DNA of 64,000 nt. Origin: Bifidobacterium sp. (GTDB lineage: Bacteria > Actinomycetota > Actinomycetes > Actinomycetales > Bifidobacteriaceae). How positions within the stretch are numbered: position 1 is the stretch's first letter; each line of letters starts with the position of its first letter. Location of the stretch: assembly GCF_022647885.1 (NCBI RefSeq), contig NZ_JALCLM010000001.1, positions 806,001 to 870,000 of the forward strand, written 5' to 3'. Under the pieces are notes generated by a model. The model did not search any database. It was not told the DNA's origin and saw nothing but the letters and a program-made list of their open reading frames with translations. The position numbers were made by a program, and so were the translations under genes. Shown here one piece after another: positions 1 to 64,000 of the stretch.

Positions 1-282
1 TTCGTTAAGGGCGATTACGTCCAGGCCGCAAAAACGCTGCGTGACTTCAACAAGGCAAACAAACAGCTCGTCGTCAAGGGCGGTTTCGCAGATGGAACCA
101 TCTATGACGCTGAGGGTGTAACCAAGCTTGCGGATCTTGAATCCCGCGAGGTTCTGCTTTCCAAGATGGCTGGCGCGCTCAAGGGCACGATGGCCAAAGC
201 CGCATTCGCATTCGTCGCACTGCCTACCAAGGCTGTTCGCACAATCGATGCACTGCGCGAGAAGCAAGAGCAGGCTGCCTGA
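1..282 (+). CDS. rplJ: 50S ribosomal protein L10, C-terminal part
   Basis: The window opens inside this gene: frame 1 is open from the first base and stops at the TGA at 280-282. The 93 visible residues end in ALREKQEQAA and contain the helical C-terminal half that in L10 carries the binding sites for L7/L12 dimers at the base of the ribosomal stalk. Identity rests on this C-terminal sequence (SKMAGALKGTMAKAAFAF) and on rplL directly downstream, the universal rplJ-rplL order. The start, promoter and any L10 autoregulatory leader lie outside the window. Partial only because of the window edge; no sign of damage. Confidence 0.93.
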   Translation, partial: FVKGDYVQAAKTLRDFNKANKQLVVKGGFADGTIYDAEGVTKLADLESREVLLSKMAGALKGTMAKAAFAFVALPTKAVRTIDALREKQEQAA

Positions 283-392
283 TAATTCCCACGGTGTATG
301 CCGTAGGTTTGGCCGTCTCGCTGGTAACGACAATAAGATGTGGCGATTACACACCGCAAGGTGAGTAATCGTATGAATGAAAGGAAGCCATA

Positions 393-773
393 ATGGCTAA
401 GCTCTCTGCTGATGAACTCCTTGATGCGTTCAAGGAAATGACCCTGGTTGAGCTCTCTGACTTCGTCAAGAAGTTTGAGGACGAATTTGACGTCGAAGCT
501 GCTGCTCCTGTAGCTGCTGTCGCCGCTGCTCCTGGCGCTGCTGCTGCCGTTGAAGAAGAGAAGGATGAGTTCGATGTCATCCTGTCTTCCGTCGGTGACA
601 AGAAGATCCAGGTAATCAAGGCCGTCCGCGCCCTGACCAACCTCGGTCTTGCTGAGGCCAAGGGTCTCGTTGATGCAGCTCCTAAGGCTGTTCTTGAGAA
701 GGCCAAGAAGGAAGATGCCGACAAGGCTAAGGCTGCTCTCGAAGAAGCCGGCGCAACTGTCGAACTCAAGTAG
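393..773 (+). CDS. rplL: 50S ribosomal protein L7/L12
   Basis: The product is the stalk protein that recruits and stimulates translational GTPases. It has 126 residues, the normal length. An N-terminal dimerisation helix (about 1-35) is followed by the Ala/Pro-rich hinge ([17 protein letters not shown]) and the globular C-terminal domain with the conserved [13 protein letters not shown] segment. ATG is preceded by GAAAGGAAG. It lies 110 bp after rplJ, with which it is presumably co-transcribed, and is followed by a clear hairpin terminator. The high content of preferred codons fits a very highly expressed gene. Confidence 0.98.
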
Positions 774-787
774 TTTCAACTACTCTA

Positions 788-840
788 AACCCCGCATATA
801 CTCACTCTTCCTTGCGAATGGTGAATGTATGCGGGGTTTT
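788..840 (+). terminator. Terminator of the rplJ-rplL operon
   Basis: CCCCGCATA..CTCAC and GTGAATGTATGCGGGG form a long imperfect hairpin just after the rplL stop, followed by TTTT. This is a normal intrinsic terminator shape. Confidence 0.85.
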
Positions 841-895
841 GGCATTCATATGCACAGTTTGAGAGCTGACGATGTCAATATATGTCGATGTTTGT

Positions 896-1010
896 CGTTT
901 GTGTAGGGATTCTTCACGAGATCATGGTGTATCTGATTTGTAGAATGGCGGAATCATGCCGTTCTTGCCGCTGAGAGATGCAGTATCACCAGACAAATCC
1001 CTACACAAAT
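896..1010. repeat. F1 dispersed palindromic element, copy 1
   Basis: A 115-bp element with ends CGTTTGTGTAGGGATT and AAATCCCTACACAAAT (terminal inverted repeats of about 15 bp). The core AATGGCGGAAT lies at 944-954, slightly left of centre. The interior is otherwise unlike that of the other copies (20584-20698, 36656-36759, 43343-43444). It occupies the gap between rplL and the FHA gene. The rest of that gap (1011-1231) shows nothing recognisable except the leader of the next gene. Confidence 0.85.
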
Positions 1011-1231
1011 GCAACTTAGGTATGTTTTCAGTCTCGAAATCCTTCAAATTTGCCATACAGCAGCTATTTCACGGCTAGCGAAGCCGTTCTCAGCGGTAAT
1101 ACGGTGAAACTAGGGTCAAGAATTCAATGATTATGGGAGAATGCCGCCCATATCCCTCACAATCAAGAGTTTTCATGACACAATGACAGGTAGTGTGGAG
1201 TCTTGGACATCTTTCAGGGAGGACGACAGCA

Positions 1232-2809
1232 GTGAGTGGTGAGCAGCGACCGTCGCAGCAATGGATCGTCAAAGTCAGCGGTGCCGAGGAAATCCGTGTA
1301 TCGCCTGGCCAGAGTATTGAAATCGGTAGAAAGCCGATGCGCCCCATTGCGGCAGATAATGTTCGACGTCTGGATGTTCCAGATAATAGTAAATCGATGT
1401 CAAAACGTCATGCCCTGTTTCAGGTGACGGTTTCAGGCTCGGCAACACTTCGTGACTTAGGATCCACGAATGGTTCCTATATCATTCGTAACGACGGTGG
1501 ACTCATTCGTGTTCCAGTAGACACAGACTTTTTGCTGCCGCGCTCACCTATGCGATTCCAATTTGGTGATGTCCCGGTCGATTTTGTCAAAGTCGATGTG
1601 ACGGTTGAGCAACGCCCACCTGTAGACGTTTCTGATCTCTTTACCTATGCCACATCTGACGTGGTCCAAGAACCGGACGCAGCTGATATGTCTGTTGATG
1701 ACATTCTCGATCTGCGTGCTGGTGAACCGACAAGTGCTTTTGACGCTAGTAGTGTGCGTAGCAGAATTCATGCACTGCATGATCAGGCACTTCGGGACCA
1801 GCGAGACTATGGCAATAGCGATAGTGATGCTTCTCTTCCCGATAACAGCATTCAAACCGGCCTCAACACGCCACAAGAGGGAGCCATTCAATTCCCGAGT
1901 AGCGAGGCAAGTAATACCCAGACGTCAGGCACTGGTGACGAAGGTGAGAGCACCAGAGTTATTAGTCTTTCTCCCAAAGATGCTCAACGTGCTCTCTCCA
2001 CAGCAGTAGAAACTCCACAGGCAGAACAAGAGCAGCAAACGGAAGATGAATCTGACAAAAGCAGTCAGGTTGAAACAACGGATCACTCATCGGAAGCTCA
2101 GAAATCTGAAGATACCGAGCATCCGGCTGAAGATGTCGAAGCTGACGGACATGTTGATGATGCCAACAATCGCGACAATGCAGTGGAAGCACAGCACGCG
2201 ATTCCTTCGGACGATGCCAACACCACTGCTAGCCAAGAACCTTCTGCAGCTGAAGAACAGACTGCTGAGCCGACTCAGCAGCGTGATCTCTTTGCGGATG
2301 CACTTGATGATGTGTTCGCAGGTGAAGGTGCCACTAGTGGAGAGAGTGAAACAACACCGGATGACGCTGCACAAGTAGCCGGTACTCCTGCTAATACAGT
2401 GCACTTTCAACCATTGGCAGCAGCTCAGCTATCGTCGCAAGAGCAGCTTCGACAGCAGGAGGCATACGAACACTCCGATGCAAGTCAGTACGATAACGGT
2501 GCTGCACAATCTCCAGCTATTTTTGAGCCAGGATCAGTTTTTGAGCGCGTCTCTCAAGGTGGATTCGAGCCACCCCAGCCTCTGGTTGAGGTTGAGGGAA
2601 TGACTTCTGATGATGCGCGAAACAGCAGGGACTTTGCTGAACAGTTTGAAATGGCGAAGCATCCTGAACTGCTCCCGTTCCTTGCCATGAATGTGGCGTT
2701 ATATGACGATTTGTATGCCTGGCTTGCAGCACAAGGCAATCAAGATGTGGATACCGCTCTGTCCAAGAACAAGGGATATCAGGAGTATCTGGCGGCGACA
2801 CGGAAGTGA
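1232..2809 (+). CDS. FHA-domain protein with C-terminal leucine-rich-variant-like segment
   Basis: A 525-residue protein. I place the start at the GTG at 1232 because AGGGAGG lies about 9 bp upstream; an in-frame GTG at 1193 lacks such a site. Residues about 27-115 form a forkhead-associated domain (IEIGRK, SKRHA, LRDLGSTNGSY), which binds phosphothreonine peptides. Residues about 150-460 are long, acidic, Gln/Ser/Glu-rich and probably disordered. The last about 55 residues (HPELLPFLAMNVALYDDLYAWLA) resemble the leucine-rich-repeat-variant segments common in bifidobacterial proteins. No transmembrane segment is seen. The next gene starts 7 bp downstream, so the two are surely one operon. Function is inferred only: a phospho-dependent scaffold, perhaps downstream of a Ser/Thr kinase. 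Confidence 0.85.
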   Translation: MSGEQRPSQQWIVKVSGAEEIRVSPGQSIEIGRKPMRPIAADNVRRLDVPDNSKSMSKRHALFQVTVSGSATLRDLGSTNGSYIIRNDGGLIRVPVDTDFLLPRSPMRFQFGDVPVDFVKVDVTVEQRPPVDVSDLFTYATSDVVQEPDAADMSVDDILDLRAGEPTSAFDASSVRSRIHALHDQALRDQRDYGNSDSDASLPDNSIQTGLNTPQEGAIQFPSSEASNTQTSGTGDEGESTRVISLSPKDAQRALSTAVETPQAEQEQQTEDESDKSSQVETTDHSSEAQKSEDTEHPAEDVEADGHVDDANNRDNAVEAQHAIPSDDANTTASQEPSAAEEQTAEPTQQRDLFADALDDVFAGEGATSGESETTPDDAAQVAGTPANTVHFQPLAAAQLSSQEQLRQQEAYEHSDASQYDNGAAQSPAIFEPGSVFERVSQGGFEPPQPLVEVEGMTSDDARNSRDFAEQFEMAKHPELLPFLAMNVALYDDLYAWLAAQGNQDVDTALSKNKGYQEYLAATRK

Positions 2810-2816
2810 GAAATGA

Positions 2817-5800
2817 ATGAGTGAATCACCAAGTACCTCAGACACAGAAACAACAAGCATGCCAGAACAAGAGCAACTATCTCTCGATCGCATCCGCAAA
2901 TGGCGCCGCACATACCAGTCCGGAGTGGGCCCAACACCATTAGAAGATATTGCGCAGCTTTCAGCCAACCTGGATTTAACGCATGCGCATCCCTCTGGTA
3001 TCGCTCAGCTTTTCGCTAGCGGACAGGTCCATCTTGATGGGCTGTTCCGTGACAACGGCATGCTGAGAGCGGCGAACCGTCGTCTGGAACGAGTACTTGA
3101 TGACAGAGCTACAAAGGAAAGAATTAGTGGCTGTGCTGAACTTTCGCTCATCATTGGCGTAGCTGCATGGCATGGCAACTCGATGCCGGTATTGCTATAC
3201 CCCGTCACCATCGAGAGAAATGCCTCGTCCTTCTCGAAATCGTTGATTCGCTTCACAGGCAAGGTCAATATCAACAGTGCCTTAGTATCTGCTCTACGGG
3301 AGCGTGGGGTTGATATTGACGCTAAAGCACTCTTCGATACCTCCCATTACGAGGGTGGCACCCCCGAGACTTCGGCGTTGTTTAGCGTTATTACCTCACA
3401 GGCTGAGCGTGTCATTAGCGATTTTACGATTGACCGTAAGGTTATTCTCGGTTGTTTTGTGGAGCCCTCAGCACTGTTGATGGGTGAGAGTTTGCAAATC
3501 ATTGACGATCTTGAGGAGGGCCCGCTCGGCAATCCGGTGTTGGATGCTTTAACAGGTGAGAGCTCAGCTGTTGAGGAGCTTAAACATCAGGAGGTACCAG
3601 ATTTTAGCCCATTCGATGCAGATCCTCATGCTGAATTTGATATTGGTGATGTAGATAATTCTGTGAGGTATGCTGCACAGCTTGCGGCAGCCGGAAAATC
3701 AGTCTTTGTAGACGAGCCGACCGGCAAATCTAGTGCACAGCATGCGGCAGCAATAGCTTCTCGTTGCGTAATGAATGGCAGAAGCGTGCTGTATGTTCCA
3801 TGCGTCGCTGATCAGAAAAAACGATTCGCTCAAGAGTTGCGAAGCAGTGAAATGAACAACCTGATGTTGGATATCACTGAGGGCAACACCAATAAGGAAA
3901 TTGATCGTCAACTGATTAATGCTGTCGGTTTCCAAGCAGGGAGCGCATCAGCACATTTTGATCAGCTTGCGGATGAGCTTGTTGGCGTGCGTTCTAGGCT
4001 CACTAGATATTTAGGTGATTTACATGGCATTAGTGAGCAGTGGGGCGTCAGCGCATATCAGACAATACAGAACCTAGCGAATATCGCTGCGCTGCCCACA
4101 CATCCAGCTACACACGTGCGGTTGAGCCCCCAGACAACGCGTTCACTGGTCTCTACCATGAAGCAATGGTGCACAAAACTCGAGCGTGCTGCTGAACTTG
4201 GAGAATTTACTATTGGCCCGGATGATACAGCTTGGTATCATGCATCACTCTTCACCGAAGATGAGGCGGTAAGCGCCTATGAACGTGTGGTGAGGATGCT
4301 CGAAAATCTGTTACCAGCAACCCGTGATCAGGTCGCTGCAACAGTCAATACTTGTGGTTTCCCTGTTCCTGCCACGGCACAAGATTGGAGCCGTCAGGTT
4401 GTGGTGCTGAAGAATCTTCGGCGCGTCCTTGACGTTTTCCAGCCTGAGATTTTTGAACGTGATGTGGCTGCAATGATTGAAGCTTCGAAGTCGAAAGCTA
4501 AGCGCAAGACTGAGGGTACTTCCATGGGATTCTGGGAGCGTCGCCGTCACGTTAAAGAAGCAAAGAGTTTACTCCGAGCAGGTGCACAGGTTGAGAACTT
4601 GCACGATGCTCTGGTAGTTGTTGCCAAGCAGTCAGCTCAGTGGCGAACCTTGGTTCCACACGGTGGTTGGCCGGTGCTTCCCAATCGGCTCGATGACATT
4701 ATTGAGACAGAAGAAGCTGTTTCGAGGGATATGACAGCCTTGAATGTGGTGCTGTCTTCAACTCCCGAAGGTGGCGACTTAGAATCTATCGGTCTTAACG
4801 ATGTTGAAAATCGACTCAGAAGTTTATTCGAGGATCATCTGGCTCTAGAGTCGCTTCCAGAACGCAGCGCTCTAGAACGTGATTTCCAAACGATGGGTTT
4901 GAGCGAACTCGTTGAAGACTTGCACGCTAGGAAGGTTCAACGTGAGGGTGTAGCAGCCGAATTGCAGTTAGCATGGTGGACTACAGTCTTTGAAGATATT
5001 GTGCGTTCCTCGGCAATTATTTCTAATCAGGATGGTTCAGCCCTTTCCAATGCGGCAGAACGTTTTAACCAGGTTGATACTGAACATGTGCGTAGCATTG
5101 GTGCGATGGTAGCGCAGGAATCCACGCGCAGACTATCCGAGCAGCTCTTTGCAAGAACTCAGGAAGCCAATCAGCTTCACACACTGCTAGCCGGCAAGCA
5201 TAAGCTCTCTTTGAGCAAGCTCCGTCAATCCCATCCCACGCTTTTTGCGGCAGCAAAACCGATTATGATTGCCACTCCGGCAACGCTTGCAGCTCTGACT
5301 GAGCCTGAGATGCTGACCGATGTGGCGATTATCGATGCAGCGGCACATGTGCCATCCATAGAGCTGCTGAGTATCCTGAGCCGTGTAAGGCAAGTGGTGA
5401 TTATTGCACACGGTCCGACGGTGACCTCCGAAGGATTGCGCGCCTTGATGAATATGTTGGTACGCGTTCCAGTGAAGACGCGACCAGATCGACGTGCTCC
5501 GCAACTGAGCCAATTCCTGCAACAGCATGGTTATGGTGAGATTGACTCTGATCCCGCCTGTGAGAATGTACGAGGTACCGTAAGCTACACGCTGGTCAAG
5601 GGGAGTGGTGTGCCGGTCATGTCATCCGGTCTTGTTGAATCCAGTCAACAAGAAATCGACAAGGTTGTGGAGATGCTCAGGCATCGGGCCAACAGTTTCA
5701 CCATTGTTCCGGCATCGTACGTGTTGTGTGTAGTTACCTTGTCTCCGGCGCATCGCACCAGATTGGGTGCTGAGCTCAAATCAAACGCAGCAAGAGACAA

Positions 5801-6473
5801 AGCATTTGGCGCGTTTCTCAGACATGTGCGAATCATCGGTATCGATGAAGTTGCTGGTGCTCAAGCAAGCGATGTCATTCTGTCGCTAGGTTTCGCCAAG
5901 ACGCTACATGGCCGCTTATTGCAACAGTTCGGTGAGTTGGAAGGTCAAGGGGGTCAGGGAATGTTGCTGGATGCTTTGGCTCTGGCAAACAGAAACCTTG
6001 ATATCGTCAGCGCTTTCTCCTCGCAGGATCTTGAGGATGACCGCATTCATCAGTCAGGCCCACAGCTCTTAAAGATCCTGCTGGCATGGGCAGAGCAGCT
6101 CGATAAGAGCGCCGATGATGTACTTCCTGCAGGGCACGATTCAGGGTCAGATATTTTGCTCAGTGACCTCGCAGAACGTATTAAGGCACGCGGATTAGAG
6201 GTTGCAGTTGACTTTGGCAGAGAGCAGGGACCGAGAATTCCGCTCGTTGTCGGTATCAAAGGCAAGGCTTTCGGCTTGGCAGTGCTTACGGATAACGCTG
6301 ACTTCATGAGCGTGCAGTCAACACGAGCACGACATCGTTTCTTGACAGAAGATTTGCAGATGCTTGGTTGGTCGGTTATCACGGTGTGGAGTGTTGCTGC
6401 ATTCGTAAACCCCGAAAAAGAAGTCGATCGTATCGTTGCTCAATTGGCTCAGATGTATGGGGACTCGCAATGA
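2817..6473 (+). CDS. Large helicase-like protein with degenerate ATPase motifs and C-terminal nuclease-like domain
   Basis: A 1218-residue protein resembling the large superfamily-1 helicase/nuclease-like proteins of actinobacteria. The place where a Walker A motif is expected (about residues 298-310) reads VDEPTGKSSAQH, which keeps GKS but lacks the usual G-x4-GKT/S spacing. The Walker B-like strand at about 835-850 reads VAIIDAAAHVPSIELL, where active helicases have DEA(S/Q)-V-P. The middle is mostly helical. The last about 110 residues (VAVDFGREQG..IPLVVGIKGKAFGLAVLTD) look like the restriction-endonuclease-like domain that ends many of these proteins. It sits between an FHA protein and a 69-residue protein that overlaps its stop by 3 bp. 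I infer that ATPase activity is weak or lost; the family assignment is moderate. Confidence 0.7.
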   Translation: MSESPSTSDTETTSMPEQEQLSLDRIRKWRRTYQSGVGPTPLEDIAQLSANLDLTHAHPSGIAQLFASGQVHLDGLFRDNGMLRAANRRLERVLDDRATKERISGCAELSLIIGVAAWHGNSMPVLLYPVTIERNASSFSKSLIRFTGKVNINSALVSALRERGVDIDAKALFDTSHYEGGTPETSALFSVITSQAERVISDFTIDRKVILGCFVEPSALLMGESLQIIDDLEEGPLGNPVLDALTGESSAVEELKHQEVPDFSPFDADPHAEFDIGDVDNSVRYAAQLAAAGKSVFVDEPTGKSSAQHAAAIASRCVMNGRSVLYVPCVADQKKRFAQELRSSEMNNLMLDITEGNTNKEIDRQLINAVGFQAGSASAHFDQLADELVGVRSRLTRYLGDLHGISEQWGVSAYQTIQNLANIAALPTHPATHVRLSPQTTRSLVSTMKQWCTKLERAAELGEFTIGPDDTAWYHASLFTEDEAVSAYERVVRMLENLLPATRDQVAATVNTCGFPVPATAQDWSRQVVVLKNLRRVLDVFQPEIFERDVAAMIEASKSKAKRKTEGTSMGFWERRRHVKEAKSLLRAGAQVENLHDALVVVAKQSAQWRTLVPHGGWPVLPNRLDDIIETEEAVSRDMTALNVVLSSTPEGGDLESIGLNDVENRLRSLFEDHLALESLPERSALERDFQTMGLSELVEDLHARKVQREGVAAELQLAWWTTVFEDIVRSSAIISNQDGSALSNAAERFNQVDTEHVRSIGAMVAQESTRRLSEQLFARTQEANQLHTLLAGKHKLSLSKLRQSHPTLFAAAKPIMIATPATLAALTEPEMLTDVAIIDAAAHVPSIELLSILSRVRQVVIIAHGPTVTSEGLRALMNMLVRVPVKTRPDRRAPQLSQFLQQHGYGEIDSDPACENVRGTVSYTLVKGSGVPVMSSGLVESSQQEIDKVVEMLRHRANSFTIVPASYVLCVVTLSPAHRTRLGAELKSNAARDKAFGAFLRHVRIIGIDEVAGAQASDVILSLGFAKTLHGRLLQQFGELEGQGGQGMLLDALALANRNLDIVSAFSSQDLEDDRIHQSGPQLLKILLAWAEQLDKSADDVLPAGHDSGSDILLSDLAERIKARGLEVAVDFGREQGPRIPLVVGIKGKAFGLAVLTDNADFMSVQSTRARHRFLTEDLQMLGWSVITVWSVAAFVNPEKEVDRIVAQLAQMYGDSQ

Positions 6474-6679
6474 GCAAAGATTACGAATCCGAACCAGCGC
6501 CTAAACGTCGTATACATCATCGTGTTGTTCGTAAAGGGACTGAGCGTTTCGATGCCGATGGCGTAAAGGAAGAAGCTGCCGATATGACAACAAAAAGCGC
6601 CCAAGATGCGGATGACGATCAACGCATCTTGGGCGAGCTGCCCCCACATTGGGGTGTTTTTAGTGCTGAGAAGGAGTAA
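6470..6679 (+). CDS. Small charged protein of the FHA/helicase-like operon
   Basis: A 69-residue protein whose ATG overlaps the preceding stop (ATGA), a sign of translational coupling. It has a basic N-terminal half (PKRRIHHRVVRKGTERF), an acidic middle (DADDDQR) and the end LGELPPHWGVFSAEKE. No known domain is recognised. Its last 20 bp overlap the 3' end of the convergent mscL. Two terminator hairpins lie inside its coding sequence, so its 3' half is constrained at both RNA and protein level. The tight coupling suggests it works with the two upstream genes; function unknown. Confidence 0.65.
   Translation: MSKDYESEPAPKRRIHHRVVRKGTERFDADGVKEEAADMTTKSAQDADDDQRILGELPPHWGVFSAEKE
6592..6635 (-). 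terminator. mscL terminator inside the convergent small gene
   Basis: CGCCCAAGATGCG at 6598-6610 and its exact complement at 6623-6635 form a 13-bp stem. Read on the minus strand it is followed by GCTTTTTG, giving a good intrinsic terminator for mscL that lies within the coding sequence of the opposing gene. Confidence 0.75.
6641..6661 (+). terminator. Terminator of the FHA/helicase-like operon
   Basis: A CCCC..GGGG hairpin followed by TGTTTTT, overlapping the last codons of the 69-residue gene and the stop of mscL. The stem is short, so strength is uncertain. Confidence 0.5.
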
Positions 6680-7205
6680 ATGGCGCCGAATTACCAGGCA
6701 CTGAGTTGCCTGAAGCACCATTGTTTAGTTGGTCGCGAATCTCCTGAAGCAGGATAACTGTCTGCTCTTCAGGGCTTGGTTCGGCTGCGGAATCTTCTTC
6801 TTCGACGCCAGAGGCAGCGCGGGTCATGTCACGCAACTTATTGATTGGCAGAATAATGCAGAAGTACACTGCAGCGGCGATAATCAAGAAGTTAATGAGT
6901 TCTCCGATAATCGCGCCAAATGAGATGGTGGCGTTGTTATAGGAAATCGTCAGAAGCTTTGACATATCGGCTTTTCCAAAAATCATGGCGATTAATGGGC
7001 TGATGAATGATTTCACAATGGATGTGACTACTGCAGTTACCGCTGAGCCCATAACCACGCCGACAGCCATATCAACCATCGACCCGCGGGAAATGAATTT
7101 CTTGAACCCTCCCAAAGGTCCCTTGTCTGTCAGAGCTGAAAGCTGATGAGAGGCGTTGAGCGCTCTATCAGTCATACGATGTGCTGAATTGCTCGATGAA
7201 GCCAT
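6660..7205 (-). CDS. mscL: Large-conductance mechanosensitive channel
   Basis: A 181-residue inner-membrane channel that opens under membrane tension to release solutes during hypo-osmotic shock. An N-terminal extension of about 30 residues precedes the family signature GGFKKFISRGSMVDMAVGVV. TM1 (about 45-70) carries the small-residue lining and TM2 lies at about 100-125 (LINFLIIAAAVYFCII). The C-terminal bundle is long and Pro/Ser/Asn-rich (PSPEEQTVILLQEIRDQL). A GAAGGAGCAAT site precedes the ATG at 7205. It is the last gene of a minus-strand run and collides with the end of the helicase-like operon. Confidence 0.96.
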   Translation of the reverse strand: MASSSNSAHRMTDRALNASHQLSALTDKGPLGGFKKFISRGSMVDMAVGVVMGSAVTAVVTSIVKSFISPLIAMIFGKADMSKLLTISYNNATISFGAIIGELINFLIIAAAVYFCIILPINKLRDMTRAASGVEEEDSAAEPSPEEQTVILLQEIRDQLNNGASGNSVPGNSAPFTPSQH

Positions 7206-7318
7206 TATTGCTCCTTCTACGACGAGATCGCCGTGTTAAAAAATGAATCCCACTTTCTTATTATGGCCGACTGTGCAAATTTTGTGTGTTGAATCGCTCA
7301 AACATGATGAAACTCACG

Positions 7319-8005
7319 TTACTGGATATCTACGGCTAGGATAGGCCCTTCTTGTTGTCGGGCAATGATGGCCAACGCTTCTTGAGGTGACAACACAAAC
7401 TCGACAGCGTTATAGCTCGGATTATCTGTGGAAACCGATGAGAATAAGCCAGAATCCTCCTCGTCTTTGCTGATGTTCAGCACTTGGGCATCTTCACTGA
7501 GAGTGCATAAGCTTGCTTCTTCGCCATGATCTGATTCGGTACAACTCCCAGAAGTGACCAATGTAACGTGGTCGCCAGGATGTAAATCACTGGGGATACT
7601 TGCCAGATTGACTCTGAGTTTTGTGAGCCCATTGGGGGTTTCAACACTCGTGGTGACTGCATTACGATATATCGCCTGCCCTCGAGAAATTTCAGTGCGA
7701 GCAATCAGATTCTCCACCTCGCCAACTGTGGTGAAGGCCTGACGAAACACATCGCTTTGTGGTGCTTGGATGAGTTGGAGAGATGACTGTTTCAGGGCAT
7801 CGCCCTGCTGAATATCACTGCTCGCAACAACCAGTGGACTAGTGTCAGAGGCGATTGAGGAAAGGTACTGCATTAACGTGAAGAGGCTGAGGGATGCCAG
7901 CATAGCGCAAGCCAATCTTCTGGCTTGGTAACGAATGCGACGGTGTTTCAAACTGTCTGTCAGTGGCAAATCATTATGGCGTAGTTGAAAGTTCATCATG
8001 GACAC
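7319..8005 (-). CDS. SAF-domain exported protein (CpaB/FlgA-like)
   Basis: A 228-residue protein with one N-terminal membrane anchor (about 31-50, LACAMLASLSLFTLMQYL), basic residues on its inner side, and the rest outside the membrane. Residues about 57-120 form a SAF domain (VVASSDIQQGDAL, ISRGQAIYRNAV). The remainder resembles CpaB/RcpC proteins of Flp/Tad pilus assembly (GDHVTLVT). No tad genes are visible nearby. The start could be the ATG at 8005 or one of two just downstream. It follows the FmdB gene on the same strand with a 253-bp gap that holds nothing obvious. Pilus involvement is only inferred from family. Confidence 0.75.
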   Translation of the reverse strand: MSMMNFQLRHNDLPLTDSLKHRRIRYQARRLACAMLASLSLFTLMQYLSSIASDTSPLVVASSDIQQGDALKQSSLQLIQAPQSDVFRQAFTTVGEVENLIARTEISRGQAIYRNAVTTSVETPNGLTKLRVNLASIPSDLHPGDHVTLVTSGSCTESDHGEEASLCTLSEDAQVLNISKDEEDSGLFSSVSTDNPSYNAVEFVLSPQEALAIIARQQEGPILAVDIQ

Positions 8006-8258
8006 AGATTGCCGTATTCCATACTCGCCAATGGCCAGTTGAACTAGTTGTGGTCGAATGACTACTTATACACAGGCAAACCAAGCACCAACAGCAGTAA
8101 TGAGAAAGGGCGCACAATAAGGTGTTCAGAGTTAAACCACGCCACACGTGAAATGCCCCGTTACACGATGTTCTATGCACAGTGTTCTCGAAACCGCATG
8201 CTAGTGCACAAGCGAACAGTCTCTAGCAGTTGATGAGGTGAGGAGGAATGTAGGCAAC

Positions 8259-8456
8259 TTACTTCTTTGAACTGCTTGAACCACCATCAGTTCGATAAAA
8301 ACCGTGACCTTTGAACTCGATGGGTACTGCAGAAAACACCTTACGCACTTGCTCCTCGCCACAACGAGGGCATACAGTGATGGGCTGGTCGTCGAATGAC
8401 TGATATTGCGTGAAGTCATACTGGCAGCTTTTGCAACGGTAATGGTAGGTAGGCAC
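8259..8456 (-). CDS. FmdB-family zinc-ribbon protein
   Basis: A 65-residue protein with the FmdB pattern: MPTYHYRCKSCQYDF at the start, then CPRCG, giving two CxxC pairs for one zinc ion, then the conserved VPIEFKGHGFYRTD and a Ser/Lys tail. The family is widespread and was first noted as a putative regulator; its biochemical role is not settled. It lies 82 bp downstream of the folate ligase gene on the same strand, a common actinobacterial neighbourhood. Confidence 0.92.
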   Translation of the reverse strand: MPTYHYRCKSCQYDFTQYQSFDDQPITVCPRCGEEQVRKVFSAVPIEFKGHGFYRTDGGSSSSKK

Positions 8457-8538
8457 CGCTTCTGTCCTTCGTTCAAGTTCAACAATCGTTAGGGGTTGCG
8501 CTCATGGTAAGTGTTGTCCCCAACACCGTATTATTGCA

Positions 8539-9204
8539 CTACTTCTTGTCGTATGACTTGTTAGAGGCTAGCAGCGTGAAAGATTCGGGTGTTAATACAG
8601 CATCCATTCGGACATCATGATCTTGTGAAGGTACTACGTCTGATCGAAACTCCCAAGGCCAACATACCGCAACAGTTAGTGCAGTTTTGCGACGATGTGT
8701 TAATGCTTCGTCGTACCAAGCAGCACCACGTCCCAAGCGATTGCCGCTGGAATCAACAGCTAGAGCTGGGACAAAGATGACTTCAGCGCCCTGCACAGAC
8801 TCAGGAGGTAGTAAGTCTGTTTCTGGTTCTTGAGGTCTGTGAGAGCCCATATTGTGCATGGTGGCAACGTCGTCCAGAACTCCCCACAACACGTCACGAC
8901 CCGCACCGAGACGTGGCACTAAGACACGCTTCTGTTGGCTGAGCAGAGTGGCGAGCAGAGGAAATGTAGATATTTCTGTACCCATAGAGACATAGGCGGC
9001 GACAGTGTTGGCAGTGGTGATTAATGAGGAGTGCATCACGCGATTGGCCAAGCTCGTGCCTGCCTCGAGACACTGTTCGGCGCTGAGTTTGGACCGAATT
9101 GCCAGAGCTGCAATTCGTGCTCGCTGTTTGTCCGCTTGTACTTGCTTCTTCTGCACGTGGTCTTTTCCTATGTGGTCATCTGATGCACTGAGTTGAGATC
9201 TCAT
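8539..9204 (-). CDS. 5-formyltetrahydrofolate cyclo-ligase
   Basis: A 221-residue enzyme that converts 5-formyl-THF and ATP to 5,10-methenyl-THF, salvaging a stored folate. Seen are the N-terminal Lys/Arg-rich helix (KQRARIAALAIRSKL), the substrate segment MGTEISTFPLL, PPESVQGAEVIFVPALAVD, and the phosphate loop GRGAAWYDEAL, a variant of the usual G-(R/K)-G-x-G-(F/Y)-YD. The start at 9204 gives an N-terminal extension of about 20 residues, so a downstream start is possible. It is divergent from the RimJ-like gene, with 95 bp for both promoters. Confidence 0.92.
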   Translation of the reverse strand: MRSQLSASDDHIGKDHVQKKQVQADKQRARIAALAIRSKLSAEQCLEAGTSLANRVMHSSLITTANTVAAYVSMGTEISTFPLLATLLSQQKRVLVPRLGAGRDVLWGVLDDVATMHNMGSHRPQEPETDLLPPESVQGAEVIFVPALAVDSSGNRLGRGAAWYDEALTHRRKTALTVAVCWPWEFRSDVVPSQDHDVRMDAVLTPESFTLLASNKSYDKK

Positions 9205-9299
9205 ACCTTCGTTCTACCAGAAGATAGAGCAGCAGCACTTGGTCCGTGCTCTAATATCCTTGAGCCTCGCGCTAATGCAAATGATGCGACAATAAAGGT

Positions 9300-9953
9300 A
9301 TGTCCGTGTTTCAATCGTTGAAGTCGGTGTTGCAGCTCCACCCCAGTGATGTGGCTCTGCGCATTCCTGACGAGATTAATGCTCCTGCAGGGGTTGAGCC
9401 CTTGAGTTTGCAACGCCTAACCCTTGAGGATCAGGTGGAGTGGAATGATGTCCGTTGGCGTAACAGCGAATGGCTAAAACCTTGGGAATCTGGTGACCCA
9501 ATGCAGGGGCCGAGTATGAGCTTTGCTCAGTGGGTGCACAAGGAGAAGCAGAGTGAAGAAGCCGGCAATGGCGTGGTATTCCTGATGAAGTATCGCGGAC
9601 AGATTGTTGGACAACTCTCAATTGGGGCAATTACCTATGGTTCTATGCGCACAGCGACTTTAGGGTACTGGATAGATGAACGATGGGCAGGTCATGGATT
9701 TACTCCTTTAGCCGTGGCAATGGCTAGTGATTGGGCAATACTCGATCCGCAAGGTCCTCAACTGCATCGCATTGAGATTGCCATCCTGCCCGAAAATCAG
9801 CGTTCAAAGAGGGTTGTAGAAAAACTGCAGCTTCGCTACGAAGGTTTACGCACGAAATATATGTTCATCAATGGTGTTTGGAGAGACCATGAGGTGTATG
9901 TACTGATGCCAGAAGACATACAAGAACCCTTAATACAACGACTACAAAGCTAA
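9300..9953 (+). CDS. GNAT-family N-acetyltransferase (RimJ/RimL type)
   Basis: A 217-residue acetyl-CoA-dependent acetyltransferase of the type that modifies protein N-termini, including ribosomal proteins. GNAT motifs are visible: GQLSIGAITYGSMRTATLGYW (shortened: the GQLSIG strand and GYWIDERWAGHGF for CoA binding), then HRIEIAILPENQRSKRVVEKL. The fthC-RimJ neighbourhood is usual in actinobacteria, although the galU/moeA genes often found there are absent. The ribosome site is weak (AAAGG very close to the ATG). The substrate cannot be told from sequence. Confidence 0.88.
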   Translation: MSVFQSLKSVLQLHPSDVALRIPDEINAPAGVEPLSLQRLTLEDQVEWNDVRWRNSEWLKPWESGDPMQGPSMSFAQWVHKEKQSEEAGNGVVFLMKYRGQIVGQLSIGAITYGSMRTATLGYWIDERWAGHGFTPLAVAMASDWAILDPQGPQLHRIEIAILPENQRSKRVVEKLQLRYEGLRTKYMFINGVWRDHEVYVLMPEDIQEPLIQRLQS

Positions 9954-10008
9954 GATAATTGCCGACACACCATGTAAATCTTTTCATTCCGCACTTCTCT
10001 CAACTATC

Positions 10009-11376
10009 GTGGGGCGTATGGATTACGATTCACTGAGCAGCGTTGTGCTGGCAGTGATGGCCGCGGTCCTTGTTCTGGGGTGGTTGCCAAGACGCACCAA
10101 AAGAGGCATGAAGCGAGCATCAGAGCACCGTGAAGACCGGTTCTCACCTTCGCTGCATATAGTTGATGCGAACAATGCGACCCTGTTCAGCGATGAGGGC
10201 GTGCAACAAACGAAAGGTTTGTCCATGGAGTCACAGCAGCAACGACACGATTCCGCGTTCTCGCAGAAGCGAGTTGCCCACATCAGAATGATGAGGCGGC
10301 AAGCGGTTCGTAGGCGACAGATTCTTGTTGCCTCGCTGCTGGTGATTACTGCTGTGGTCGTTTTGTTGGCTGTGTCGATGCAGTTCAGTCCACTGTTCGC
10401 CTGTATTCCTGCGGCTCTTGCTGTTCTCGCGCTTGTGCTAGGTGCCAAGGCATCGCGTGATGCACGGCGTTGGGAGCAGGAACTTTCTGCAGCCACCACT
10501 AAGCATGTGGTGAAAGCCGTGCAAGGTACCCGCGCAGATAATCGTAATAATCAGCTTAATCAGCATGCCGAGGGTGAAGGATTGGGGTACCAGAGACAGT
10601 CCAAGGAAGAGGAACGTCCTCAAGCTGTGTATATGACTGTTGATGAACTTGATGATTTGGCTTCTCGCAGCGCTGCTGATGAAGATGAGAGTGCAACTAA
10701 TGTGCTTGCAGCTAGTGAGGTGCACGAGGTACTGCGTCAAGCGCAGCAAGACAAGCAGCGTGCTTTAGCGAAGCGTGAGCATCAAGCAGAGAATAGTCGA
10801 CCTGCTGATGTCAAGGCTAGCGAATCACATCAGACAGCTTCGTCTCAGCAAGGCAAACAACACAGCAAACCCAGCCAGAAGAGTGATACTCGTCCGTCAA
10901 CTGGTTCAACGTCTTCCAATGAGGCTGGTGTTGCTCAACGACAGACCCCGCTGATGCCTCAAGCTCAAGAGCTCCCAGATGCCACCAATGAACTCAAACG
11001 AATATCACCTTCTCCTGTGTTAGATGCTTTTGAGATGGCCGCATCGCAGGATTTGATTTCCTTCTCACTAGGAGAAGCAAGAAGCAGTGTTGCTGCAACA
11101 CCTGCAGAGGCAGAAAGCCTCGAAATCAAGTCTGTACGCCAGGTTTCCAAAGCTGTGCCTAAAGCTGCGCCCAAAACGGTGCAGGCCCCAGCATCAACTT
11201 CACTAACGCATGATTCGCATGAAGACTCATCCCAGGATTCGGCTGATAAGTCAACAACGGACGTTAAACACTTCCACGATAGTGAAACTCAAGCAGAAGT
11301 TGATGCACCGGAGCAGACTTCTGACTCACTAGGTGTAAATATCGAATCGATTCTTGCCCGCAGAAGTCAATCCTGA
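10009..11376 (+). CDS. Hypothetical membrane protein with long disordered tail
   Basis: A 455-residue protein not recognised as a named family. A first membrane segment lies at about residues 8-25 (VVLAVMAAVLVLGWL) and a hairpin of two at about 103-147 (ILVASLLVITAVVVLLAV and FACIPAALAVLALVLGA). The remaining 300 residues are polar, rich in Ser, Gln, Ala, Glu and Lys, probably cytoplasmic and disordered. The start may be the GTG at 10009 or the ATG at 10018. It lies between the acetyltransferase and the glycosidase-like gene on the same strand. The hydrophobic arrangement is clear; function is unknown. Confidence 0.75.
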   Translation: MGRMDYDSLSSVVLAVMAAVLVLGWLPRRTKRGMKRASEHREDRFSPSLHIVDANNATLFSDEGVQQTKGLSMESQQQRHDSAFSQKRVAHIRMMRRQAVRRRQILVASLLVITAVVVLLAVSMQFSPLFACIPAALAVLALVLGAKASRDARRWEQELSAATTKHVVKAVQGTRADNRNNQLNQHAEGEGLGYQRQSKEEERPQAVYMTVDELDDLASRSAADEDESATNVLAASEVHEVLRQAQQDKQRALAKREHQAENSRPADVKASESHQTASSQQGKQHSKPSQKSDTRPSTGSTSSNEAGVAQRQTPLMPQAQELPDATNELKRISPSPVLDAFEMAASQDLISFSLGEARSSVAATPAEAESLEIKSVRQVSKAVPKAAPKTVQAPASTSLTHDSHEDSSQDSADKSTTDVKHFHDSETQAEVDAPEQTSDSLGVNIESILARRSQS

Positions 11377-11434
11377 TTGTCCTAGTGCCGGCAAATGAGC
11401 TTTCACTGAACTCAGTACGGCGATAGGAGAAGAC

Positions 11435-13210
11435 ATGTATACCGACTTCGAAGCATATGCGAAAAACCTAGCCAACGGCACAATCCCTTTGGGAACTGAT
11501 GTGATGTTTGACTCCCCGCTGAATGTAGAATACGTTGACGGTCTTGCCAGCCATACCTACAGGGCTAGTGTGCATAACGGCAACATTGCTAAGTTACTGC
11601 GCGCTGAGTATTCTCCGTCTGAGCTGAAGCACTTGGCGGCTGCTACTGAGGATTTACGCCGTATCAACGTGGTGAAACAACCGTGGGGTACATACATCAA
11701 TGCAGCCTCTTTTGAATCTCAAGAAGAGGCTTCGGCAACGAATTACGATGCCATATGGGTTCGTGACTCAATCTGGGGCTATTACGCTTTACTGTCCGAT
11801 ACCAGCAGACATGGAGATGCTAAGGCAGTTCTACTAACCCAACTGGATTATTTGGCATCTCAAGTTAACCGCATCAACGCAGCGATTGCTCAACCAGAAC
11901 TTCTTGATTTACCAGATCCTTTGGGATCGATGAATGCGATTCATATTCGCTTTAATGGAGCTTCATCCACTTACGACGATGTAATTGAGAACGGTCTACC
12001 TCAGTCGTGGACTCATAAACAAAATGATGCTTTAGGCCTGGCGCTCGAAGCAGCAATATCGGCCTTTGCTGAAGGCTTGTTGAGTCTTGATGAGCTTACT
12101 GAGCCTCTTCACACAACCGCTGCGAATGATACGGCGACATTCGTAGTAGATTCAGCCATGGCAGATTCAGCCATGGCAGATTCAGCCAAGATAAATGCAA
12201 CACAAGCAGATTCTGCTCTAGCTGATTCCCGCTTAGCTGCATTAATTCGACTCGTAGCGTATCTCAATGCTGTGCATTTTTATGAGATGGAGGATTCTGG
12301 CGCTTGGGAGGAACAAGCGCGTCGCAACACTTCTTCAATTGGCATAGTCGTATCTGCACTTGAACGTTTAGAAAGTATGCTCACAGAGCAGCACACTGAG
12401 CACTGGCAAATTACTGGCGATCAACGAGAAGCGTTTGTACAGGCTTATCATCGGACGATGAAGTCGTTGCGGGTAATACCTCTTGCTAATGAACAGGCGA
12501 TAGCGAAGCTTATCGCCAGCGGAACTGCTGTGATGCATCGGCAAATATCACTGGGAGGGGAATCGCCCGACTACGATCTCGGTGATTCGCGCAGACGCGA
12601 GGCCGATGCAGCTCTACTGTCGCTAATATATCCGGCCAGTCCTCATGGCCTTGGCGTTGATGAGCAACTGCACATATTAACAATTGTTGGATCGCTTATC
12701 GGGGACTACGGCATCAAGCGTTACGACCATGACACCTATCAGTCTGCGAACTTTTGGTGGCATGACATCAAACCTGATGCTGATCCTGAAAGTCATCTCA
12801 AGCGTGAAGCAGGCTTCATTGAAGGCACTGAAGCTGAGTGGTTTTTTGACTCGTGGTATGCGAAATGCTGTTTACTCGTGGCGCAGCAGATTGAATCCGG
12901 TCAAGAGCTTTCAGCAGCAGACTCTGCAGCTGAGTCAAGATATCTGCAAAATCCTCAGTCACTAGTAGTGGCATTGCGTGCAACAGCTGTGCGCCATCTC
13001 AATAGAGCCTTGGGGCAAGTCACCGGCGAAGGCATGATTTCGGCTGATGGCAAAGTTGTAGCGCCAAACTTACTGCCTGAAAGCTACAACCATATTGTGT
13101 CCAAGCAGCGTGACGGCAGCACGACAATGTGGTCTGTTCCAAGTCCTATAGCCCCGTTGAATTGGGCGAAGGCCTCATTAACCTTATGTCTCGCAGAATT
13201 CCTCAAATAG
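11435..13210 (+). CDS. GH15-like (glucoamylase / phosphorylase-kinase-alpha fold) protein
   Basis: A 591-residue protein with no signal peptide, so cytoplasmic. Features of the (alpha/alpha)6-barrel glycosidases: YDAIWVRDSIWGYYALL, LPQSWTHKQNDALGLAL, GIKRYDHDTYQSANFWWHD, and an acidic pair EGTEAEWFFDSW near the C-terminus, where such enzymes place a catalytic carboxylate. Likely substrate is an alpha-glucan or glucoside, but this is inference. Residues about 235-262 hold an imperfect tandem repeat (MADSAMADSA) encoded by repeated 15-bp units, absent from a compact barrel and probably a surface loop. RBS GATAGGAGAAG precedes the ATG. Confidence 0.6.
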   Translation: MYTDFEAYAKNLANGTIPLGTDVMFDSPLNVEYVDGLASHTYRASVHNGNIAKLLRAEYSPSELKHLAAATEDLRRINVVKQPWGTYINAASFESQEEASATNYDAIWVRDSIWGYYALLSDTSRHGDAKAVLLTQLDYLASQVNRINAAIAQPELLDLPDPLGSMNAIHIRFNGASSTYDDVIENGLPQSWTHKQNDALGLALEAAISAFAEGLLSLDELTEPLHTTAANDTATFVVDSAMADSAMADSAKINATQADSALADSRLAALIRLVAYLNAVHFYEMEDSGAWEEQARRNTSSIGIVVSALERLESMLTEQHTEHWQITGDQREAFVQAYHRTMKSLRVIPLANEQAIAKLIASGTAVMHRQISLGGESPDYDLGDSRRREADAALLSLIYPASPHGLGVDEQLHILTIVGSLIGDYGIKRYDHDTYQSANFWWHDIKPDADPESHLKREAGFIEGTEAEWFFDSWYAKCCLLVAQQIESGQELSAADSAAESRYLQNPQSLVVALRATAVRHLNRALGQVTGEGMISADGKVVAPNLLPESYNHIVSKQRDGSTTMWSVPSPIAPLNWAKASLTLCLAEFLK

Positions 13211-13313
13211 AGAAATTCTTGATAACCGTACTTAGCATCCAGATGTTAAACCGCTTTTTGGCGAAAAATCGCAATAACAAGCACAGTTATTGGGCTTCTG
13301 CGTGTACACAGCA

Positions 13314-13340
13314 TTAGCAGTCAAGTTGGCAGAGTGCTAA
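13314..13340. promoter_or_regulatory. CIRCE operator upstream of groES
   Basis: TTAGCAGTC, nine bases, GAGTGCTAA: the HrcA operator consensus with a single mismatch in the left arm. It lies about 117 bp upstream of the groES start, so groES is expected to be repressed by HrcA and induced by heat. Confidence 0.9.
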
Positions 13341-13456
13341 TTACGCGCTACCATAACCTGTAGCGCAACAGAACAACGTGGAGTGTCCCGTCAGCCTCTC
13401 GACCTAGCTCTGGCGCGAAAATAATCGATTCTCTTATAAGAAAGAGGAGGTCCACA

Positions 13457-13750
13457 GTGTCGATCTCACTCACACCGTTGGAAGACAAGATTGTCATCAA
13501 GCAGGCAGCTGCAGAGACCACGACCGCTTCAGGTCTGGTTATTCCCGACACGGCCAAGGAAAAGCCTCAGCAAGGCGAAGTGCTTGCTGTAGGTCCAGGA
13601 CGTCGCGATGATAACGGCGAGCGCGTTCCCGTCGATGTCAAGGTAGGGGATAAGGTGCTGTACTCCAAGTACGGTGGCACCGAAGTCCGTTACCAGGGCG
13701 AGGACTATCTTATTGTTTCCGCTCGCGATGTACTAGCTGTGCTGAACTAA
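13457..13750 (+). CDS. groES: Co-chaperonin GroES
   Basis: A 97-residue heptameric lid of the GroEL chaperonin. It shows the family pattern from [14 protein letters not shown] through the mobile loop ([21 protein letters not shown]), then [34 protein letters not shown] and the C-terminal ILIV-like segment. Start is GTG, set by AGAGGAGG 7 bp upstream. A CIRCE lies upstream and a strong hairpin downstream. groEL does not follow, as is usual in bifidobacteria, where the two are unlinked. Confidence 0.97.
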
Positions 13751-13774
13751 GAGCATCCCTAGCACATATTTATT

Positions 13775-13820
13775 GCAATAGCCCCGCTGATCGCCACAAG
13801 GTGTTCAGCGGGGCTATTGC
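13775..13820 (+). terminator. Strong hairpin after groES
   Basis: GCAATAGCCCCGCTGA and its exact complement form a 16-bp stem around a 14-base loop. No T tract follows, so it may act as a terminator or as a 3' stabiliser. Confidence 0.6.
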
Positions 13821-13873
13821 GTAGAATGATGAACATATGTCGGGGCTGGTGACGTGTATGGCGGGGGATAGAA

Positions 13874-14863
13874 ATGGGAACGAACCATCTGGCGAATCGT
13901 CTTGTTGAGGCTCTTGATGCTGTGTTGTCATGTCCGCGTTTTGTTATTCAACTGGCTGTTACGACGATTTGTGCAGGCGGTCATCTGCTGCTTGAAGACG
14001 TCCCTGGCGTGGGTAAGACCACCATGGCTAAGGGTCTGGCCAGAGTAATTTCAGGTGAAGCTAACAGAATCCAGTTCACACCCGATATGCTGCCTAGTGA
14101 TTTGACGGGTGTGAGTATTTTTGATCAGCGCTCGCAAGAGTTTGTGTTCAAGCCAGGGCCGTTGTTTGCGAATGTCGTCATCGCTGACGAGGTAAATCGC
14201 GCTAATCCCAAAACGCAATCCGCGATGCTTGAGGCAATGGGAGAAGGAAATGTCAGCGTTGACGGCAATACTTATGCGCTGCCGGATCCCTTTATCGTTG
14301 TTGCGACCCAGAACCCGATTGAGTTAGAAGGAACCTACCCTTTACCGGAGGCTCAACTTGATCGTTTTACTGCTTGTACCAGTATGGGCTATCCTCCTCA
14401 ACGCGAGGAGAGTGCTGCAATAGCTAGGGCTTCTGGTGCTGACCCCCTTGCTGGACTTGAAGTTGTGTGCTCGCTACATGATCTTCTCGATCTGAGAGGG
14501 CGAGCTGACGAGGTGTTTATTAGCCCTATGATGGCCGATTATATTGTTGCGATTTTGAACCAGACAAGGAATGACGCAGAGATCATACTTGGTGCCTCGC
14601 CGAGAGCTGGTTTTGCTCTAGCTGGTATGGCCAAGGCTTGGGCGCTGTTGCAAGGTCGAGATTATGTGATTGCTGATGATGTGATGATTCTCGCCGAGCC
14701 GGTGCTGGCTCATCGTTTGGTGTTCAACGATTCGCGAATCAATTCATCGGTGGGGAAGCGGCATGAGACGATTAATCGTATACTCCGAGAGCTTCCTGTG
14801 CCGAGTGCTGCCGAGGATCGTCGCGTTCATAGCGCTCCGTTCAGCCTAATGCGACGGCGATAA
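13874..14863 (+). CDS. MoxR-family AAA+ ATPase
   Basis: A 329-residue AAA+ chaperone-like ATPase. Walker A is LLEDVPGVGKTTMAKGLA (about 35-52), Walker B VIADEVNRANPK (about 103-115), sensor 1 VVATQNPIELEGTYPLPEAQ, then the arginine-containing LDRF and the C-terminal helical lid. MoxR proteins typically work with DUF58 and transglutaminase-like partners, exactly what follows 2 bp downstream. GGGGGATAG precedes the ATG. The client process is unknown; cell-envelope assembly is often proposed for this trio. Confidence 0.93.
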   Translation: MGTNHLANRLVEALDAVLSCPRFVIQLAVTTICAGGHLLLEDVPGVGKTTMAKGLARVISGEANRIQFTPDMLPSDLTGVSIFDQRSQEFVFKPGPLFANVVIADEVNRANPKTQSAMLEAMGEGNVSVDGNTYALPDPFIVVATQNPIELEGTYPLPEAQLDRFTACTSMGYPPQREESAAIARASGADPLAGLEVVCSLHDLLDLRGRADEVFISPMMADYIVAILNQTRNDAEIILGASPRAGFALAGMAKAWALLQGRDYVIADDVMILAEPVLAHRLVFNDSRINSSVGKRHETINRILRELPVPSAAEDRRVHSAPFSLMRRR

Positions 14864-14865
14864 CG

Positions 14866-17800
14866 ATGACAGGGCGACACTCTGTGGTGCGTAAACCAGT
14901 GGACCGCCTCAAAGGTCGTCTGGTGAATCCTTTGAGGAGCCATCGACGGGCGCACCAACTAGGGCGTCAGCATCAGATGTTTCGCCCAACAGTAGCTGCG
15001 GTGATGTTGCTGTTAGTCGCAGCTATCTGTATGGTTTTGGGATTATCCTTCGATGATCGCGTGTTATTGGCTGTGTCTGTGGCGTTGATATCGCTTATAG
15101 TGCTCTCGTGCATCATGACCATCGTTCAATGGACCTTATGGTCTTCCTCACTATTTAATACAACGTCCAGCGCTAACCCTCGATATGTTGACCTTGTTCA
15201 CACGGGCAATCGTAGACAGCGCCTCATGCTGCCGCGTAACGCCAAGCCTGTTGAACAGTGGATACAAATCAATCATCGAGGATTGCTTGTACAGCGATTT
15301 CGTGGTGTATTGCCACGCCAGCGAGGCTTGTTCCATCTTGAATCGTTGATGGTCTGTTGGACAGATCCCTTTGGGCTATACAAAGCACGCAAGCGTGTAA
15401 AGCATCACATTGATGAAGTGATGTTGTTGCCTGATATTGAATATGACAGAACTCCATCCAGCAAAGTTGCTCATACACTTGCTTCCGGGCAGCATCAGGG
15501 TATGAACGGGGTACGTCAATATGAATTTGGCGACTCGCCACGCATGATTGCCTGGAAATACACCGCACATTTCGGTTCGTTAATGACCAGAGAGACTAAC
15601 CAAGAAACAGTTAGCGATACGCTGTGGGTTGTAGATCCTGCAGATGCGGATGTGGAGTCCTGTGTGCGGGAAGTACTACGCCACTTGGATTCAACCACGT
15701 CGAGACACGGTGGGAATTTCTACTCTGACGGCACAGGCATATATCTAGATACGAAGTCAATCATGCGTCAATTGGCTGCTGTACAAACAATAGCTGCGGA
15801 TGGCTCAACTCTGGAATCAGCGAGTGGCGATGGAGCTGGTGAACAAGCGTGGTCAACATTGCCGGAGGTCATTGAGAATTTCACTCATGGCAGCAAGCCT
15901 CATCCGCTAATACTTATAGTGAGCACTCGAGCGTCAGAGGATATTACGTCGATGATGGCCTCTTCGCGTCAGGGTGAAGCATACCGATTAGTGCGCCCGC
16001 AAGTCAGTGACGATGAGATACTGCAGGCTGGCGCAGAGCGGCAAGAGGGTTCTAGCTCCGATCTTCACAGTGTTCATGAGTTTCCTAGACGAGATTCCAA
16101 CACTGTGCAGCATGTGGATGCTCAAAGTACGGCGATGAGTAAATCGACAAGACCAACGCAAGGTATGTTGCGGATGGTGACGGGTACGGCGAGCTTATGG
16201 GCGCTCGCGGCAACAACCATCATTACCTTGAGCCAGCTGTTTTCAACACAAGGCGTGTGGTGGACGTACTTCGCTGGCGTGAGTTTTGCCCTCGTCGCCC
16301 TCGACTCAATTTTGGCCGCACAGCATAGTGCTCATTCCTTAGTGAAAGCTCTCTTGTCCTCTATAAGTATCGTTATTGCAGCATTTCTTGCCGTCGTATT
16401 CCGCATACATGCGAGCAGTGGATACTGGCTATTTATACCCCATACTGAGCAAATTGCAGTGCCTGCTGGCAGCGTGGGGGAGGATTGGGAATCAGTGACA
16501 ACCACCCTGTGGGATGTGCTAGTTCGTGGATTTGCTCACGTGTATGCTCAGTATCCGCCAGTTCAGATTAATGCTGATTCAGATGCGCTCCTGATAGTTG
16601 CTGTGGCTTCCATATTGGTGTTGTTTCGTATCATGTTGGTGCAGATTCGCTTAGCTCCAGTAGTTGCATTGTTGCCTGTTGCAGTGATGTCAATGACCTA
16701 TCAAGTGACGGGTCAAGCGCCATATACCTGGGTAATAATCCTAGTGTTGGCTGCCGGGGCTCTGCTGATATGGACCACTGCAACTAGTGAGATTCATCCG
16801 ATTACACCATTGACAATGTCGGTGTTTGTAGTCACAGTGAGTATGGCCTTATTAACCCCGATGATGGTAGTGGCGCGTGCCGTAACGATTCCTATAGCGT
16901 CCAATGCTGGACTGTTTTCTAGTGGGACTATCAACCCGATGGTAGATCTCAAACGCGGTTTACAAGAAGGTTCTAATTCCACAGTGTTGACGTATCGAGC
17001 CTCACAAGGGGTGTATTTGCGACTCTCAACATTGGATAACTTCAATGGTGATACATGGTCTTTCTCATCGTCAACGTCAACAACAAGCGACGAATTTACG
17101 TCTTCGACGGGGAGCATGTACACACAGGTCGGTGACGGATATCTCTTACGCAATAATGACAGCGGCGATATTATCTGGGTATCGCCGCTGATGAAGTACA
17201 TGGTTGCGGATGTTGATGACTCCAACTCAGGACGATATATCACCTCACCAAATGATGACAACCATTACATTCTGGACTCTTCAATCACCATCGAATCCCT
17301 GCAAACCAGATTTTTACCCTTGCCAGGCGAAGCAATTCGAGCTTCCGGTGCAGCGAATGACGGCAATTGGCGCCGCGATGCCGACGGTGTTTTCCGTAAT
17401 AATCTTGAGAGTACGTCCTCAGGTATGCAATATCGGATACAAAGTGTGTATCTTCAACCGCTTACCCAAGTGAGTGACTTCCGCAGACTGAGTGAAGTAC
17501 GTGCTGAGCTTACTGAACGAAAACAGCGGTTGGCTGACAATGCTGATTCTACGGGCACTTCTGCTGATAGCAGTTCGTGGTCCAGTACTTTTGATGACAG
17601 AACGGTTGACGATACAGGCACCGGTAAGCGTTTGAGACAGCAATACGGGACTCTGCCCTCAGTGCTTCCTGCGAGTGTGAGAGGGGTGATTAATCAAGCT
17701 AAACGTCAAGGAGTATCCACTGACGGCGATAGTGCAAGCAGCCAGTTAGATGCTATGCGGTATCTGGTGAACTACTTCAATCAGAGCGATTTTGTCTATT

Positions 17801-19008
17801 CCCTGGATGAACCAGATGGTAATGGTCGTGACAATATGACGATGGTCGGAGGCTTTCTGCGCAGCAAATCTGGTTATTGTGTTCACTACGCTTCCGCATT
17901 GGCTGTGCTTGGTCGTGGCATGGGTTTGTCGACCAGGATGGTGCTGGGCTATACGCCAGGTGAAAGTACTGGAACGGGAAATTATACGGTTGCGGCGAAG
18001 CAATTGCACGCCTGGGTGGAAGTATATATTGACGGTATTGGCTGGGTTCCTTTTGATGTAACCCCCTCAACGACTAATGCAGACACTGCATCTGATGCCA
18101 CATCTGCTGACACGTCGATTCCTACACAAAATACGCCAACACAAAGTCCAACCACCTCAACGACAACTCCAACACCTTCGAATTCGAGTAGTAATCAGAG
18201 CGAGACTGAAAGCGCCGATGCGCAGCGCAATGCGGAATCTGGCACCTCTGCTACTGCAAACGATGCCAATTCCTTGCGTATTCTCGCAGCACTAGGCATT
18301 GTGCTTCTTATTGCTGTGCTGCTCTTATGCATTACCTTGCCTCTGATAGTGAGGACCAGACGCAGAGATCACAGATATCAGTTGTTGTCCCACTACCTCG
18401 CCGAAAGCAGCAATTCCGCTGTTGATAACAAATCAGGGACTCCTGACGGAATAATTCCTAACGATACAACCGCAGTTCAAGACTCGACCGCGCCTCAACA
18501 GCAATCAGCATCAGAAGCGCGTACTACTGATCAAGGTGCTGTATGGATTGCATTATGGCATGAGATTGTTGATACTGCACTAGATGCAGGCATGGTTGTT
18601 TCTGACAAACTTAGTGATGCCGAGCTTGCTCAACGATTGACTGAAATAATAATGGAGAACCCTAGCGGCGAAAAAACACAGAACAATGATGAAGCCAAGC
18701 AAGCGCTGAAAGATATACCCAGTGAGCGAAGTCTGGAACTGTTGAATCGTATAGCCCAAGGGGCGGTGTGGGGAATGTTCAGCGCTCATCGTGGTGTGTT
18801 TATGCCGTCATCGTCCACGGAACACAGTCCCGACAAGGAAGCTGACTTCCTGTCATCAGATACACCCGTATCTCAGCTACCTACGCGTGATGAGGTCGAA
18901 GGTTTGCGCAGACTGCTGGTATCGCGAATATTCGAATCTCAACGCCAATCAATGCTGTGGATATATCGTTTGCGCTTTACGATGTTGCCAAAGTCCGTGT
19001 TTCAGTAG
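14866..19008 (+). CDS. DUF58-transglutaminase (TgpA-like) fusion membrane protein
   Basis: A 1380-residue polypeptide that joins two proteins normally encoded by separate genes. Two membrane segments (about 40-85) and the DUF58 signature YEFGDSPRMIAWKYTA (about 220-235) form the first part. From about residue 430 come seven or so membrane segments as in TgpA. Then a periplasmic-type transglutaminase domain has the full triad: Cys about 1005 in GYCVHYA, His about 1048 in LHAWVEVY, Asp about 1064 in PFDVTPS. A Thr/Ser-rich linker, one more membrane segment (about 1145-1170) and a cytoplasmic tail follow. The frame is intact throughout. The role is probably envelope-related, with MoxR as partner. 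Confidence 0.88.
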   Translation: MTGRHSVVRKPVDRLKGRLVNPLRSHRRAHQLGRQHQMFRPTVAAVMLLLVAAICMVLGLSFDDRVLLAVSVALISLIVLSCIMTIVQWTLWSSSLFNTTSSANPRYVDLVHTGNRRQRLMLPRNAKPVEQWIQINHRGLLVQRFRGVLPRQRGLFHLESLMVCWTDPFGLYKARKRVKHHIDEVMLLPDIEYDRTPSSKVAHTLASGQHQGMNGVRQYEFGDSPRMIAWKYTAHFGSLMTRETNQETVSDTLWVVDPADADVESCVREVLRHLDSTTSRHGGNFYSDGTGIYLDTKSIMRQLAAVQTIAADGSTLESASGDGAGEQAWSTLPEVIENFTHGSKPHPLILIVSTRASEDITSMMASSRQGEAYRLVRPQVSDDEILQAGAERQEGSSSDLHSVHEFPRRDSNTVQHVDAQSTAMSKSTRPTQGMLRMVTGTASLWALAATTIITLSQLFSTQGVWWTYFAGVSFALVALDSILAAQHSAHSLVKALLSSISIVIAAFLAVVFRIHASSGYWLFIPHTEQIAVPAGSVGEDWESVTTTLWDVLVRGFAHVYAQYPPVQINADSDALLIVAVASILVLFRIMLVQIRLAPVVALLPVAVMSMTYQVTGQAPYTWVIILVLAAGALLIWTTATSEIHPITPLTMSVFVVTVSMALLTPMMVVARAVTIPIASNAGLFSSGTINPMVDLKRGLQEGSNSTVLTYRASQGVYLRLSTLDNFNGDTWSFSSSTSTTSDEFTSSTGSMYTQVGDGYLLRNNDSGDIIWVSPLMKYMVADVDDSNSGRYITSPNDDNHYILDSSITIESLQTRFLPLPGEAIRASGAANDGNWRRDADGVFRNNLESTSSGMQYRIQSVYLQPLTQVSDFRRLSEVRAELTERKQRLADNADSTGTSADSSSWSSTFDDRTVDDTGTGKRLRQQYGTLPSVLPASVRGVINQAKRQGVSTDGDSASSQLDAMRYLVNYFNQSDFVYSLDEPDGNGRDNMTMVGGFLRSKSGYCVHYASALAVLGRGMGLSTRMVLGYTPGESTGTGNYTVAAKQLHAWVEVYIDGIGWVPFDVTPSTTNADTASDATSADTSIPTQNTPTQSPTTSTTTPTPSNSSSNQSETESADAQRNAESGTSATANDANSLRILAALGIVLLIAVLLLCITLPLIVRTRRRDHRYQLLSHYLAESSNSAVDNKSGTPDGIIPNDTTAVQDSTAPQQQSASEARTTDQGAVWIALWHEIVDTALDAGMVVSDKLSDAELAQRLTEIIMENPSGEKTQNNDEAKQALKDIPSERSLELLNRIAQGAVWGMFSAHRGVFMPSSSTEHSPDKEADFLSSDTPVSQLPTRDEVEGLRRLLVSRIFESQRQSMLWIYRLRFTMLPKSVFQ

Positions 19009-19082
19009 TCTCATGGCATAAGGTCCGCAGTGTTGATGACGTTAATAGACGTATAGATACATAGATATTGAGAAAGTGGAAT

Positions 19083-20309
19083 CTATATACCGGCAGCGAG
19101 GATTGCTTGGTCAATATCATTAATCAGGTCTTCGGTATCTTCAAGCCCAACTGCAAATCTTAGGAATCCCTGATGGAACTCTTCAGAATATAGGTATTGC
19201 CGCTCATCATCCTCTCCCAGAAACACTATTAAACTTTCGTCATGACCCAACGACACTGCGGAAGTTATGATATTCAGATTGTTAACGAAACGGTTGTGGC
19301 CAGCATGGTCTGTGTGCAGGCCAAAACTCAATACTCCTGAGAAACCAGAGTGCTTGTTAGCGAGTTGAGAAACTGCTACATCGTGATGAGGATGCGAGGG
19401 TAAACCTGGATATGCCACAAATCGAACGGCTTGGTGAGTTTCGAGATGCTTGGCTATCGCCAGTGCTGAAGCATTGTGTTGCTTCATACGAAGAGGAAGG
19501 GTGACTGATCCTCGATTAATAAGCCATGCATTAAATGGGCTGATGATCCCACCATAATTCACCTGTGCTGTGAAGCGAATTTCATCGGTGATATCTTTTG
19601 TAGTTGCTATCGCACCGCCGAGTGCATCTCCGTGGCCGTTAATATATTTGGTCAGACTTTCAATCACAATATCCGCTCCCAGATCGAGAGGACGAACGTT
19701 GAACGGTGAGTTGAACGTATTGTCTACACTGAGCAGAATCTGATGATCGGCATGGTGCGCCAAACTGGCAATTGCGGCAATGTCAGAAACTTTTAGTGTT
19801 GGATTCGCAGGGGTTTCTATATGAATTAGACGAGTATTCGGACGGATTGCTTGTGCAACATTGTCAGGATTGGAGCTATCAACGATAGTAGTTTCAATGC
19901 CATACTTCTTTGGAAGAATCTCGTGTAATAAGCGGTATGCGGCGATATAGGTCGTATCCGAAAAAATAGCGTGGTCACCGCGATTCAGCAGCGTTGTGAA
20001 CGTGGCCGAGAGTGCAGCTACTCCTGATGCCAATACCACAGCATCTTCAGCACCTTCCAGGTTGGCGATTTTTGCCTCAAGATAGCGTTGATTCGGATGA
20101 CCATTGCGCGTGTACAGATTGGTGTCGGAGCTTGACCAGTTGATGTCTGATGGATCCTCGGGTAATGCGTAAGCGTTGGCTAAGGTTATTGGTCTACGAA
20201 TCGCACCCGTTTCAGCATCGGTGCCATTGCCTAAATGGATGGAACGCGTAGAAAAACCGAGTTGTTGGTGATCGCTGGTGAAGCCCTGATGGGTGAAAGA
20301 TGAAGCCAT
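19083..20309 (-). CDS. PLP-dependent Cys/Met-metabolism (transsulfuration) enzyme
   Basis: A 408-residue member of the cystathionine gamma-synthase / O-acetylhomoserine sulfhydrylase / methionine gamma-lyase family. Markers are TRNGHPNQRYLEAKIANLEG, AVVLASGVAALSATF (cofactor phosphate), VDNTFNSPFNVRPLDLGAD, and ESLTKYINGHGDALGG with the PLP-binding Lys, then the C-terminal LRFAVGLEDTEDLI. Which reaction it catalyses cannot be decided from sequence. It is divergent from hisC across a 469-bp gap that holds F1 copy 2. No SAM-type riboswitch was recognised upstream. Confidence 0.9.
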   Translation of the reverse strand: MASSFTHQGFTSDHQQLGFSTRSIHLGNGTDAETGAIRRPITLANAYALPEDPSDINWSSSDTNLYTRNGHPNQRYLEAKIANLEGAEDAVVLASGVAALSATFTTLLNRGDHAIFSDTTYIAAYRLLHEILPKKYGIETTIVDSSNPDNVAQAIRPNTRLIHIETPANPTLKVSDIAAIASLAHHADHQILLSVDNTFNSPFNVRPLDLGADIVIESLTKYINGHGDALGGAIATTKDITDEIRFTAQVNYGGIISPFNAWLINRGSVTLPLRMKQHNASALAIAKHLETHQAVRFVAYPGLPSHPHHDVAVSQLANKHSGFSGVLSFGLHTDHAGHNRFVNNLNIITSAVSLGHDESLIVFLGEDDERQYLYSEEFHQGFLRFAVGLEDTEDLINDIDQAILAAGI

Positions 20310-20583
20310 AAACCATACTTATCACACTGCGCTACTCCTCGCACCACAGCTATTGTTTGGGTTTCCCTGATTTACCAATCATCTTGAGTGCGTCATAGAA
20401 AAAAGCGAATACCTGTCTGCGATTATCCAGCTCTGACCCTGATCCTGACTCAATATCGCTGCATGTGATTCACCGACAGGCCTTGCTTAGCGGAAAGTAT
20501 GCAACAAGGAGACATTCTGGCACTGAAATACGTGCCAGGCATGCCCAAATTGCCTATATTGGTGACCTGTATTGGTCATGTTT

Positions 20584-20698
20584 CGTTTGTGTAGGGATTA
20601 TTGGAGTAATCAGCAGTATGCCTTCGTTACAAATACCGTCATTCCGCCATTTCTGCTCTCTGCCAAGGATGATGTATTTCCTAATCCCTACACAAACG
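20584..20698. repeat. F1 dispersed palindromic element, copy 2
   Basis: A 115-bp element with perfect 17-bp terminal inverted repeats (CGTTTGTGTAGGGATTA and its complement). The core is on the minus strand: ATTCCGCCATT at 20641-20651, the complement of the copy 1 core. It sits in the 469-bp gap between the transsulfuration gene and hisC. The rest of the gap shows only a small CTGGCAC/GTGCCAG hairpin near 20517-20538 and the hisC promoter region. Confidence 0.9.
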
Positions 20699-20778
20699 TA
20701 TACCTGCCCAGCTATCGCGTAGATAATTGCGCCACTCTAGAATGACACCATGCCAGTGTTTCGGCTTAGGATAGGTAC

Positions 20779-21876
20779 ATGGTATTCAGACATCGTCAGG
20801 TAATCGATACGCTCCCTTCATATAAGCAGGGCAAACCTGCCCCACAAGTCGAAGGGCAACGAAGTTTTAAGATATCTAGCAATGAGAATCCGCATAACCC
20901 ACTGCCCAGTGTGCAGAAAGCTATCGCTGATCAGGCGCTTGGACACATTAATCGGTATCCAGACATGCGAGGCTGGGCTGTAGTTGAGAAGCTTGCACAG
21001 CAGCTAGGCGTGAGCTCGGAGAATATTCAACTGGGATGCGGCTCCACAGAGGTCATCACACAGCTGGTTAATCTGGTGGCGGGGAAGGGCGACGAGGTGA
21101 TTTATCCTTGGCGCAGTTTCGAAGCTTATCCAATCATTGTCACCACAGCAGGTGCCACGAGTGTCCAAGTTCCTCTCACTGCCGAGGGTAAACACGATAT
21201 CGATGCGATGATTGCAGCGATTAACGACCGTACACGTCTAGTGATTGTTAATAACCCCAACAATCCAACATCCACATCGGTGTCTGACGTGGACGTTCGT
21301 CGACTCCTAGAGGCAGTTCCTGATGATGTACTAGTGCTCATTGACGAAGCTTATGTGCAGTTCAATACTGATGCAGAAACTTGCATAGGTCTTGATCTGT
21401 TTCATGAATATTCGAATGTAATCGTGGCACAGACTTTCTCGAAAGCATATGGTTTGGCTGGATTGCGAATTGGCTATGCGGTCGGCCCGCAAGATGTCAT
21501 CGACGGTATGCGTAAGGTCGCACTGCCTTTTGGCGTTTCTGATGTGGCGCAAGTAGCCGCGGTAGCAAGTCTCGATGCTTATGCTGAACTTTCTGAGCGT
21601 GTTGATGCACTGATTATGGAGAGAGAACGAGTTGTCAGCAAGCTTCGCGAGCAGGGTTGGCAAATTCCAGAACCATATGCAAACTTTTTCTGGCTGCAGC
21701 TGGGAGAACGTTCCGACGAGATAGCTCATTATTTTGAGCTGTCAGGTTTATCAGTACGAGTGTTCTCCGGTGAAGGCATTCGTATCACCATCGCAGAACG
21801 AGAAGCGAACGACCTAGTGATTGACGTCTGTGCACGCACTTTCGAGATTGCACACCCACAGGCAGTCACCGTCTGA
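20779..21876 (+). CDS. hisC: Histidinol-phosphate aminotransferase family protein
   Basis: A 365-residue fold-type I PLP aminotransferase that interconverts imidazole-acetol phosphate and histidinol phosphate. Seen are ISSNENPHNPLPSVQKAI, NRYPDMRGWAVVEKLA, GCGSTEVI, VNNPNNPTSTSV, IDEAYVQF and the PLP Lys in TFSKAYGLAGLRIGY. No other his genes are nearby, so an alternative aromatic or orphan aminotransferase role cannot be excluded. No ribosome site is visible. A TAGGAT hexamer ends 5 bp before the ATG, so the mRNA may be leaderless. Confidence 0.85.
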   Translation: MVFRHRQVIDTLPSYKQGKPAPQVEGQRSFKISSNENPHNPLPSVQKAIADQALGHINRYPDMRGWAVVEKLAQQLGVSSENIQLGCGSTEVITQLVNLVAGKGDEVIYPWRSFEAYPIIVTTAGATSVQVPLTAEGKHDIDAMIAAINDRTRLVIVNNPNNPTSTSVSDVDVRRLLEAVPDDVLVLIDEAYVQFNTDAETCIGLDLFHEYSNVIVAQTFSKAYGLAGLRIGYAVGPQDVIDGMRKVALPFGVSDVAQVAAVASLDAYAELSERVDALIMERERVVSKLREQGWQIPEPYANFFWLQLGERSDEIAHYFELSGLSVRVFSGEGIRITIAEREANDLVIDVCARTFEIAHPQAVTV

Positions 21877-22383
21877 ACCACTGAGTCGTCTAATCCCCGA
21901 TTTCTCAGCAGAAAGCTATATGTGTAGCAGGACGTGTACCAGCGCGGAATCTCAGTGTGTGAAAGTGCTATGCATGTGATGTCTGTTGGACTGTGTTGTG
22001 CATTTGTACTGTGCTCAGTATTTGAGCGTTATCTGGCTACTTGAGCGTTGAATCAATGCTCAAGTAGCCAGAAGGCTCTTGAGTCTCTCGCAAGCGATGC
22101 ACTCTTTTCCTGTGCTAGAAGTTCCTGAGAACTGAACTCTGTGGTCTGTTGTTGCGATACACGGTCTTCTTTGCATGAACTTCTTTACATAGTGTCCTTT
22201 ACATAGTGTCCTTCCCTACCCCCTATCCGCAGTGTTTCGCCCTCGGTGCACCGTGAAATTTCGAGCTCAGTATGAATCTTCTCTTAATGTGCACTCATCG
22301 TTGGGGTACTTCGCATCACGCGCGCACAATACTCAATGCATATTCTCAATCAAATGACAATAGTGTGATATAGACCACATAAA
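21877..22383. other. Intergenic region before the nrd operon
   Basis: About 500 bp with no gene. It holds a perfect 14-bp stem (CTGGCTACTTGAGC at 22033-22046 with its complement at 22058-22071). There is no nrdH-like reading frame, although nrdH usually precedes nrdI in this operon type. Confidence 0.7.
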
Positions 22384-22399
22384 ACACTATATATAGTTT
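22384..22399. promoter_or_regulatory. NrdR box 1
   Basis: ACACTATATATAGTTT matches the NrdR consensus (acaCwAtATaTwGtgt) closely. Its start is 31 bp from the second box, three helical turns, the usual arrangement of paired NrdR boxes. Confidence 0.88.
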
Positions 22400-22414
22400 G
22401 CGGTATAGAATCAG

Positions 22415-22430
22415 AAACTAGATATAGTGG
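22415..22430. promoter_or_regulatory. NrdR box 2
   Basis: AAACTAGATATAGTGG, the second NrdR-like box, 39 bp upstream of the nrdI start. With box 1 it indicates ATP/dATP-dependent repression of the nrd genes by NrdR. Confidence 0.85.
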
Positions 22431-22468
22431 TTTCTGCATTCGTTTGAAGAGTGCTGAGGAGGAACAAT

Positions 22469-22957
22469 ATGAGTGAGGTCGCCACCGCGCAGTTGCAGGC
22501 TAGTGTGCCTGAGCATGCGGCACAGGGCGAAAAGATTGGCGCAATCGTCTACTTTTCATCAGCATCGGAGAATACCGCAAGGTTTGTTGCCAACTGCGGC
22601 TTGCAGAACGAAGGCATCGATGTATATCGCATCCCCCTTAGGCGTTCGCAAGGAGAGCTCCATGTGAATGAGCCTTATGTGCTTATGGTGCCAACGTACG
22701 GTGGGGGTAACGCCAAGAAAGCAGTACCTGTGCAGGTTCGAACCTTCCTGAATAATCCAGATAATCGAGCTGGAATTCGTGGGGTGATTGCCTCAGGTAA
22801 CACGAATTTTGGAGATGCCTTCTGCATGGCAGGCGACATCATAGCTCGCAAATGCAAGGTACCTTTTCTCTACTACTTTGAATTGATGGGGACCAAGGAA
22901 GACGAAACGAAGGTGAGAAACGGTATACGAGACTTCTTCCATAACCATCACGAATAA
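22469..22957 (+). CDS. nrdI: NrdI flavodoxin-like protein
   Basis: A 162-residue flavoprotein that supplies oxidant to build the dimanganese-tyrosyl radical cofactor of NrdF. Seen are [17 protein letters not shown] (FMN phosphate loop), [27 protein letters not shown] and [12 protein letters not shown]. The start is the ATG with GAGGAGGAAC 5 bp upstream; an upstream in-frame start lacks support. It begins the operon behind two NrdR boxes. nrdH is missing at the usual place in front of it. Confidence 0.95.
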
Positions 22958-23169
22958 GAATGACCAGTAGGTAATCAAACAATCAACTCTAGTAAGCAAT
23001 GAATATGGCTTATGCAGCATGGACTGAATGGTCTAACTGGCAGCGGCCGATAGCATCAAAATTCTTAGTGAATTGAATACATCAGCGTTACTGATGAGTA
23101 TCGCTGATGAGTAAAGCATCATCACTGTTGAATCGTCATAATGTTTAGTTTTAATGGAAGGGAATGCAG

Positions 23170-25356
23170 ATGACTGCAATCGATAACACGGCGCTGAGCC
23201 TCGATAATACAGGGGAGGAGACTTACGATTCTGCCCATGATTATCATTCCTTGAATGCCATGCTCAACTTGTATGACGACAATGGTCGTATTCAATTTGA
23301 TAAGGATCAGGATGCTGAGCGTGAGTATGTTCATGGCCACGTCCACCAGCATACGAAGTCTTTCGCATCCACTGCTGAGCGCATCGCTTACCTGGTAGAC
23401 AATCAGTATTACAATCCACAAGTTTTTGGTCAGTATTCAAGCGAATTCCTTGAGAAAATTTATGCTCACTCTGAATCGCTCAACTTCGAATTTGACACTT
23501 TTCTTGGTGCTTTCAAATTCTATTCCTCGTATGCTTTGAAGACTTTCGACGGCAAGCAATATCTGGAAGATTTCCCCCAGCGCAGCGTCGCCGTGGCACT
23601 GGAACTTGCTGCCGGTGATGAGGAAATGGCACTTAAATACGCAGACGAAATCATTTCTGGCAGCTTCCAACCTGCAACTCCGACCTTCCTGAATCTCGGC
23701 AAAGCACAACGTGGAGAGCCTGTCAGCTGTTTCTTGGTCAGACTTGAAGACAATATGGAGTCCATCTCTAGAAGCATCAATGCAGCATTGCAGCTGTCCA
23801 AACGTGGTGGCGGCGTGGCGCTGTTGTTGAGCAATCTGCGTGAATTGGGTGCTCCGATTAAGCACATTGAGAATCAGTCTTCGGGCGTGATTCCTGTAAT
23901 GAAGTTGCTTGAGGATTCCTTCTCTTACGCGAATCAGCTTGGAGCTAGGCAGGGAGCTGGTGCCGTCTATATTTCCGCTCACCATCCGGATGTAATGCGT
24001 TTCCTTGATACTAAGCGCGAGAATGCTGATGAGAAGATTCGTATCAAGTCACTGTCCCTGGGCGTAGTTATCCCTGACATCACCTTTGAGCTTGCTAAGC
24101 AGCGTAAGCCGATGGCGCTGTTTAGCCCGTATGACGTAGAACGCGTCTATGGCAAACCGTTCTCAGATATTCCGATTTCAGAGAATTACGAAAAAATGGT
24201 TGCTGATGATCGCATTCGTAAAAGCTACATCGATGCTCGTGAATTCTTCATGACCATCGCTGAGATTCAGTTTGAGTCAGGTTACCCGTACATCCTCTTT
24301 GAGGACACAGTTAACAAGGCCAATCCTATTGATGGTCGTATTACAATGAGCAATCTGTGCTCCGAGATTTTGCAAGTTCAGGAGCCCAGCACTTATAACG
24401 AGGATTTGACGTATTCACACGTCGGTCGTGATATCTCATGCAACCTTGGGTCACTCAATATTGCTAAGGCTGTTGATAATGGCCTCGGTGACACCGTCGA
24501 GACAGCTATCCGCGCTTTGACTTCTGTTGCTGAGCACACCAGCATTAATGCGGTACCTTCTATCCGCCGTGGCAATGAAGAGGGACATGCAATTGGTCTA
24601 GGACAGATGAATCTGCACGGTTTCCTTGCTCGTGAACGCATCCATTATGGTTCACCAGAAGGCCTTGATTTCACCGATATGTATTTCATGACGGTTGCTT
24701 TCCATGCTTACAAGGCCTCCCATAGCATTGCTGTTGAGCGAGGCAAGGCTTTTGCAAGCTTCCCCACATCTGATTATGCGAAGCCAGCTGGGCAGGGTAA
24801 TTACTTCGATAAATATACTGACGGACGTCGTTCACTTGAACCGAAGACTGAACGAGTACGCGCACTCTTTGCTGAGAAGGGTATTGAGATTCCCACGGTT
24901 GCGGATTGGGAAGAGTTACGAGACCAGATTCTTAAGGATGGCATTTACAACCAGAATCTTCAGGCTGTACCGCCAACCGGTTCAATTAGCTATATCAACC
25001 ACTCCACCAGCTCGATTCACCCGATTGCTTCGAAGATTGAGATTCGTAAAGAAGGCAAGTTGGGACGTGTATATTATCCAGCGCCTTATATGACTAATGA
25101 GAATCTGGAATACTTCGAAGATGCGTATGAAATTGGCTGGCAAAAGATTGTTGACACTTACGCCGAGGCGACTCAACATGTGGATCAAGGATTGTCGCTG
25201 ACGCTGTTCTTCCCGTCCACTGCGACGACCCGAGATCTCAACAAAGCCCAGATATACGCATGGCGCAAGGGTATCAAAACCCTCTACTACATCCGTATTC
25301 GTCAACAAGCTCTAGAAGGTACTGAAGTAGAAGGCTGCGTAAGCTGCATGCTGTAG
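23170..25356 (+). CDS. nrdE: Class Ib ribonucleotide reductase, alpha subunit
   Basis: A 728-residue catalytic subunit that reduces ribonucleoside diphosphates to deoxy forms. GGAAGGGA lies 7 bp before the ATG at 23170; an ATG at 23164 would be too close. Seen are the first redox Cys in [14 protein letters not shown], the radical-site pattern NLCSEI (N-x-C-x-E), [26 protein letters not shown] and the C-terminal redox pair CVSCML for the thioredoxin/NrdH system. The N-terminal ATP cone is absent, as expected for class Ib. A 212-bp gap separates it from nrdI and a palindrome-rich gap from nrdF. Confidence 0.97.
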
Positions 25357-25555
25357 CGTAAAGCGCACAGCCCAGTGGGCTGTGCGTAGCTACAGTGAGC
25401 GCTCGCCAAGGGCGCGAAGGCGATCGTGTTTGTGATCGCGCGTAAAGCGCACAGCCCAGTGGGCTGAGCCGTTAAGTGCGAAGCGCTGTGCGCTTCGCAT
25501 AGGCTCAGTGAGCAGTCGCAAAGGCTGCGAAGGATCGCGAAGCGATCGCCACACG
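25356..25555. repeat. Cluster of nested palindromes with a 27-bp direct repeat
   Basis: Between nrdE and nrdF. A 27-bp unit beginning GCGTAAAGCGCACAG occurs at 25356-25382 and 25440-25466; the following CAGTGAGC..TCGC..GGC.GCGAAGG stretches are also imperfectly repeated. Each unit contains palindromes: CGCACAGCCC/GGGCTGTGCG, GCGAAGCGC/GCGCTTCGC, TGAGCC/GGCTCA, GCGATC/GATCGC. The first unit starts at the nrdE stop. It resembles a REP/BIME-like mosaic. Confidence 0.8.
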
Positions 25556-25640
25556 AGGTCCCTACGTAACGCAACCTTCCCAAAATTCGGGCGAAGTGTT
25601 CGGTTGCTTAGACCGAAGGTTTCGAAGATTTACAGCAAAC

Positions 25641-25717
25641 CGAGATAACTGCATCAAAAGGACAGCAAAATCGTGAAAAATACTCCAAAAAGCTGTACTT
25701 TTGAAGCAGTTATCTCG
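25641..25717. repeat. F3 dispersed palindrome, copy 1
   Basis: CGAGATAACTGC at the left end and GCAGTTATCTCG at the right enclose CAAAAGGACAGC / GCTGTACTTTTG. It is a 77-bp imperfect palindrome 77 bp upstream of nrdF. Related copies are at 35731, 60210 and 62207. Confidence 0.88.
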
Positions 25718-25751
25718 TATTGAGGTTTTAAGACATAATCCGTGCGCATAG

Positions 25752-26786
<1,035 letters not shown>

Positions 26787-26833
26787 GAAGTCCTGACTGC
26801 TCTGAGGTCATGCTTGACCACAGAAGTTGTTGG

Positions 26834-26871
26834 AAGGTCTGAAACCGAATGTGCTCGGTTTCAGACCTTTT
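26834..26871 (+). terminator. nrdF terminator
   Basis: AAGGTCTGAAACCGA and its exact complement form a 15-bp stem around ATGTGC, followed by TTTT. Good intrinsic terminator. Confidence 0.9.
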
Positions 26872-27203
26872 GTATATCCTCTACGAATTGGTAGAGGGAA
26901 CAACAATGTGAAAGAGCTCCTACGAGAACGGGCTAGGTGGCATGAGCGCACATGTCTGGTCCAGACATGGTGGTTCGCAGATCGGAAAACGGTACTGGCG
27001 TGCCGCTGAGTGTGTCATGTTTTAAGTGCTTTGACCGGTTGAGATTCGTAGGAAGAGCGGTGGCTGGTGTGATGCACGGGGAAACCATGCGCCGTGGTAT
27101 GCCGGCAGCTTCCTGGATTTGGCAGACAGCGGCCAATCCAAATCAGAGTGACGGAAAATGACGGAATAAGGAGAGTTTTGCAATCGGCATGAGGCGCGAA
27201 AGA
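26872..27203. other. Gene-free stretch before the DUF4143 remnant
   Basis: No supported gene. A perfect 19-bp palindrome (CATGTCTGG-T-CCAGACATG) lies at 26951-26969. Short frames here show no recognisable protein; given the decayed gene that follows, this may be further degraded coding DNA. Confidence 0.5.
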
Positions 27204-27470
27204 TATCGGATCCGGCTTGTCGATACCAAAATCGGCGCCGTCGTCGCGGTGTCTGACGGGAGATGGGCAGCCATCGAAATCAAGCTGGGTGCCCATTAAA
27301 TCAATGAAGTGGCATCGAAGCTCTTGGCCTTGCAGCGTGACATGCAGGACTATCCGCGAGCTCCCCACCGTCGGTGCTCTGTGCAGTATGCGGTATGCGG
27401 TATGACCGCGTATGCATACACACGTCCCGATGGAGTGCGCGTCGTTCCAATCACGGCTCTGCGCGATTGA
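27204..27470 (+). pseudogene. DUF4143-type AAA ATPase, C-terminal remnant
   Basis: From about 27222 one frame reads GAVVAVSDGRWAAIEIKLGAH, then TAA (27297-27299), then INEVASKLLALQRDMQ and VCGMTAYAYTRPDGVRVVP, ending at a TGA. This is the C-terminal end of the AAA/DUF4143 ATPases common in bifidobacteria, where a Gln codon would sit at the TAA (CAA to TAA). Upstream similarity fades within about 20 bp, so the N-terminal 300 or more residues are gone. It lies 130 bp from tRNA-Tyr. Assignment is from memory of the family's C-terminal pattern. Confidence 0.65.
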
Positions 27471-27600
27471 ATCTTTGGATCGAGGCGAGTAGACGTCCCA
27501 CGCACATTGTCGCGACACGGGGAACACACGACTTGCGTATTCAGTGAAACCGTGGCAATATAACGAAGTTGCCGTTTTTGGCTTAGGTCGGATGCGGCAT

Positions 27601-27682
27601 GGCGGATTTCCCAAGCGGTCAAAGGGAGCTGACTGTAAATCAGCCGCGTAATGCTTCAGTGGTTCGAATCCACTATCCGCCA
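27601..27682 (+). tRNA. tRNA-Tyr (GTA)
   Basis: Acceptor stem GGCGGAT/ATCCGCC, anticodon GTA at 27635-27637 in loop CTGTAAA, T arm GGTTCGAATCC and a long variable arm typical of bacterial tRNA-Tyr. CCA is not encoded. First of three adjacent tRNA genes. Confidence 0.95.
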
Positions 27683-27683
27683 C

Positions 27684-27755
<72 letters not shown>

Positions 27756-27759
27756 CTAT

Positions 27760-27833
27760 GGCGGGGTAGCTCAGCTGGCTAGAGCGTACGACTCATAATC
27801 GTAAGGTCGAGAGTTCGAGTCTCTCCCTCGCTA
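27760..27833 (+). tRNA. tRNA-Met (CAT), elongator
   Basis: Acceptor GGCGGGG/CCTCGCT with two G-U pairs, anticodon stem ACGAC region with loop CTCATAA and CAT at 27794-27796. It lacks the GGG/CCC anticodon-stem pairs and the 1-72 mismatch of initiator tRNA. Confidence 0.93.
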
Positions 27834-27879
27834 CAATCATCGGCAAAGAGTCGATGAGTAATGACTACAGAGGTGAACC

Positions 27880-28047
27880 ATGGCAAAGGCCGCAGATATT
27901 CGTCCAGGCGTAACGCTGGCGTGCACCGAGTGCAAAGAACGTAACTACATCACGACGAAGAATCGTCGTAACACTCCGGATCGTCTAGAGCTCAACAAGT
28001 TCTGCCCACGTTGTGGCAAGCAGACGGTTCATCGCGAAACCCGCTGA
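27880..28047 (+). CDS. rpmG: 50S ribosomal protein L33, zinc-binding form
   Basis: A 55-residue protein too short for many gene callers. It reads [18 protein letters not shown] onward with two CxxC pairs (CTEC and CPRC) that bind zinc, and the family segment [19 protein letters not shown] is preceded by GAGGTG. It follows the tRNA-Tyr/Thr/Met cluster by 46 bp, the common actinobacterial tRNA-rpmG order, and a terminator follows 25 bp later. Confidence 0.96.
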
Positions 28048-28072
28048 ACTTCGCGGAGCGAAACGTACATTA

Positions 28073-28096
28073 AACCCGACTTAGGTCGGGTTTTTT
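28073..28096 (+). terminator. rpmG terminator
   Basis: AACCCGAC/GTCGGGTT hairpin with loop TTAG, followed by TTTT. Strong intrinsic terminator for the tRNA-rpmG unit. Confidence 0.92.
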
Positions 28097-28321
28097 CGTA
28101 TTCTCTTCGGTCAGTTTCAGTCAAAACAGCATACAAGAAAGAGTGTGTTGCTATCGTCTAGCGAGCGTATGAGTGTTCGTTGAGAAATTCTGATATTCAG
28201 GCAACAGCATTCGAGAAAATCTCCGTCTCGAAAATCCTTACACAATTTCGGTGCGCACAATCAGTGCATACATTTTTGAAACAGCACATGCCAGCACCAG
28301 CTTCGAGTTATGCTGTAGCCC

Positions 28322-29551
28322 ATGACTACTACCTCACCTACATTTGCAGAGTTGACCACCATTGGTGTGGGAGGTCGCATCGCACGTTTTGAGCAACCGA
28401 CCAGTCGAGTAGGCATGATTGAAGCGGTTGAGGACGCAGATAGCAAGAAACTGCCATTGTGTGTGATTGGAGGCGGCTCCAACATGTTGGTTTCTGACGA
28501 TGATTTTGATGGTGTGGTTGTCCGCGATGCTAGGCACGAAATTCTCGTTTTAGATGAGGCTGCTCCGGTTGAAGGGCGTGACACCACAGTCCATGTTGCA
28601 GCTGATGCTGGAACAAATTGGGATGATTTGGTTGCTTTTAGCATCCAGATTGGGCTCGAGGGTATCGAGGGGCTTTCAGGCATTCCTGGCACAGTAGGTG
28701 CTTCGGTGGTACAAAATATTGGAGCTTACGGTCAAGAAGTGGCTACTAGTGTTTCAAGTGTTGAAGTCTGGGATCGTCAGGACAAGGTAGTTCGCACTCT
28801 TTCTAGTCAGGAGATGGGTTTTGGATACCGCACCTCTTCGTTGAAACGCAGCATGTATGCGGTCTCTTCGCCTGAGACCTCTAAAGATAATCCTTTTTTC
28901 CCGACACCACGATATGTGGTGTTGTCGGTCAGCTTTGCACTGCGGCATAGTGACTCTGGTGTGGTCGCTTTTGAACAACTCGCCAGAGCACTGCAGGTTG
29001 AGATAGGGCAGCGAGTAGCGACAGCAAGTATTCGCCAGAAGGTGCTTGAGGTCAGAGCTGCCAAAGGAATGCTTGAAGATCCTCATCGTTATGCTGTTGT
29101 ATGGATGCAAGGTACTCGTCGCAAACAGCATGTTGACGCAGCATTACAGGCTTTGCACACCTTGATTGAAAGTGACTCGTGGGACAGAAATCGTTGTAGC
29201 TGCGGCAGTTTCTTTATGAATCCTGTGCTGACTGTTGAGCAGGCTGACACATTACCGAAAGAGGCCCCTCGCTTCCCCTCGCATATGCCGGATGGGTCTT
29301 CTGGAATCAAAACATCTGCCGCTTGGCTGATTGATCATGCCGGCTTCCAGAAGGGCTTTTCATTGAAAGGGAGTGCCCAAGCATCCCTGTCTACGGTGCA
29401 TACTCTGGCTATGACTAATAGGGGTAAAGCATCATCGGATGAGATTGTTGCACTGGCTGCAGCTGTGCGCGAGGGTGTGCAGCAACAATTTGGTATCTGT
29501 TTAGTGCCGGAACCTGTATTCATTGGTAATTTGACCCTGAACGGTAACTGA
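28322..29551 (+). CDS. murB: UDP-N-acetylmuramate dehydrogenase
   Basis: A 409-residue FAD enzyme that reduces UDP-GlcNAc enolpyruvate to UDP-MurNAc in peptidoglycan synthesis. Seen are TTIGVGGRIARF, the FAD segments VIGGGSNMLVSDDDF and GLSGIPGTVGASVVQNIGAYG, the proton-donor Ser in CGSFFMNP and the C-terminal Glu in PEPVFIG. GYRTSSLK marks a type I MurB. No ribosome site is seen; TATGCT lies 7 bp before the ATG, so translation may be leaderless. It stands alone after the rpmG terminator. Confidence 0.96.
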   Translation: MTTTSPTFAELTTIGVGGRIARFEQPTSRVGMIEAVEDADSKKLPLCVIGGGSNMLVSDDDFDGVVVRDARHEILVLDEAAPVEGRDTTVHVAADAGTNWDDLVAFSIQIGLEGIEGLSGIPGTVGASVVQNIGAYGQEVATSVSSVEVWDRQDKVVRTLSSQEMGFGYRTSSLKRSMYAVSSPETSKDNPFFPTPRYVVLSVSFALRHSDSGVVAFEQLARALQVEIGQRVATASIRQKVLEVRAAKGMLEDPHRYAVVWMQGTRRKQHVDAALQALHTLIESDSWDRNRCSCGSFFMNPVLTVEQADTLPKEAPRFPSHMPDGSSGIKTSAAWLIDHAGFQKGFSLKGSAQASLSTVHTLAMTNRGKASSDEIVALAAAVREGVQQQFGICLVPEPVFIGNLTLNGN

Positions 29552-29688
29552 AACTCACAGTCTTCAGCTGGCATTCAGCGTATATTCCAGATACCTCATG
29601 CAAGATACATGTGGCTGCGCAGATTCATCACAGCCTATTGCATGGTATGGGCGTTTCAATAGTGGGTATTCCGATGAAAGGACCCAGA

Positions 29689-30426
29689 ATGAGCGACCCA
29701 ACCACCAACAACAAAACTAGTTCAACGGCAGTCTCTAATGCAGCCGGCAACGCATCCGAGCAGACTTCAGCACAACGAGCCGCGGCAACGCAGCGGCCTG
29801 CTCAGCCAGCAAATCCTCAGCAGCCAGCGCAGAGGCCTGAAAGACCACAGCAAGCCAACGAGGCTGCTCGGGTCGCATACAACCAGAATCAAGCTACTCC
29901 TGCTCAATCCACACCTCCGAGGGTTACCCTCGCCCAGCCACAGGGAGATTTTTCTGAAGCTGGCTTTAATGCCCAACAAACACCCAATGCGCCTTACACT
30001 CAGCAAGCGCAACACAACTTCGATCCGCGGCAACAAACACCTGTTCAGGGTGCGTGGAACCAACAGAGGAACTGGAACGGACAGGGACAGAATCCTAGTC
30101 TGCAGAATTCAAAGGCTAAAGTTGCGCGTACTTGGCAAGGCATCAAGGTCAGCGTGATTGCCGCTATCGGCGCCTTGGCTCTGTTATGCGGTCTGGTCGG
30201 AGGTCTAGCGGGCGGTTTGATTGCCGGAGCGGTTTCTGGCGGCAGCTCGCAGGTTTCTAACCAAGGTGGCATGCCTCAAATGGGTGGGAGTGGTTACAGC
30301 CAGATGCAGGGTCAAAGCGGCAGCGGAAATTCTGATAGTGGCTCATCAAGTAGTAACAATGGTAGTGGCACCTCCGGCAGTGACTCTTCGAGTTCAACAC
30401 AGTCAGATCTCAGCGGCACAGTGTGA
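29689..30426 (+). CDS. One-pass membrane protein with Gln/Pro- and Ser/Gly-rich arms
   Basis: A 245-residue protein of no recognised family. The start at 29689 is set by GAAAGGA 7 bp upstream. The cytoplasmic-type N-terminal part (about 1-150) is rich in Gln, Ala, Pro and Asn. One membrane segment (about 155-185, VIAAIGALALLCGLVGGLAG and on) is followed by a Gly/Ser/Asn-rich outer tail of about 55 residues. The architecture resembles the N-terminal part of bifidobacterial HtrA-like proteases without the protease, but no catalytic domain is present here. Function unknown. Confidence 0.75.
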   Translation: MSDPTTNNKTSSTAVSNAAGNASEQTSAQRAAATQRPAQPANPQQPAQRPERPQQANEAARVAYNQNQATPAQSTPPRVTLAQPQGDFSEAGFNAQQTPNAPYTQQAQHNFDPRQQTPVQGAWNQQRNWNGQGQNPSLQNSKAKVARTWQGIKVSVIAAIGALALLCGLVGGLAGGLIAGAVSGGSSQVSNQGGMPQMGGSGYSQMQGQSGSGNSDSGSSSSNNGSGTSGSDSSSSTQSDLSGTV

Positions 30427-30548
30427 TACCAATAAGACAGCTCGATTATCTCTGTGTCAGTCAATCATCCTGTCAATTTGGTCAATTACTGCCCTGTGCA
30501 ATGTGACGCTTCTCCCACTTTCTATCAATTTTCTCGTCTGTCGTTACC

Positions 30549-30596
30549 ATAAACCGTCTTGTCGCAGAAAATTTATCGCGAGACAAGACGGTTTAT
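30549..30596 (+). terminator. Hairpin after the one-pass membrane protein gene
   Basis: ATAAACCGTCTTGTC and its exact complement, a 15-bp stem around an 18-base loop. No strong T tract. Could terminate transcription from either side or stabilise an end. Confidence 0.5.
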
Positions 30597-30670
30597 TGCT
30601 ATGTGATCTGTGTTGATGACAAACTCGGTACTAGACTGTAGTGCTGTTAACAGATGTGTGAGGATTAGCG

Positions 30671-30721
30671 CGGCAGCACCAATCCGGTTGGGACTGCCGA
30701 CCTCCTTGTATGCTGCTGCCG
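30671..30721 (+). promoter_or_regulatory. Leader with two mutually exclusive stems before the permease gene
   Basis: CGGCAGCA at 30671-30678 can pair either with CTGCCG at 30694-30699 (closing an inner CCAA/TTGG stem) or with TGCTGCCG at 30714-30721. The alternatives exclude each other and lie about 70-120 bases before the permease start. This is a fold seen by eye, not a known riboswitch. Confidence 0.35.
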
Positions 30722-30792
30722 AGGGCATCACCAGTTGAGACTCTATGCCACACCCCCAGCGCACTGTGTTTGAACTCATCGCAGGGGGGAAT

Positions 30793-32310
30793 GTGAGTAT
30801 TTTTAGAACCAAATCCGTTGAGCAGACTTTGGCCGAAACAAGCGAGTCTGGACGGACGCTTAAACGTACACTCAACGCTTGGGATATGGCGGTTATGGGT
30901 GTTGCTGTCGCTGTTGGTGCTGGAATCTTCTCAGTAGGCGCGCAGGCTGCTGCATTTCATGCAGGACCAGCGGTCATTCTGAGCTTCATCATTGCAGGCG
31001 TGGTATGTGGAGCAGCCGTAATGTGTTATGCAGAATTTGCTTCAATGTTGCCAGTAGCAGGATCTGCCTATACCTTTACCTACACCACAGTCGGAGAAAT
31101 TATTGCGTGGATTATTGGTTGGGATTTGATTTTGGAGATGTTGATGGCCAGTTCGGTCATCTCAAAGTATTGGGGTGTATATCTCAATGATTTGTTGCAT
31201 CTTGTGGGGATTAACTTCAATACGAATCTCAGTCTGGGATCATTTCATATAGATATTGCCCCAATTATTATTGTTACCTTCTTTACCGTGCTATTGGTCT
31301 TAGGTACCAAGCTTTCAGCACGTGTGGATGGTGCTTTAACTATTCTCAAAATTGGTATCGTATTTTTTGTCATTATTGTTGGTTTCTTCTATGTGAAGGC
31401 TTCAAATTATCAGCCTTTTGTTCCCCCGACTCAGGCTGTTGTCACGACAACAGGCAGTGTTTCTGGTACTTTCGGAGAGCCACTATGGCAGTGGTTTACG
31501 GGTATGGCACCGAGTATGTATGGTATCCCTGGAATCCTCTCGGGTGCAGCTCTGGTCTTTTTTGCGTTTATCGGATTCGACGTAGTTGCGACTGCCTCCG
31601 AAGAGGCAAAGGATCCGCATCGTACGGTTCCTAAAGGTATTTTTATTGGCATGTGCTTGGTAACCCTGATGTACATTCTCGTGGCCGTGGTCACAACCGG
31701 TATGGTGTCGTATAAACAACTAGCCAAGGCGGACAGCCCATCTCTAGCAACTGGATTTGAATTGGTAGGTGCAACCTGGGCTGCCAAGATTATCTCCTTC
31801 GGTATCGTTGTGGGCCTGACCACAGTGGTGATGGTGCTGCTCCTTGGTTTAACCAGAATTGTCTTTGCTATGAGTCGTGATGGACTATTGCCTCGCAGCT
31901 TCTCAACTACCGGCTCACATGGCACGCCTGCCAAGATTCAAATTGTGGGAGGCATCGTGGTGGCGATAGTTGCCGCCTGTTTCAATGTTGATGTGCTCTC
32001 GGACATGGTAAATATCGGTACCTTGTCAGCATTTACCTTGGTGGCTATCTCCGTTCCAATTATGCGTCGTAAACGTCCTGACTTGCATCGCTCATTCAAA
32101 ATGCCAGGCAACCCTTGGATCCCGATACTGGTTGCGCTTGCTTGCTTGTGGTTGATGCTCAATCTGACAGTGCTGACTTGGGTCCGTTTCGTGGTGTGGC
32201 TTGCCATCGGTTTTGCAATCTACTTCGGGTACTCATACAAACACTCCCGTTTAGGTCGAAATGAGTTAGCCGGGGAGGTGCCGGAGTTGGCGAAAACACC
32301 GACTAAATAG
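30793..32310 (+). CDS. APC-superfamily amino acid permease
   Basis: A 505-residue transporter with about 12 hydrophobic segments. I take the GTG at 30793 as start because CAGGGGGGAA lies just upstream; an ATG at 30745 lacks a site. The first segment has the family signature VAVGAGIFSVGAQAA, then MCYAEFASMLPVAGSAYTF and FFAFIGFDVVATASEEAKDP, all typical of cationic amino acid/polyamine-type APC carriers. Substrate is unknown. It is preceded by a structured leader that might control it. Confidence 0.92.
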   Translation: MSIFRTKSVEQTLAETSESGRTLKRTLNAWDMAVMGVAVAVGAGIFSVGAQAAAFHAGPAVILSFIIAGVVCGAAVMCYAEFASMLPVAGSAYTFTYTTVGEIIAWIIGWDLILEMLMASSVISKYWGVYLNDLLHLVGINFNTNLSLGSFHIDIAPIIIVTFFTVLLVLGTKLSARVDGALTILKIGIVFFVIIVGFFYVKASNYQPFVPPTQAVVTTTGSVSGTFGEPLWQWFTGMAPSMYGIPGILSGAALVFFAFIGFDVVATASEEAKDPHRTVPKGIFIGMCLVTLMYILVAVVTTGMVSYKQLAKADSPSLATGFELVGATWAAKIISFGIVVGLTTVVMVLLLGLTRIVFAMSRDGLLPRSFSTTGSHGTPAKIQIVGGIVVAIVAACFNVDVLSDMVNIGTLSAFTLVAISVPIMRRKRPDLHRSFKMPGNPWIPILVALACLWLMLNLTVLTWVRFVVWLAIGFAIYFGYSYKHSRLGRNELAGEVPELAKTPTK

Positions 32311-32403
32311 CTAAACTGCGTCTCAAGGAAGCGGTACGCTGAAACGACAAGTACGTGATGATTGGGTATGTCATCAACGGAAATAGTTGAGAGGGAGGCT
32401 GCT

Positions 32404-32730
32404 ATGCCATATGTTATTGCACAGCCATGCGTGGACGTCAAAGATAAAGCTTGCGTGGATGAGTGCCCAGTGGATTGCATTTATGAAGGCCCACGTTCTC
32501 TCTACATCAACCCCAATGAATGTGTTGACTGTGGAGCTTGCGAACCTGTGTGCCCTACTGAGGCGATTTTCTATGAAGATGATGTGCCACAGGAGTGGAC
32601 TTGGTATACAGATGCCGCTGTGGATTACTTCAAAGAAGTCGGAGATTTAGGTGGTGCGGCTGCAGCTGGACCAATTGACCATGATCCTGCTCAAGTAGCG
32701 GCTCTTGCTCCTCAAAACGCTACTTCCTGA
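32404..32730 (+). CDS. fdxA: Ferredoxin, 7Fe type (FdxA-like)
   Basis: A 108-residue electron carrier. The start at 32404 follows AGGGAGG by 6 bp. Cluster ligands are seen in CVDVKDKACVDECPVDCI and CVDCGACEPVCPTEAI, the arrangement of actinobacterial [3Fe-4S][4Fe-4S] ferredoxins, followed by YEDDVPQEW. The next gene, dapC, lies 82 bp downstream; the fdxA-dapC pair is a familiar actinobacterial arrangement. Confidence 0.94.
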   Translation: MPYVIAQPCVDVKDKACVDECPVDCIYEGPRSLYINPNECVDCGACEPVCPTEAIFYEDDVPQEWTWYTDAAVDYFKEVGDLGGAAAAGPIDHDPAQVAALAPQNATS

Positions 32731-32812
32731 GTGGTGATGGGTGAGCGCTGTAAGGCTTAACAAGTGCACTGATTTCAGGGTTATCGCACTGTGAAACAAG
32801 TAAGGCTGAGCT

Positions 32813-33961
32813 TTGGGATTTAAGACGTTTAGTACCCCCTATGACTGGTCACGTGTGCAGAAGTACCGCGATATCGCTTCACAACATGGCGAGGTGTTGG
32901 ACTTTTCCGTCGGGTCTCCAGTAGATCCAGTACCACAGTTGGTACGTGAAGCGATATCTGGGGCGGTTAACGATGTAAATGCGCATGGTTATCCCGCCAC
33001 TATTGGGACCGCCCTGCTGCGCGAATCGATACGTGAATGGTTCTACACCCAGCGTGGGGTTGATTTTTCGAATATTCATGCCGATGCTGTACCAACAGTT
33101 GGCTCAAAAGAAGCTGTTGCGTTGATGGCTAGCCTGCTGCGTTGTGGCGACGGCGATGTGGTGATACAGCCACGTATTTCGTATCCAACGTATGAGATTG
33201 GCACGCAAATCGCTGGTGCTACTGTCTGCAAGATTGACGATATTGCCGATGTAGACAGTTGGGTTCATCACTCTGGGGTCAAAGCATTATGGATTAATTC
33301 CCCGAGTAACCCTACGGGGGCTGTCTTAGACACTGTGCAGTTACGCACGATAGTACGTGCTGCACGTTCGATCGGGGCAAAGGTACTCTCCGATGAGTGT
33401 TATGCACGTATGGATTGGCGTAGCAGCTCTGCAACCTTCGAATTAGGTGCCACGCCTTGCATACTTGATGATGACGTCTGTGAGGGTAGCGCTGAAGGCC
33501 TGCTGTGCTTGTACTCACTGAGTAAACAGTCCAATATGGCTGGATATCGCACAGCATTGATTGCTGGTGACGAGCACTTGATTGCTGAGATGACACAGTA
33601 TCGCAAGCAGATTGGCCTGATCATCCCAGGTCCTGTCCAAGCAGCCATGGTTGCTGGATTGAGGGATGGTGAAGGTGTGAGCATACAAGCCCAACGGTAT
33701 AAGAAACGCCTGCATGAGTTGACTCAAGCACTGACTGTCTACGGATATGACGCCCATATGCCACAAGGAGGGCTATACATCTGGGTTAGAGCTTTGTCTG
33801 ATGACTGTTGGAAAGATATGCAGCATTTGGCAAATATAGGTATTGTGCCGAGTCCTGGCGAATTCTACGGAGATTCTCGATATCTTCGTTTCTCAACCAC
33901 TGCTAGTGATGAAGCCATTTCACAGGCGGCCGCTCGGTTGGCGAAGGCTGCACGAATCTAG
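32813..33961 (+). CDS. dapC: N-succinyldiaminopimelate aminotransferase
   Basis: A 382-residue PLP aminotransferase of the lysine/diaminopimelate pathway. The start is a TTG with AAGG 7 bp upstream; the first residues FKTFSTPYDWSRVQKY match the family N-terminus. Seen are DFSVGSPVDPVPQLV, PTVGSKEAVALMASLL, NSPSNPTGAVL, SDECYARMDW and the PLP Lys in YSLSKQSNMAGYR. Its place after a ferredoxin gene supports dapC over other aminotransferases. Confidence 0.9.
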   Translation: MGFKTFSTPYDWSRVQKYRDIASQHGEVLDFSVGSPVDPVPQLVREAISGAVNDVNAHGYPATIGTALLRESIREWFYTQRGVDFSNIHADAVPTVGSKEAVALMASLLRCGDGDVVIQPRISYPTYEIGTQIAGATVCKIDDIADVDSWVHHSGVKALWINSPSNPTGAVLDTVQLRTIVRAARSIGAKVLSDECYARMDWRSSSATFELGATPCILDDDVCEGSAEGLLCLYSLSKQSNMAGYRTALIAGDEHLIAEMTQYRKQIGLIIPGPVQAAMVAGLRDGEGVSIQAQRYKKRLHELTQALTVYGYDAHMPQGGLYIWVRALSDDCWKDMQHLANIGIVPSPGEFYGDSRYLRFSTTASDEAISQAAARLAKAARI

Positions 33962-34004
33962 GCTGCCAGTCGCTGTTATCGGATTACACCTATGACATCG
34001 CTGC

Positions 34005-35309
34005 TTACCAACCTAGATGTACCGAATTTTTACCGTAGCGATGTCGAATAGTGTCGAGGGTGCGTTCTGCATCAGATAAGCGTTCGGGCCGATTGCCATT
34101 GGTGGCGTCTTCAGATATGAGATCATCAATAGTCAGTTGGATTGGTGTTTCTTGAGAGCGACTGAGTCCTGATGCGCTGACACCAGCGAGTCGTACTGCT
34201 CGTGCGAGTGTGCTGGTGGCAGCACCGTCAGTGTCCGTGCGGCTAGGAGCAGTGGAATTGCTATTGCCAAGTGAAGAGAATATCTGCTTACACAGTGACA
34301 CGGCTTGTGGGTAGATAAGACTGACTGTATCAACTGGTCGTTCAAGCGTGTGAGCCTTGGTAACGTAGCTAAGATCAGCAAAGCGCAGTTTTACAGTGAT
34401 TGTTCGTGCGAGCAGTGTGTGTTTGCGAAGTGATGATGCAACTTCATCACTGCACTGTCTCAGCAGAGCATTCACCGTAGCCTGATTAGTGGTGTCCTTA
34501 GCAAAGGTGCGTTCTGCACCAATTGATTTTTCCTGAGTGTGCGTGCTTAATTTGCGCTCATCCTGACCTTGAGCTGCCAGGAATAGCGTATGGCCGAGAG
34601 TGCTTGAACCAACCACACGATTGACTTCCGATTCAGCGAGTTTGGAGAGCTCAGCAACGCTACTGATTCCCCATTGCGACAGCCTTTTTTCCAATGAGGG
34701 ACCAATACCTGGTATGCCTCGTAAAGGCATGATTTGCACAAACGCTGCATGTTGAGATTTTGGTATCAGCAACATGCCGTCTGGTTTGGCGTTTGTGGAA
34801 GCCATCTTTGCTACCAGTTTATTGGCTGCGATACCTACAGAGCAGGTCACATGAAAGTGTTCCCAAACTTGTTGACGTATCCATGCGCCTATTTGGCTTG
34901 GGCTGGACCATTGCTGCATGGCTGAAGATACATCCATATAGCCTTCGTCCACTGAAACTTGTTCAATCTGGTCGGTGATAAGAGAGAAGACTTCGCTAAA
35001 TATCTTTCTCGATGTGGATCGATAATAATGCATGTCAACAGGTAAAAAGATGCCTTGCGGACATAAACGACGCGCTCGCGAAACAGGCATCGCTGAATTA
35101 ATCCCATATGGACGTGCTTCATAACTCGCCGCGCTTACTACCGAGCGTGTGCCAGTCCCAATGATTACGGGTTTGCCGCGAAGTTCAGGATGTCTTGCTA
35201 CTTCGCATGAGGCGTAGAAGGCGTCCATATCAATGTGCAACACATGGCAGCCTGTTTCATCGTGTCCCCAGTCGCGTTTTGCAGCTTCTAGTCTTGGTGT
35301 GTTGCTCAT
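34005..35309 (-). CDS. dinB: DNA polymerase IV
   Basis: A 434-residue Y-family translesion polymerase. Catalytic carboxylates are in HIDMDAFYASCEV and VSVDEGYMDVS. The RPYGINSAMPVSRARRLCP segment and the thumb (LRGIPGIGPSLEKRLSQWG) are present, followed by the little-finger domain. The C-terminal 60 residues carry a long linker. Convergent with dapC, leaving only 43 bp. Confidence 0.95.
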   Translation of the reverse strand: MSNTPRLEAAKRDWGHDETGCHVLHIDMDAFYASCEVARHPELRGKPVIIGTGTRSVVSAASYEARPYGINSAMPVSRARRLCPQGIFLPVDMHYYRSTSRKIFSEVFSLITDQIEQVSVDEGYMDVSSAMQQWSSPSQIGAWIRQQVWEHFHVTCSVGIAANKLVAKMASTNAKPDGMLLIPKSQHAAFVQIMPLRGIPGIGPSLEKRLSQWGISSVAELSKLAESEVNRVVGSSTLGHTLFLAAQGQDERKLSTHTQEKSIGAERTFAKDTTNQATVNALLRQCSDEVASSLRKHTLLARTITVKLRFADLSYVTKAHTLERPVDTVSLIYPQAVSLCKQIFSSLGNSNSTAPSRTDTDGAATSTLARAVRLAGVSASGLSRSQETPIQLTIDDLISEDATNGNRPERLSDAERTLDTIRHRYGKNSVHLGW

Positions 35310-35418
35310 AGCTCTATCCTATGCGCCAATGCGGCACAGCTGCAGCGTAGAGAAATGTTGCAAGGATGGTAAAGGGGCGTCAGTCTCATGGCTCGATTGC
35401 CTACAGCACCAGCAAAGT

Positions 35419-35488
35419 CGAAACTGTGCATAACGGCGCGCGACACGCTGAAAAAATCGTGTTTACCGTGTCACAATGCACAGTTTCG
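35419..35488. repeat. F2 dispersed palindrome, copy 1 (single)
   Basis: CGAAACTGTGCA at the left and TGCACAGTTTCG at the right, with inner ACACG / CGTGT. A 70-bp palindrome between dinB and tRNA-Ser; the only F2 copy in the window not in or next to a pair. Confidence 0.85.
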
Positions 35489-35563
35489 CCTTGATGGGTG
35501 ATTCCATCCACATTTGCTGGTAGTGTAATATGCTGTTGCGCTCATCGAAATGGTTTGCGCAAT

Positions 35564-35650
35564 GGAGACGTGCCTGAGTGGCCGAAAGGGGCACCCTGCT
35601 AAGGTGTTGATCACGCAAGTGGTCCAGGAGTTCGAATCTCCTCGTCTCCG
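35564..35650 (+). tRNA. tRNA-Ser (GCT)
   Basis: Acceptor GGAGACG/CGTCTCC, anticodon GCT at 35598-35600 in loop CTGCTAA, and a long variable arm (GTTGATCACGCAAGTGGTC region) typical of tRNA-Ser. T arm GGAGTTCGAATCTCC. CCA is not encoded. Confidence 0.95.
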
Positions 35651-35663
35651 CGGTAATTACAAG

Positions 35664-35702
35664 AATCCCGACAGTGCTTTGTGCACTCGTTGGGATTTTT
35701 TG
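35664..35702 (+). terminator. tRNA-Ser terminator
   Basis: AATCCCGACAGTGC pairs with GCACTCGTTGGGATT (one bulge), followed by TTTT. Intrinsic terminator just after the tRNA. Confidence 0.9.
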
Positions 35703-35730
35703 TATGAGATTCCGTTGACATCCTTACAAC

Positions 35731-35806
35731 ATAGATAACTTGATCAACAATGCAGCTATTTTCCGACAGTGCTTTGAATAGTTGCACTACTGATCCAGTT
35801 ATCTAT
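35731..35806. repeat. F3 dispersed palindrome, copy 2
   Basis: ATAGATAACT..GATCA at the left and TGATCCAGTTATCTAT at the right, with inner TGCAGCTATT / AATAGTTGCA. A 76-bp degenerate F3 member between the tRNA-Ser terminator and the DUF4391 gene. Confidence 0.8.
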
Positions 35807-35919
35807 GAGAGTCTGCCCAGCGCGATGTGATTGCGAATCAGATACCACCCAGCCATAAAGGATAGGATGGAGTCACCTCTTGCAGATCCTTCGCAATCCT
35901 CGAACAAGGCAGGTAGACT

Positions 35920-36624
35920 ATGACAGTTTCAGCGTGCGCTTCAGTATCCGCGTTGAGTTTAGGACTTCCTCTTCAATCCGCAATGCCAGAGGGCAAGGGA
36001 ACCCTTCCTAAACAAATGTTTTATGTGAAAACTCCAGTGTCAGCTGGACTTAAACAGCGTTTCGTCAATGACATTACAGAAATAACCGTACTCAGTGTTC
36101 TCAACGCTGCCAACACTAAAACTATCTCAGAGGGAAAGCTTAAAGAAGTGTTGGTCATCGGAGTTTTACTGAGCGGGCAGACCGTACCTATCGATGCTTT
36201 GGAACATATAGCCAAACTGCGTCCTTCGGGAATCCTGTTTGTATGTGTAAGGAACAGGGAAGGTACTGACGAATGTGCGTTTGCAGTGCGTCGAGCAATT
36301 CCAGGAAGAGCGGGCCACATACAACAAAACACAGTGTTCGTGGGGGAGTGGCAGGAAGCGAAGAACACGACCGTGGAGCTTAACGGGAATAGCATCGAAC
36401 AGATTTGGGAAAGTTTGAACGCCCAAGCAATCCTTAACTCGCCCAACTCTGAGGACCTTGATTTGCGCATAGCGAAGCGTGTACAAATCGCAGAGTTGAA
36501 GGCACTCGACGCCAAACTTACCAAAGACCATGCTCGCGCCAAGACTCCCACACAGCGCAATGAAGTCTATGCCAAACTGCATAAGGCACGTACTCAACTA
36601 GCACAACTTGAGCAAGAGGACTGA
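35920..36624 (+). CDS. DUF4391-family protein
   Basis: A 234-residue protein. The segment LPKQMFYVKTPVSAGLKQRF followed by VNDITEITVLSVLNAANT matches the N-terminus of DUF4391, and the C-terminal part is a charged coiled-coil (LRIAKRVQIAELKALDAKLT..). The middle is a compact alpha/beta region (EVLVIGVLL). In other bacteria the family is usually beside SNF2-type helicases and methyltransferases of defence-type loci; none is present here, so this looks like an orphan. It is followed 31 bp later by F1 copy 3. Function unknown. Confidence 0.65.
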   Translation: MTVSACASVSALSLGLPLQSAMPEGKGTLPKQMFYVKTPVSAGLKQRFVNDITEITVLSVLNAANTKTISEGKLKEVLVIGVLLSGQTVPIDALEHIAKLRPSGILFVCVRNREGTDECAFAVRRAIPGRAGHIQQNTVFVGEWQEAKNTTVELNGNSIEQIWESLNAQAILNSPNSEDLDLRIAKRVQIAELKALDAKLTKDHARAKTPTQRNEVYAKLHKARTQLAQLEQED

Positions 36625-36655
36625 GAGTTTTTCGCTGCTGATCTAGCTCAAATGC

Positions 36656-36759
36656 CGTTTGTGTAGGGATTTGAAAGTATCGACGAGTATGCGCCCTTGG
36701 AAATTCAACGATTTCGCGTGCCGATAGATGCTTTCTTCCAGAAAATCCCTACACAAACG
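36656..36759. repeat. F1 dispersed palindromic element, copy 3
   Basis: A 104-bp element with perfect 17-bp terminal inverted repeats (CGTTTGTGTAGGGATTT and its complement). The core is degenerate: ATTTCGC at 36711-36717, on the minus strand as in copies 2 and 4. Confidence 0.9.
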
Positions 36760-36941
36760 ACAGCCGACCCCCCCATATGCTTCGGAGCATCTGAAATGCC
36801 ATTGAATGTCGGTCGAGGATGAAGCTGTGCGCGAAAAGGGTCCTGAAATGTTCTAAGAATGGGGCAGCAGAATGCCTGTGAACGCTGGCAAAACGGTATC
36901 GGTTCATCGTCTTGTTGCAATCTCGTATTACCCTGTTGCCC

Positions 36942-37934
36942 ATGAGCGTTATCGAAACAGCATCAACCCGCAAAGACCTGCCACTGCTGGTAATTCCTTC
37001 ATGCATGTCTTCGATGGTCGAACCATTCCGCAGTGCATTCCGCAAGCTTGATAATATCTGTCGCGTTCGTTTATATACCGATTCAGTGCTTGATGAAGAG
37101 ACCATTGCTTCCCGTTGCAAGGACGCAGATTCGGTGGTGGTAATCGGATTTCGTGTCAGTGACGCACTCCTTGAACGATTAGCTCCACATGTGCGCTGCA
37201 TGGTGTTTGGTGGCACCGGAGTAGCAAATTACATCAATCTCGCCGAGGCCAAGGAACGCGGTATCAGAGTATGCAATATCGAGCATTATGGTGACAGTGC
37301 TGTAGCAGAGCATACTGTGGCTCTGATGTTTGAGCTTGCGAGACGTGCTGGATATCTTGACCAACAGTTACATGAAGGCAAGTGGGTCGAGATGGAAGGA
37401 ATTGAGTTAAACGGCAAGGCCTTAGGGCTTATAGGTTTTGGTGGTATTGGCAAAGCTGTGGCACGGATTGCCCGAGGATTAGGTATGCGTATCACTGTTT
37501 GCTCTAGGCATGAAGATAGAGCAACACTCGATGAGCTTGGAGCTTCCTGGACTTCATCCATCGACGAAGTCATGGAAAGCAGTGATGTTATTAGTTTGCA
37601 TCTGGCACTTAATGAGCAAACCAAGGGAATGATTACTAGCGAACAGCTCGCGAAAATCCACTCGGGAGCCATGCTCATAAACACTGCACGTGCCGAGCTC
37701 ATAGAACAGGGCGCACTTGCACAGCGACTCAATGAAGGTGATGTGCTGGCAGGGCTTGATGTATTTGACGAAGAGCCTATGAATATGGAAGACCCGCTGC
37801 TAAGCATGCCTAATGTGGTACTCACACCCCACGTAGCTTGGTTTACCAAGGAAGCCGTGGTTAATGTGATTGACCAGTGTTTCGAGGGAATTAGCGCCTT
37901 CTACCGTGGTGAGCAGTACAACGTGGTGGTGTGA
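36942..37934 (+). CDS. D-isomer 2-hydroxyacid dehydrogenase family protein
   Basis: A 330-residue NAD(P)-dependent dehydrogenase. The nucleotide loop GLIGFGGIGKAVARIARGLG, then the catalytic Arg in NTARAELIEQ, Glu in DVFDEEPMN and His in LTPHVAWF are all present. The substrate (phosphoglycerate, lactate-like or other 2-oxoacid) is not evident; the length is too short for a SerA with regulatory domain. I take the ATG at 36942; a TTG at 36912 is possible. No ribosome site is evident. The YigZ gene starts 9 bp later, likely co-transcribed. Confidence 0.88.
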   Translation: MSVIETASTRKDLPLLVIPSCMSSMVEPFRSAFRKLDNICRVRLYTDSVLDEETIASRCKDADSVVVIGFRVSDALLERLAPHVRCMVFGGTGVANYINLAEAKERGIRVCNIEHYGDSAVAEHTVALMFELARRAGYLDQQLHEGKWVEMEGIELNGKALGLIGFGGIGKAVARIARGLGMRITVCSRHEDRATLDELGASWTSSIDEVMESSDVISLHLALNEQTKGMITSEQLAKIHSGAMLINTARAELIEQGALAQRLNEGDVLAGLDVFDEEPMNMEDPLLSMPNVVLTPHVAWFTKEAVVNVIDQCFEGISAFYRGEQYNVVV

Positions 37935-37943
37935 TTACTCTCG

Positions 37944-38606
37944 ATGAGTAACTCTCAGATGTATACGGTGCTCAACGCAGGGCAATCGCCTGCGCAAGCA
38001 GAGTTCGAGGAAAAGCGCTCGCGGTTTATTGGCAATTGCTGGCATATTACGGCGAGTGGCGAGGTTGCTGACATACTCAGTCGGATGCACGAACAGCATC
38101 CGAAGGCTCGTCATATCGCGTATGCGGCAATTTGGGGCGATTCGATAGCGAATCAGTCCGAGCGAATGAGCGATGATGGTGAGCCATCCGGTACTGCAGG
38201 AAAGCCGATTCTCGACTGTTTGCAGCAGCAAAATCTCATTGACACTCTGGTTACGGTAACCAGATATTTTGGTGGGGTCTTGCTCGGATCGGGTGGACTA
38301 ATCCGCGCATATTCGACGGCTGCTTCGAAGTCAATCCAAGTCGCGCAGCTAGCTCAGTTGGTACCGTGTACGCTGTATCGCTGTGCTCTCAGCTATGCAC
38401 AGCTCGAAATGTGCAAACGTATAGTGGCAGATTTTCATGGAACATTTGAGGTTTTGGACTACTCTGATCATGTTGAGGCAAAGGCGACGATTCCAGTATC
38501 ACAGGAACAAGCTTGTGCATTGCGTATCAGACAGACATTTAACGCTACGGTGGTACCTCAACGAGTGGGGTCTATGAATGCTGCAGTACCTGTTGCAAGC
38601 ATTTAA
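37944..38606 (+). CDS. YigZ/IMPACT-family protein
   Basis: A 220-residue protein. The N-terminal IMPACT domain is clear: EFEEKRSRFIGNCWH, HPKARHIAYAAIWG, SDDGEPSGTAGKPIL and VTRYFGGVLLGSGGLIRAYS. A C-terminal DUF1949-like domain (about 140-210) follows. The bacterial family has no firm function; relatives in eukaryotes act on translational control. Directly after the dehydrogenase gene. The 170 bp behind it contain a degenerate run of TTCTG units (38610-38655). Confidence 0.93.
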   Translation: MSNSQMYTVLNAGQSPAQAEFEEKRSRFIGNCWHITASGEVADILSRMHEQHPKARHIAYAAIWGDSIANQSERMSDDGEPSGTAGKPILDCLQQQNLIDTLVTVTRYFGGVLLGSGGLIRAYSTAASKSIQVAQLAQLVPCTLYRCALSYAQLEMCKRIVADFHGTFEVLDYSDHVEAKATIPVSQEQACALRIRQTFNATVVPQRVGSMNAAVPVASI

Positions 38607-38774
38607 GACTGCCGTTCTGTCGTTCTGCCGGTCTAATGTTCTGCTGTTCTGCTGGCGGACTGTTGAATTGTTGGGCTGGTGCTCAACGCTATGGCGCTGT
38701 GTGGCGGCACGAATAGATAGCGAATATGTCTCACTGAGACGGTGACTTCCCCTACCCCAATTATGCTGTTGAGT

Positions 38775-39542
38775 ATGAGTGATACTGAGAATATGGCAGC
38801 ACATAACGATGAGGATAAGAATTTGTCGGCAAGTCTTGAAGATAAGAATCTCGAAGAAGGTAATCTCGCCGAAGATAGGGTTGAAGCTAAAGCGCAGGAG
38901 CTTGATGATAAGGCCACACCTGCTCCTCAGGAAACAGTTACCAGCGTGGTACAAGAGACACTGAGTGTGTCGTACGAACGTCTGCGTCACTCTATTAATA
39001 GTCAAGAACTCAGCGAAGTTGCACGTAAAGATTTACCTGATAGTACGAATCAATCAGCCTTTTCAAGAGCTACGGCATTGCTTGAGGCCGTTGCAGGCAA
39101 CCCTCATACGCCCCTAGAAGATCGTATATATCTGGCTGAGAATATGCCCTTTCCAAATGTGTTGGTGAAATTATCTGAAGACCCAGATGCCGAGGTCAGA
39201 CGAGCAGTAGCGGCTAACGTGTCGGATAAGAACTGGCTCGTTGGGAATTTAACGAAGGATGAGGATGAACAAGTGCGCGCTGCTGCTCTAGTAAATCCTC
39301 AGACTTCATGGAAGATGCGTCTTGAGGGCGCTCAAAGTGATCAGACAGATACCGCAACCTTAGATGTGTTAGGAACATTAGGAGTTGACAGTGAGACCGA
39401 TGCTCCACAGGTGCTGTCTTCGATGGTTCGCAGAGCAGTGGCATTAAATCCGAATACCAGTACAGCAATGTTGCAAACCCTGTCACAAGATGCACTAAGC
39501 GATGTGGCTAAAGCCGCACAGCAGGCCCTATCTGAGCGCTAA
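38775..39542 (+). CDS. Leucine-rich-variant / HEAT-like repeat protein
   Basis: A 255-residue protein from the ATG at 38775 (earlier in-frame ATGs at 38742 and 38763 lack better support). The first 80 residues are acidic and disordered. From about residue 95 come helical repeats of the bifidobacterial type, AVAGNPHTPLEDRIYLAEN, KLSEDPDAEVRRAVAANVS and RRAVALNPNTSTAMLQTLS, that would stack as a short solenoid. The C-terminal segment of the FHA protein at 1232-2809 has similar phrases. Likely a cytoplasmic binding scaffold; partner unknown. Confidence 0.72.
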   Translation: MSDTENMAAHNDEDKNLSASLEDKNLEEGNLAEDRVEAKAQELDDKATPAPQETVTSVVQETLSVSYERLRHSINSQELSEVARKDLPDSTNQSAFSRATALLEAVAGNPHTPLEDRIYLAENMPFPNVLVKLSEDPDAEVRRAVAANVSDKNWLVGNLTKDEDEQVRAAALVNPQTSWKMRLEGAQSDQTDTATLDVLGTLGVDSETDAPQVLSSMVRRAVALNPNTSTAMLQTLSQDALSDVAKAAQQALSER

Positions 39543-39626
39543 GTTCACCGCCATAGCAGGTCTTGTCAGTCATAAGTTCACTATGCTGATGTGTGCCGCT
39601 GGGAATGCTTGGCTTACACTTGGACT

Positions 39627-41792
39627 ATGGAGCACGTAGAGAGTAGTCAGCGGCTGCATCGCCCGCTGATTCAATTGGCGAAATCTGTGGGATTGTCAAC
39701 AAGTTATGTAGGTCAACATGATGACTATCACGAAACCGATGATGATGTACTGATAGCAGTGTTGAAAGCTCTAGGTTTCGATGCGACTGATTCAACTCAG
39801 GCTGCAGCAACGTTGAAAAGCTTGTCTGACCAGCGTCATGAGGAGCTCATAGAAGCAACGGTGTTTCAGACAGCTGGGCAGACTGCCACAGTGTTGGTAC
39901 ACGCTAATGCACTGGATATACCTGAAGGCTACATAACACTTGAAAATGGTGAACGTTACCCTCACCCTCTCATGCCAACGGCTGGTAACGGTGCAGCAGC
40001 ATATCCATTGCACAATACACTCGTCGTGAATGCAGCACTGGTACTCCCTGACGATATACCCGTCGGATATCATCAACTTACGGTGAGCGTTGGTAAAAGG
40101 ACTCAAACTTCTACGTTGATTTGTGCTCCTAGCTCGGTGCCATGGTCTGTACGTGAGCCAGAAATTCGTCCTTGGGGGTGGATGGCTCAACTCTATTCCG
40201 TGAGGTCTCACTCTTCGTGGGGAATGGGAGATTTTGCGGATCTTGCACAGCTACTGAACCAGGCGAAGGATCAGACCGGAGCTGATTTTGTGTTGGTTAA
40301 CCCCATGCATGCCGCAGAACCAGTCTCGCCATTAACGCCTTCCCCATACCTGCCTGTGTCGAGGCGTTTGGTGAATTTCACGTATATACGTCCGCAAAAT
40401 ATCGAGGAATATGCTCTTCTTGGTAAGGAATCCTTAGCGGAGGTTGAGTCTGCATATCAATCTTGTCTGCCACTCAATGATGATCCAAATCATATCGACC
40501 GTGACACCATGTGGAAGCACAAGATGCGTGCGTTATGGATTATTTATAAGCTTGGTCGTTCCGTTGAACGGCAGCATGAGTTTGAAGAGTATGTTGCCCA
40601 GTGCGGCGAGGATCTGGAAGCATATGCGACGTGGTGTCTTGCCTACGACAAATGGGGAGCCCCCAGCGAGAAAGCCGATTCTTGGGTGAATCGTTGTGAC
40701 AAAAATAGTGGCGAGATTACGGCACTGCGCGAACGGTATCCCGATACTTTGGATTTCTATCGTTGGCTTGAGTGGATAGCAACACAACAGTTGGATGCAG
40801 CACAACACCAAGCACAAGAAGCAGGAATGCGTATCGGCGTGATGTCGGACATGGCAGTGGGGGTGCATCCGCAGGGCGCCGAAGTTTGGTGGAATCCGAG
40901 CAGGTATGTCAAAGGCGTCACTGTTGGCGCTCCGCCCGATTATTTCAATCAGCAAGGCCAAAATTGGAGTCAGCCACCGCTGAATCCACTCGAGCTAGAA
41001 CGAACTGGCTATTTGAGCTATCGCAATATGGTTCACGGAATGTTTGCGCACGCAGGGGCTCTACGTATTGACCACATACTTGGTCTGTTCAGATTATGGT
41101 GGATTCCCGCGGGTATGAGTGCTGTGCAGGGGGTATATGTCAATGTCAACGCCAATGCGCTACTAGGTATTCTTGCTATTGAAGCAAGTCGAGTCGATGG
41201 CATTGTCGTGGGCGAAGATTTGGGTGTGGTGCCACAGTATGTTGCCGATTCTTTGATTCAGCATGAAGTACTTGGCTGTGTTGTGGAGTGGTTTGAACAA
41301 CGCAATGGTCTCTTCCGTCCTCCTGAGCAATGGCGCGAGTGTGCTCTGGCATCAGTGAATACTCATGATATGCCACCTGCTGCTGGCTACTTGAAGTATG
41401 AACACGTTGAGCTGCACAAGCGTCTTGGCCTACTCACAGGTTCAGTTGAGGACTTCATGGCTTCTGCTGTTGCTGAGCAAAAGGCTATGTTATCTATGCT
41501 TGTTGAGGGTGGATTCTTGGACCGCTCGGCGGTGGAAAACAACACTGTTACTGAACAAGAAGTGGTAGAAGCGCAGTATCACGCATTGGCTGCTTCTCCT
41601 TGTAAACTCTTGGCTGCTGCGCTTACCGATGGAGTTGGTGAAAGACGAGCGCAGAATCAGCCTGGAACGAATAATGAATATCCAAACTGGAGAATTCCAT
41701 TAGGAGACTCTGAGGGGCATAACGTGTACCTCGAAGAATTGTTCACTAATAAACGCTTGCAATCGCTCGCAGCCATCATGCGCACCGCCTAA
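39627..41792 (+). CDS. malQ: 4-alpha-glucanotransferase
   Basis: A 721-residue GH77 amylomaltase that transfers maltodextrin segments between alpha-1,4-glucans. Seen are the bifidobacterial N-terminal extension with GQHDDYHETDDDVL, then SSWGMGDFADLAQLL, the nucleophile region GALRIDHILGLFRLWW, the acid/base IVVGEDLGVVP and VNTHDMPPAAGYL. The start at 39627 has no ribosome site but TACACT lies about 8 bp upstream, which suggests leaderless expression; a GTG at 39591 is an alternative. Confidence 0.95.
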   Translation: MEHVESSQRLHRPLIQLAKSVGLSTSYVGQHDDYHETDDDVLIAVLKALGFDATDSTQAAATLKSLSDQRHEELIEATVFQTAGQTATVLVHANALDIPEGYITLENGERYPHPLMPTAGNGAAAYPLHNTLVVNAALVLPDDIPVGYHQLTVSVGKRTQTSTLICAPSSVPWSVREPEIRPWGWMAQLYSVRSHSSWGMGDFADLAQLLNQAKDQTGADFVLVNPMHAAEPVSPLTPSPYLPVSRRLVNFTYIRPQNIEEYALLGKESLAEVESAYQSCLPLNDDPNHIDRDTMWKHKMRALWIIYKLGRSVERQHEFEEYVAQCGEDLEAYATWCLAYDKWGAPSEKADSWVNRCDKNSGEITALRERYPDTLDFYRWLEWIATQQLDAAQHQAQEAGMRIGVMSDMAVGVHPQGAEVWWNPSRYVKGVTVGAPPDYFNQQGQNWSQPPLNPLELERTGYLSYRNMVHGMFAHAGALRIDHILGLFRLWWIPAGMSAVQGVYVNVNANALLGILAIEASRVDGIVVGEDLGVVPQYVADSLIQHEVLGCVVEWFEQRNGLFRPPEQWRECALASVNTHDMPPAAGYLKYEHVELHKRLGLLTGSVEDFMASAVAEQKAMLSMLVEGGFLDRSAVENNTVTEQEVVEAQYHALAASPCKLLAAALTDGVGERRAQNQPGTNNEYPNWRIPLGDSEGHNVYLEELFTNKRLQSLAAIMRTA

Positions 41793-41945
41793 TAGCGGGC
41801 TGCGTAGGTACCTCTCACTGCAGTCACGTATGCACTGTCACGTATGCACAGTTGCGGACAGTGCAGCTGCATAGATTGCCACGAGCAGATTGTCGTCAAG
41901 GTGGGCAGAATTTGTCCACATTGCAGTGCTGTGACACGGTGGGCT

Positions 41946-41973
41946 TTGACAGTCAGCGAGTAAGCGTTATAGT
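41946..41973 (+). promoter_or_regulatory. Promoter of the rplM-rpsI operon
   Basis: TTGACA, 16 bases, TATAGT: a near-consensus sigma-70-type promoter. Transcription would start near 41980, giving a leader of about 148 bases before rplM, long enough for an L13-type regulatory structure. The 335-bp gap also has two GTCACGTATGCAC direct repeats at about 41823-41849. Confidence 0.8.
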
Positions 41974-42127
41974 AGAGGATTGTTGTGTTTCCCTCAGGGG
42001 TCCTCGAAGCGTTTCCCACTCGCCCATAGGACTTTCAGGGAGCCCACGGATAATGAGGTTTTTCATCGCGGAGTTTAGTTACCGTTGATGTGAAGCCCGA
42101 AACACAATGCAAAGAAAAGGTTGAACT

Positions 42128-42577
42128 GTGAAGACTTTCACGCCTAAACCAGCCGATTTAACCCATGACTGGTACATCGTTGACGCCACAGATGTGGTGC
42201 TTGGCCGTCTGGCCACCCAGGTTGCAATCCTGCTGCGTGGCAAGAACAAACCGACTTTCGCGCCTCACGCCGATTCGGGTAACCATGTGATCATCGTTAA
42301 CGCTTCTAAGGTTGCGCTGACCGGTGACAAGCTCGGCAAAGAGCTGTACACACATTCTGGTCGTCCTGGTGGTCTGCGTGCAGATAGCTACGGTGATTTG
42401 ATGCAGAAGAACCCAGAGCGCATCGTTCGCGAAGCAATCAAGGGTATGCTGCCAAAGAATCGTCTTGCTAAGGTGCAGATGGATCGTCTGCGTATTTTTG
42501 CAGGCGAAGATCATCCGCATACGCCACAGAAGCCAGTCCAATTTGAGATCACTCAGATCTCACAGCAGGCCAAGTAG
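42128..42577 (+). CDS. rplM: 50S ribosomal protein L13
   Basis: A 149-residue large-subunit protein that joins early in assembly. Seen are the family start [39 protein letters not shown] and [12 protein letters not shown]-like [14 protein letters not shown]. Start is GTG with AAAAGG upstream. It is followed after 20 bp by rpsI in the conserved rplM-rpsI operon. Confidence 0.98.
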
Positions 42578-42597
42578 GACCGAAGGAGAATACTGAC

Positions 42598-43089
42598 ATG
42601 GCAGATCAAAGCAATGACTCCGCAGTCCTCGAGGGCGAAGAGGAACTGACTTCGTACACTTCAGAGACCAACGCAGGTGCAGGTACCGGCACTTCTGCTA
42701 TAGCTCCTGGCTATGGCACAGGCCGCCGTAAGGAAGCTATCGCACGCGTTCGCCTCACTCCTGGTGAGGGTAAGTGGACCGTTAATGGCCGCACCCTTGA
42801 GGAGTATTTCCCAAGCCGTTTGCAGCAGCGTGAGGTGAATTCCCCAATCGTTCTGCTCAAGCTCGAAGATAAATTCGACGTGCAGGTACTCGTCGATGGC
42901 GGTGGCACCACTGGTCAGGCCGGAGCAATCCGTCTTGGTGTAGCTCGTGCACTGAACGCCATTGATCGTGACGCAAACCGTGCAGCACTCAAGAAGTCAG
43001 GATTCCTGACTCGTGATGCTCGTGCAGTCGAGCGCAAGAAGGCCGGTCTACATAAGGCACGCCGCGCACCTCAGTTCTCAAAGCGCTAA
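42598..43089 (+). CDS. rpsI: 30S ribosomal protein S9
   Basis: A 163-residue small-subunit protein whose C-terminal KR tail contacts P-site tRNA. An acidic N-terminal extension of about 40 residues precedes the core ([46 protein letters not shown]), and it ends PQFSKR as required. CGAAGGAG precedes the ATG. Last gene of its operon, closed by a strong terminator. Confidence 0.98.
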
Positions 43090-43121
43090 AGCTGTTCTGG
43101 CAGCTATGTGTTGGTGTCATC

Positions 43122-43155
43122 AAGAGGTCCGAAACTTCGGTTTCGGGCCTCTTTT
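43122..43155 (+). terminator. rpsI terminator
   Basis: AGAGGTCCGAAAC/GTTTCGGGCCTCT hairpin with TTCG loop, followed by TTT. Strong intrinsic terminator. Confidence 0.93.
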
Positions 43156-43342
43156 GTTATTCTCCTGTGTGTAGTGGGCCTTTCTGTGCATTATCGACGT
43201 ACATTCTCCGCAAACGTGAGTAGATGGGGTCTGAAGCACAACGATTTTTCTAAGAGTGTGCGCTACGCTGCTTTGACTTCAGTTTTGTGGCATATTGCGT
43301 AGGTCAATGCGCCCTCTTTCATTCCCCTGAGCGAGCTGTTTA

Positions 43343-43444
43343 CGTTTGTGTAGGGATTTTTATCTATTCCCTAACTATCCATAGCCAGATTTCGCCATTT
43401 TTCAGTCATTGTACTTGCTGAACGCACAATAATCCCTACACAAT
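43343..43444. repeat. F1 dispersed palindromic element, copy 4
   Basis: CGTTTGTGTAGGGATT at the left and AATCCCTACACAA at the right (the outer 3 bases of the right arm have drifted). The minus-strand core ATTTCGCCATT at 43389-43399 is exactly central. It lies in the 634-bp gap between the rpsI terminator and adhE; the rest of that gap holds only the adhE control region. Confidence 0.87.
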
Positions 43445-43605
43445 AGAAACTCCTCCAGAATGCGCTAAATACGATGTTCACAAACGCGCACAACAGTCCA
43501 ACAGATAAACAACAAAGCTACAAAACAGCAATCAAAATGACATGACACGCTCAGATTCCACAAGTCGCGAACATAAATTGTTCTAGTACGCCCTCTACGC
43601 TAAAT

Positions 43606-43621
43606 TGTGATGCAAGTCACA
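43606..43621. promoter_or_regulatory. Rex- or CRP-like operator upstream of adhE
   Basis: TGTGATGCAAGTCACA is a perfect TGTGA-N6-TCACA palindrome, flanked as AATTGTGATGCAAGTCACAGTT. It fits CRP/GlxR sites well and the Rex site (TTGTGAA-N4-TTCACAA) with a few mismatches. Rex control of adhE by NADH/NAD is common in Gram-positive bacteria, so Rex is favoured by context. Confidence 0.65.
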
Positions 43622-43723
43622 GTTTGAGAACTGATGATACGCAATCCTAAATGAACACATGCTGTGAAAGCATGCCTTAGCAGGATTCGACGCCTTTGCT
43701 TTCTGCACGTCCAAGGAGGACCC

Positions 43724-46471
43724 GTGGTTACAGCCAAGAAGAGCACAACAGTAAATACAGCAGCGACGAATAAAGTGTCTGCTGTTGCTTCTGAATCGTC
43801 TGATGCTGAGCGTGAGGTTGATACGCTGGTTTCTCGTGGTTTGGTGGCTTTAAAGAAGTTTGAGGGTTTGAATCAGGAGCAGGTTGATCGTATTGTGGCG
43901 AAGGCTTCGATTGCGGCGTTGAATCAGCATTTAGTGCTGGCGAAGTTGGCTGTTGAGGAGACTGGTCGTGGTTTGGTTGAGGATAAGGCCACGAAGAATA
44001 TTTTTGCGTGTGAGCATGTGACGAATCACTTGGTCAAGCAGCGCACGGTGGGTGTGATTAGTGAGGATGATATTAACGGTATTGTCGAGGTTGCTGAGCC
44101 GGTTGGTGTGGTTGCTGGTGTGACTCCGGTAACGAATCCCACGTCGACGGCTATTTTTAAGTCGTTGATTGCGTTGAAGACGCGTTGTCCTATTGTGTTT
44201 GGTTTTCATCCTTTTGCGCAGAAGTGTTCGGTGGCGGCTGCTCGTGTGGTTCGTGATGCGGCTATTGCTGCTGGTGCTCCTGAGGATTGTATTCAGTGGG
44301 TTGAGCATCCCTCGATTGAAGCGACTGGTGCGTTGATGAAGCATCCAGGGATCGCGACGATTTTAGCGACTGGTGGTCCTGGCATGGTGAAGGCTGCGTA
44401 TTCTTCAGGTAAGCCAGCGTTGGGTGTGGGTGCAGGTAATGCTCCAGCGTATGTGGATCGGCATGTGAATGTGAAGCGTGCGGTGAATGATTTGATTCTC
44501 TCGAAGCATTTTGATTACGGGATGATTTGTGCCACGGAGCAGGCCATTATTGCTCATACTGATATTTATGATCGTCTTCTTGCCGAGATGAAGCACCGCA
44601 AGGCGTATTTCGTGTCTGGTGAGGAGAAGGCGAAGCTCGAACAGTATATGTTCGGATGTACGTCGTATTCCGGGGAGAAGCCGAAGTTGAATTCGGTGGT
44701 TCCTGGTAAGTCTCCGCAGTATATTGCCCAGCATGCTGGGTTCTCGATTCCCTCTGATGCCACGATTCTTGCTGCTGAGTGTAAAGAAGTTGGCGAGATG
44801 GAGCCGTTGACGATGGAGAAGCTCGCGCCTGTGCAGGCGTTGTTGAAGGCTAAGGACAAGGATCACGCTTTCGTGATGTGTGAGCAGATGTTGGTGCATG
44901 GTGCCGGGCATACTGCTGCGATTCATACGGATGATGAGGAACTGGTACGTGAGTATGGGTTGCGGATGCATGCGTGTCGTATTATCTGGAATCAGCCGAG
45001 CTCGCTGGGTGGTATTGGTGATATTTACAATGCTATTGCTCCGTCCCTGACCTTGGGTTGTGGTTCGTATGGTGGTAATTCAGTGTCGGGTAACGTGCAG
45101 GCGGTGAACCTGATTAACGTGAAGCGTATCGCTCGGAGGAATAATAATATGCAGTGGTTTAAGATTCCCTCGAAAACCTATTTCGAAGCGAATGCTGTGC
45201 GCTACCTGCGTGATATGTATGGTATTCGTAAGGCCGTGATTGTGTGTGACAAAGTCATGGAACAGCTCGGTATCGTGGATAAGGTTATTGACCAGTTACG
45301 TGCTCGTCCTGAACTCGTGACCTTCCGTATTATTGATTATGTTGAGCCCGAGCCTAGCGTGGAAACGGTAGAGCGTGGCGCGAAAATGATGCGTGAAGAG
45401 TTCGAACCCGACACGATTATCGCGGTTGGTGGTGGTAGCCCGATGGACGCCGCGAAGATTATGTGGCTGCTCTACGAGCACCCCGAAATTTCGTTTGCTG
45501 ATGTGCGTGAGAAGTTCTTCGATATTCGTAAGCGTGCGTTCAAGATTCCTCCACTGGGTACCAAGGCCAAGCTGGTGTGTATCCCTACCTCCTCGGGTAC
45601 GGGCTCCGAGGTCACGCCTTTCGCGGTGATTACTGATCATAAGACCGGATACAAGTATCCGATTACTGATTACGCGCTTACCCCATCGGTAGCGATTGTG
45701 GATCCGGTGTTGGCTCGTACCCAGCCTCGTCGACTCGCGTCGGATGCAGGTTTTGACGCACTCACCCACACGTTTGAGGCCTACGCGTCGGTGTACGCGA
45801 ACGATTTCACTGACGCGATGGCCCTGCATGGAGCCAAGCTCGTGTGGGATAACCTTGATAACGCGGTCAACGCGCAAGACCCTGAAACCAGGAAAGCTGC
45901 ACAAGAGAAAATGCATAACGCTGCCACTATGGCTGGTATGGCCTTCGGCTCCGCGTTCTTGGGTATGTGTCACGCGATGGCCCACACCATCGGTGCTCTA
46001 TGTCATATCGCTCACGGGCGTACCAACTCGATCCTGCTACCCTACGTGATTCGCTACAACGCTGAGATCCCTGAAGAGCCCACGAGCTGGCCTAAGTACA
46101 GTGAATACATCGCTGCTGAACGCTACCAAGACCTTGCCCACAACCTCGGACTCAAGTGTGATACCCCCCAGATCGCGGTTGAAGCGTTAGCCACCGCAGT
46201 TGAAGACTATCGTGATAACAGGCTCGGTATGGACCCCACGTTCCAGGCCGCTGGCGTGGACGAAGACTACTTCTGGAGTGTGCTCGACCAGATCGGTATG
46301 CGCGCCTACGAAGACCAATGCGCGCCTGCTAATCCACGCATCCCACAAATCGAGGACATGAAAGACATCGCTATCGCTGCTTACTACGGCATCAGCCAAG
46401 AAGCAGCACACGCTAAACGTGTGGAACGCGAAGGCGCCAACGCCACCGAAGAAGCCTCCGAGCGCGCCTAA
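43724..46471 (+). CDS. adhE: Bifunctional acetaldehyde-CoA / alcohol dehydrogenase
   Basis: A 915-residue enzyme reducing acetyl-CoA to acetaldehyde and then ethanol, which reoxidises NADH in bifidobacterial fermentation. The start is the GTG at 43724 behind AAGGAGGA (spacing only 3). The N-terminal aldehyde dehydrogenase half has ATGGPGMVKAAYSSGKP and the catalytic Cys in FDYGMICATEQAI. The C-terminal iron-type alcohol dehydrogenase half has GGGSPMDAAKIMWLL and metal-binding His residues in HAMAHTIGALCHIAHGR. AdhE forms spirosomes. A redox-type operator lies about 105 bp upstream and an F2 pair follows. Confidence 0.97.
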   Translation: MVTAKKSTTVNTAATNKVSAVASESSDAEREVDTLVSRGLVALKKFEGLNQEQVDRIVAKASIAALNQHLVLAKLAVEETGRGLVEDKATKNIFACEHVTNHLVKQRTVGVISEDDINGIVEVAEPVGVVAGVTPVTNPTSTAIFKSLIALKTRCPIVFGFHPFAQKCSVAAARVVRDAAIAAGAPEDCIQWVEHPSIEATGALMKHPGIATILATGGPGMVKAAYSSGKPALGVGAGNAPAYVDRHVNVKRAVNDLILSKHFDYGMICATEQAIIAHTDIYDRLLAEMKHRKAYFVSGEEKAKLEQYMFGCTSYSGEKPKLNSVVPGKSPQYIAQHAGFSIPSDATILAAECKEVGEMEPLTMEKLAPVQALLKAKDKDHAFVMCEQMLVHGAGHTAAIHTDDEELVREYGLRMHACRIIWNQPSSLGGIGDIYNAIAPSLTLGCGSYGGNSVSGNVQAVNLINVKRIARRNNNMQWFKIPSKTYFEANAVRYLRDMYGIRKAVIVCDKVMEQLGIVDKVIDQLRARPELVTFRIIDYVEPEPSVETVERGAKMMREEFEPDTIIAVGGGSPMDAAKIMWLLYEHPEISFADVREKFFDIRKRAFKIPPLGTKAKLVCIPTSSGTGSEVTPFAVITDHKTGYKYPITDYALTPSVAIVDPVLARTQPRRLASDAGFDALTHTFEAYASVYANDFTDAMALHGAKLVWDNLDNAVNAQDPETRKAAQEKMHNAATMAGMAFGSAFLGMCHAMAHTIGALCHIAHGRTNSILLPYVIRYNAEIPEEPTSWPKYSEYIAAERYQDLAHNLGLKCDTPQIAVEALATAVEDYRDNRLGMDPTFQAAGVDEDYFWSVLDQIGMRAYEDQCAPANPRIPQIEDMKDIAIAAYYGISQEAAHAKRVEREGANATEEASERA

Positions 46472-46491
46472 AGTAGCAAACAGTAAACACC

Positions 46492-46555
46492 AACTGTGCA
46501 GATAAGCACGGGCAGCAGGCAAAACGGCCTCTCACCCGTGCTTATCTGCACAGTT
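46492..46555. repeat. F2 dispersed palindrome, copy 2 (pair A, left)
   Basis: AACTGTGCAGATAAGCACGGG at 46492-46512 (21 bases, written here as AACTGTGCAG then ATAAGCACGGG) is matched perfectly by its complement at 46535-46555. It starts 20 bp after the adhE stop. Confidence 0.92.
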
Positions 46556-46585
46556 TCATATCCCGCAGCACTTGCCCCATCCAGT

Positions 46586-46649
46586 AACTGTGCATGAATC
46601 CACGCGAAGCGCGACACCGGCGTCGCCTCACGTGCCTTCATGCACAGTT
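46586..46649. repeat. F2 dispersed palindrome, copy 3 (pair A, right)
   Basis: AACTGTGCATGAA and its complement TTCATGCACAGTT close a 64-bp element with inner CACG / CGTG. It lies 30 bp after copy 2 and 76 bp before the nuclease-fold gene. Confidence 0.9.
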
Positions 46650-46725
46650 CCAGCACCAATCTCACATTCATGCACATGGTCTTCCCTGGATTTGTGCCGG
46701 GAGCCCGCTGCTTCATGATTGCAGT

Positions 46726-47715
46726 ATGAGAGAAAAATCCCAGTTGACACAAGCATTTCTACGTTCAGAGGAAGCAGGCCATTGCTTGGTTGCGACTGAT
46801 CGCAATTCACAGGTATCACTGCACCGTAGACTCGAAACGGGGGATGTACTTACTCCTTTTCCTCGAATGTTTGTGCGAACATGCTATTGGTCTCGTTTGA
46901 GCTATAGCGAAAAAGGCTGGCATATCCTTCGCTCTTTGGTGCTGCTGCATCCAAATTGGACTTTCTGTGCAGCTACAGCGGCTTGGGTGTGGGGCATCAC
47001 GGAATCCTATGCATTGTTGGATCGGATTTTTGTGACCACGATGTGCGAATCTCATGTGTGTGCTAAGGGACGTGTTCAAAGAGTACTCATACGTAAAGGT
47101 TTAGATGAACGTTACACATTGCGTTCCGGAATCCAGGTGACTTTGCCCGAGAGGACAATCTTCGATTGCGCAAGATTCTTACCTTTCCATGATTCTCTGG
47201 CTATTTGTGACGCCGCGTTGCGAAATCAGCTGTGCGAAGTGGATGAGATGGCGGAGTATTTGCGTGGCATGGCTCGTCACCGCCGCTGGAAGCGAGCGTT
47301 GAGGGTGTGGCTGCATGCAGATGGTCGTGCCGAGAATGGCGGAGAATCAATGGCACGAGCGAGAATAATTGAACTTGGCTTTGCAATCCCCGATTTGCAG
47401 GTACCCTTTGAAGATCCTGTCAATCATCGTGAATACCGGGTTGACTTCCTCTGGACGTGCGCAGATGGGCATCAGATTATCGGCGAATTCGATGGTATGC
47501 AGAAGTACACGGATCCAGAGTTGAGGGGAGGGCGATCCGTTGAGCAAGTGCTTCGTGATGAGAGAAGGCGAGAATCGCGATTATCTATCAAGAATGTAGC
47601 GATTATGCGTTTTGACTACAGCGAGGTGTGTGATCCGATCCGTTTTGCCAAACTACTGACTCAATTTGGTGTTCCCCGAGCTGCTTCCACTCATGCGCAG
47701 CCTGGTGAGTTGTGA
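46726..47715 (+). CDS. AbiEi-like protein with C-terminal endonuclease-like fold
   Basis: A 329-residue protein. The N-terminal part (VSLHRRLETGDVLTPFPRMF and THELVR-like IFVTTMCESHVCAKGR) resembles the AbiEi/type IV antitoxin winged-helix family common in bifidobacteria. The C-terminal part (EYRVDFLWTCADGHQIIGEFDG, then Lys-Tyr, E..L..E.RRES) has the layout of a PD-(D/E)xK fold with D, E and K in order. Such proteins are often left as hypothetical. No AbiEii-like toxin is adjacent. An F2 pair lies on each side, and its stop codon overlaps the right-hand pair. Function is inferred only from family. Confidence 0.6.
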   Translation: MREKSQLTQAFLRSEEAGHCLVATDRNSQVSLHRRLETGDVLTPFPRMFVRTCYWSRLSYSEKGWHILRSLVLLHPNWTFCAATAAWVWGITESYALLDRIFVTTMCESHVCAKGRVQRVLIRKGLDERYTLRSGIQVTLPERTIFDCARFLPFHDSLAICDAALRNQLCEVDEMAEYLRGMARHRRWKRALRVWLHADGRAENGGESMARARIIELGFAIPDLQVPFEDPVNHREYRVDFLWTCADGHQIIGEFDGMQKYTDPELRGGRSVEQVLRDERRRESRLSIKNVAIMRFDYSEVCDPIRFAKLLTQFGVPRAASTHAQPGEL

Positions 47716-47781
47716 AACTGTGCAAACAAGCATGCTATGTATCGGATTTGACTCTCCTAACGTGCCTTCGTGCACAGTTTC
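47714..47781. repeat. F2 dispersed palindrome, copy 4 (pair B, left)
   Basis: GAAACTGTGCA and TGCACAGTTTC close a 68-bp element. Its first two bases are the last two of the stop codon of the nuclease-fold gene. Confidence 0.88.
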
Positions 47782-47796
47782 AGCATTCATGATGGC

Positions 47797-47863
47797 GAAC
47801 TGTGTGAATACGCACGCTGAGGAGCAAATTTCACCTCTTTAGCGTGCTGATACGCACAGTTTC
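47797..47863. repeat. F2 dispersed palindrome, copy 5 (pair B, right)
   Basis: GAACTGTGTGAATACGCACGCT and AGCGTGCTGATACGCACAGTTTC (each cut here to its key part: GAACTGTG, CGCACGCT, AGCGTGC, CACAGTTTC) form a 67-bp palindrome 15 bp after copy 4. Beyond it, 47864-48153 is the leader of the S10 operon with no gene, holding a CTCGC/GCGAG hairpin near 47953-47983. Confidence 0.88.
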
Positions 47864-48153
47864 AGCTCGACTATTGGAACGGCATCCGTGCGACACGCGC
47901 GGATTCCTCCAGGGCCCTCGTGTGCTTTAATAGAGAAGTTGCCTGTTTTGGGCTCGCACTTTGTAATTAAAAAAAGCGAGCGCGGCACAAGGAGCGCATA
48001 ACAGCTTTTCTTGTATGGTCGCGCATTGATGTGGTCGGTTAGACGGCTTATCGCCTGTAATAGGGCGTGTTGCTAGATAACCGCCTTGCGTTAGTGCCCT
48101 CTAGGAACAGGCTGGTAAACAGTATCTAAATCGCTAGGAAAGGGCGGACGGCA

Positions 48154-48462
48154 ATGGCGGGACAGAAAATCCGCATCAGGCTTAAGTCCTATGACCATGA
48201 GGTCATCGACCAGTCGGCGAAGAAAATCGTCGAGACGGTGACGAACGCGGGAGCAACTGTTGTTGGCCCGGTTCCTCTGCCGACGGAGAAGAACGTGTTT
48301 TGTGTAATCCGTTCTCCCCACAAATACAAGGATTCCCGCGAGCATTTTGAGATGCGCACACATAAGCGTCTCATTGATATCGTCGATCCCACACCTAAGG
48401 CTGTGGACTCTTTGATGCATATCGACTTGCCTGCGGATGTCAACATCGAAATCAAGCTCTAG
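48154..48462 (+). CDS. rpsJ: 30S ribosomal protein S10
   Basis: A 102-residue head protein of the small subunit, also the transcription factor Nus[21 protein letters not shown] and [19 protein letters not shown]-like [14 protein letters not shown] are typical. GGAAAGGGCGG precedes the ATG. First gene of the S10 operon, with a leader of about 200 bp after the F2 pair. Confidence 0.98.
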
Positions 48463-48478
48463 AGGGGAGGGAACCATC

Positions 48479-49132
48479 ATGACTTCACAGAAGACAGAAC
48501 GAACCGCGCTGCTTGGCAAAAAGCTGGGCATGTCGCAGGTCTGGGATGAGAATGGTTTCTTCGTCCCTGTGACGCTGGTGGATGTGTCCACCAACGTTGT
48601 CACCGCAGTGAAGACTGAGGAGACGGACGGTTATCAGGCGGTACAAATTGGCTACGGCCAGATTGATCCCACCAAGGTGACTAAGCCGCTCGCAGGTCAT
48701 TTCGCTAAAGCCGGTGTCACTCCTCGTCGTCATCTTGTCGAGGTTCGCACCGACACCACCGGTTCTTTCGAGCTTGGCCAGGAACTGACCGTCGAACTGC
48801 TCCCTGAGGGAACAGAAGTCGACGTGACCGGTACCACCAAGGGCAAGGGTTTCGCAGGAACTATTAAGCGTTGGGGCTTTAAGTCCTACCGCCGTACACA
48901 CGGTTCGCACAAAAACGAACGTCGTCCCGGTTCAGTCGGGGCATGCGCAACGCCAGGTCGCATTCTTAAGGGAAAGCGTATGGCAGGTCGTATGGGTAAC
49001 GATACCGCCACTGTGCAGAACCTCGTCATTGTTTCGGCTGATGCCGAGAGCGGTGTACTCGCTATCAAGGGCGCTGTACCAGGGCCAGCAGGTAGCATCG
49101 TAGTTGTCCGTTCAGCAGTGAAGGGAGCCTGA
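48479..49132 (+). CDS. rplC: 50S ribosomal protein L3
   Basis: A 217-residue early-assembly protein whose long loop reaches the peptidyl-transferase centre. Start is the ATG at 48479 behind AGGGGAGGG; the frame extends further up inside rpsJ but without a site. Seen are [42 protein letters not shown] and the glutamine-free tip KRMAGRMG. 16 bp after rpsJ. Confidence 0.98.
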
Positions 49133-49137
49133 TTATT

Positions 49138-49827
49138 ATGGCAAGCAAAACTGAGAACGTTACAGTTCTGAACGTCACCGATGCAAAGGGCGTATCCGCC
49201 GGTTCGGTGGAGGTTCCTGAAGATATCTTCGGCATCACGTCCGACGCTATCAAAGCTCACATTCCGCTGGTGCATCAGGTAGTTGTAGCCCAACTCGCTG
49301 CAGCTCGTCAGGGCACTCACGCAGTACGCACCCGCTCCACCATCTCCGGTGGCGGCAGGAAGCCATGGAAGCAGAAGGGCACTGGTCGTGCTCGTCAAGG
49401 CTCCATTCGCTCTCCTCAGTGGGCAGGCGGCGCTGTGGTTCACGGACCTCAGCCTCGTGATTACAGCCAGCGCACCCCGAAGAAGATGAAGGCAGCTGCT
49501 CTGCGTTACGTGATTTCTGATCGCGCCAATGCAGGTCGTGTGCATGTCGTCGACTTCGGTATCACCGACAAGCCTTCAACCAAGACGGCCAACGCCGTGT
49601 TGCTGCCTGTTGCTGAGAACCGTTTCGCAACCGTTGTCCTTTCACGCGAAAACGTGAACGAGTGGCTTTCCGTAAGGAACATTCCCACCGTGCATGTTAT
49701 TTTCGCCGATCAGCTCAACACGTATGACGTGGTGACAGCCGAGGATCTCGTTTTCTCCAAGGATGGCCTTGCTGCTTTCCTCGAGGCGAAGACCGGTTCC
49801 AAGACCGAATCCGCTAAGGAGGCCTGA
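49138..49827 (+). CDS. rplD: 50S ribosomal protein L4
   Basis: A 229-residue exit-tunnel protein; in enterobacteria L4 autoregulates the S10 operon. An extended loop with QGTHAVRTRSTISGGGRKPW and KQKGTGRARQGSIRSPQW lines the tunnel. It starts 5 bp after rplC. The C-terminal tail SKTESAKEA is short and variable. Confidence 0.98.
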   Translation: MASKTENVTVLNVTDAKGVSAGSVEVPEDIFGITSDAIKAHIPLVHQVVVAQLAAARQGTHAVRTRSTISGGGRKPWKQKGTGRARQGSIRSPQWAGGAVVHGPQPRDYSQRTPKKMKAAALRYVISDRANAGRVHVVDFGITDKPSTKTANAVLLPVAENRFATVVLSRENVNEWLSVRNIPTVHVIFADQLNTYDVVTAEDLVFSKDGLAAFLEAKTGSKTESAKEA

Positions 49828-49832
49828 TTTCA

Positions 49833-50129
49833 ATGTCAGCTATCCACAAGCCATTGCACGATGTCATCATCAAGCCAGTTGTTTCTGAGAAGAGCTACGC
49901 GGGTTCTGACCGCGGCCAGTACACCTTCGTGGTGGCCCCGACCGCTAACAAGGTTCAGATCAAGCAGGCGATTGAGCAGATCTTCAATGTCAAGGTGACG
50001 AACGTCAACACCCTTAATCGCGCAGGCAAGCGTCAGCGCACCCGTACCGGCTTTGGTCAGCGTGTTTCACAGAAGCGCGCCATCATCACCGTTGCCGAGG
50101 GTCAGACCATCGACATCTTCGGCAACTGA
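49833..50129 (+). CDS. rplW: 50S ribosomal protein L23
   Basis: A 98-residue protein at the tunnel exit, where it docks trigger factor and SRP. Seen are IIKPVVSEKSYAGSDRGQYTF, the extended loop RAGKRQRTRTGFGQRV and KRAIITVAEGQTIDIF. It begins 5 bp after rplD with AAGGAGG upstream. Confidence 0.98.
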   Translation: MSAIHKPLHDVIIKPVVSEKSYAGSDRGQYTFVVAPTANKVQIKQAIEQIFNVKVTNVNTLNRAGKRQRTRTGFGQRVSQKRAIITVAEGQTIDIFGN

Positions 50130-50162
50130 AGGCTAGCCGAGAAAGTTAGGAAGAACTAGATT

Positions 50163-50993
50163 ATGGCTATCCGCACATACAAGCCGACGACCGCTGGTCG
50201 TCGCAACGCGTCGGTCTCCGATTTCGGCGAGATCACGCGTTCAACGCCTGAGAAGTCACTGCTGAGGAAGCTCAGCAAGACTGGTGGGCGTAATTCATAT
50301 GGACGTATCACCAGCCGCCATCGCGGTGGCGGTCACAAGCGTCAGTACCGTTTGATTGATTTCAAGCGTTGGGACAAGGACGGCGTGCCAGCAACGGTTG
50401 CTCATATTGAATATGATCCAAACCGTTCTGCTCGCATCGCACTGCTGCACTTTGCAGATGGTGAGAAGCGTTACATCGTCGCTCCTGAAGGCATTCATCA
50501 GGGTGATCGCATTGAGACGGGTGCTGAGGCTGATATCAAGCCAGGCAACAACCTTCCTCTGCGCAACATCCCGACTGGTACCGTCGTTCATGCTATCGAG
50601 CTCCGTCCTTTGGGTGGCGCAAAGATTGCACGTTCCGCCGGTGCAGCCGTTCAGCTAGTCGCCAAGGATGGCGCTTACGCTCAGCTGCGTATGCCATCGG
50701 GCGAAATCAGGAACGTTGATGCTCGCTGCCGTGCAACTGTTGGTGAGGTCGGCAACTCCGATCACGCTAACTTGCAGCTTGGTAAAGCAGGACGTGCCCG
50801 CTGGGTTGGCAAGCGCCCAATTACCCGTGGTGAGTCCATGAACCCTGTTGACCATCCACATGGTGGTCGTACACGCGGTGGTAAGCCACCAGTGTCTCCT
50901 TGGGGTAAGGGTGAGGTTCGTACTCGTCATCCAAAGAAGGCTTCGAACAAGATGATTGTTCGTCGTCGTCCCAATGGCAAGAACCGCAAGTAA
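50163..50993 (+). CDS. rplB: 50S ribosomal protein L2
   Basis: A 276-residue protein near the peptidyl-transferase centre, needed for subunit association. It starts [19 protein letters not shown] and carries the strongly conserved [11 protein letters not shown] loop with its essential His, then a basic C-terminus ([19 protein letters not shown]). Normal length. 33 bp after rplW. Confidence 0.99.
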
Positions 50994-51008
50994 GGGAGTT
51001 TCGGAAAG

Positions 51009-51287
51009 ATGACTCGTAGCATCAAGAAGGGCCCATTCGTTGACGCCCACTTGCAGAAGAAAGTCGACGATCAGAACGAGAAGGGCACGAAGAATGTCAT
51101 CAAGACATGGTCGCGTCGTTCGATGATCACACCTGACTTCATTGGGCACACCTTCGCTGTCCATGATGGTCGCAAGCATGTGCCGGTGTTCGTCACCGAG
51201 TCCATGGTTGGCCACAAGCTCGGGGAGTTCGCCCCTACACGTACCTTCAAGGGTCACGTGAAGGATGACAAGAAAGCACGCCGCTGA
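51009..51287 (+). CDS. rpsS: 30S ribosomal protein S19
   Basis: A 92-residue head protein forming a pair with S13 near the A site. [37 protein letters not shown] and [14 protein letters not shown] are all standard. 15 bp after rplB; GTTTCGGAAAG precedes the ATG. Confidence 0.99.
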
Positions 51288-51308
51288 GGCGAGGAAGAGT
51301 AGAGACAC

Positions 51309-51668
51309 ATGGAAGCTAAAGCTATCGCTCGTCACGTACGCGTGACGCCGCGCAAGGCTCGCCGCGTCGTCAACCTCATCCGAGGCAAGCAGGCGACCGA
51401 GGCGGTTACCGTTCTCAAGTTCGCTCCTCAGGATGCGGCTGTTCCCGTTCGCAAGGTTCTCGAAAGCGCCATTGCCAATGCCCGCGTGAAGGCGGACAAA
51501 GCCAATGAGCCTTTCCGCGAGAATGACCTTGTGGTCAGGGAGACATTCGTGGACGAGGGAGTAACCCTCAAGCGTTTCAGGGCTCGTGCCCAGGGACGTG
51601 CGGCGCGTATCAACAAGCGCACCAGCCACATCACAGTCATTGTCGCCGATAAGGAAGGAGCCCGATAA
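51309..51668 (+). CDS. rplV: 50S ribosomal protein L22
   Basis: A 119-residue tunnel protein; its beta-hairpin lines the constriction where macrolides act. [20 protein letters not shown] and the hairpin [19 protein letters not shown] are clear. Its last base is the first base of the rpsC start (TAATG). Confidence 0.99.
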
Positions 51669-52483
51669 TGGGACAGAAGATTAACCCCTTCGGGTACCGC
51701 CTCGGCATCACCGAGGATCACCGCAGCAAGTGGTTCTCCGATTCCAACAAGTCCGGTGAGCGTTACCGTGACTTCGTGCTGGAGGATGACAAGATCCGCA
51801 AGGCTATGAACAAGGATCTTGAGCGTGCAGGCGTGTCCCGCATCATCATCGAGCGCACAAGGGATCGTGTGCGCGTGGATATCCACACCGCACGTCCGGG
51901 TATCGTCATTGGTCGCCGTGGTGCAGAAGCGGAGCGCGTTCGCGCAAAGCTCGAGAAGATGACGGGCAAGCAGGTTCAGCTCAACATCTTCGAAGTGAAG
52001 AACGCCACGATTGACGCTCAGTTGGTTGCTCAGGGCATTGCCGAGCAGTTGACCAACCGAGTGACTTTCCGCCGCGCAATGCGCAAGGCTCAGCAGGATG
52101 CCATGCGTGCAGGCGCCAAGGGTATCCGTATCAAGCTCGCTGGTCGTCTCGGCGGAGCTGAAATGAGCCGTTCGGAGTTCTACCGCGAGGGACGCGTTCC
52201 TCTGCAGACTCTCCGTGCACTCATTGATTACGGTTTCTTTGAAGCTCGTACCACGTACGGCCGCATCGGCGTCAAGGTATGGATTTACAAGGGTGACATG
52301 ACCGAGCGCGAGTTTGAAGAGCAGCAAGCGCAACAGGGTGGACGTCAAGGCCGCCGTGGTTCAGATCGCAGGCCGCGCAGAGGCTCACGCCCAGCAGAAG
52401 CTCAGTCTCAGCAGAGCGCACCTACTAAGGGTGCAGCAACTGCTACCGAGTCGGCTCCTGCCGCAACGGAAGCAAAGGAGTGA
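51668..52483 (+). CDS. rpsC: 30S ribosomal protein S3 with long C-terminal tail
   Basis: A 271-residue protein at the mRNA entry, with helicase-like activity together with S4 and S5. Core: [20 protein letters not shown], a KH domain ([20 protein letters not shown]) and the C-terminal domain ending VWIYKGDM. After about residue 217 comes a bifidobacterial-type tail rich in Gln, Gly, Arg and then Ala/Thr/Glu. Overlaps rplV by one base. Confidence 0.98.
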
Positions 52484-52487
52484 GCGG

Positions 52488-52907
52488 ATGCTTATCCCAA
52501 AGAGGACTAAATACCGCAAGCAGCATCGTCCTACGCGTAGAGGCATGTCAAAGGGTGGAACCGAAATCGCTTTCGGCGATTACGGCATCCAGGCTCTAGC
52601 CCCAGCGTATGTGACTAACCGTCAGATTGAGGCAGCTCGTATCGCCATGACCCGTTACATTAAGCGTGGCGGTCGTGTGTGGATTACGATCTTCCCAGAT
52701 CGTCCGTTGACCAAGCACGCTCTCGGCGCCCGAATGGGTTCCGGTAAGGGTGCTCCAGAATTCTGGGTGGCCAACATTCATCCAGGTCGCGTAATGTTCG
52801 AAATCGGTGGTGTCACCGATGATGTCGCTCGTGAGGCGCTGCGTCGTGCAATCGACAAGATGCCCATGAAGTGCAGAATTATCGCTCGTGAAGGCGGTGA
52901 CATCTGA
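52488..52907 (+). CDS. rplP: 50S ribosomal protein L16
   Basis: A 139-residue protein next to the A-site t[23 protein letters not shown] is the diagnostic N-terminus, so the start is the ATG at 52488 (5 bp after rpsC); the frame runs further upstream inside rpsC but has no support there. [17 protein letters not shown] and PVSRIAREGG-like [10 protein letters not shown] complete it. Confidence 0.98.
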
Positions 52908-53173
52908 TGTCAGTCGGAACAGCAGAATACACAATCAAGAATCTTGGCGAGAAGACCAACGTGGAGATTGAGGACTTCCTGAAGAAGTCCAAGGAGGAGC
53001 TTTTTAACCTCCGTTTCCAGTCGGCCACCAGTCAGCTCGACAACTCCGCACGTTTGAAGGCCGTGAAGCGCGATATCGCCAGAATGTATACCATTCTGCG
53101 TGAGCGTGAACTGGGCATCAGCCCAGAGCCTGAAGCTGCAGAGTCCAAAACCAGCGAAGCTGAGGAGAAGTAA
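52907..53173 (+). CDS. rpmC: 50S ribosomal protein L29 with C-terminal extension
   Basis: An 88-residue protein near the tunnel exit. The core ([58 protein letters not shown]) is followed by an acidic extension of about 20 residues ([15 protein letters not shown]) beyond the usual 60-70 length. Overlaps the rplP stop by one base. Confidence 0.97.
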
Positions 53174-53175
53174 GC

Positions 53176-53442
53176 ATGGCTGAGAAGCAAGAGCGCAACT
53201 TCCGCAAGGTTCGTCGTGGATACGTAGTGTCCGAAAAAGCGGACAAGACGGTCACGGTAGAACTCGAGCAGCGTTCGACCCACCCACTGTATGGCAAGGT
53301 CGTTCGTTCAAATCGCACGGTCAAGGTTCATGACGAGCAGAACGCGGCGCATGTTGGCGACCTCGTGAGTATCATGGAAACTCGGCCCCTGAGCAAGACC
53401 AAGCGTTGGCGCCTCGAATCCATTGTGGAGCGCGCTAAGTAA
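53176..53442 (+). CDS. rpsQ: 30S ribosomal protein S17
   Basis: An 88-residue OB-fold protein binding 16S rRNA early. [39 protein letters not shown] and [17 protein letters not shown] are typical. Last gene of the S10 part; the next gene, rplN, lies beyond a long hairpin. Confidence 0.98.
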
Positions 53443-53457
53443 ACAAGTTCGGCAAGG

Positions 53458-53530
53458 CTCCGCACACACACGTATGGTGCGCGTTCGAATCCTCAAGGGT
53501 TCGCACCGCACCATGCGAGTGTGTGGGGAG
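53458..53530 (+). promoter_or_regulatory. Long stem-loop between rpsQ and rplN
   Basis: The whole gap folds as one hairpin: CTCCGCACACAC with GTGTGTGGGGAG (one mismatch), CGTATGGTGCG with CGCACCATGCG (one G-U), and an inner CGAATCC with GGGTTCG. It sits at the boundary of the S10 and spc operons. Possible roles are processing, attenuation or r-protein binding. A T-loop-like GTTCGAATCC is part of it. Confidence 0.6.
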
Positions 53531-53554
53531 AACCAGCTCGGCTAAGGAGAATCA

Positions 53555-53923
53555 ATGATTCAGCAGGAATCGCGGCTTCATGTCGCCGACAACACGGGTG
53601 CCAAGGAGATCTTGGCCATCCGAGTGCTCGGTGGATCGAAGCGACGCTATGCCGGCATCGGCGATGTGATTGTCGCCTCCGTCAAGGATGCAATCCCCGG
53701 CGGGTCGGTCAAGAAGGGCGAAGTGGTTAAGGCCGTCGTCGTCCGTACAGTTAAGGAACACCGTCGCACTGACGGTTCCTACATCAAGTTCGACGAGAAT
53801 GCAGCTGTTATTCTCGGCTCCGGTCGTGAGCCGAAGGGTACTCGTATTTTCGGGCCGGTCGGTCGTGAACTGCGCGACAAGCGCTTCATGAAGATCGTGT
53901 CTCTCGCACCGGAGGTGATCTGA
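53555..53923 (+). CDS. rplN: 50S ribosomal protein L14
   Basis: A 122-residue protein of the subunit interface, also the RsfS docking site. [40 protein letters not shown] and [20 protein letters not shown] are all standard. TAAGGAGA precedes the ATG. First gene of the spc cluster. Confidence 0.99.
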
Positions 53924-53924
53924 G

Positions 53925-54260
53925 ATGGTAGCCAAGATTAGAAAAGGCGATCAAGTCAAGGTCATCCGTGGCAAAGATCGCGGCAAGGAGGGCACAGTTT
54001 CAAACGTGCTCGCCAATGATCGCCTCATTGTTGAAGGTGTACAGATCGTTAAGAAGCATGTGCGTGCTACCCAGCAGGGTCAGCAGTCGGGAATCGTCTC
54101 AGTTGAGGCTCCGATTCACCGTTCAAACGTAATGCTTGTAGATCCTGAAACGAAAGCGCCTACTCGTGTTGGCGTGACCGTGAAGGAAGAGGCTCGCGAT
54201 GGCAAGGTTAAAACCGTGCGCGTCCGCGTTGCCAAGAAATCAGGCAAGGAGCTGGCATGA
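53925..54260 (+). CDS. rplX: 50S ribosomal protein L24
   Basis: A 111-residue assembly initiator of the large subunit with a KOW motif ([19 protein letters not shown]). [20 protein letters not shown] and the basic C-terminus ([14 protein letters not shown]) complete it. One base separates it from rplN, and its stop overlaps the rplE start. Confidence 0.98.
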
Positions 54261-54829
54261 GTGACACAACAGTTGAAGCACCTGCTCTCCCACGTTTGAA
54301 GCAGCAATACAACGAGCAGATTGTGGCCGAGCTTGAGAAGGAATTCTCATACTCCAACCCAATGCAGGTTGCTCGAGTTGAAAAGGTTGTGGTTTCCATG
54401 GGTGTTGGTGCCGCGGCTCGCGACTCCAAACTTATTGAGGGTGCAATCAAGGATCTCACCAATATCACTGGCCAGAAGCCAAAGGTTACTAAGGCTAAGA
54501 AGTCTGTAGCACAGTTCCATTTGCGTGAAGGTCAGGCTATTGGCGCATACGTTACCCTTCGTGGTGATCGTATGTGGGAGTTCCTGGATCGTCTGCTGTC
54601 CTTGGCTCTTCCTCGTATCCGCGATTTCCGCGGCATCGATGGCAAGCAGTTCGATGGCAACGGCAACTACAACTTCGGTCTTACGGAGCAGTCGATGTTC
54701 CACGAGATCGACCCTGATGAGATTGATCACCAGCGCGGTATGGATATCACCGTGGTGACCAGCACCAAGGATGACCAGGAAGCTCGCGTGCTGTTGAAGC
54801 ACCTCGGCTTCCCTTTCAAGGAGAACTGA
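54257..54829 (+). CDS. rplE: 50S ribosomal protein L5
   Basis: A 190-residue 5S rRNA-binding protein that contacts P-site tRNA. Seen are [52 protein letters not shown] and the C-terminal [20 protein letters not shown] overlap with rplX indicates coupling. Confidence 0.99.
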
Positions 54830-54830
54830 T

Positions 54831-55016
54831 ATGGCGAAAACCGCTCTGAAGAACAAAGCGGCCGCAAAGCCGAAGTTCAAGGTACGTGGCTACACGCGCT
54901 GCGAGGTCTGCGGTCGTCCTCATTCCGTATACCGCAAGTTCGGCTTGTGCCGCGTTTGCCTTCGCGAGAAGGCCCACCGTGGCGAACTGCCCGGAGTTAC
55001 GAAGTCCAGTTGGTAA
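54831..55016 (+). CDS. rpsZ: 30S ribosomal protein S14, zinc type
   Basis: A 61-residue zinc-binding S14. Two CxxC pairs are present ([10 protein letters not shown] and [10 protein letters not shown]). [20 protein letters not shown] and [11 protein letters not shown] are the usual ends. One base after rplE. An 85-bp gap with a CACTGA/TCAGTG hairpin separates it from rpsH. Confidence 0.98.
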
Positions 55017-55101
55017 AGATCGACGCTGAAGGTCCGCGGTTCGAGCACTGATTTCAGTGTGAGAGCGGCGGAAACCACCGCGAGGAAGGGCACAAGCCCA
55101 C

Positions 55102-55500
55102 ATGACAATGACAGATCCTATCGCAGACATGCTGACGCGTCTGCGTAATGCGAGTGCGGCAAAACACGAAACCGTGGATATGCCGTATTCAAAATTTAAA
55201 GCGAATATCGCACAGATTCTTAAGCGTGAAGGCTTCATCGCTGACTTCTCCTCCAAAGAGGCGAAGGTCGGTCAGACTCTTGAGCTGAACCTCAAGTATG
55301 GAGCACACGGAGAGCAGAGCATTCAGGGCATCAAGCGTGTCTCGAAGCCTGGTCTGCGTCGCTACACGAAGTCTGATTCGCTACCAATGCCTCTTGGAGG
55401 TCTTGGTATCGCTATTATCTCGACTAGCTCGGGATTATTAACCCAAAAAGAGTGCCTCGACCGAGGCATTGGCGGCGAAATTGTCGCCTACGTGTGGTGA
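55102..55500 (+). CDS. rpsH: 30S ribosomal protein S8
   Basis: A 132-residue primary 16S rRNA-binding protein; in enterobacteria it represses the spc operon. [39 protein letters not shown] and [20 protein letters not shown] are typical. An ATG 6 bp downstream would also serve. Confidence 0.98.
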
Positions 55501-55517
55501 GAAAGGAGAGCTGACAC

Positions 55518-56057
55518 ATGGCATCGCATATTGGTAAGCTCCCTGTCGCCATTCCAGCGGGTGTTGACGTTGCAATTGACAACGGCACCTTCTCGGCCAA
55601 GGGACCAAAGGGTACAGATTCATACGTTCTCCCTGAGGGCATTTCCGGAAAGATCGAGGATGGACACATCCTCATTACTCCTGTTGATGATCTCAGGCCA
55701 ACCCGTGCACGTCACGGTCTGAGCCGCTCGATTATTGCATCGATGGTTCAGGGTGTGCACGAGGGCTTCTCAAAGCATCTGATGATTGTAGGAACCGGTT
55801 ACCGTGTGGTAGCTAAGGGACAGGGCCTCGAGTTCTTCCTCGGTTACTCCCACACCATCACTGTGAACCCTCCTGAGGGCATCAGCTTTGAGCTTCCTAA
55901 CGCGAACGAAGTAATCGTCCGCGGAACGGATAAGCAGGTTGTTGGCCAGGTGGCCGCGAACATCCGCAAGCTTCGCGCTCCCGAACCTTATAAGGGCAAG
56001 GGTATTAAGTATGCGGACGAGCACATTGTGCGCAAGGCCGGAAAGGCTGGTAAGTAA
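55518..56057 (+). CDS. rplF: 50S ribosomal protein L6
   Basis: A 179-residue protein near the factor-binding site. [40 protein letters not shown] and the C-terminal [20 protein letters not shown] with VRKAGK are standard. GAAAGGAGA precedes the ATG. Confidence 0.99.
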
Positions 56058-56059
56058 GC

Positions 56060-56431
56060 ATGACAGTCCGAATTATGGGCAGAGGAAAGAACGTAGCTCG
56101 TCTGCGTCGTCACGCCCGTCTGCGCAAGCACGTTATCGGCACTGCCGAGCGTCCACGTTTGGTCGTCACCCGTACGAACCGCAATGTCATCGCTCAGATT
56201 GTTGATGACAGCAAGGGTGTCACTCTGGTAAGCGAATCAACATTGACTGCATCGTTCTCAGATTTCAAGGGAACTAAGGCAGAGGCAGCCAAGAAGGTTG
56301 GCGAGCTGGTAGCCAAGAAGGCTCAAGATGCAGGCATCTCAGCCGTCGTGTTTGATCGCGGTGGCAACAAGTATCACGGCCGCGTTGCAGCTGTTGCTGA
56401 GGGCGCACGTGAGGGAGGTTTGGCACTGTGA
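56060..56431 (+). CDS. rplR: 50S ribosomal protein L18
   Basis: A 123-residue 5S rRNA-binding protein. [39 protein letters not shown] and [20 protein letters not shown] are standard. Two bases after rplF; its stop overlaps the rpsE start. Confidence 0.98.
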
Positions 56432-57189
56432 GCGAGAACCAGAACAATAAGGAAACTCAGGTGGCTGAAAAATCACAGAGCACCCAGGGCACAACTGACA
56501 ACCGTAATGACAATCGCAACGATGACCGCAAGGGTGGTCGTCGCGGTGGTCGCGGCGAAGGTGGCCGTCGTGGTGAAGGTCGCCGTGGTCGTCATGATCG
56601 CGATGACAATCGTGATGAGCTTCTCGACCGCGTGGTAACCATCAACCGTGTAGCCAAGGTTCACAAGGGTGGTCGTACCTTCAGCTTCGCAGCACTCGTT
56701 GTTGTGGGCGACGGTAACGGCACCGTCGGCGTTGGCTATGGCAAGTCTCGCGAGGTCCCTGCAGCTATTGCTAAGGGTCAGCTGGATGCCAAGAAGCACA
56801 TGTTCACTGTCCCACGCGTTCGCGGCACTGTTACCCATCCGGTAATTGGCCACGAAGCAGCTGGAACCGTGCTGTTGCGTCCTGCCGCTCCAGGAACTGG
56901 TGTTATTGCCGGTGGTCCTGTGCGTGCAGTACTCGAGTGCGCCGGTATCAGCGACATCCTGAGCAAGTCCATGGGATCAGCAACTGCTATCAACATGGTG
57001 CGTGCGACCGTTGCAGCGCTTAAGCAGCTCGAAGAGCCAGAAGAGATCGCGGCTCGCCGTGGTCTGACTCTAGAAGAGGTTGCTCCTGACGCCATGCTTC
57101 GCGCTCGTGCAGAAGGCATTGCTGAGGCTCGCAAGGCTCGTGAAGAAGCTAAGGCCAAGGCAGCCACCGACCAGAAGGAAGGTGAGTGA
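56428..57189 (+). CDS. rpsE: 30S ribosomal protein S5 with basic N-terminal extension
   Basis: A 253-residue protein, long for S5. GTG start overlaps the rplR stop (GTGA). The first about 65 residues are an extension with Arg/Gly/Asp runs ([20 protein letters not shown]). The core has [35 protein letters not shown] and [20 protein letters not shown], the decoding-fidelity part. The C-terminal tail is helical and charged. Confidence 0.98.
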
Positions 57190-57374
57190 TGGCGAAGCAG
57201 ATCAAGATCACACTGACCAAGGGATTGGTGAATTCCAACATCAAGCAGCAAGAGAATGTTCATTCTCTCGGACTGCGCAAGATTGGCCAGAGCGTGACTC
57301 GTGAAGACACTCCTGTTTACCGCGGTATGGTAAACAAGGTTCGTCATCTGGTCACCGTCGAGGAGGTTGACTGA
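57189..57374 (+). CDS. rpmD: 50S ribosomal protein L30
   Basis: A 61-residue protein. [20 protein letters not shown] and [18 protein letters not shown], then [14 protein letters not shown], are typical. The ATG overlaps the rpsE stop by one base (TGATG); a GTG directly before it is less likely. Confidence 0.98.
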
Positions 57375-57376
57375 CC

Positions 57377-57844
57377 ATGGCTAACACTGAAGAACAGCAG
57401 GTAGATATCCTGCAGATGCATGATCTGCGTCCAGCTCCAGGTGCAAAGAAGGATCGCACCCGCGTTGGTCGTGGTGAAGGCTCGAAGGGTAAGACTTCAG
57501 GTCGTGGAACCAAGGGTACGAAGGCTCGTTATCAGGTTCGTCCTGGTTTCGAAGGTGGACAGATGCCGCTATATATGCGTCTGCCGAAGCTTCGTGGCTT
57601 CAAAAACCCATTCAAGAAGCAATTCCAGGTAGTGAACCTTTCAGCTCTTTCTGAGCTGTTCCCCAAGGGTGGAGATGTCGATGTTGAGGCATTAGTAGCC
57701 AAGGGCGCGGTCCGCAGCGGATTTGCTGTCAAGGTGCTTGGTGAGGGTGAAGTTTCCGCACCATTTACACTTAAAGGTGTGAAGTCTTCGGCTTCCGCCA
57801 AGGCTAAGATTGAGGCCGCTGGAGGCTCAATCTCCGAGGACTGA
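57377..57844 (+). CDS. rplO: 50S ribosomal protein L15
   Basis: A 155-residue late-assembly protein. [40 protein letters not shown] and [20 protein letters not shown] are standard. Two bases after rpmD. A hairpin and a 233-bp gap separate it from secY, so it may end the spc transcript. Confidence 0.98.
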
Positions 57845-57880
57845 TTTATTAGTCCCAAGGGGATGAGCACCACAATGTAT

Positions 57881-57913
57881 CAATGACCTTCCCCGTTTTG
57901 GGGGAGGTCATTG
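57881..57913 (+). terminator. Hairpin after rplO
   Basis: CAATGACCTTCCCC and GGGGAGGTCATTG pair around GTTTTG. No T tract follows; a weak terminator or processing site. Confidence 0.5.
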
Positions 57914-58077
57914 TCATATGTGTGTGTCATTCCGTGTCGATTGGGCTAGACTCAGATACTAGTGTGTCGGCATATGTATTGATTCGGTGATTGCTGCCGT
58001 TGAGCAGTTTGGGCTGCCACGGCTGCAGCAGACCGTTTCAATGCCATGCTTTGGATGTTTACAGGGAGGAAACCCAG

Positions 58078-59406
58078 GTGCGGACCTTAATCCAGGCCTT
58101 CAAGACCAAAGAGCTCAGAAACAAGATTCTGTTTGCCTTTGGCATCATTATCATCTATCGCATAGGCTCGTTTATTCCTACCCCAGGAGTGGACTATAAG
58201 GTCGTGCAGCAGTGCATCACCTCAGCGAGTAGCGAGGACTTCATCGGACTGGTGAACCTCTTCTCGGGTGGCGCTTTGCTGCAACTTTCAATCTTTGCAC
58301 TGGGTATTATGCCTTACATCACCGCATCGATTGTTGTTCAGTTGCTGCGTGTGGTGATTCCACGTTTTGAGGCTCTCCACAAGGAAGGGCAGTCAGGTGA
58401 GGCAAAGCTCACTCAGTACACTCGTTATCTGACTATTGGGCTTGCAGTGTTGCAGTCAACCACGATTTTGGTTACAGCTCGCTCGGGCGCGCTATTCAAC
58501 TATGCATGCAGTGGTCAGGTCATTCCAGATAGCTCTCCATGGAACCTGTTGGTTATGGTATTGATCATGACAGGCGGAACCGGCCTGATTATGTGGATGG
58601 CCGAGCTGGTCACCGATAAGGGCATCGGCAACGGTATGTCCGTGTTGATTTTCATGTCCATCTGCTCGGGCTTCCTGCCACAGCTTTGGGAAATTGGTTG
58701 GGGCACCAACGGAACTGATGGTGACTGGAAGAAGTTCGGTATTGTTACCGCTGTGCTACTTGTCATTCTTATCTTCGTGGTGTTCGTTGAGCTTTCCCAG
58801 CGCCGCATCCCAGTGCAATACACTCGTCGCATGATTGGACGCAAAATGTATGGTGGTTCTTCCACCTACCTGCCACTGAAGATCAATATGTCAGGTGTTA
58901 TCCCACCAATCTTTGCCTCATCAATTCTGGCAATCCCAACACTTCTTGCTCAGTTCGGTAAGACAGATCAAAGCTGGGTGACTTGGATTAATAAGAACTT
59001 GGCGAGCACCACTTCAGTGTGGTACATAGGTCTGTATTCGCTGATGATTGTGTTCTTCTGCTTCTTCTACACCTCAATCACGTTTAACCCTGACGAGACT
59101 GCAGACAACATGAAACAGTATGGCGGTTTCATTCCGGGGATTCGAGCAGGTCGCGCTACCAGTCAATACCTCACCTATGTGATGAATCGCTTAAACACCG
59201 TTGGTGCTGTGTACTTGCTGTTCGTTGCACTCATTCCTACGGTATTGATTATGGTACTCAGCATCAGTAGCAAGCTGCCATTCGGCGGTACTACGATTCT
59301 GATTATTGCAGGTGTTGGTTTGGATACTCTGCGTCAGGCTCGTGCACAGACCGAGCAGTTCCAGTACGCTGGCTTCCTTTTCGAAGGCAAAGAGCACAAG
59401 GACTGA
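58078..59406 (+). CDS. secY: Preprotein translocase subunit SecY
   Basis: A 442-residue channel protein with ten membrane segments. The start is the GTG at 58078 behind CAGGGAGGAAA; the frame extends upstream without a site. Seen are RTLIQAFKTKELRNKILF, YRIGSFIPTPGVDY, the plug region and ALGIMPYITASIVVQLL, VELSQRRIPVQYTRRMIG and GGTTILIIAGVGLDTLRQ. Followed by an F2 pair and adk. Confidence 0.98.
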   Translation: MRTLIQAFKTKELRNKILFAFGIIIIYRIGSFIPTPGVDYKVVQQCITSASSEDFIGLVNLFSGGALLQLSIFALGIMPYITASIVVQLLRVVIPRFEALHKEGQSGEAKLTQYTRYLTIGLAVLQSTTILVTARSGALFNYACSGQVIPDSSPWNLLVMVLIMTGGTGLIMWMAELVTDKGIGNGMSVLIFMSICSGFLPQLWEIGWGTNGTDGDWKKFGIVTAVLLVILIFVVFVELSQRRIPVQYTRRMIGRKMYGGSSTYLPLKINMSGVIPPIFASSILAIPTLLAQFGKTDQSWVTWINKNLASTTSVWYIGLYSLMIVFFCFFYTSITFNPDETADNMKQYGGFIPGIRAGRATSQYLTYVMNRLNTVGAVYLLFVALIPTVLIMVLSISSKLPFGGTTILIIAGVGLDTLRQARAQTEQFQYAGFLFEGKEHKD

Positions 59407-59431
59407 GCACTCACTCACTGTTCAGTTTTCG

Positions 59432-59500
59432 GAAACTGTGCAATACAACACGCAACACTCTGCGTATGGCGGGGCTTAACGTGTCTCCTTGCACAGTTTC
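59432..59500. repeat. F2 dispersed palindrome, copy 6 (pair C, left)
   Basis: GAAACTGTGCAA and TTGCACAGTTTC close a 69-bp element with inner ACACG / CGTGT, 25 bp after the secY stop. Confidence 0.88.
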
Positions 59501-59514
59501 TCTGTATTCACCCG

Positions 59515-59582
59515 GAAACTGTGAAAGTAAACACGCGAAGAGCGAGATTTACGCACGCGAACGTGCTTACTTGCACAATTTC
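59515..59582. repeat. F2 dispersed palindrome, copy 7 (pair C, right)
   Basis: GAAACTGTGAAAGTAAACACG and CGTGCTTACTTGCACAATTTC (key parts GAAACTGTG, AACACG, CGTGCTT, CACAATTTC) form a 68-bp element 14 bp after copy 6, upstream of adk. Confidence 0.85.
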
Positions 59583-59634
59583 GAGGTGGAGGAGTAATAC
59601 TTCACGGTATATATTGACAGCAAAGGATCACGCA

Positions 59635-60192
59635 ATGAGATTATTGATTATGGGACCGCAGGGAGTCGGCAAGGGCACTCAGGCTGAGTTGTTAGCCAAG
59701 CATTTTGACATCCCAGCCATTTCTACCGGTGATATCTTCCGTTACAACTTGAAGAACAGCACCCCACTCGGACTAGAAGCAAAGAAGTTCATGAATAAGG
59801 GCCTGCTTGTCCCTGATGAACTGACGAATAACATCGTGAAAGATCGTCTGGCTCAAGAAGATGTAGCCAAGGGTTGGATTCTTGACGGGTACCCACGAAA
59901 TGCCGAGCAGGTTGAAGCGCTCGATGCCATACTTGAAGAGCTCGGCACACCTCTAGACGCTGCGGTCGCACTGACAGCAGACCGTCCAGTACTGATGGAG
60001 CGTATGACCAAGCGCGCTGAAATTGAAGCTCGTGCAGATGACACCCCAGAAGCCATTGCTAAGCGTCTTGATGTGTATGAACACGAGACTGCGCCTATCC
60101 TCGATATCTACCGTAACCGCGGAAAACTTGTTGAGGTTGACGGTGTTGGTGAAATCGCTGAAATATCCGCGACAATCATCAGCAAACTCTGA
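59635..60192 (+). CDS. adk: Adenylate kinase
   Basis: A 185-residue short-form (actinobacterial) adenylate kinase that keeps ATP, ADP and AMP in balance. P-loop LLIMGPQGVGKGTQAELLAK, AMP-binding STGDIFRYNLKNSTPLG, GWILDGYPRNAEQVEAL and the lid RAEIEARADDTPEAIAKRLD lacking the zinc domain. Start set by AAAGGAT 7 bp upstream. In many actinobacteria map and infA follow at once; here a block of other DNA intervenes. Confidence 0.97.
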   Translation: MRLLIMGPQGVGKGTQAELLAKHFDIPAISTGDIFRYNLKNSTPLGLEAKKFMNKGLLVPDELTNNIVKDRLAQEDVAKGWILDGYPRNAEQVEALDAILEELGTPLDAAVALTADRPVLMERMTKRAEIEARADDTPEAIAKRLDVYEHETAPILDIYRNRGKLVEVDGVGEIAEISATIISKL

Positions 60193-60209
60193 ACCTCCGG
60201 GCTAGTAGC

Positions 60210-60282
60210 AGATAACTGCAATAAAAGTGCAGATATTCAGACGAATTGTCGTCGAATATCTGCACTTTTATTGCAGTTATCT
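60210..60282. repeat. F3 dispersed palindrome, copy 3
   Basis: A 29-bp perfect stem (60210-60238 with 60254-60282) whose ends are AGATAACTGCAATAAAAG and CTTTTATTGCAGTTATCT. The loop itself can pair GACGA/TCGTC. It lies 18 bp after adk. Confidence 0.93.
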
Positions 60283-60377
60283 TGTTCCTCTCCTGTAACG
60301 TCATGAATTAACATATCGTATCTGAGTAGATAATGTCACAGACCGCAATAAACAATCATATTTGATATGTAGGTACC

Positions 60378-60738
60378 ATGGCACGAATCAGCGGGGCGAC
60401 CGAATCAGTAGGGAACCAAGTCAGACAGTTGCGTATAACCGCAGGGATGTCACAGATTGATCTCACCGAGCGCGCGGATCTCGGTATCGCCACGCTTCGT
60501 CGCTTGGAAAAATGGTCATGATGTGTCGTTGATCACTCTCGCAGCCGTACTCCGTGTATTGAATCGCCTTGAATGGTTCGATGGCCTAGATCCTATCGGA
60601 ACCGGCTCCACTCCCATCGAACTGCTGCGCTTGCGCGAAGACATGCCTGCGCACCGGCAACGGGTGTCGCGTAAGGCACTGAAGGTACAACGAAAGCGCC
60701 ATGCCGTGCAGCATCGGCAACCAAAGCAGGAAGAGTAG
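60378..60738 (+). pseudogene. XRE-family HTH regulator with a frameshift
   Basis: The ATG-started frame reads GATESVGNQVRQLRITAGMSQ and DLTERADLGIATLRRLE, an XRE helix-turn-helix, then stops. Continuing in the next frame gives NGHDVSLITLAAVLRVLNRL and GLDPIGTGSTPIELLRLR. Removing one A from the AAAAA run at 60508-60512 restores one protein of about 120 residues. The family often works as the antitoxin of a HipA-like toxin, but no toxin follows; only a 30-residue frame (60753-60845) with no known match. A sequencing error is possible. Confidence 0.75.
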
Positions 60739-60911
60739 CTAGGGGAGCTGCGATGATCCGCCACCCAGTGCTGACCTCGTCGAAGTCGGAGCTCTGGGAC
60801 GACTTGTGTGAGCCTAGACTCGAAGCGTGGAGGTCAATAATATAAGTCTTCGAATGCGGTCACGAATGAGTTCGCTCGGGAATCGGGCTTTCACCTATTG
60901 AGATATTATTC

Positions 60912-61217
60912 CGTGTTTTCTCTCGTTTGGGGGAGATGCAAGAAGGCGACTTCTTCTATGTGCAAACCATGAAGGAAACATTGGGATACAAAGTGGATCG
61001 CATAACCCTGATGACTTGCTGAGCGATTGGCATCAATACGCAGCGTCTGCCGGTGTCGGCGACACAAAAGGGTATACCTGTGCCGATCCCAGATCCCGAT
61101 GATGCACCCGGGGATCATCTTGTTCGTATGGTGATTTTAGGTGTCGCTGCGCTGCTGTTTATAGTCGTCGCGGTGACTGTCTTCATGCTTTTACGTAATC
61201 GCAAACGAGTCAGCTGA
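60912..61217 (+). pseudogene. Class C sortase, C-terminal remnant with in-frame stop
   Basis: One frame reads RVFSRLGEMQEGDFFYVQTM, KETLGYKVDRITLMTC, then TGA (61020-61022), then AIGINTQRLPVSATQKGIPV and a final membrane segment (VILGVAALLFIVVAVTVFML) with a basic end (RNRKRVS). In class C sortases the catalytic Cys lies in TCTPYGINTHRLLVRG-like sequence, so the stop falls directly after the catalytic Cys. The N-terminal half is absent. No pilin genes are nearby. A truncated F2-like half (GAACTGTGTG..) lies at 61232. Confidence 0.75.
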
Positions 61218-61417
61218 TGTGACATCTTCTGGAACTGTGTGATTTTGCGCGTGTAATTCCTTCTAACAGACGTCTTCAGCAGCTGTCTTTGGACTGGTGC
61301 CTTTGATTTGCAGGCGTCAAAGCTGAGGAGTGGGCTTTCAGGATGCACTGGCACATGGATATTTTGCGATAATGACCAGGAAAATTCGACATCAATTTCG
61401 TGCATAAAAATTCAAAA

Positions 61418-61438
61418 CTTGAGCTATGTATGCTCAAG
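61418..61438. promoter_or_regulatory. HAIR operator (HspR) upstream of hsp20
   Basis: CTTGAGC, seven bases, GCTCAAG: the HspR-associated inverted repeat CTTGAGT-N7-ACTCAAG with one symmetric change per arm. About 200 bp before hsp20. Confidence 0.8.
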
Positions 61439-61637
61439 TTTTCACTGTCGGTAAAAGACAGGAAGTCTCTGCCCCGCTTGCCTATTGTGTGAAGTGAAAG
61501 GTAACGAAGGAACCTGAACAAAGGGTTCCGGAAGCAGCCACCAAGCAGGTTGGGTATTCCAGAGCGATACCGGATGCCGACGCGACCTGTCGCCAAACTG
61601 CTTCTCCTCCTTAATGCACGATGAAGGAGTATTGATT

Positions 61638-62186
61638 ATGGCAATGTTTCCAGCTTTGATGAATGATTCAATTTTTAGTGATCTCTTTGATGATCCGTTC
61701 TTCGCGGGATGGCGTGGTTCTCGTGGCAATACCACGGCGAATGTAAGCCCTGACAACTCTGCGCTTGCACCAATGCTTAGTGCTGAACTTATGAGCACGG
61801 ACGTGAAGGATAACGGAGACTCATACGATGTTGACATTGATATGCCAGGTTTTGACAAGGACAATATTAAGGTTCAATTCGACAATGGCTATCTGACAGT
61901 ATCTGCCCGTCGCGAGGAAAACCATAGCGCAGGCAACGAGGGCGCCGCGGACGGCGCAAAGGCAGATGACTCCGAGAAGAGTGGCACGCAAGATTCTACA
62001 AAAGGTGGCAAGTGGTTGCGTCGTGAACGTTATGTCGGTTCATGCTCTCGCAGCTTCTATGTCGGCTCAGATGTAAAAGAGTCGGACATTCACGCCAAGT
62101 ATCAAAATGGCACACTATGCCTGCAAGTTCCTAAGAACGTTACTCCACAGGTTGAGCAGTCCCACACAATAGCTATCGAAAGCTGA
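61638..62186 (+). CDS. hsp20: Small heat-shock protein, Hsp20/alpha-crystallin family
   Basis: A 182-residue chaperone that holds unfolding proteins in a soluble state. The start at 61638 follows AAGGAG by 9 bp. The N-terminal arm (MAMFPALMNDSIFSDLFDDP) precedes the alpha-crystallin domain: YDVDIDMPGFDKDNIKVQFD, GYLTVSARREE and RSFYVGSDVKESDIHAKYQN with GTLCLQVPK. A Ser/Asp/Lys-rich insertion (about 100-130) lengthens the middle loop. Followed by F3 copy 4. Expected to be HspR-controlled. Confidence 0.95.
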   Translation: MAMFPALMNDSIFSDLFDDPFFAGWRGSRGNTTANVSPDNSALAPMLSAELMSTDVKDNGDSYDVDIDMPGFDKDNIKVQFDNGYLTVSARREENHSAGNEGAADGAKADDSEKSGTQDSTKGGKWLRRERYVGSCSRSFYVGSDVKESDIHAKYQNGTLCLQVPKNVTPQVEQSHTIAIES

Positions 62187-62206
62187 GCAATTCACTTCAA
62201 TTAACA

Positions 62207-62275
62207 ATAACTGCATCAAAAGGGCAGCTTTTGGCATGGAAATCCCACCAAAAGCTGCCCTTTTGATGCAGTTAT
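62207..62275. repeat. F3 dispersed palindrome, copy 4
   Basis: A perfect 28-bp stem (62207-62234 with 62248-62275), ends ATAACTGCATCAAAAGGG and CCCTTTTGATGCAGTTAT, loop of 13 bases. It starts 20 bp after the hsp20 stop. Confidence 0.93.
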
Positions 62276-62423
62276 CCCATTTCCCCGCGCTAGAGCTGGG
62301 GGTAACTTTCGCGACACGCCAATAAAGCCCTTATAGCACATATCCGACATGACTGCTATATTTGCAATTTGGTGTGTCTTCGGACATAACAGTGTAATAC
62401 GTCCAAAGAACGGAATGAGGCTC

Positions 62424-62642
62424 ATGGCAAAAGACGGTGTGATTGAAGTTGAAGGTCGAGTTGCGGAAGCGTTGCCTAATGCAATGTTTCGCGTCGAACT
62501 GGAAAACAAACACATTGTGCTCGCTACGATTTCAGGAAAGATGCGTAAGAACTATATCCGCATTCTTCCACAAGATCGTGTCGTGCTCGAAATGAGTCCA
62601 TATGATTTGAACCGTGGACGTATTACGTACCGTTACAAGTAA
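62424..62642 (+). CDS. infA: Translation initiation factor IF-1
   Basis: A 72-residue S1/OB-fold factor that blocks the A site during initiation. [39 protein letters not shown] and [20 protein letters not shown] are diagnostic. The frame is open to 62349 but MAKDG is the true start. First of the infA-rpmJ-rpsM-rpsK-rpoA cluster; 148 bp after F3 copy 4. Confidence 0.98.
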
Positions 62643-62664
62643 AAGGTACAAGTAAAGGAAAACC

Positions 62665-62778
62665 ATGAAGGTCAGCCCAAGTGTGAAGAGGATCTGCGAG
62701 AACTGCCGCGTGATCCGTCGTCACGGCCGCGTCATGGTGATCTGCACCAACCCACGCCATAAACAGCGTCAAGGCTGA
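62665..62778 (+). CDS. rpmJ: 50S ribosomal protein L36
   Basis: A 37-residue zinc-binding protein, easily missed. [20 protein letters not shown] and [17 protein letters not shown] are the invariant pattern with Cys-Cys-Cys-His ligands. AAAGGAAA precedes the ATG. 22 bp after infA. Confidence 0.98.
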
Positions 62779-62906
62779 GCAGACCAACCAGCGGCAATAG
62801 CATAAGGCGCTGAGTCACAGCAATGCTGAACCCCGGGCACGCAGGCCTGGGCCGGGAAACCGGACGACTCGGTGCATAACCTGCGTAGGAACACTAAGGA
62901 ATCGCA
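62779..62906 (+). promoter_or_regulatory. Structured spacer before rpsM
   Basis: A 128-base gap with GCCGG-GAAA-CCGG (a GNRA tetraloop hairpin near 62850) enclosed by CGCAGG/CCTGCG. It precedes rpsM, where enterobacteria carry the S4 translational operator. No known actinobacterial r-protein leader was recognised. Confidence 0.35.
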
Positions 62907-63284
62907 ATGGCACGTCTTGCCGGAGTCGACATCCCCAATGAGAAGCGTATTGAAATAGCCCTCACCTATATATTTGGTGTAGGCCGTACTCGCGCCGAGA
63001 AAACTCTTGCCGAGACTGGAATCAATCCAGATACCCGCGTCAAGGATCTCACGGATGAGCAGCTAATCACGCTGCGAGATTACCTCGAAGGCAACTACAA
63101 GATCGAGGGTGATTTGCGTCGTGAAATCGATGCAGATATTCGCCGTAAGATCCAGATCAACTCATACCAAGGTCAGCGTCATCGTAGAGGTCTCCCAGTG
63201 CGTGGACAGCGCACGAAGACTAACGCACGTACTCGCAAGGGACCGAAGCGTACAGTCGCAGGTAAGAAGAAGGCTACTAAGTAG
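62907..63284 (+). CDS. rpsM: 30S ribosomal protein S13
   Basis: A 125-residue head protein contacting P-site tRNA and the large subunit. [40 protein letters not shown] and [20 protein letters not shown] are standard. The C-terminal tail is basic. Confidence 0.99.
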
Positions 63285-63388
63285 TAGGCCTTGCCTCAGT
63301 CCACGGAGTAGAATCAATGGAATTTCCAGAGATCACTTTCCATCGTCTGAGCAACAAGTAATAATTCGGTATTAGGAAACGAGGGTCA

Positions 63389-63787
63389 ATGGCAGCTGCG
63401 AAGCAAGCCGCGCGCAAGCCCCGTCGTCGGGATCGCAAGTCGGTACCGGTAGGGCAGGCGCACATCAAGTCAACATTCAACAACACGATCATATCGATCA
63501 CCGATCCATCCGGCGCTGTCGTCGCATGGGCATCAGGTGGCGATGTTGGTTTCAAGGGTTCAAGGAAGTCCACTCCTTACGCCGCAGGTATGGCTGCTGA
63601 GTCAGCCGCTCGCAAGGCTATGGAGCACGGCGTCAAGAAGGTTGACGTCTTTGTGAAGGGCCCAGGTTCAGGTCGTGAAACCGCGATCCGTTCCCTGCAG
63701 TCCGCAGGACTAGAGGTCGGTTCAATTTCCGATGTCACACCACAAGCGCATAACGGCGTCCGTCCACCCAAGCGCCGTCGCGTCTGA
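63389..63787 (+). CDS. rpsK: 30S ribosomal protein S11
   Basis: A 132-residue platform protein. [40 protein letters not shown] and [17 protein letters not shown] are standard. rpsD, which lies between rpsK and rpoA in mycobacteria, is absent here, as in bifidobacteria. Confidence 0.99.
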
Positions 63788-63864
63788 GCACTTAAGAAAC
63801 CCATCCATCCACCCGCTTGACGTCGGTGAGTGCACCACCGACCAGAGCTGAAAGGATAACAACA

Positions 63865-64000
63865 GTGCTTATCGCACAGCGTCCAACACTTACTGAGGAA
63901 GTCGTCAATTCTCAACGTTCTCGTTTCACCATCGAGCCACTTGAGCCCGGTTTCGGCTATACGCTCGGTAATTCGCTGCGTCGCACGCTCCTGAGCTCCA
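63865..64000 (+). CDS. rpoA: RNA polymerase alpha subunit, N-terminal part
   Basis: The gene runs off the window. The GTG at 63865 follows GAAAGGATAA. The 45 visible codons read [40 protein letters not shown] and LLSS, the start of the alpha dimerisation domain. It follows rpsK by 77 bp in the usual alpha operon. Confidence 0.97.

Follow-up and report, generated by a model that had tools for sequence, protein, structure and literature searches.

The stretch of Bifidobacterium DNA analysed here, a window of 64,000 nucleotides, contains four palindromes with related outer ends and diverse inner arms, and the question they raise is what keeps the two arms of such an element complementary while their letters change. 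Paired changes in a stem are usually taken to prove that an RNA hairpin is under selection. The original prediction proposed either such selection or arm-to-arm correction of the DNA, and held that the palindrome rather than its sequence is being preserved.

Palindromes of the window

The four copies and their neighbouring genes are as follows.

60211..60281, no strand: family copy, 29-bp perfect arms 60210-60238/60254-60282, 3' of the adenylate kinase gene
62207..62275, no strand: family copy, 28-bp perfect arms 62207-62234/62248-62275, 3' of the Hsp20 gene
25644..25714, no strand: family copy lying between two ribonucleotide reductase genes, one for the large and one for the small subunit
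35734..35803, no strand: degenerate family copy, 3' of a tRNA
59521..60192, + strand: adenylate kinase gene (Pfam PF00406, E 2.3e-48), upstream of the 60211 copy
61638..62186, + strand: Hsp20 gene (Pfam PF00011, E 8.7e-20), upstream of the 62207 copy
35564..35650, + strand: tRNA (Rfam RF00005, 53.4 bits), upstream of the 35734 copy

Arm alignment and comparison of the folds with shuffled sequence bore out all four palindromes, including the two perfect stems of 29 and 28 bp. The arms of the other two are imperfect, with 87% pairing over 31 positions at 25636-25722 and 84% over 31 at 35730-35807. The predicted RNA folds of the four copies reach -53.0, -51.5, -34.1, and -32.9 kcal/mol, and for each copy none of 200 dinucleotide shuffles was equally stable. 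The motif GATAACTGC is found 5 times in the window against 0.52 expected (0/100 shuffles reaching 5). The outer ends, described originally as shared, are so only in part: the end motif GATAACTGCATCAAAAG fits the copy at 25.6 kb, while the copy at 62.2 kb is without the leading G, that at 60.2 kb has GCAATAAAAG instead, and that at 35.7 kb has the ends GATAACTTG/CCAGTTATC. In the Rfam scan of the window the palindromes had no match, and only four tRNAs exceeded the threshold. Between the tRNA and the 35.7 kb copy a second, terminator-like hairpin with a T-run is visible by eye (approximately 35663-35702).

Counterparts of the window copies are present in related genomes. For the 60211 copy these are L046 in the genome of a sister species (G016) and L039 in B. 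psychraerophilum (G024), in which the adenylate kinase gene is followed by a palindrome as in the window; for the 62207 copy these are L152 (G016), L048 (B. psychraerophilum), and L073 (B. aquikefiri, G005). Palindromes starting with ATAACTG lie at the Hsp20 gene end of B. aquikefiri (E 9.1e-5) and B. psychraerophilum (E 0.0013), with different inner arms. The nearest named record of the window Hsp20 protein is B. psychraerophilum LMG 21775 (75%), very near records being possibly outside the search. The ortholog of the 25644 copy is L175, with a loop identity of 0.76.

Size and distribution of the family

The four window copies are members of a dispersed genome-wide family. Elements with the exact ends ATAACTGCA..TGCAGTTAT number 15 in the 2.34-Mb Bifidobacterium genome to which the window belongs (G000) and 103 in G016, and none was found in the other 25 of the 27 genus genomes searched. 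A covariance model built on 20 copies matched G000 at 45 places, G005 at one, and G024 at two, and gave at least 150 matches in G016 with both strands counted. A second model, built on older-looking copies and itself including three G024 copies and one G005 copy, gave 11 matches in G024 (both strands counted) and one in G005. With stricter filters at 1e-4, matches in 189 genomes of the bacterial family were confined to G000, G016, and G162.

The sets collected for further analysis comprise 42 copies from G000, outside which stand the weak places 581649, 1012589, and 1690356, and 72 from G016, which do not include L036 (G005) and L039 (G024); the G016 copies are mostly the best model matches, so that consensus-like arms are favoured among them. 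Copy length is 69 bp in 37/42 and 67/72 copies, respectively, and 67–70 bp in the rest; one 67-bp copy also stands in the G016 list of exact ends. When other end spacings up to 108 bp were allowed in four genomes, none was found in G000 and one overlapping case in G016. At L150 of G016 (approximately 1450-1494) an intact copy is accompanied by an older, broken arm (GGTAACTGCATCAACAGGACAGC).

Several further palindrome families were observed. The second family, TTTGTGTAGGGATT..AATCCCTACACA, is located in the window at 898-1007, 20586-20694, 36658-36755, and 43345-43442; it occupies 56 places in G000 and 34 in G016, with no match to the pattern in G005 or G024, and its lengths are only 88, 97–99, or 108–110 bp although 86–114 bp were allowed, that is, steps of about one DNA helical turn. 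The third family, AACTGTGCA..TGCACAGTT, is 64-65 bp long, with inner arms that vary yet largely pair, and lies in the window at 35422-35485, 46492-46555, 46586-46649, 47716-47779, 47798-47861, and 59434-59498; 18 copies were found in G000, 14 in G016, and none with the exact pattern in G005 or G024. At the gene end at 46471 (window 46469-47879) G000 carries copies of this AACTGTGCA family and G016 a copy of the present family (L184). In addition, a 12-kb locus of B. ramosum (L116, approximately 5390-10932) contains ten palindromes of a different family, nine of 46 bp and one of 48 bp, with arms like ACGGACATACAGCCGATT and several spacings of 107–113 bp.

Position at gene ends

The gene caller was trained on the window and misses genes in G016; position was therefore judged by open frames of at least 100 codons ending within 60 bp and pointing at the copy. 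Such a frame was present for 36/42 G000 copies against 11% of control positions and for 57/72 G016 copies against 23%, and frames ended on both sides of the copy in 16/42 (control 0.4%) and 26/72 (control 1.4%), respectively. Six of the 42 and 15 of the 72 copies have no gene end within 60 bp. The gene caller placed two of the 42 G000 copies inside a frame and none between divergent genes; of 74 other copies (L036 and L039 included), two came out as divergent. The orthologs L124 and L173 apparently both lie between divergent genes, L173 being classed so and L124 being classed inside a frame. In G016 seven copies (L017, L149, L163, L171, L191, L194, and L195) stand approximately 26 bp past the stop of diverged pilin-like genes, a call based on translations of all seven genes and a Pfam check of two of them.

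An A4 tract on the left and a T4 tract on the right surround the inner stem in 26/42 G000 and 66/72 G016 copies, the T-run being placed inside the long stem. A scan with the terminator consensus at 52-64 kb gave 10 sites against 10.6 in shuffles, one of which (60260-60276) falls within a copy. The gene-end position together with the A/T tracts suggests, with moderate confidence as far as sequence can indicate, that the copies are most likely bidirectional intrinsic terminators or mRNA 3'-end hairpins. On either strand the inner stem would often be followed by a T-run, with which the A-tract could pair, and termination would then be possible in both directions.

Covariation of the stems within genomes

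Of the stem cells in 20 copies (17 from G000 and 3 from G016), 94.2% are paired, compared with 85.2% after shuffling, and both-sided changes occur in 38 cells against 13.2. Arm covariation is evident in this sample, and the inner arms indeed differ between copies while remaining complementary. In G000, where arms are diverse (0.64 identity), pairing lies far above the column expectation at many inner positions, among them offsets 8 (0.90 against 0.40), 9 (0.93 against 0.42), and 21 (0.79 against 0.35), and is no better than expected from offset 22 further in. The columns of G016 are less informative because of the high uniformity of its arms, and its pairing at offsets 22-23 falls short of expectation (0.32 against 0.53). 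Variation in the outer 8 bp is nearly absent, the few exceptions being paired. Thus, the statement that the palindrome and not the sequence is kept was right as to the covariation, which is real, and falls short as to the outer 8 bp, which are almost fixed, and the inner arms, which lean to a consensus.

The mismatches in copies classed beside one gene end are 15 G-U, 15 A-C, and 22 other among 1357 pairs, and in the remaining copies 11 G-U, 19 A-C, and 19 other among 1265 pairs, a classing that depends on the gene caller that misses G016 genes. G-U is not commoner than A-C, and selection on one RNA strand is thereby unsupported; use of both strands would blunt this test.

Orthologous copies in two species

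For half of the G000 copies (21/42) a G016 copy in the corresponding position served as partner, 12 of the partners being fetched by the model and 9 by synteny (one of the latter, L123/L203, by one flank only). The 12 were kept out of 20 candidates; four of the eight omitted pairs were re-added as weaker pairs (window 35734/L189, L027/L041, L031/L146, and L006/L038), and the other four are second partners of already paired copies or a copy beside an inserted gene. Among the 462 stem positions of the 21 pairs 342 are the same; 80 differ in both arms and form Watson-Crick pairs in each genome, 8 differ in both arms without being Watson-Crick in both genomes, and 32 differ on one side only (19 restoring and 13 breaking the pair). 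The both-sided changes, 88 in total, compare with 56.1 (sd 3.0, largest 66) after redealing of the right-arm changes. These data show that the arms remain complementary over long divergence through paired changes, and with 80 double Watson-Crick against 32 one-sided changes the possibility, raised at the outset, that perfect stems are merely young does not hold.

The loops retain some memory of their locus, with 0.495 identity between orthologs against 0.419 with shuffled partners (8/20000) in the 21 pairs and 0.481 against 0.419 (12/20000) after addition of the four weaker pairs, most of the signal stemming from about four pairs. For the arms the locus signal is weak (0.660 against 0.637, 414/20000), and the first 12 pairs alone have none (0.670 against 0.671). 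In the 4 pairs with loop identity of at least 0.76 the changed letters are 17/100 in loops and 26/176 in arms, and 11 both-sided and 4 one-sided changes were found where the loop rate would predict 0.85 and 24.8.

The probable history of the family is vertical inheritance at numerous sites together with amplification in two Bifidobacterium genomes. Where both flanks and a short gap could be matched in G016, a copy was present at 9 places and absent at 4, namely between the flanks matching G000 L130, L131, L132, and L139; a one-flank search of G016 gave no copy for L001, L128, and L129. L009, L134, and L140 do not enter these counts. The distances from stop to copy mostly agree between orthologs, so the fixed length may merely reflect the rarity of indels.

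The age of the copies is also evident within G016, where 12 copies share a duplicated 39-nt upstream flank, with identities of 0.60 in flank, 0.60 in loop, and 0.94 in arms, which indicates stems that are maintained and not young. Fourteen flanks in fact reached 19/39 letters, two of them in 68-bp copies that were left out, and two shared flanks at 19/39 barely exceed the background of 18. Youth of the copies was therefore rejected, given diverged flanks and orthologs in a sister species with stems largely intact.

Arm consensus of each genome

In the 21 pairs 69/80 of the double changes equal the G016 consensus, which was built from G016 copies including the paired ones; with the four weaker pairs, each of whose 19 double changes likewise reaches the consensus, the total rises to 88 of 99. 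The clearest case is L026/L185, where loop identity is 0.88 and each of five double-changed stem pairs has taken the consensus state. In the 12 model-fetched pairs arm identity is 0.907 within G016, 0.709 within G000, 0.655 between orthologs, and 0.653 between non-orthologs; in the 9 synteny pairs the values are 0.709, 0.645, 0.667, and 0.604, respectively, and ACAG is present in 12/18 G016 arms against 3/18 G000 arms. Model matching favours consensus-like arms, and in the synteny pairs the dialect is weaker yet present. These comparisons show a separate consensus for each of the two genomes, towards which the inner arm letters tend, while the loops drift with some locus memory.

Local RNA compensation or arm-to-arm correction is insufficient here, and something also equalises the arms genome-wide: neither local cause predicts dozens of old hairpins tending, within each genome, to a common arm sequence, so that homogenisation between copies or a common binder is needed. 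The either/or originally offered accounts for the paired changes and is incomplete, since neither cause alone predicts a species consensus.

Explanations of the stem pattern

According to these facts the joint reading, held with somewhat better than even confidence, is one dispersed family of approximately 69-bp gene-end hairpins, old, likely acting as bidirectional terminators, with stems that change in pairs and dialects specific to each genome. It is a tentative proposal, given a little under an even chance, that the stems of these hairpins evolve in concert in this Bifidobacterium clade, with a genome-wide process rewriting both arms to the dialect and leaving the loops in place. Template switching at the palindrome may transfer a change from one arm to the other, and different copies may be brought to similar arms through recombination or through selection exerted by a shared binding factor; the concerted route would consist of recombination between arms of about 24 bp with arm-to-arm copying, or of a co-evolving arm-binding factor.

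The strongest alternative, unlikely in itself, is plain RNA-hairpin selection at each locus, the elements being ordinary intrinsic terminators with compensatory stem pairs, as reported in Bacillus cereus (PMC5381666). The gene-end position, the A/T tracts, the very stable folds, and the excess of double over single changes agree with it; however, local compensation does not predict that 69 of 80 doubles hit the genome consensus, and G-U is the most frequent intermediate in B. cereus (PMC5381666), while it is not in excess here.

It is quite unlikely that a hypothetical sequence-specific protein, such as a roadblock terminator or a nucleoid factor, recognises the arms as paired DNA sites and that the dialect tracks this protein. 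The nearly fixed outer 8 bp, the 69-bp length of 37/42 and 67/72 copies, and the reverse partner found for 21/21 forward GATAACTGCRNTAAAAG matches in G000 would suit such a protein, but the arms of G000, at 0.64 identity, would be rather variable for a single binder, and the fixed length may be no more than a sign of rare indels. For six GATAACTGCRNTAAAAG sites of G016, among the matches listed, there is no exact partner; five of these sites belong to copies detected in other ways, and the sixth lies at C1:351120.

DNA arm-to-arm correction alone, by template switching at the quasi-palindrome and without RNA selection, is considered very unlikely. This mechanism has been published for hairpins (PMC8794818), and both-sided changes with few intermediates, the missing G-U excess, and half-changed elements such as L220 fit it, but it predicts locus-specific letters and not a shared dialect, and leaves the gene-end position unexplained. 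A MITE- or REPIN-like miniature mobile element with simply recent copies is highly improbable, since in spite of the 103 exact-ended G016 copies, the duplicated flanks in 12 G016 copies, and site gain or loss at L130, L131, L132, and L139, the copies are old, no Y1 (IS200/REP-type) transposase was found in the 27 genus genomes, and target duplication was not evident by eye in the flanks inspected.

Three further candidates were rejected: a REP/RAYT system, as Y1 transposase was found in 0/27 genus genomes by a search that was positive in 5/14 control genomes; an uptake sequence (DUS/USS), as the arms are paired in 21/21 G000 matches of the 17-letter pattern GATAACTGCRNTAAAAG; and a carrier transposon in G016, as the ORF that recurs ahead of seven copies resembles a pilin. 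Viral contigs gave no exact match to the derived arm type, and plasmids nothing similar to window 62160-62300 at E 1e-5.

In summary, the elements look like ordinary transcription stop signals, among which a genome-wide coordination of stems is unusual. The paired changes are accompanied by concordant loci, and G-U mismatches are not in excess; the family thus lends itself naturally to testing how large the DNA-level share in stem covariation is, and whether very short bacterial repeats can undergo concerted evolution.

Comparison with known systems

Literature searches covered palindromic repeats in bifidobacteria, this species group, intergenic repeats that evolve in concert, and compensatory changes in terminators or dispersed repeats; among the titles listed none dealt with this family. 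The terminator stems of B. cereus and B. breve are not known to be related between loci. Like the present elements, the bidirectional terminators of B. cereus (PMC5381666) and B. breve (PMC5746004) are gene-end stem-loops with an A-tract before, a T-tract after, and paired stem changes; unlike them, the present family comprises one stem family at 45 to more than 100 loci, with a genome-wide consensus and no G-U excess.

The inverted DUS pairs of Neisseriaceae (PMC3630211) are likewise short, inverted, terminator-linked sequences with species dialects; there intragenic positions are common, while the arms of the present family come in pairs. The REP/REPIN elements with RAYT (PMC3733652) resemble the family as dispersed intergenic palindromes, often downstream of genes, with conserved arms and a variable spacer, and differ from it in that the family has no Y1 transposase and no common GTAG tag by eye, and has sites common to species. 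Finally, template switching at quasi-palindromes (PMC8794818) similarly produces paired changes without intermediates; alone it would not be expected to make different loci alike.
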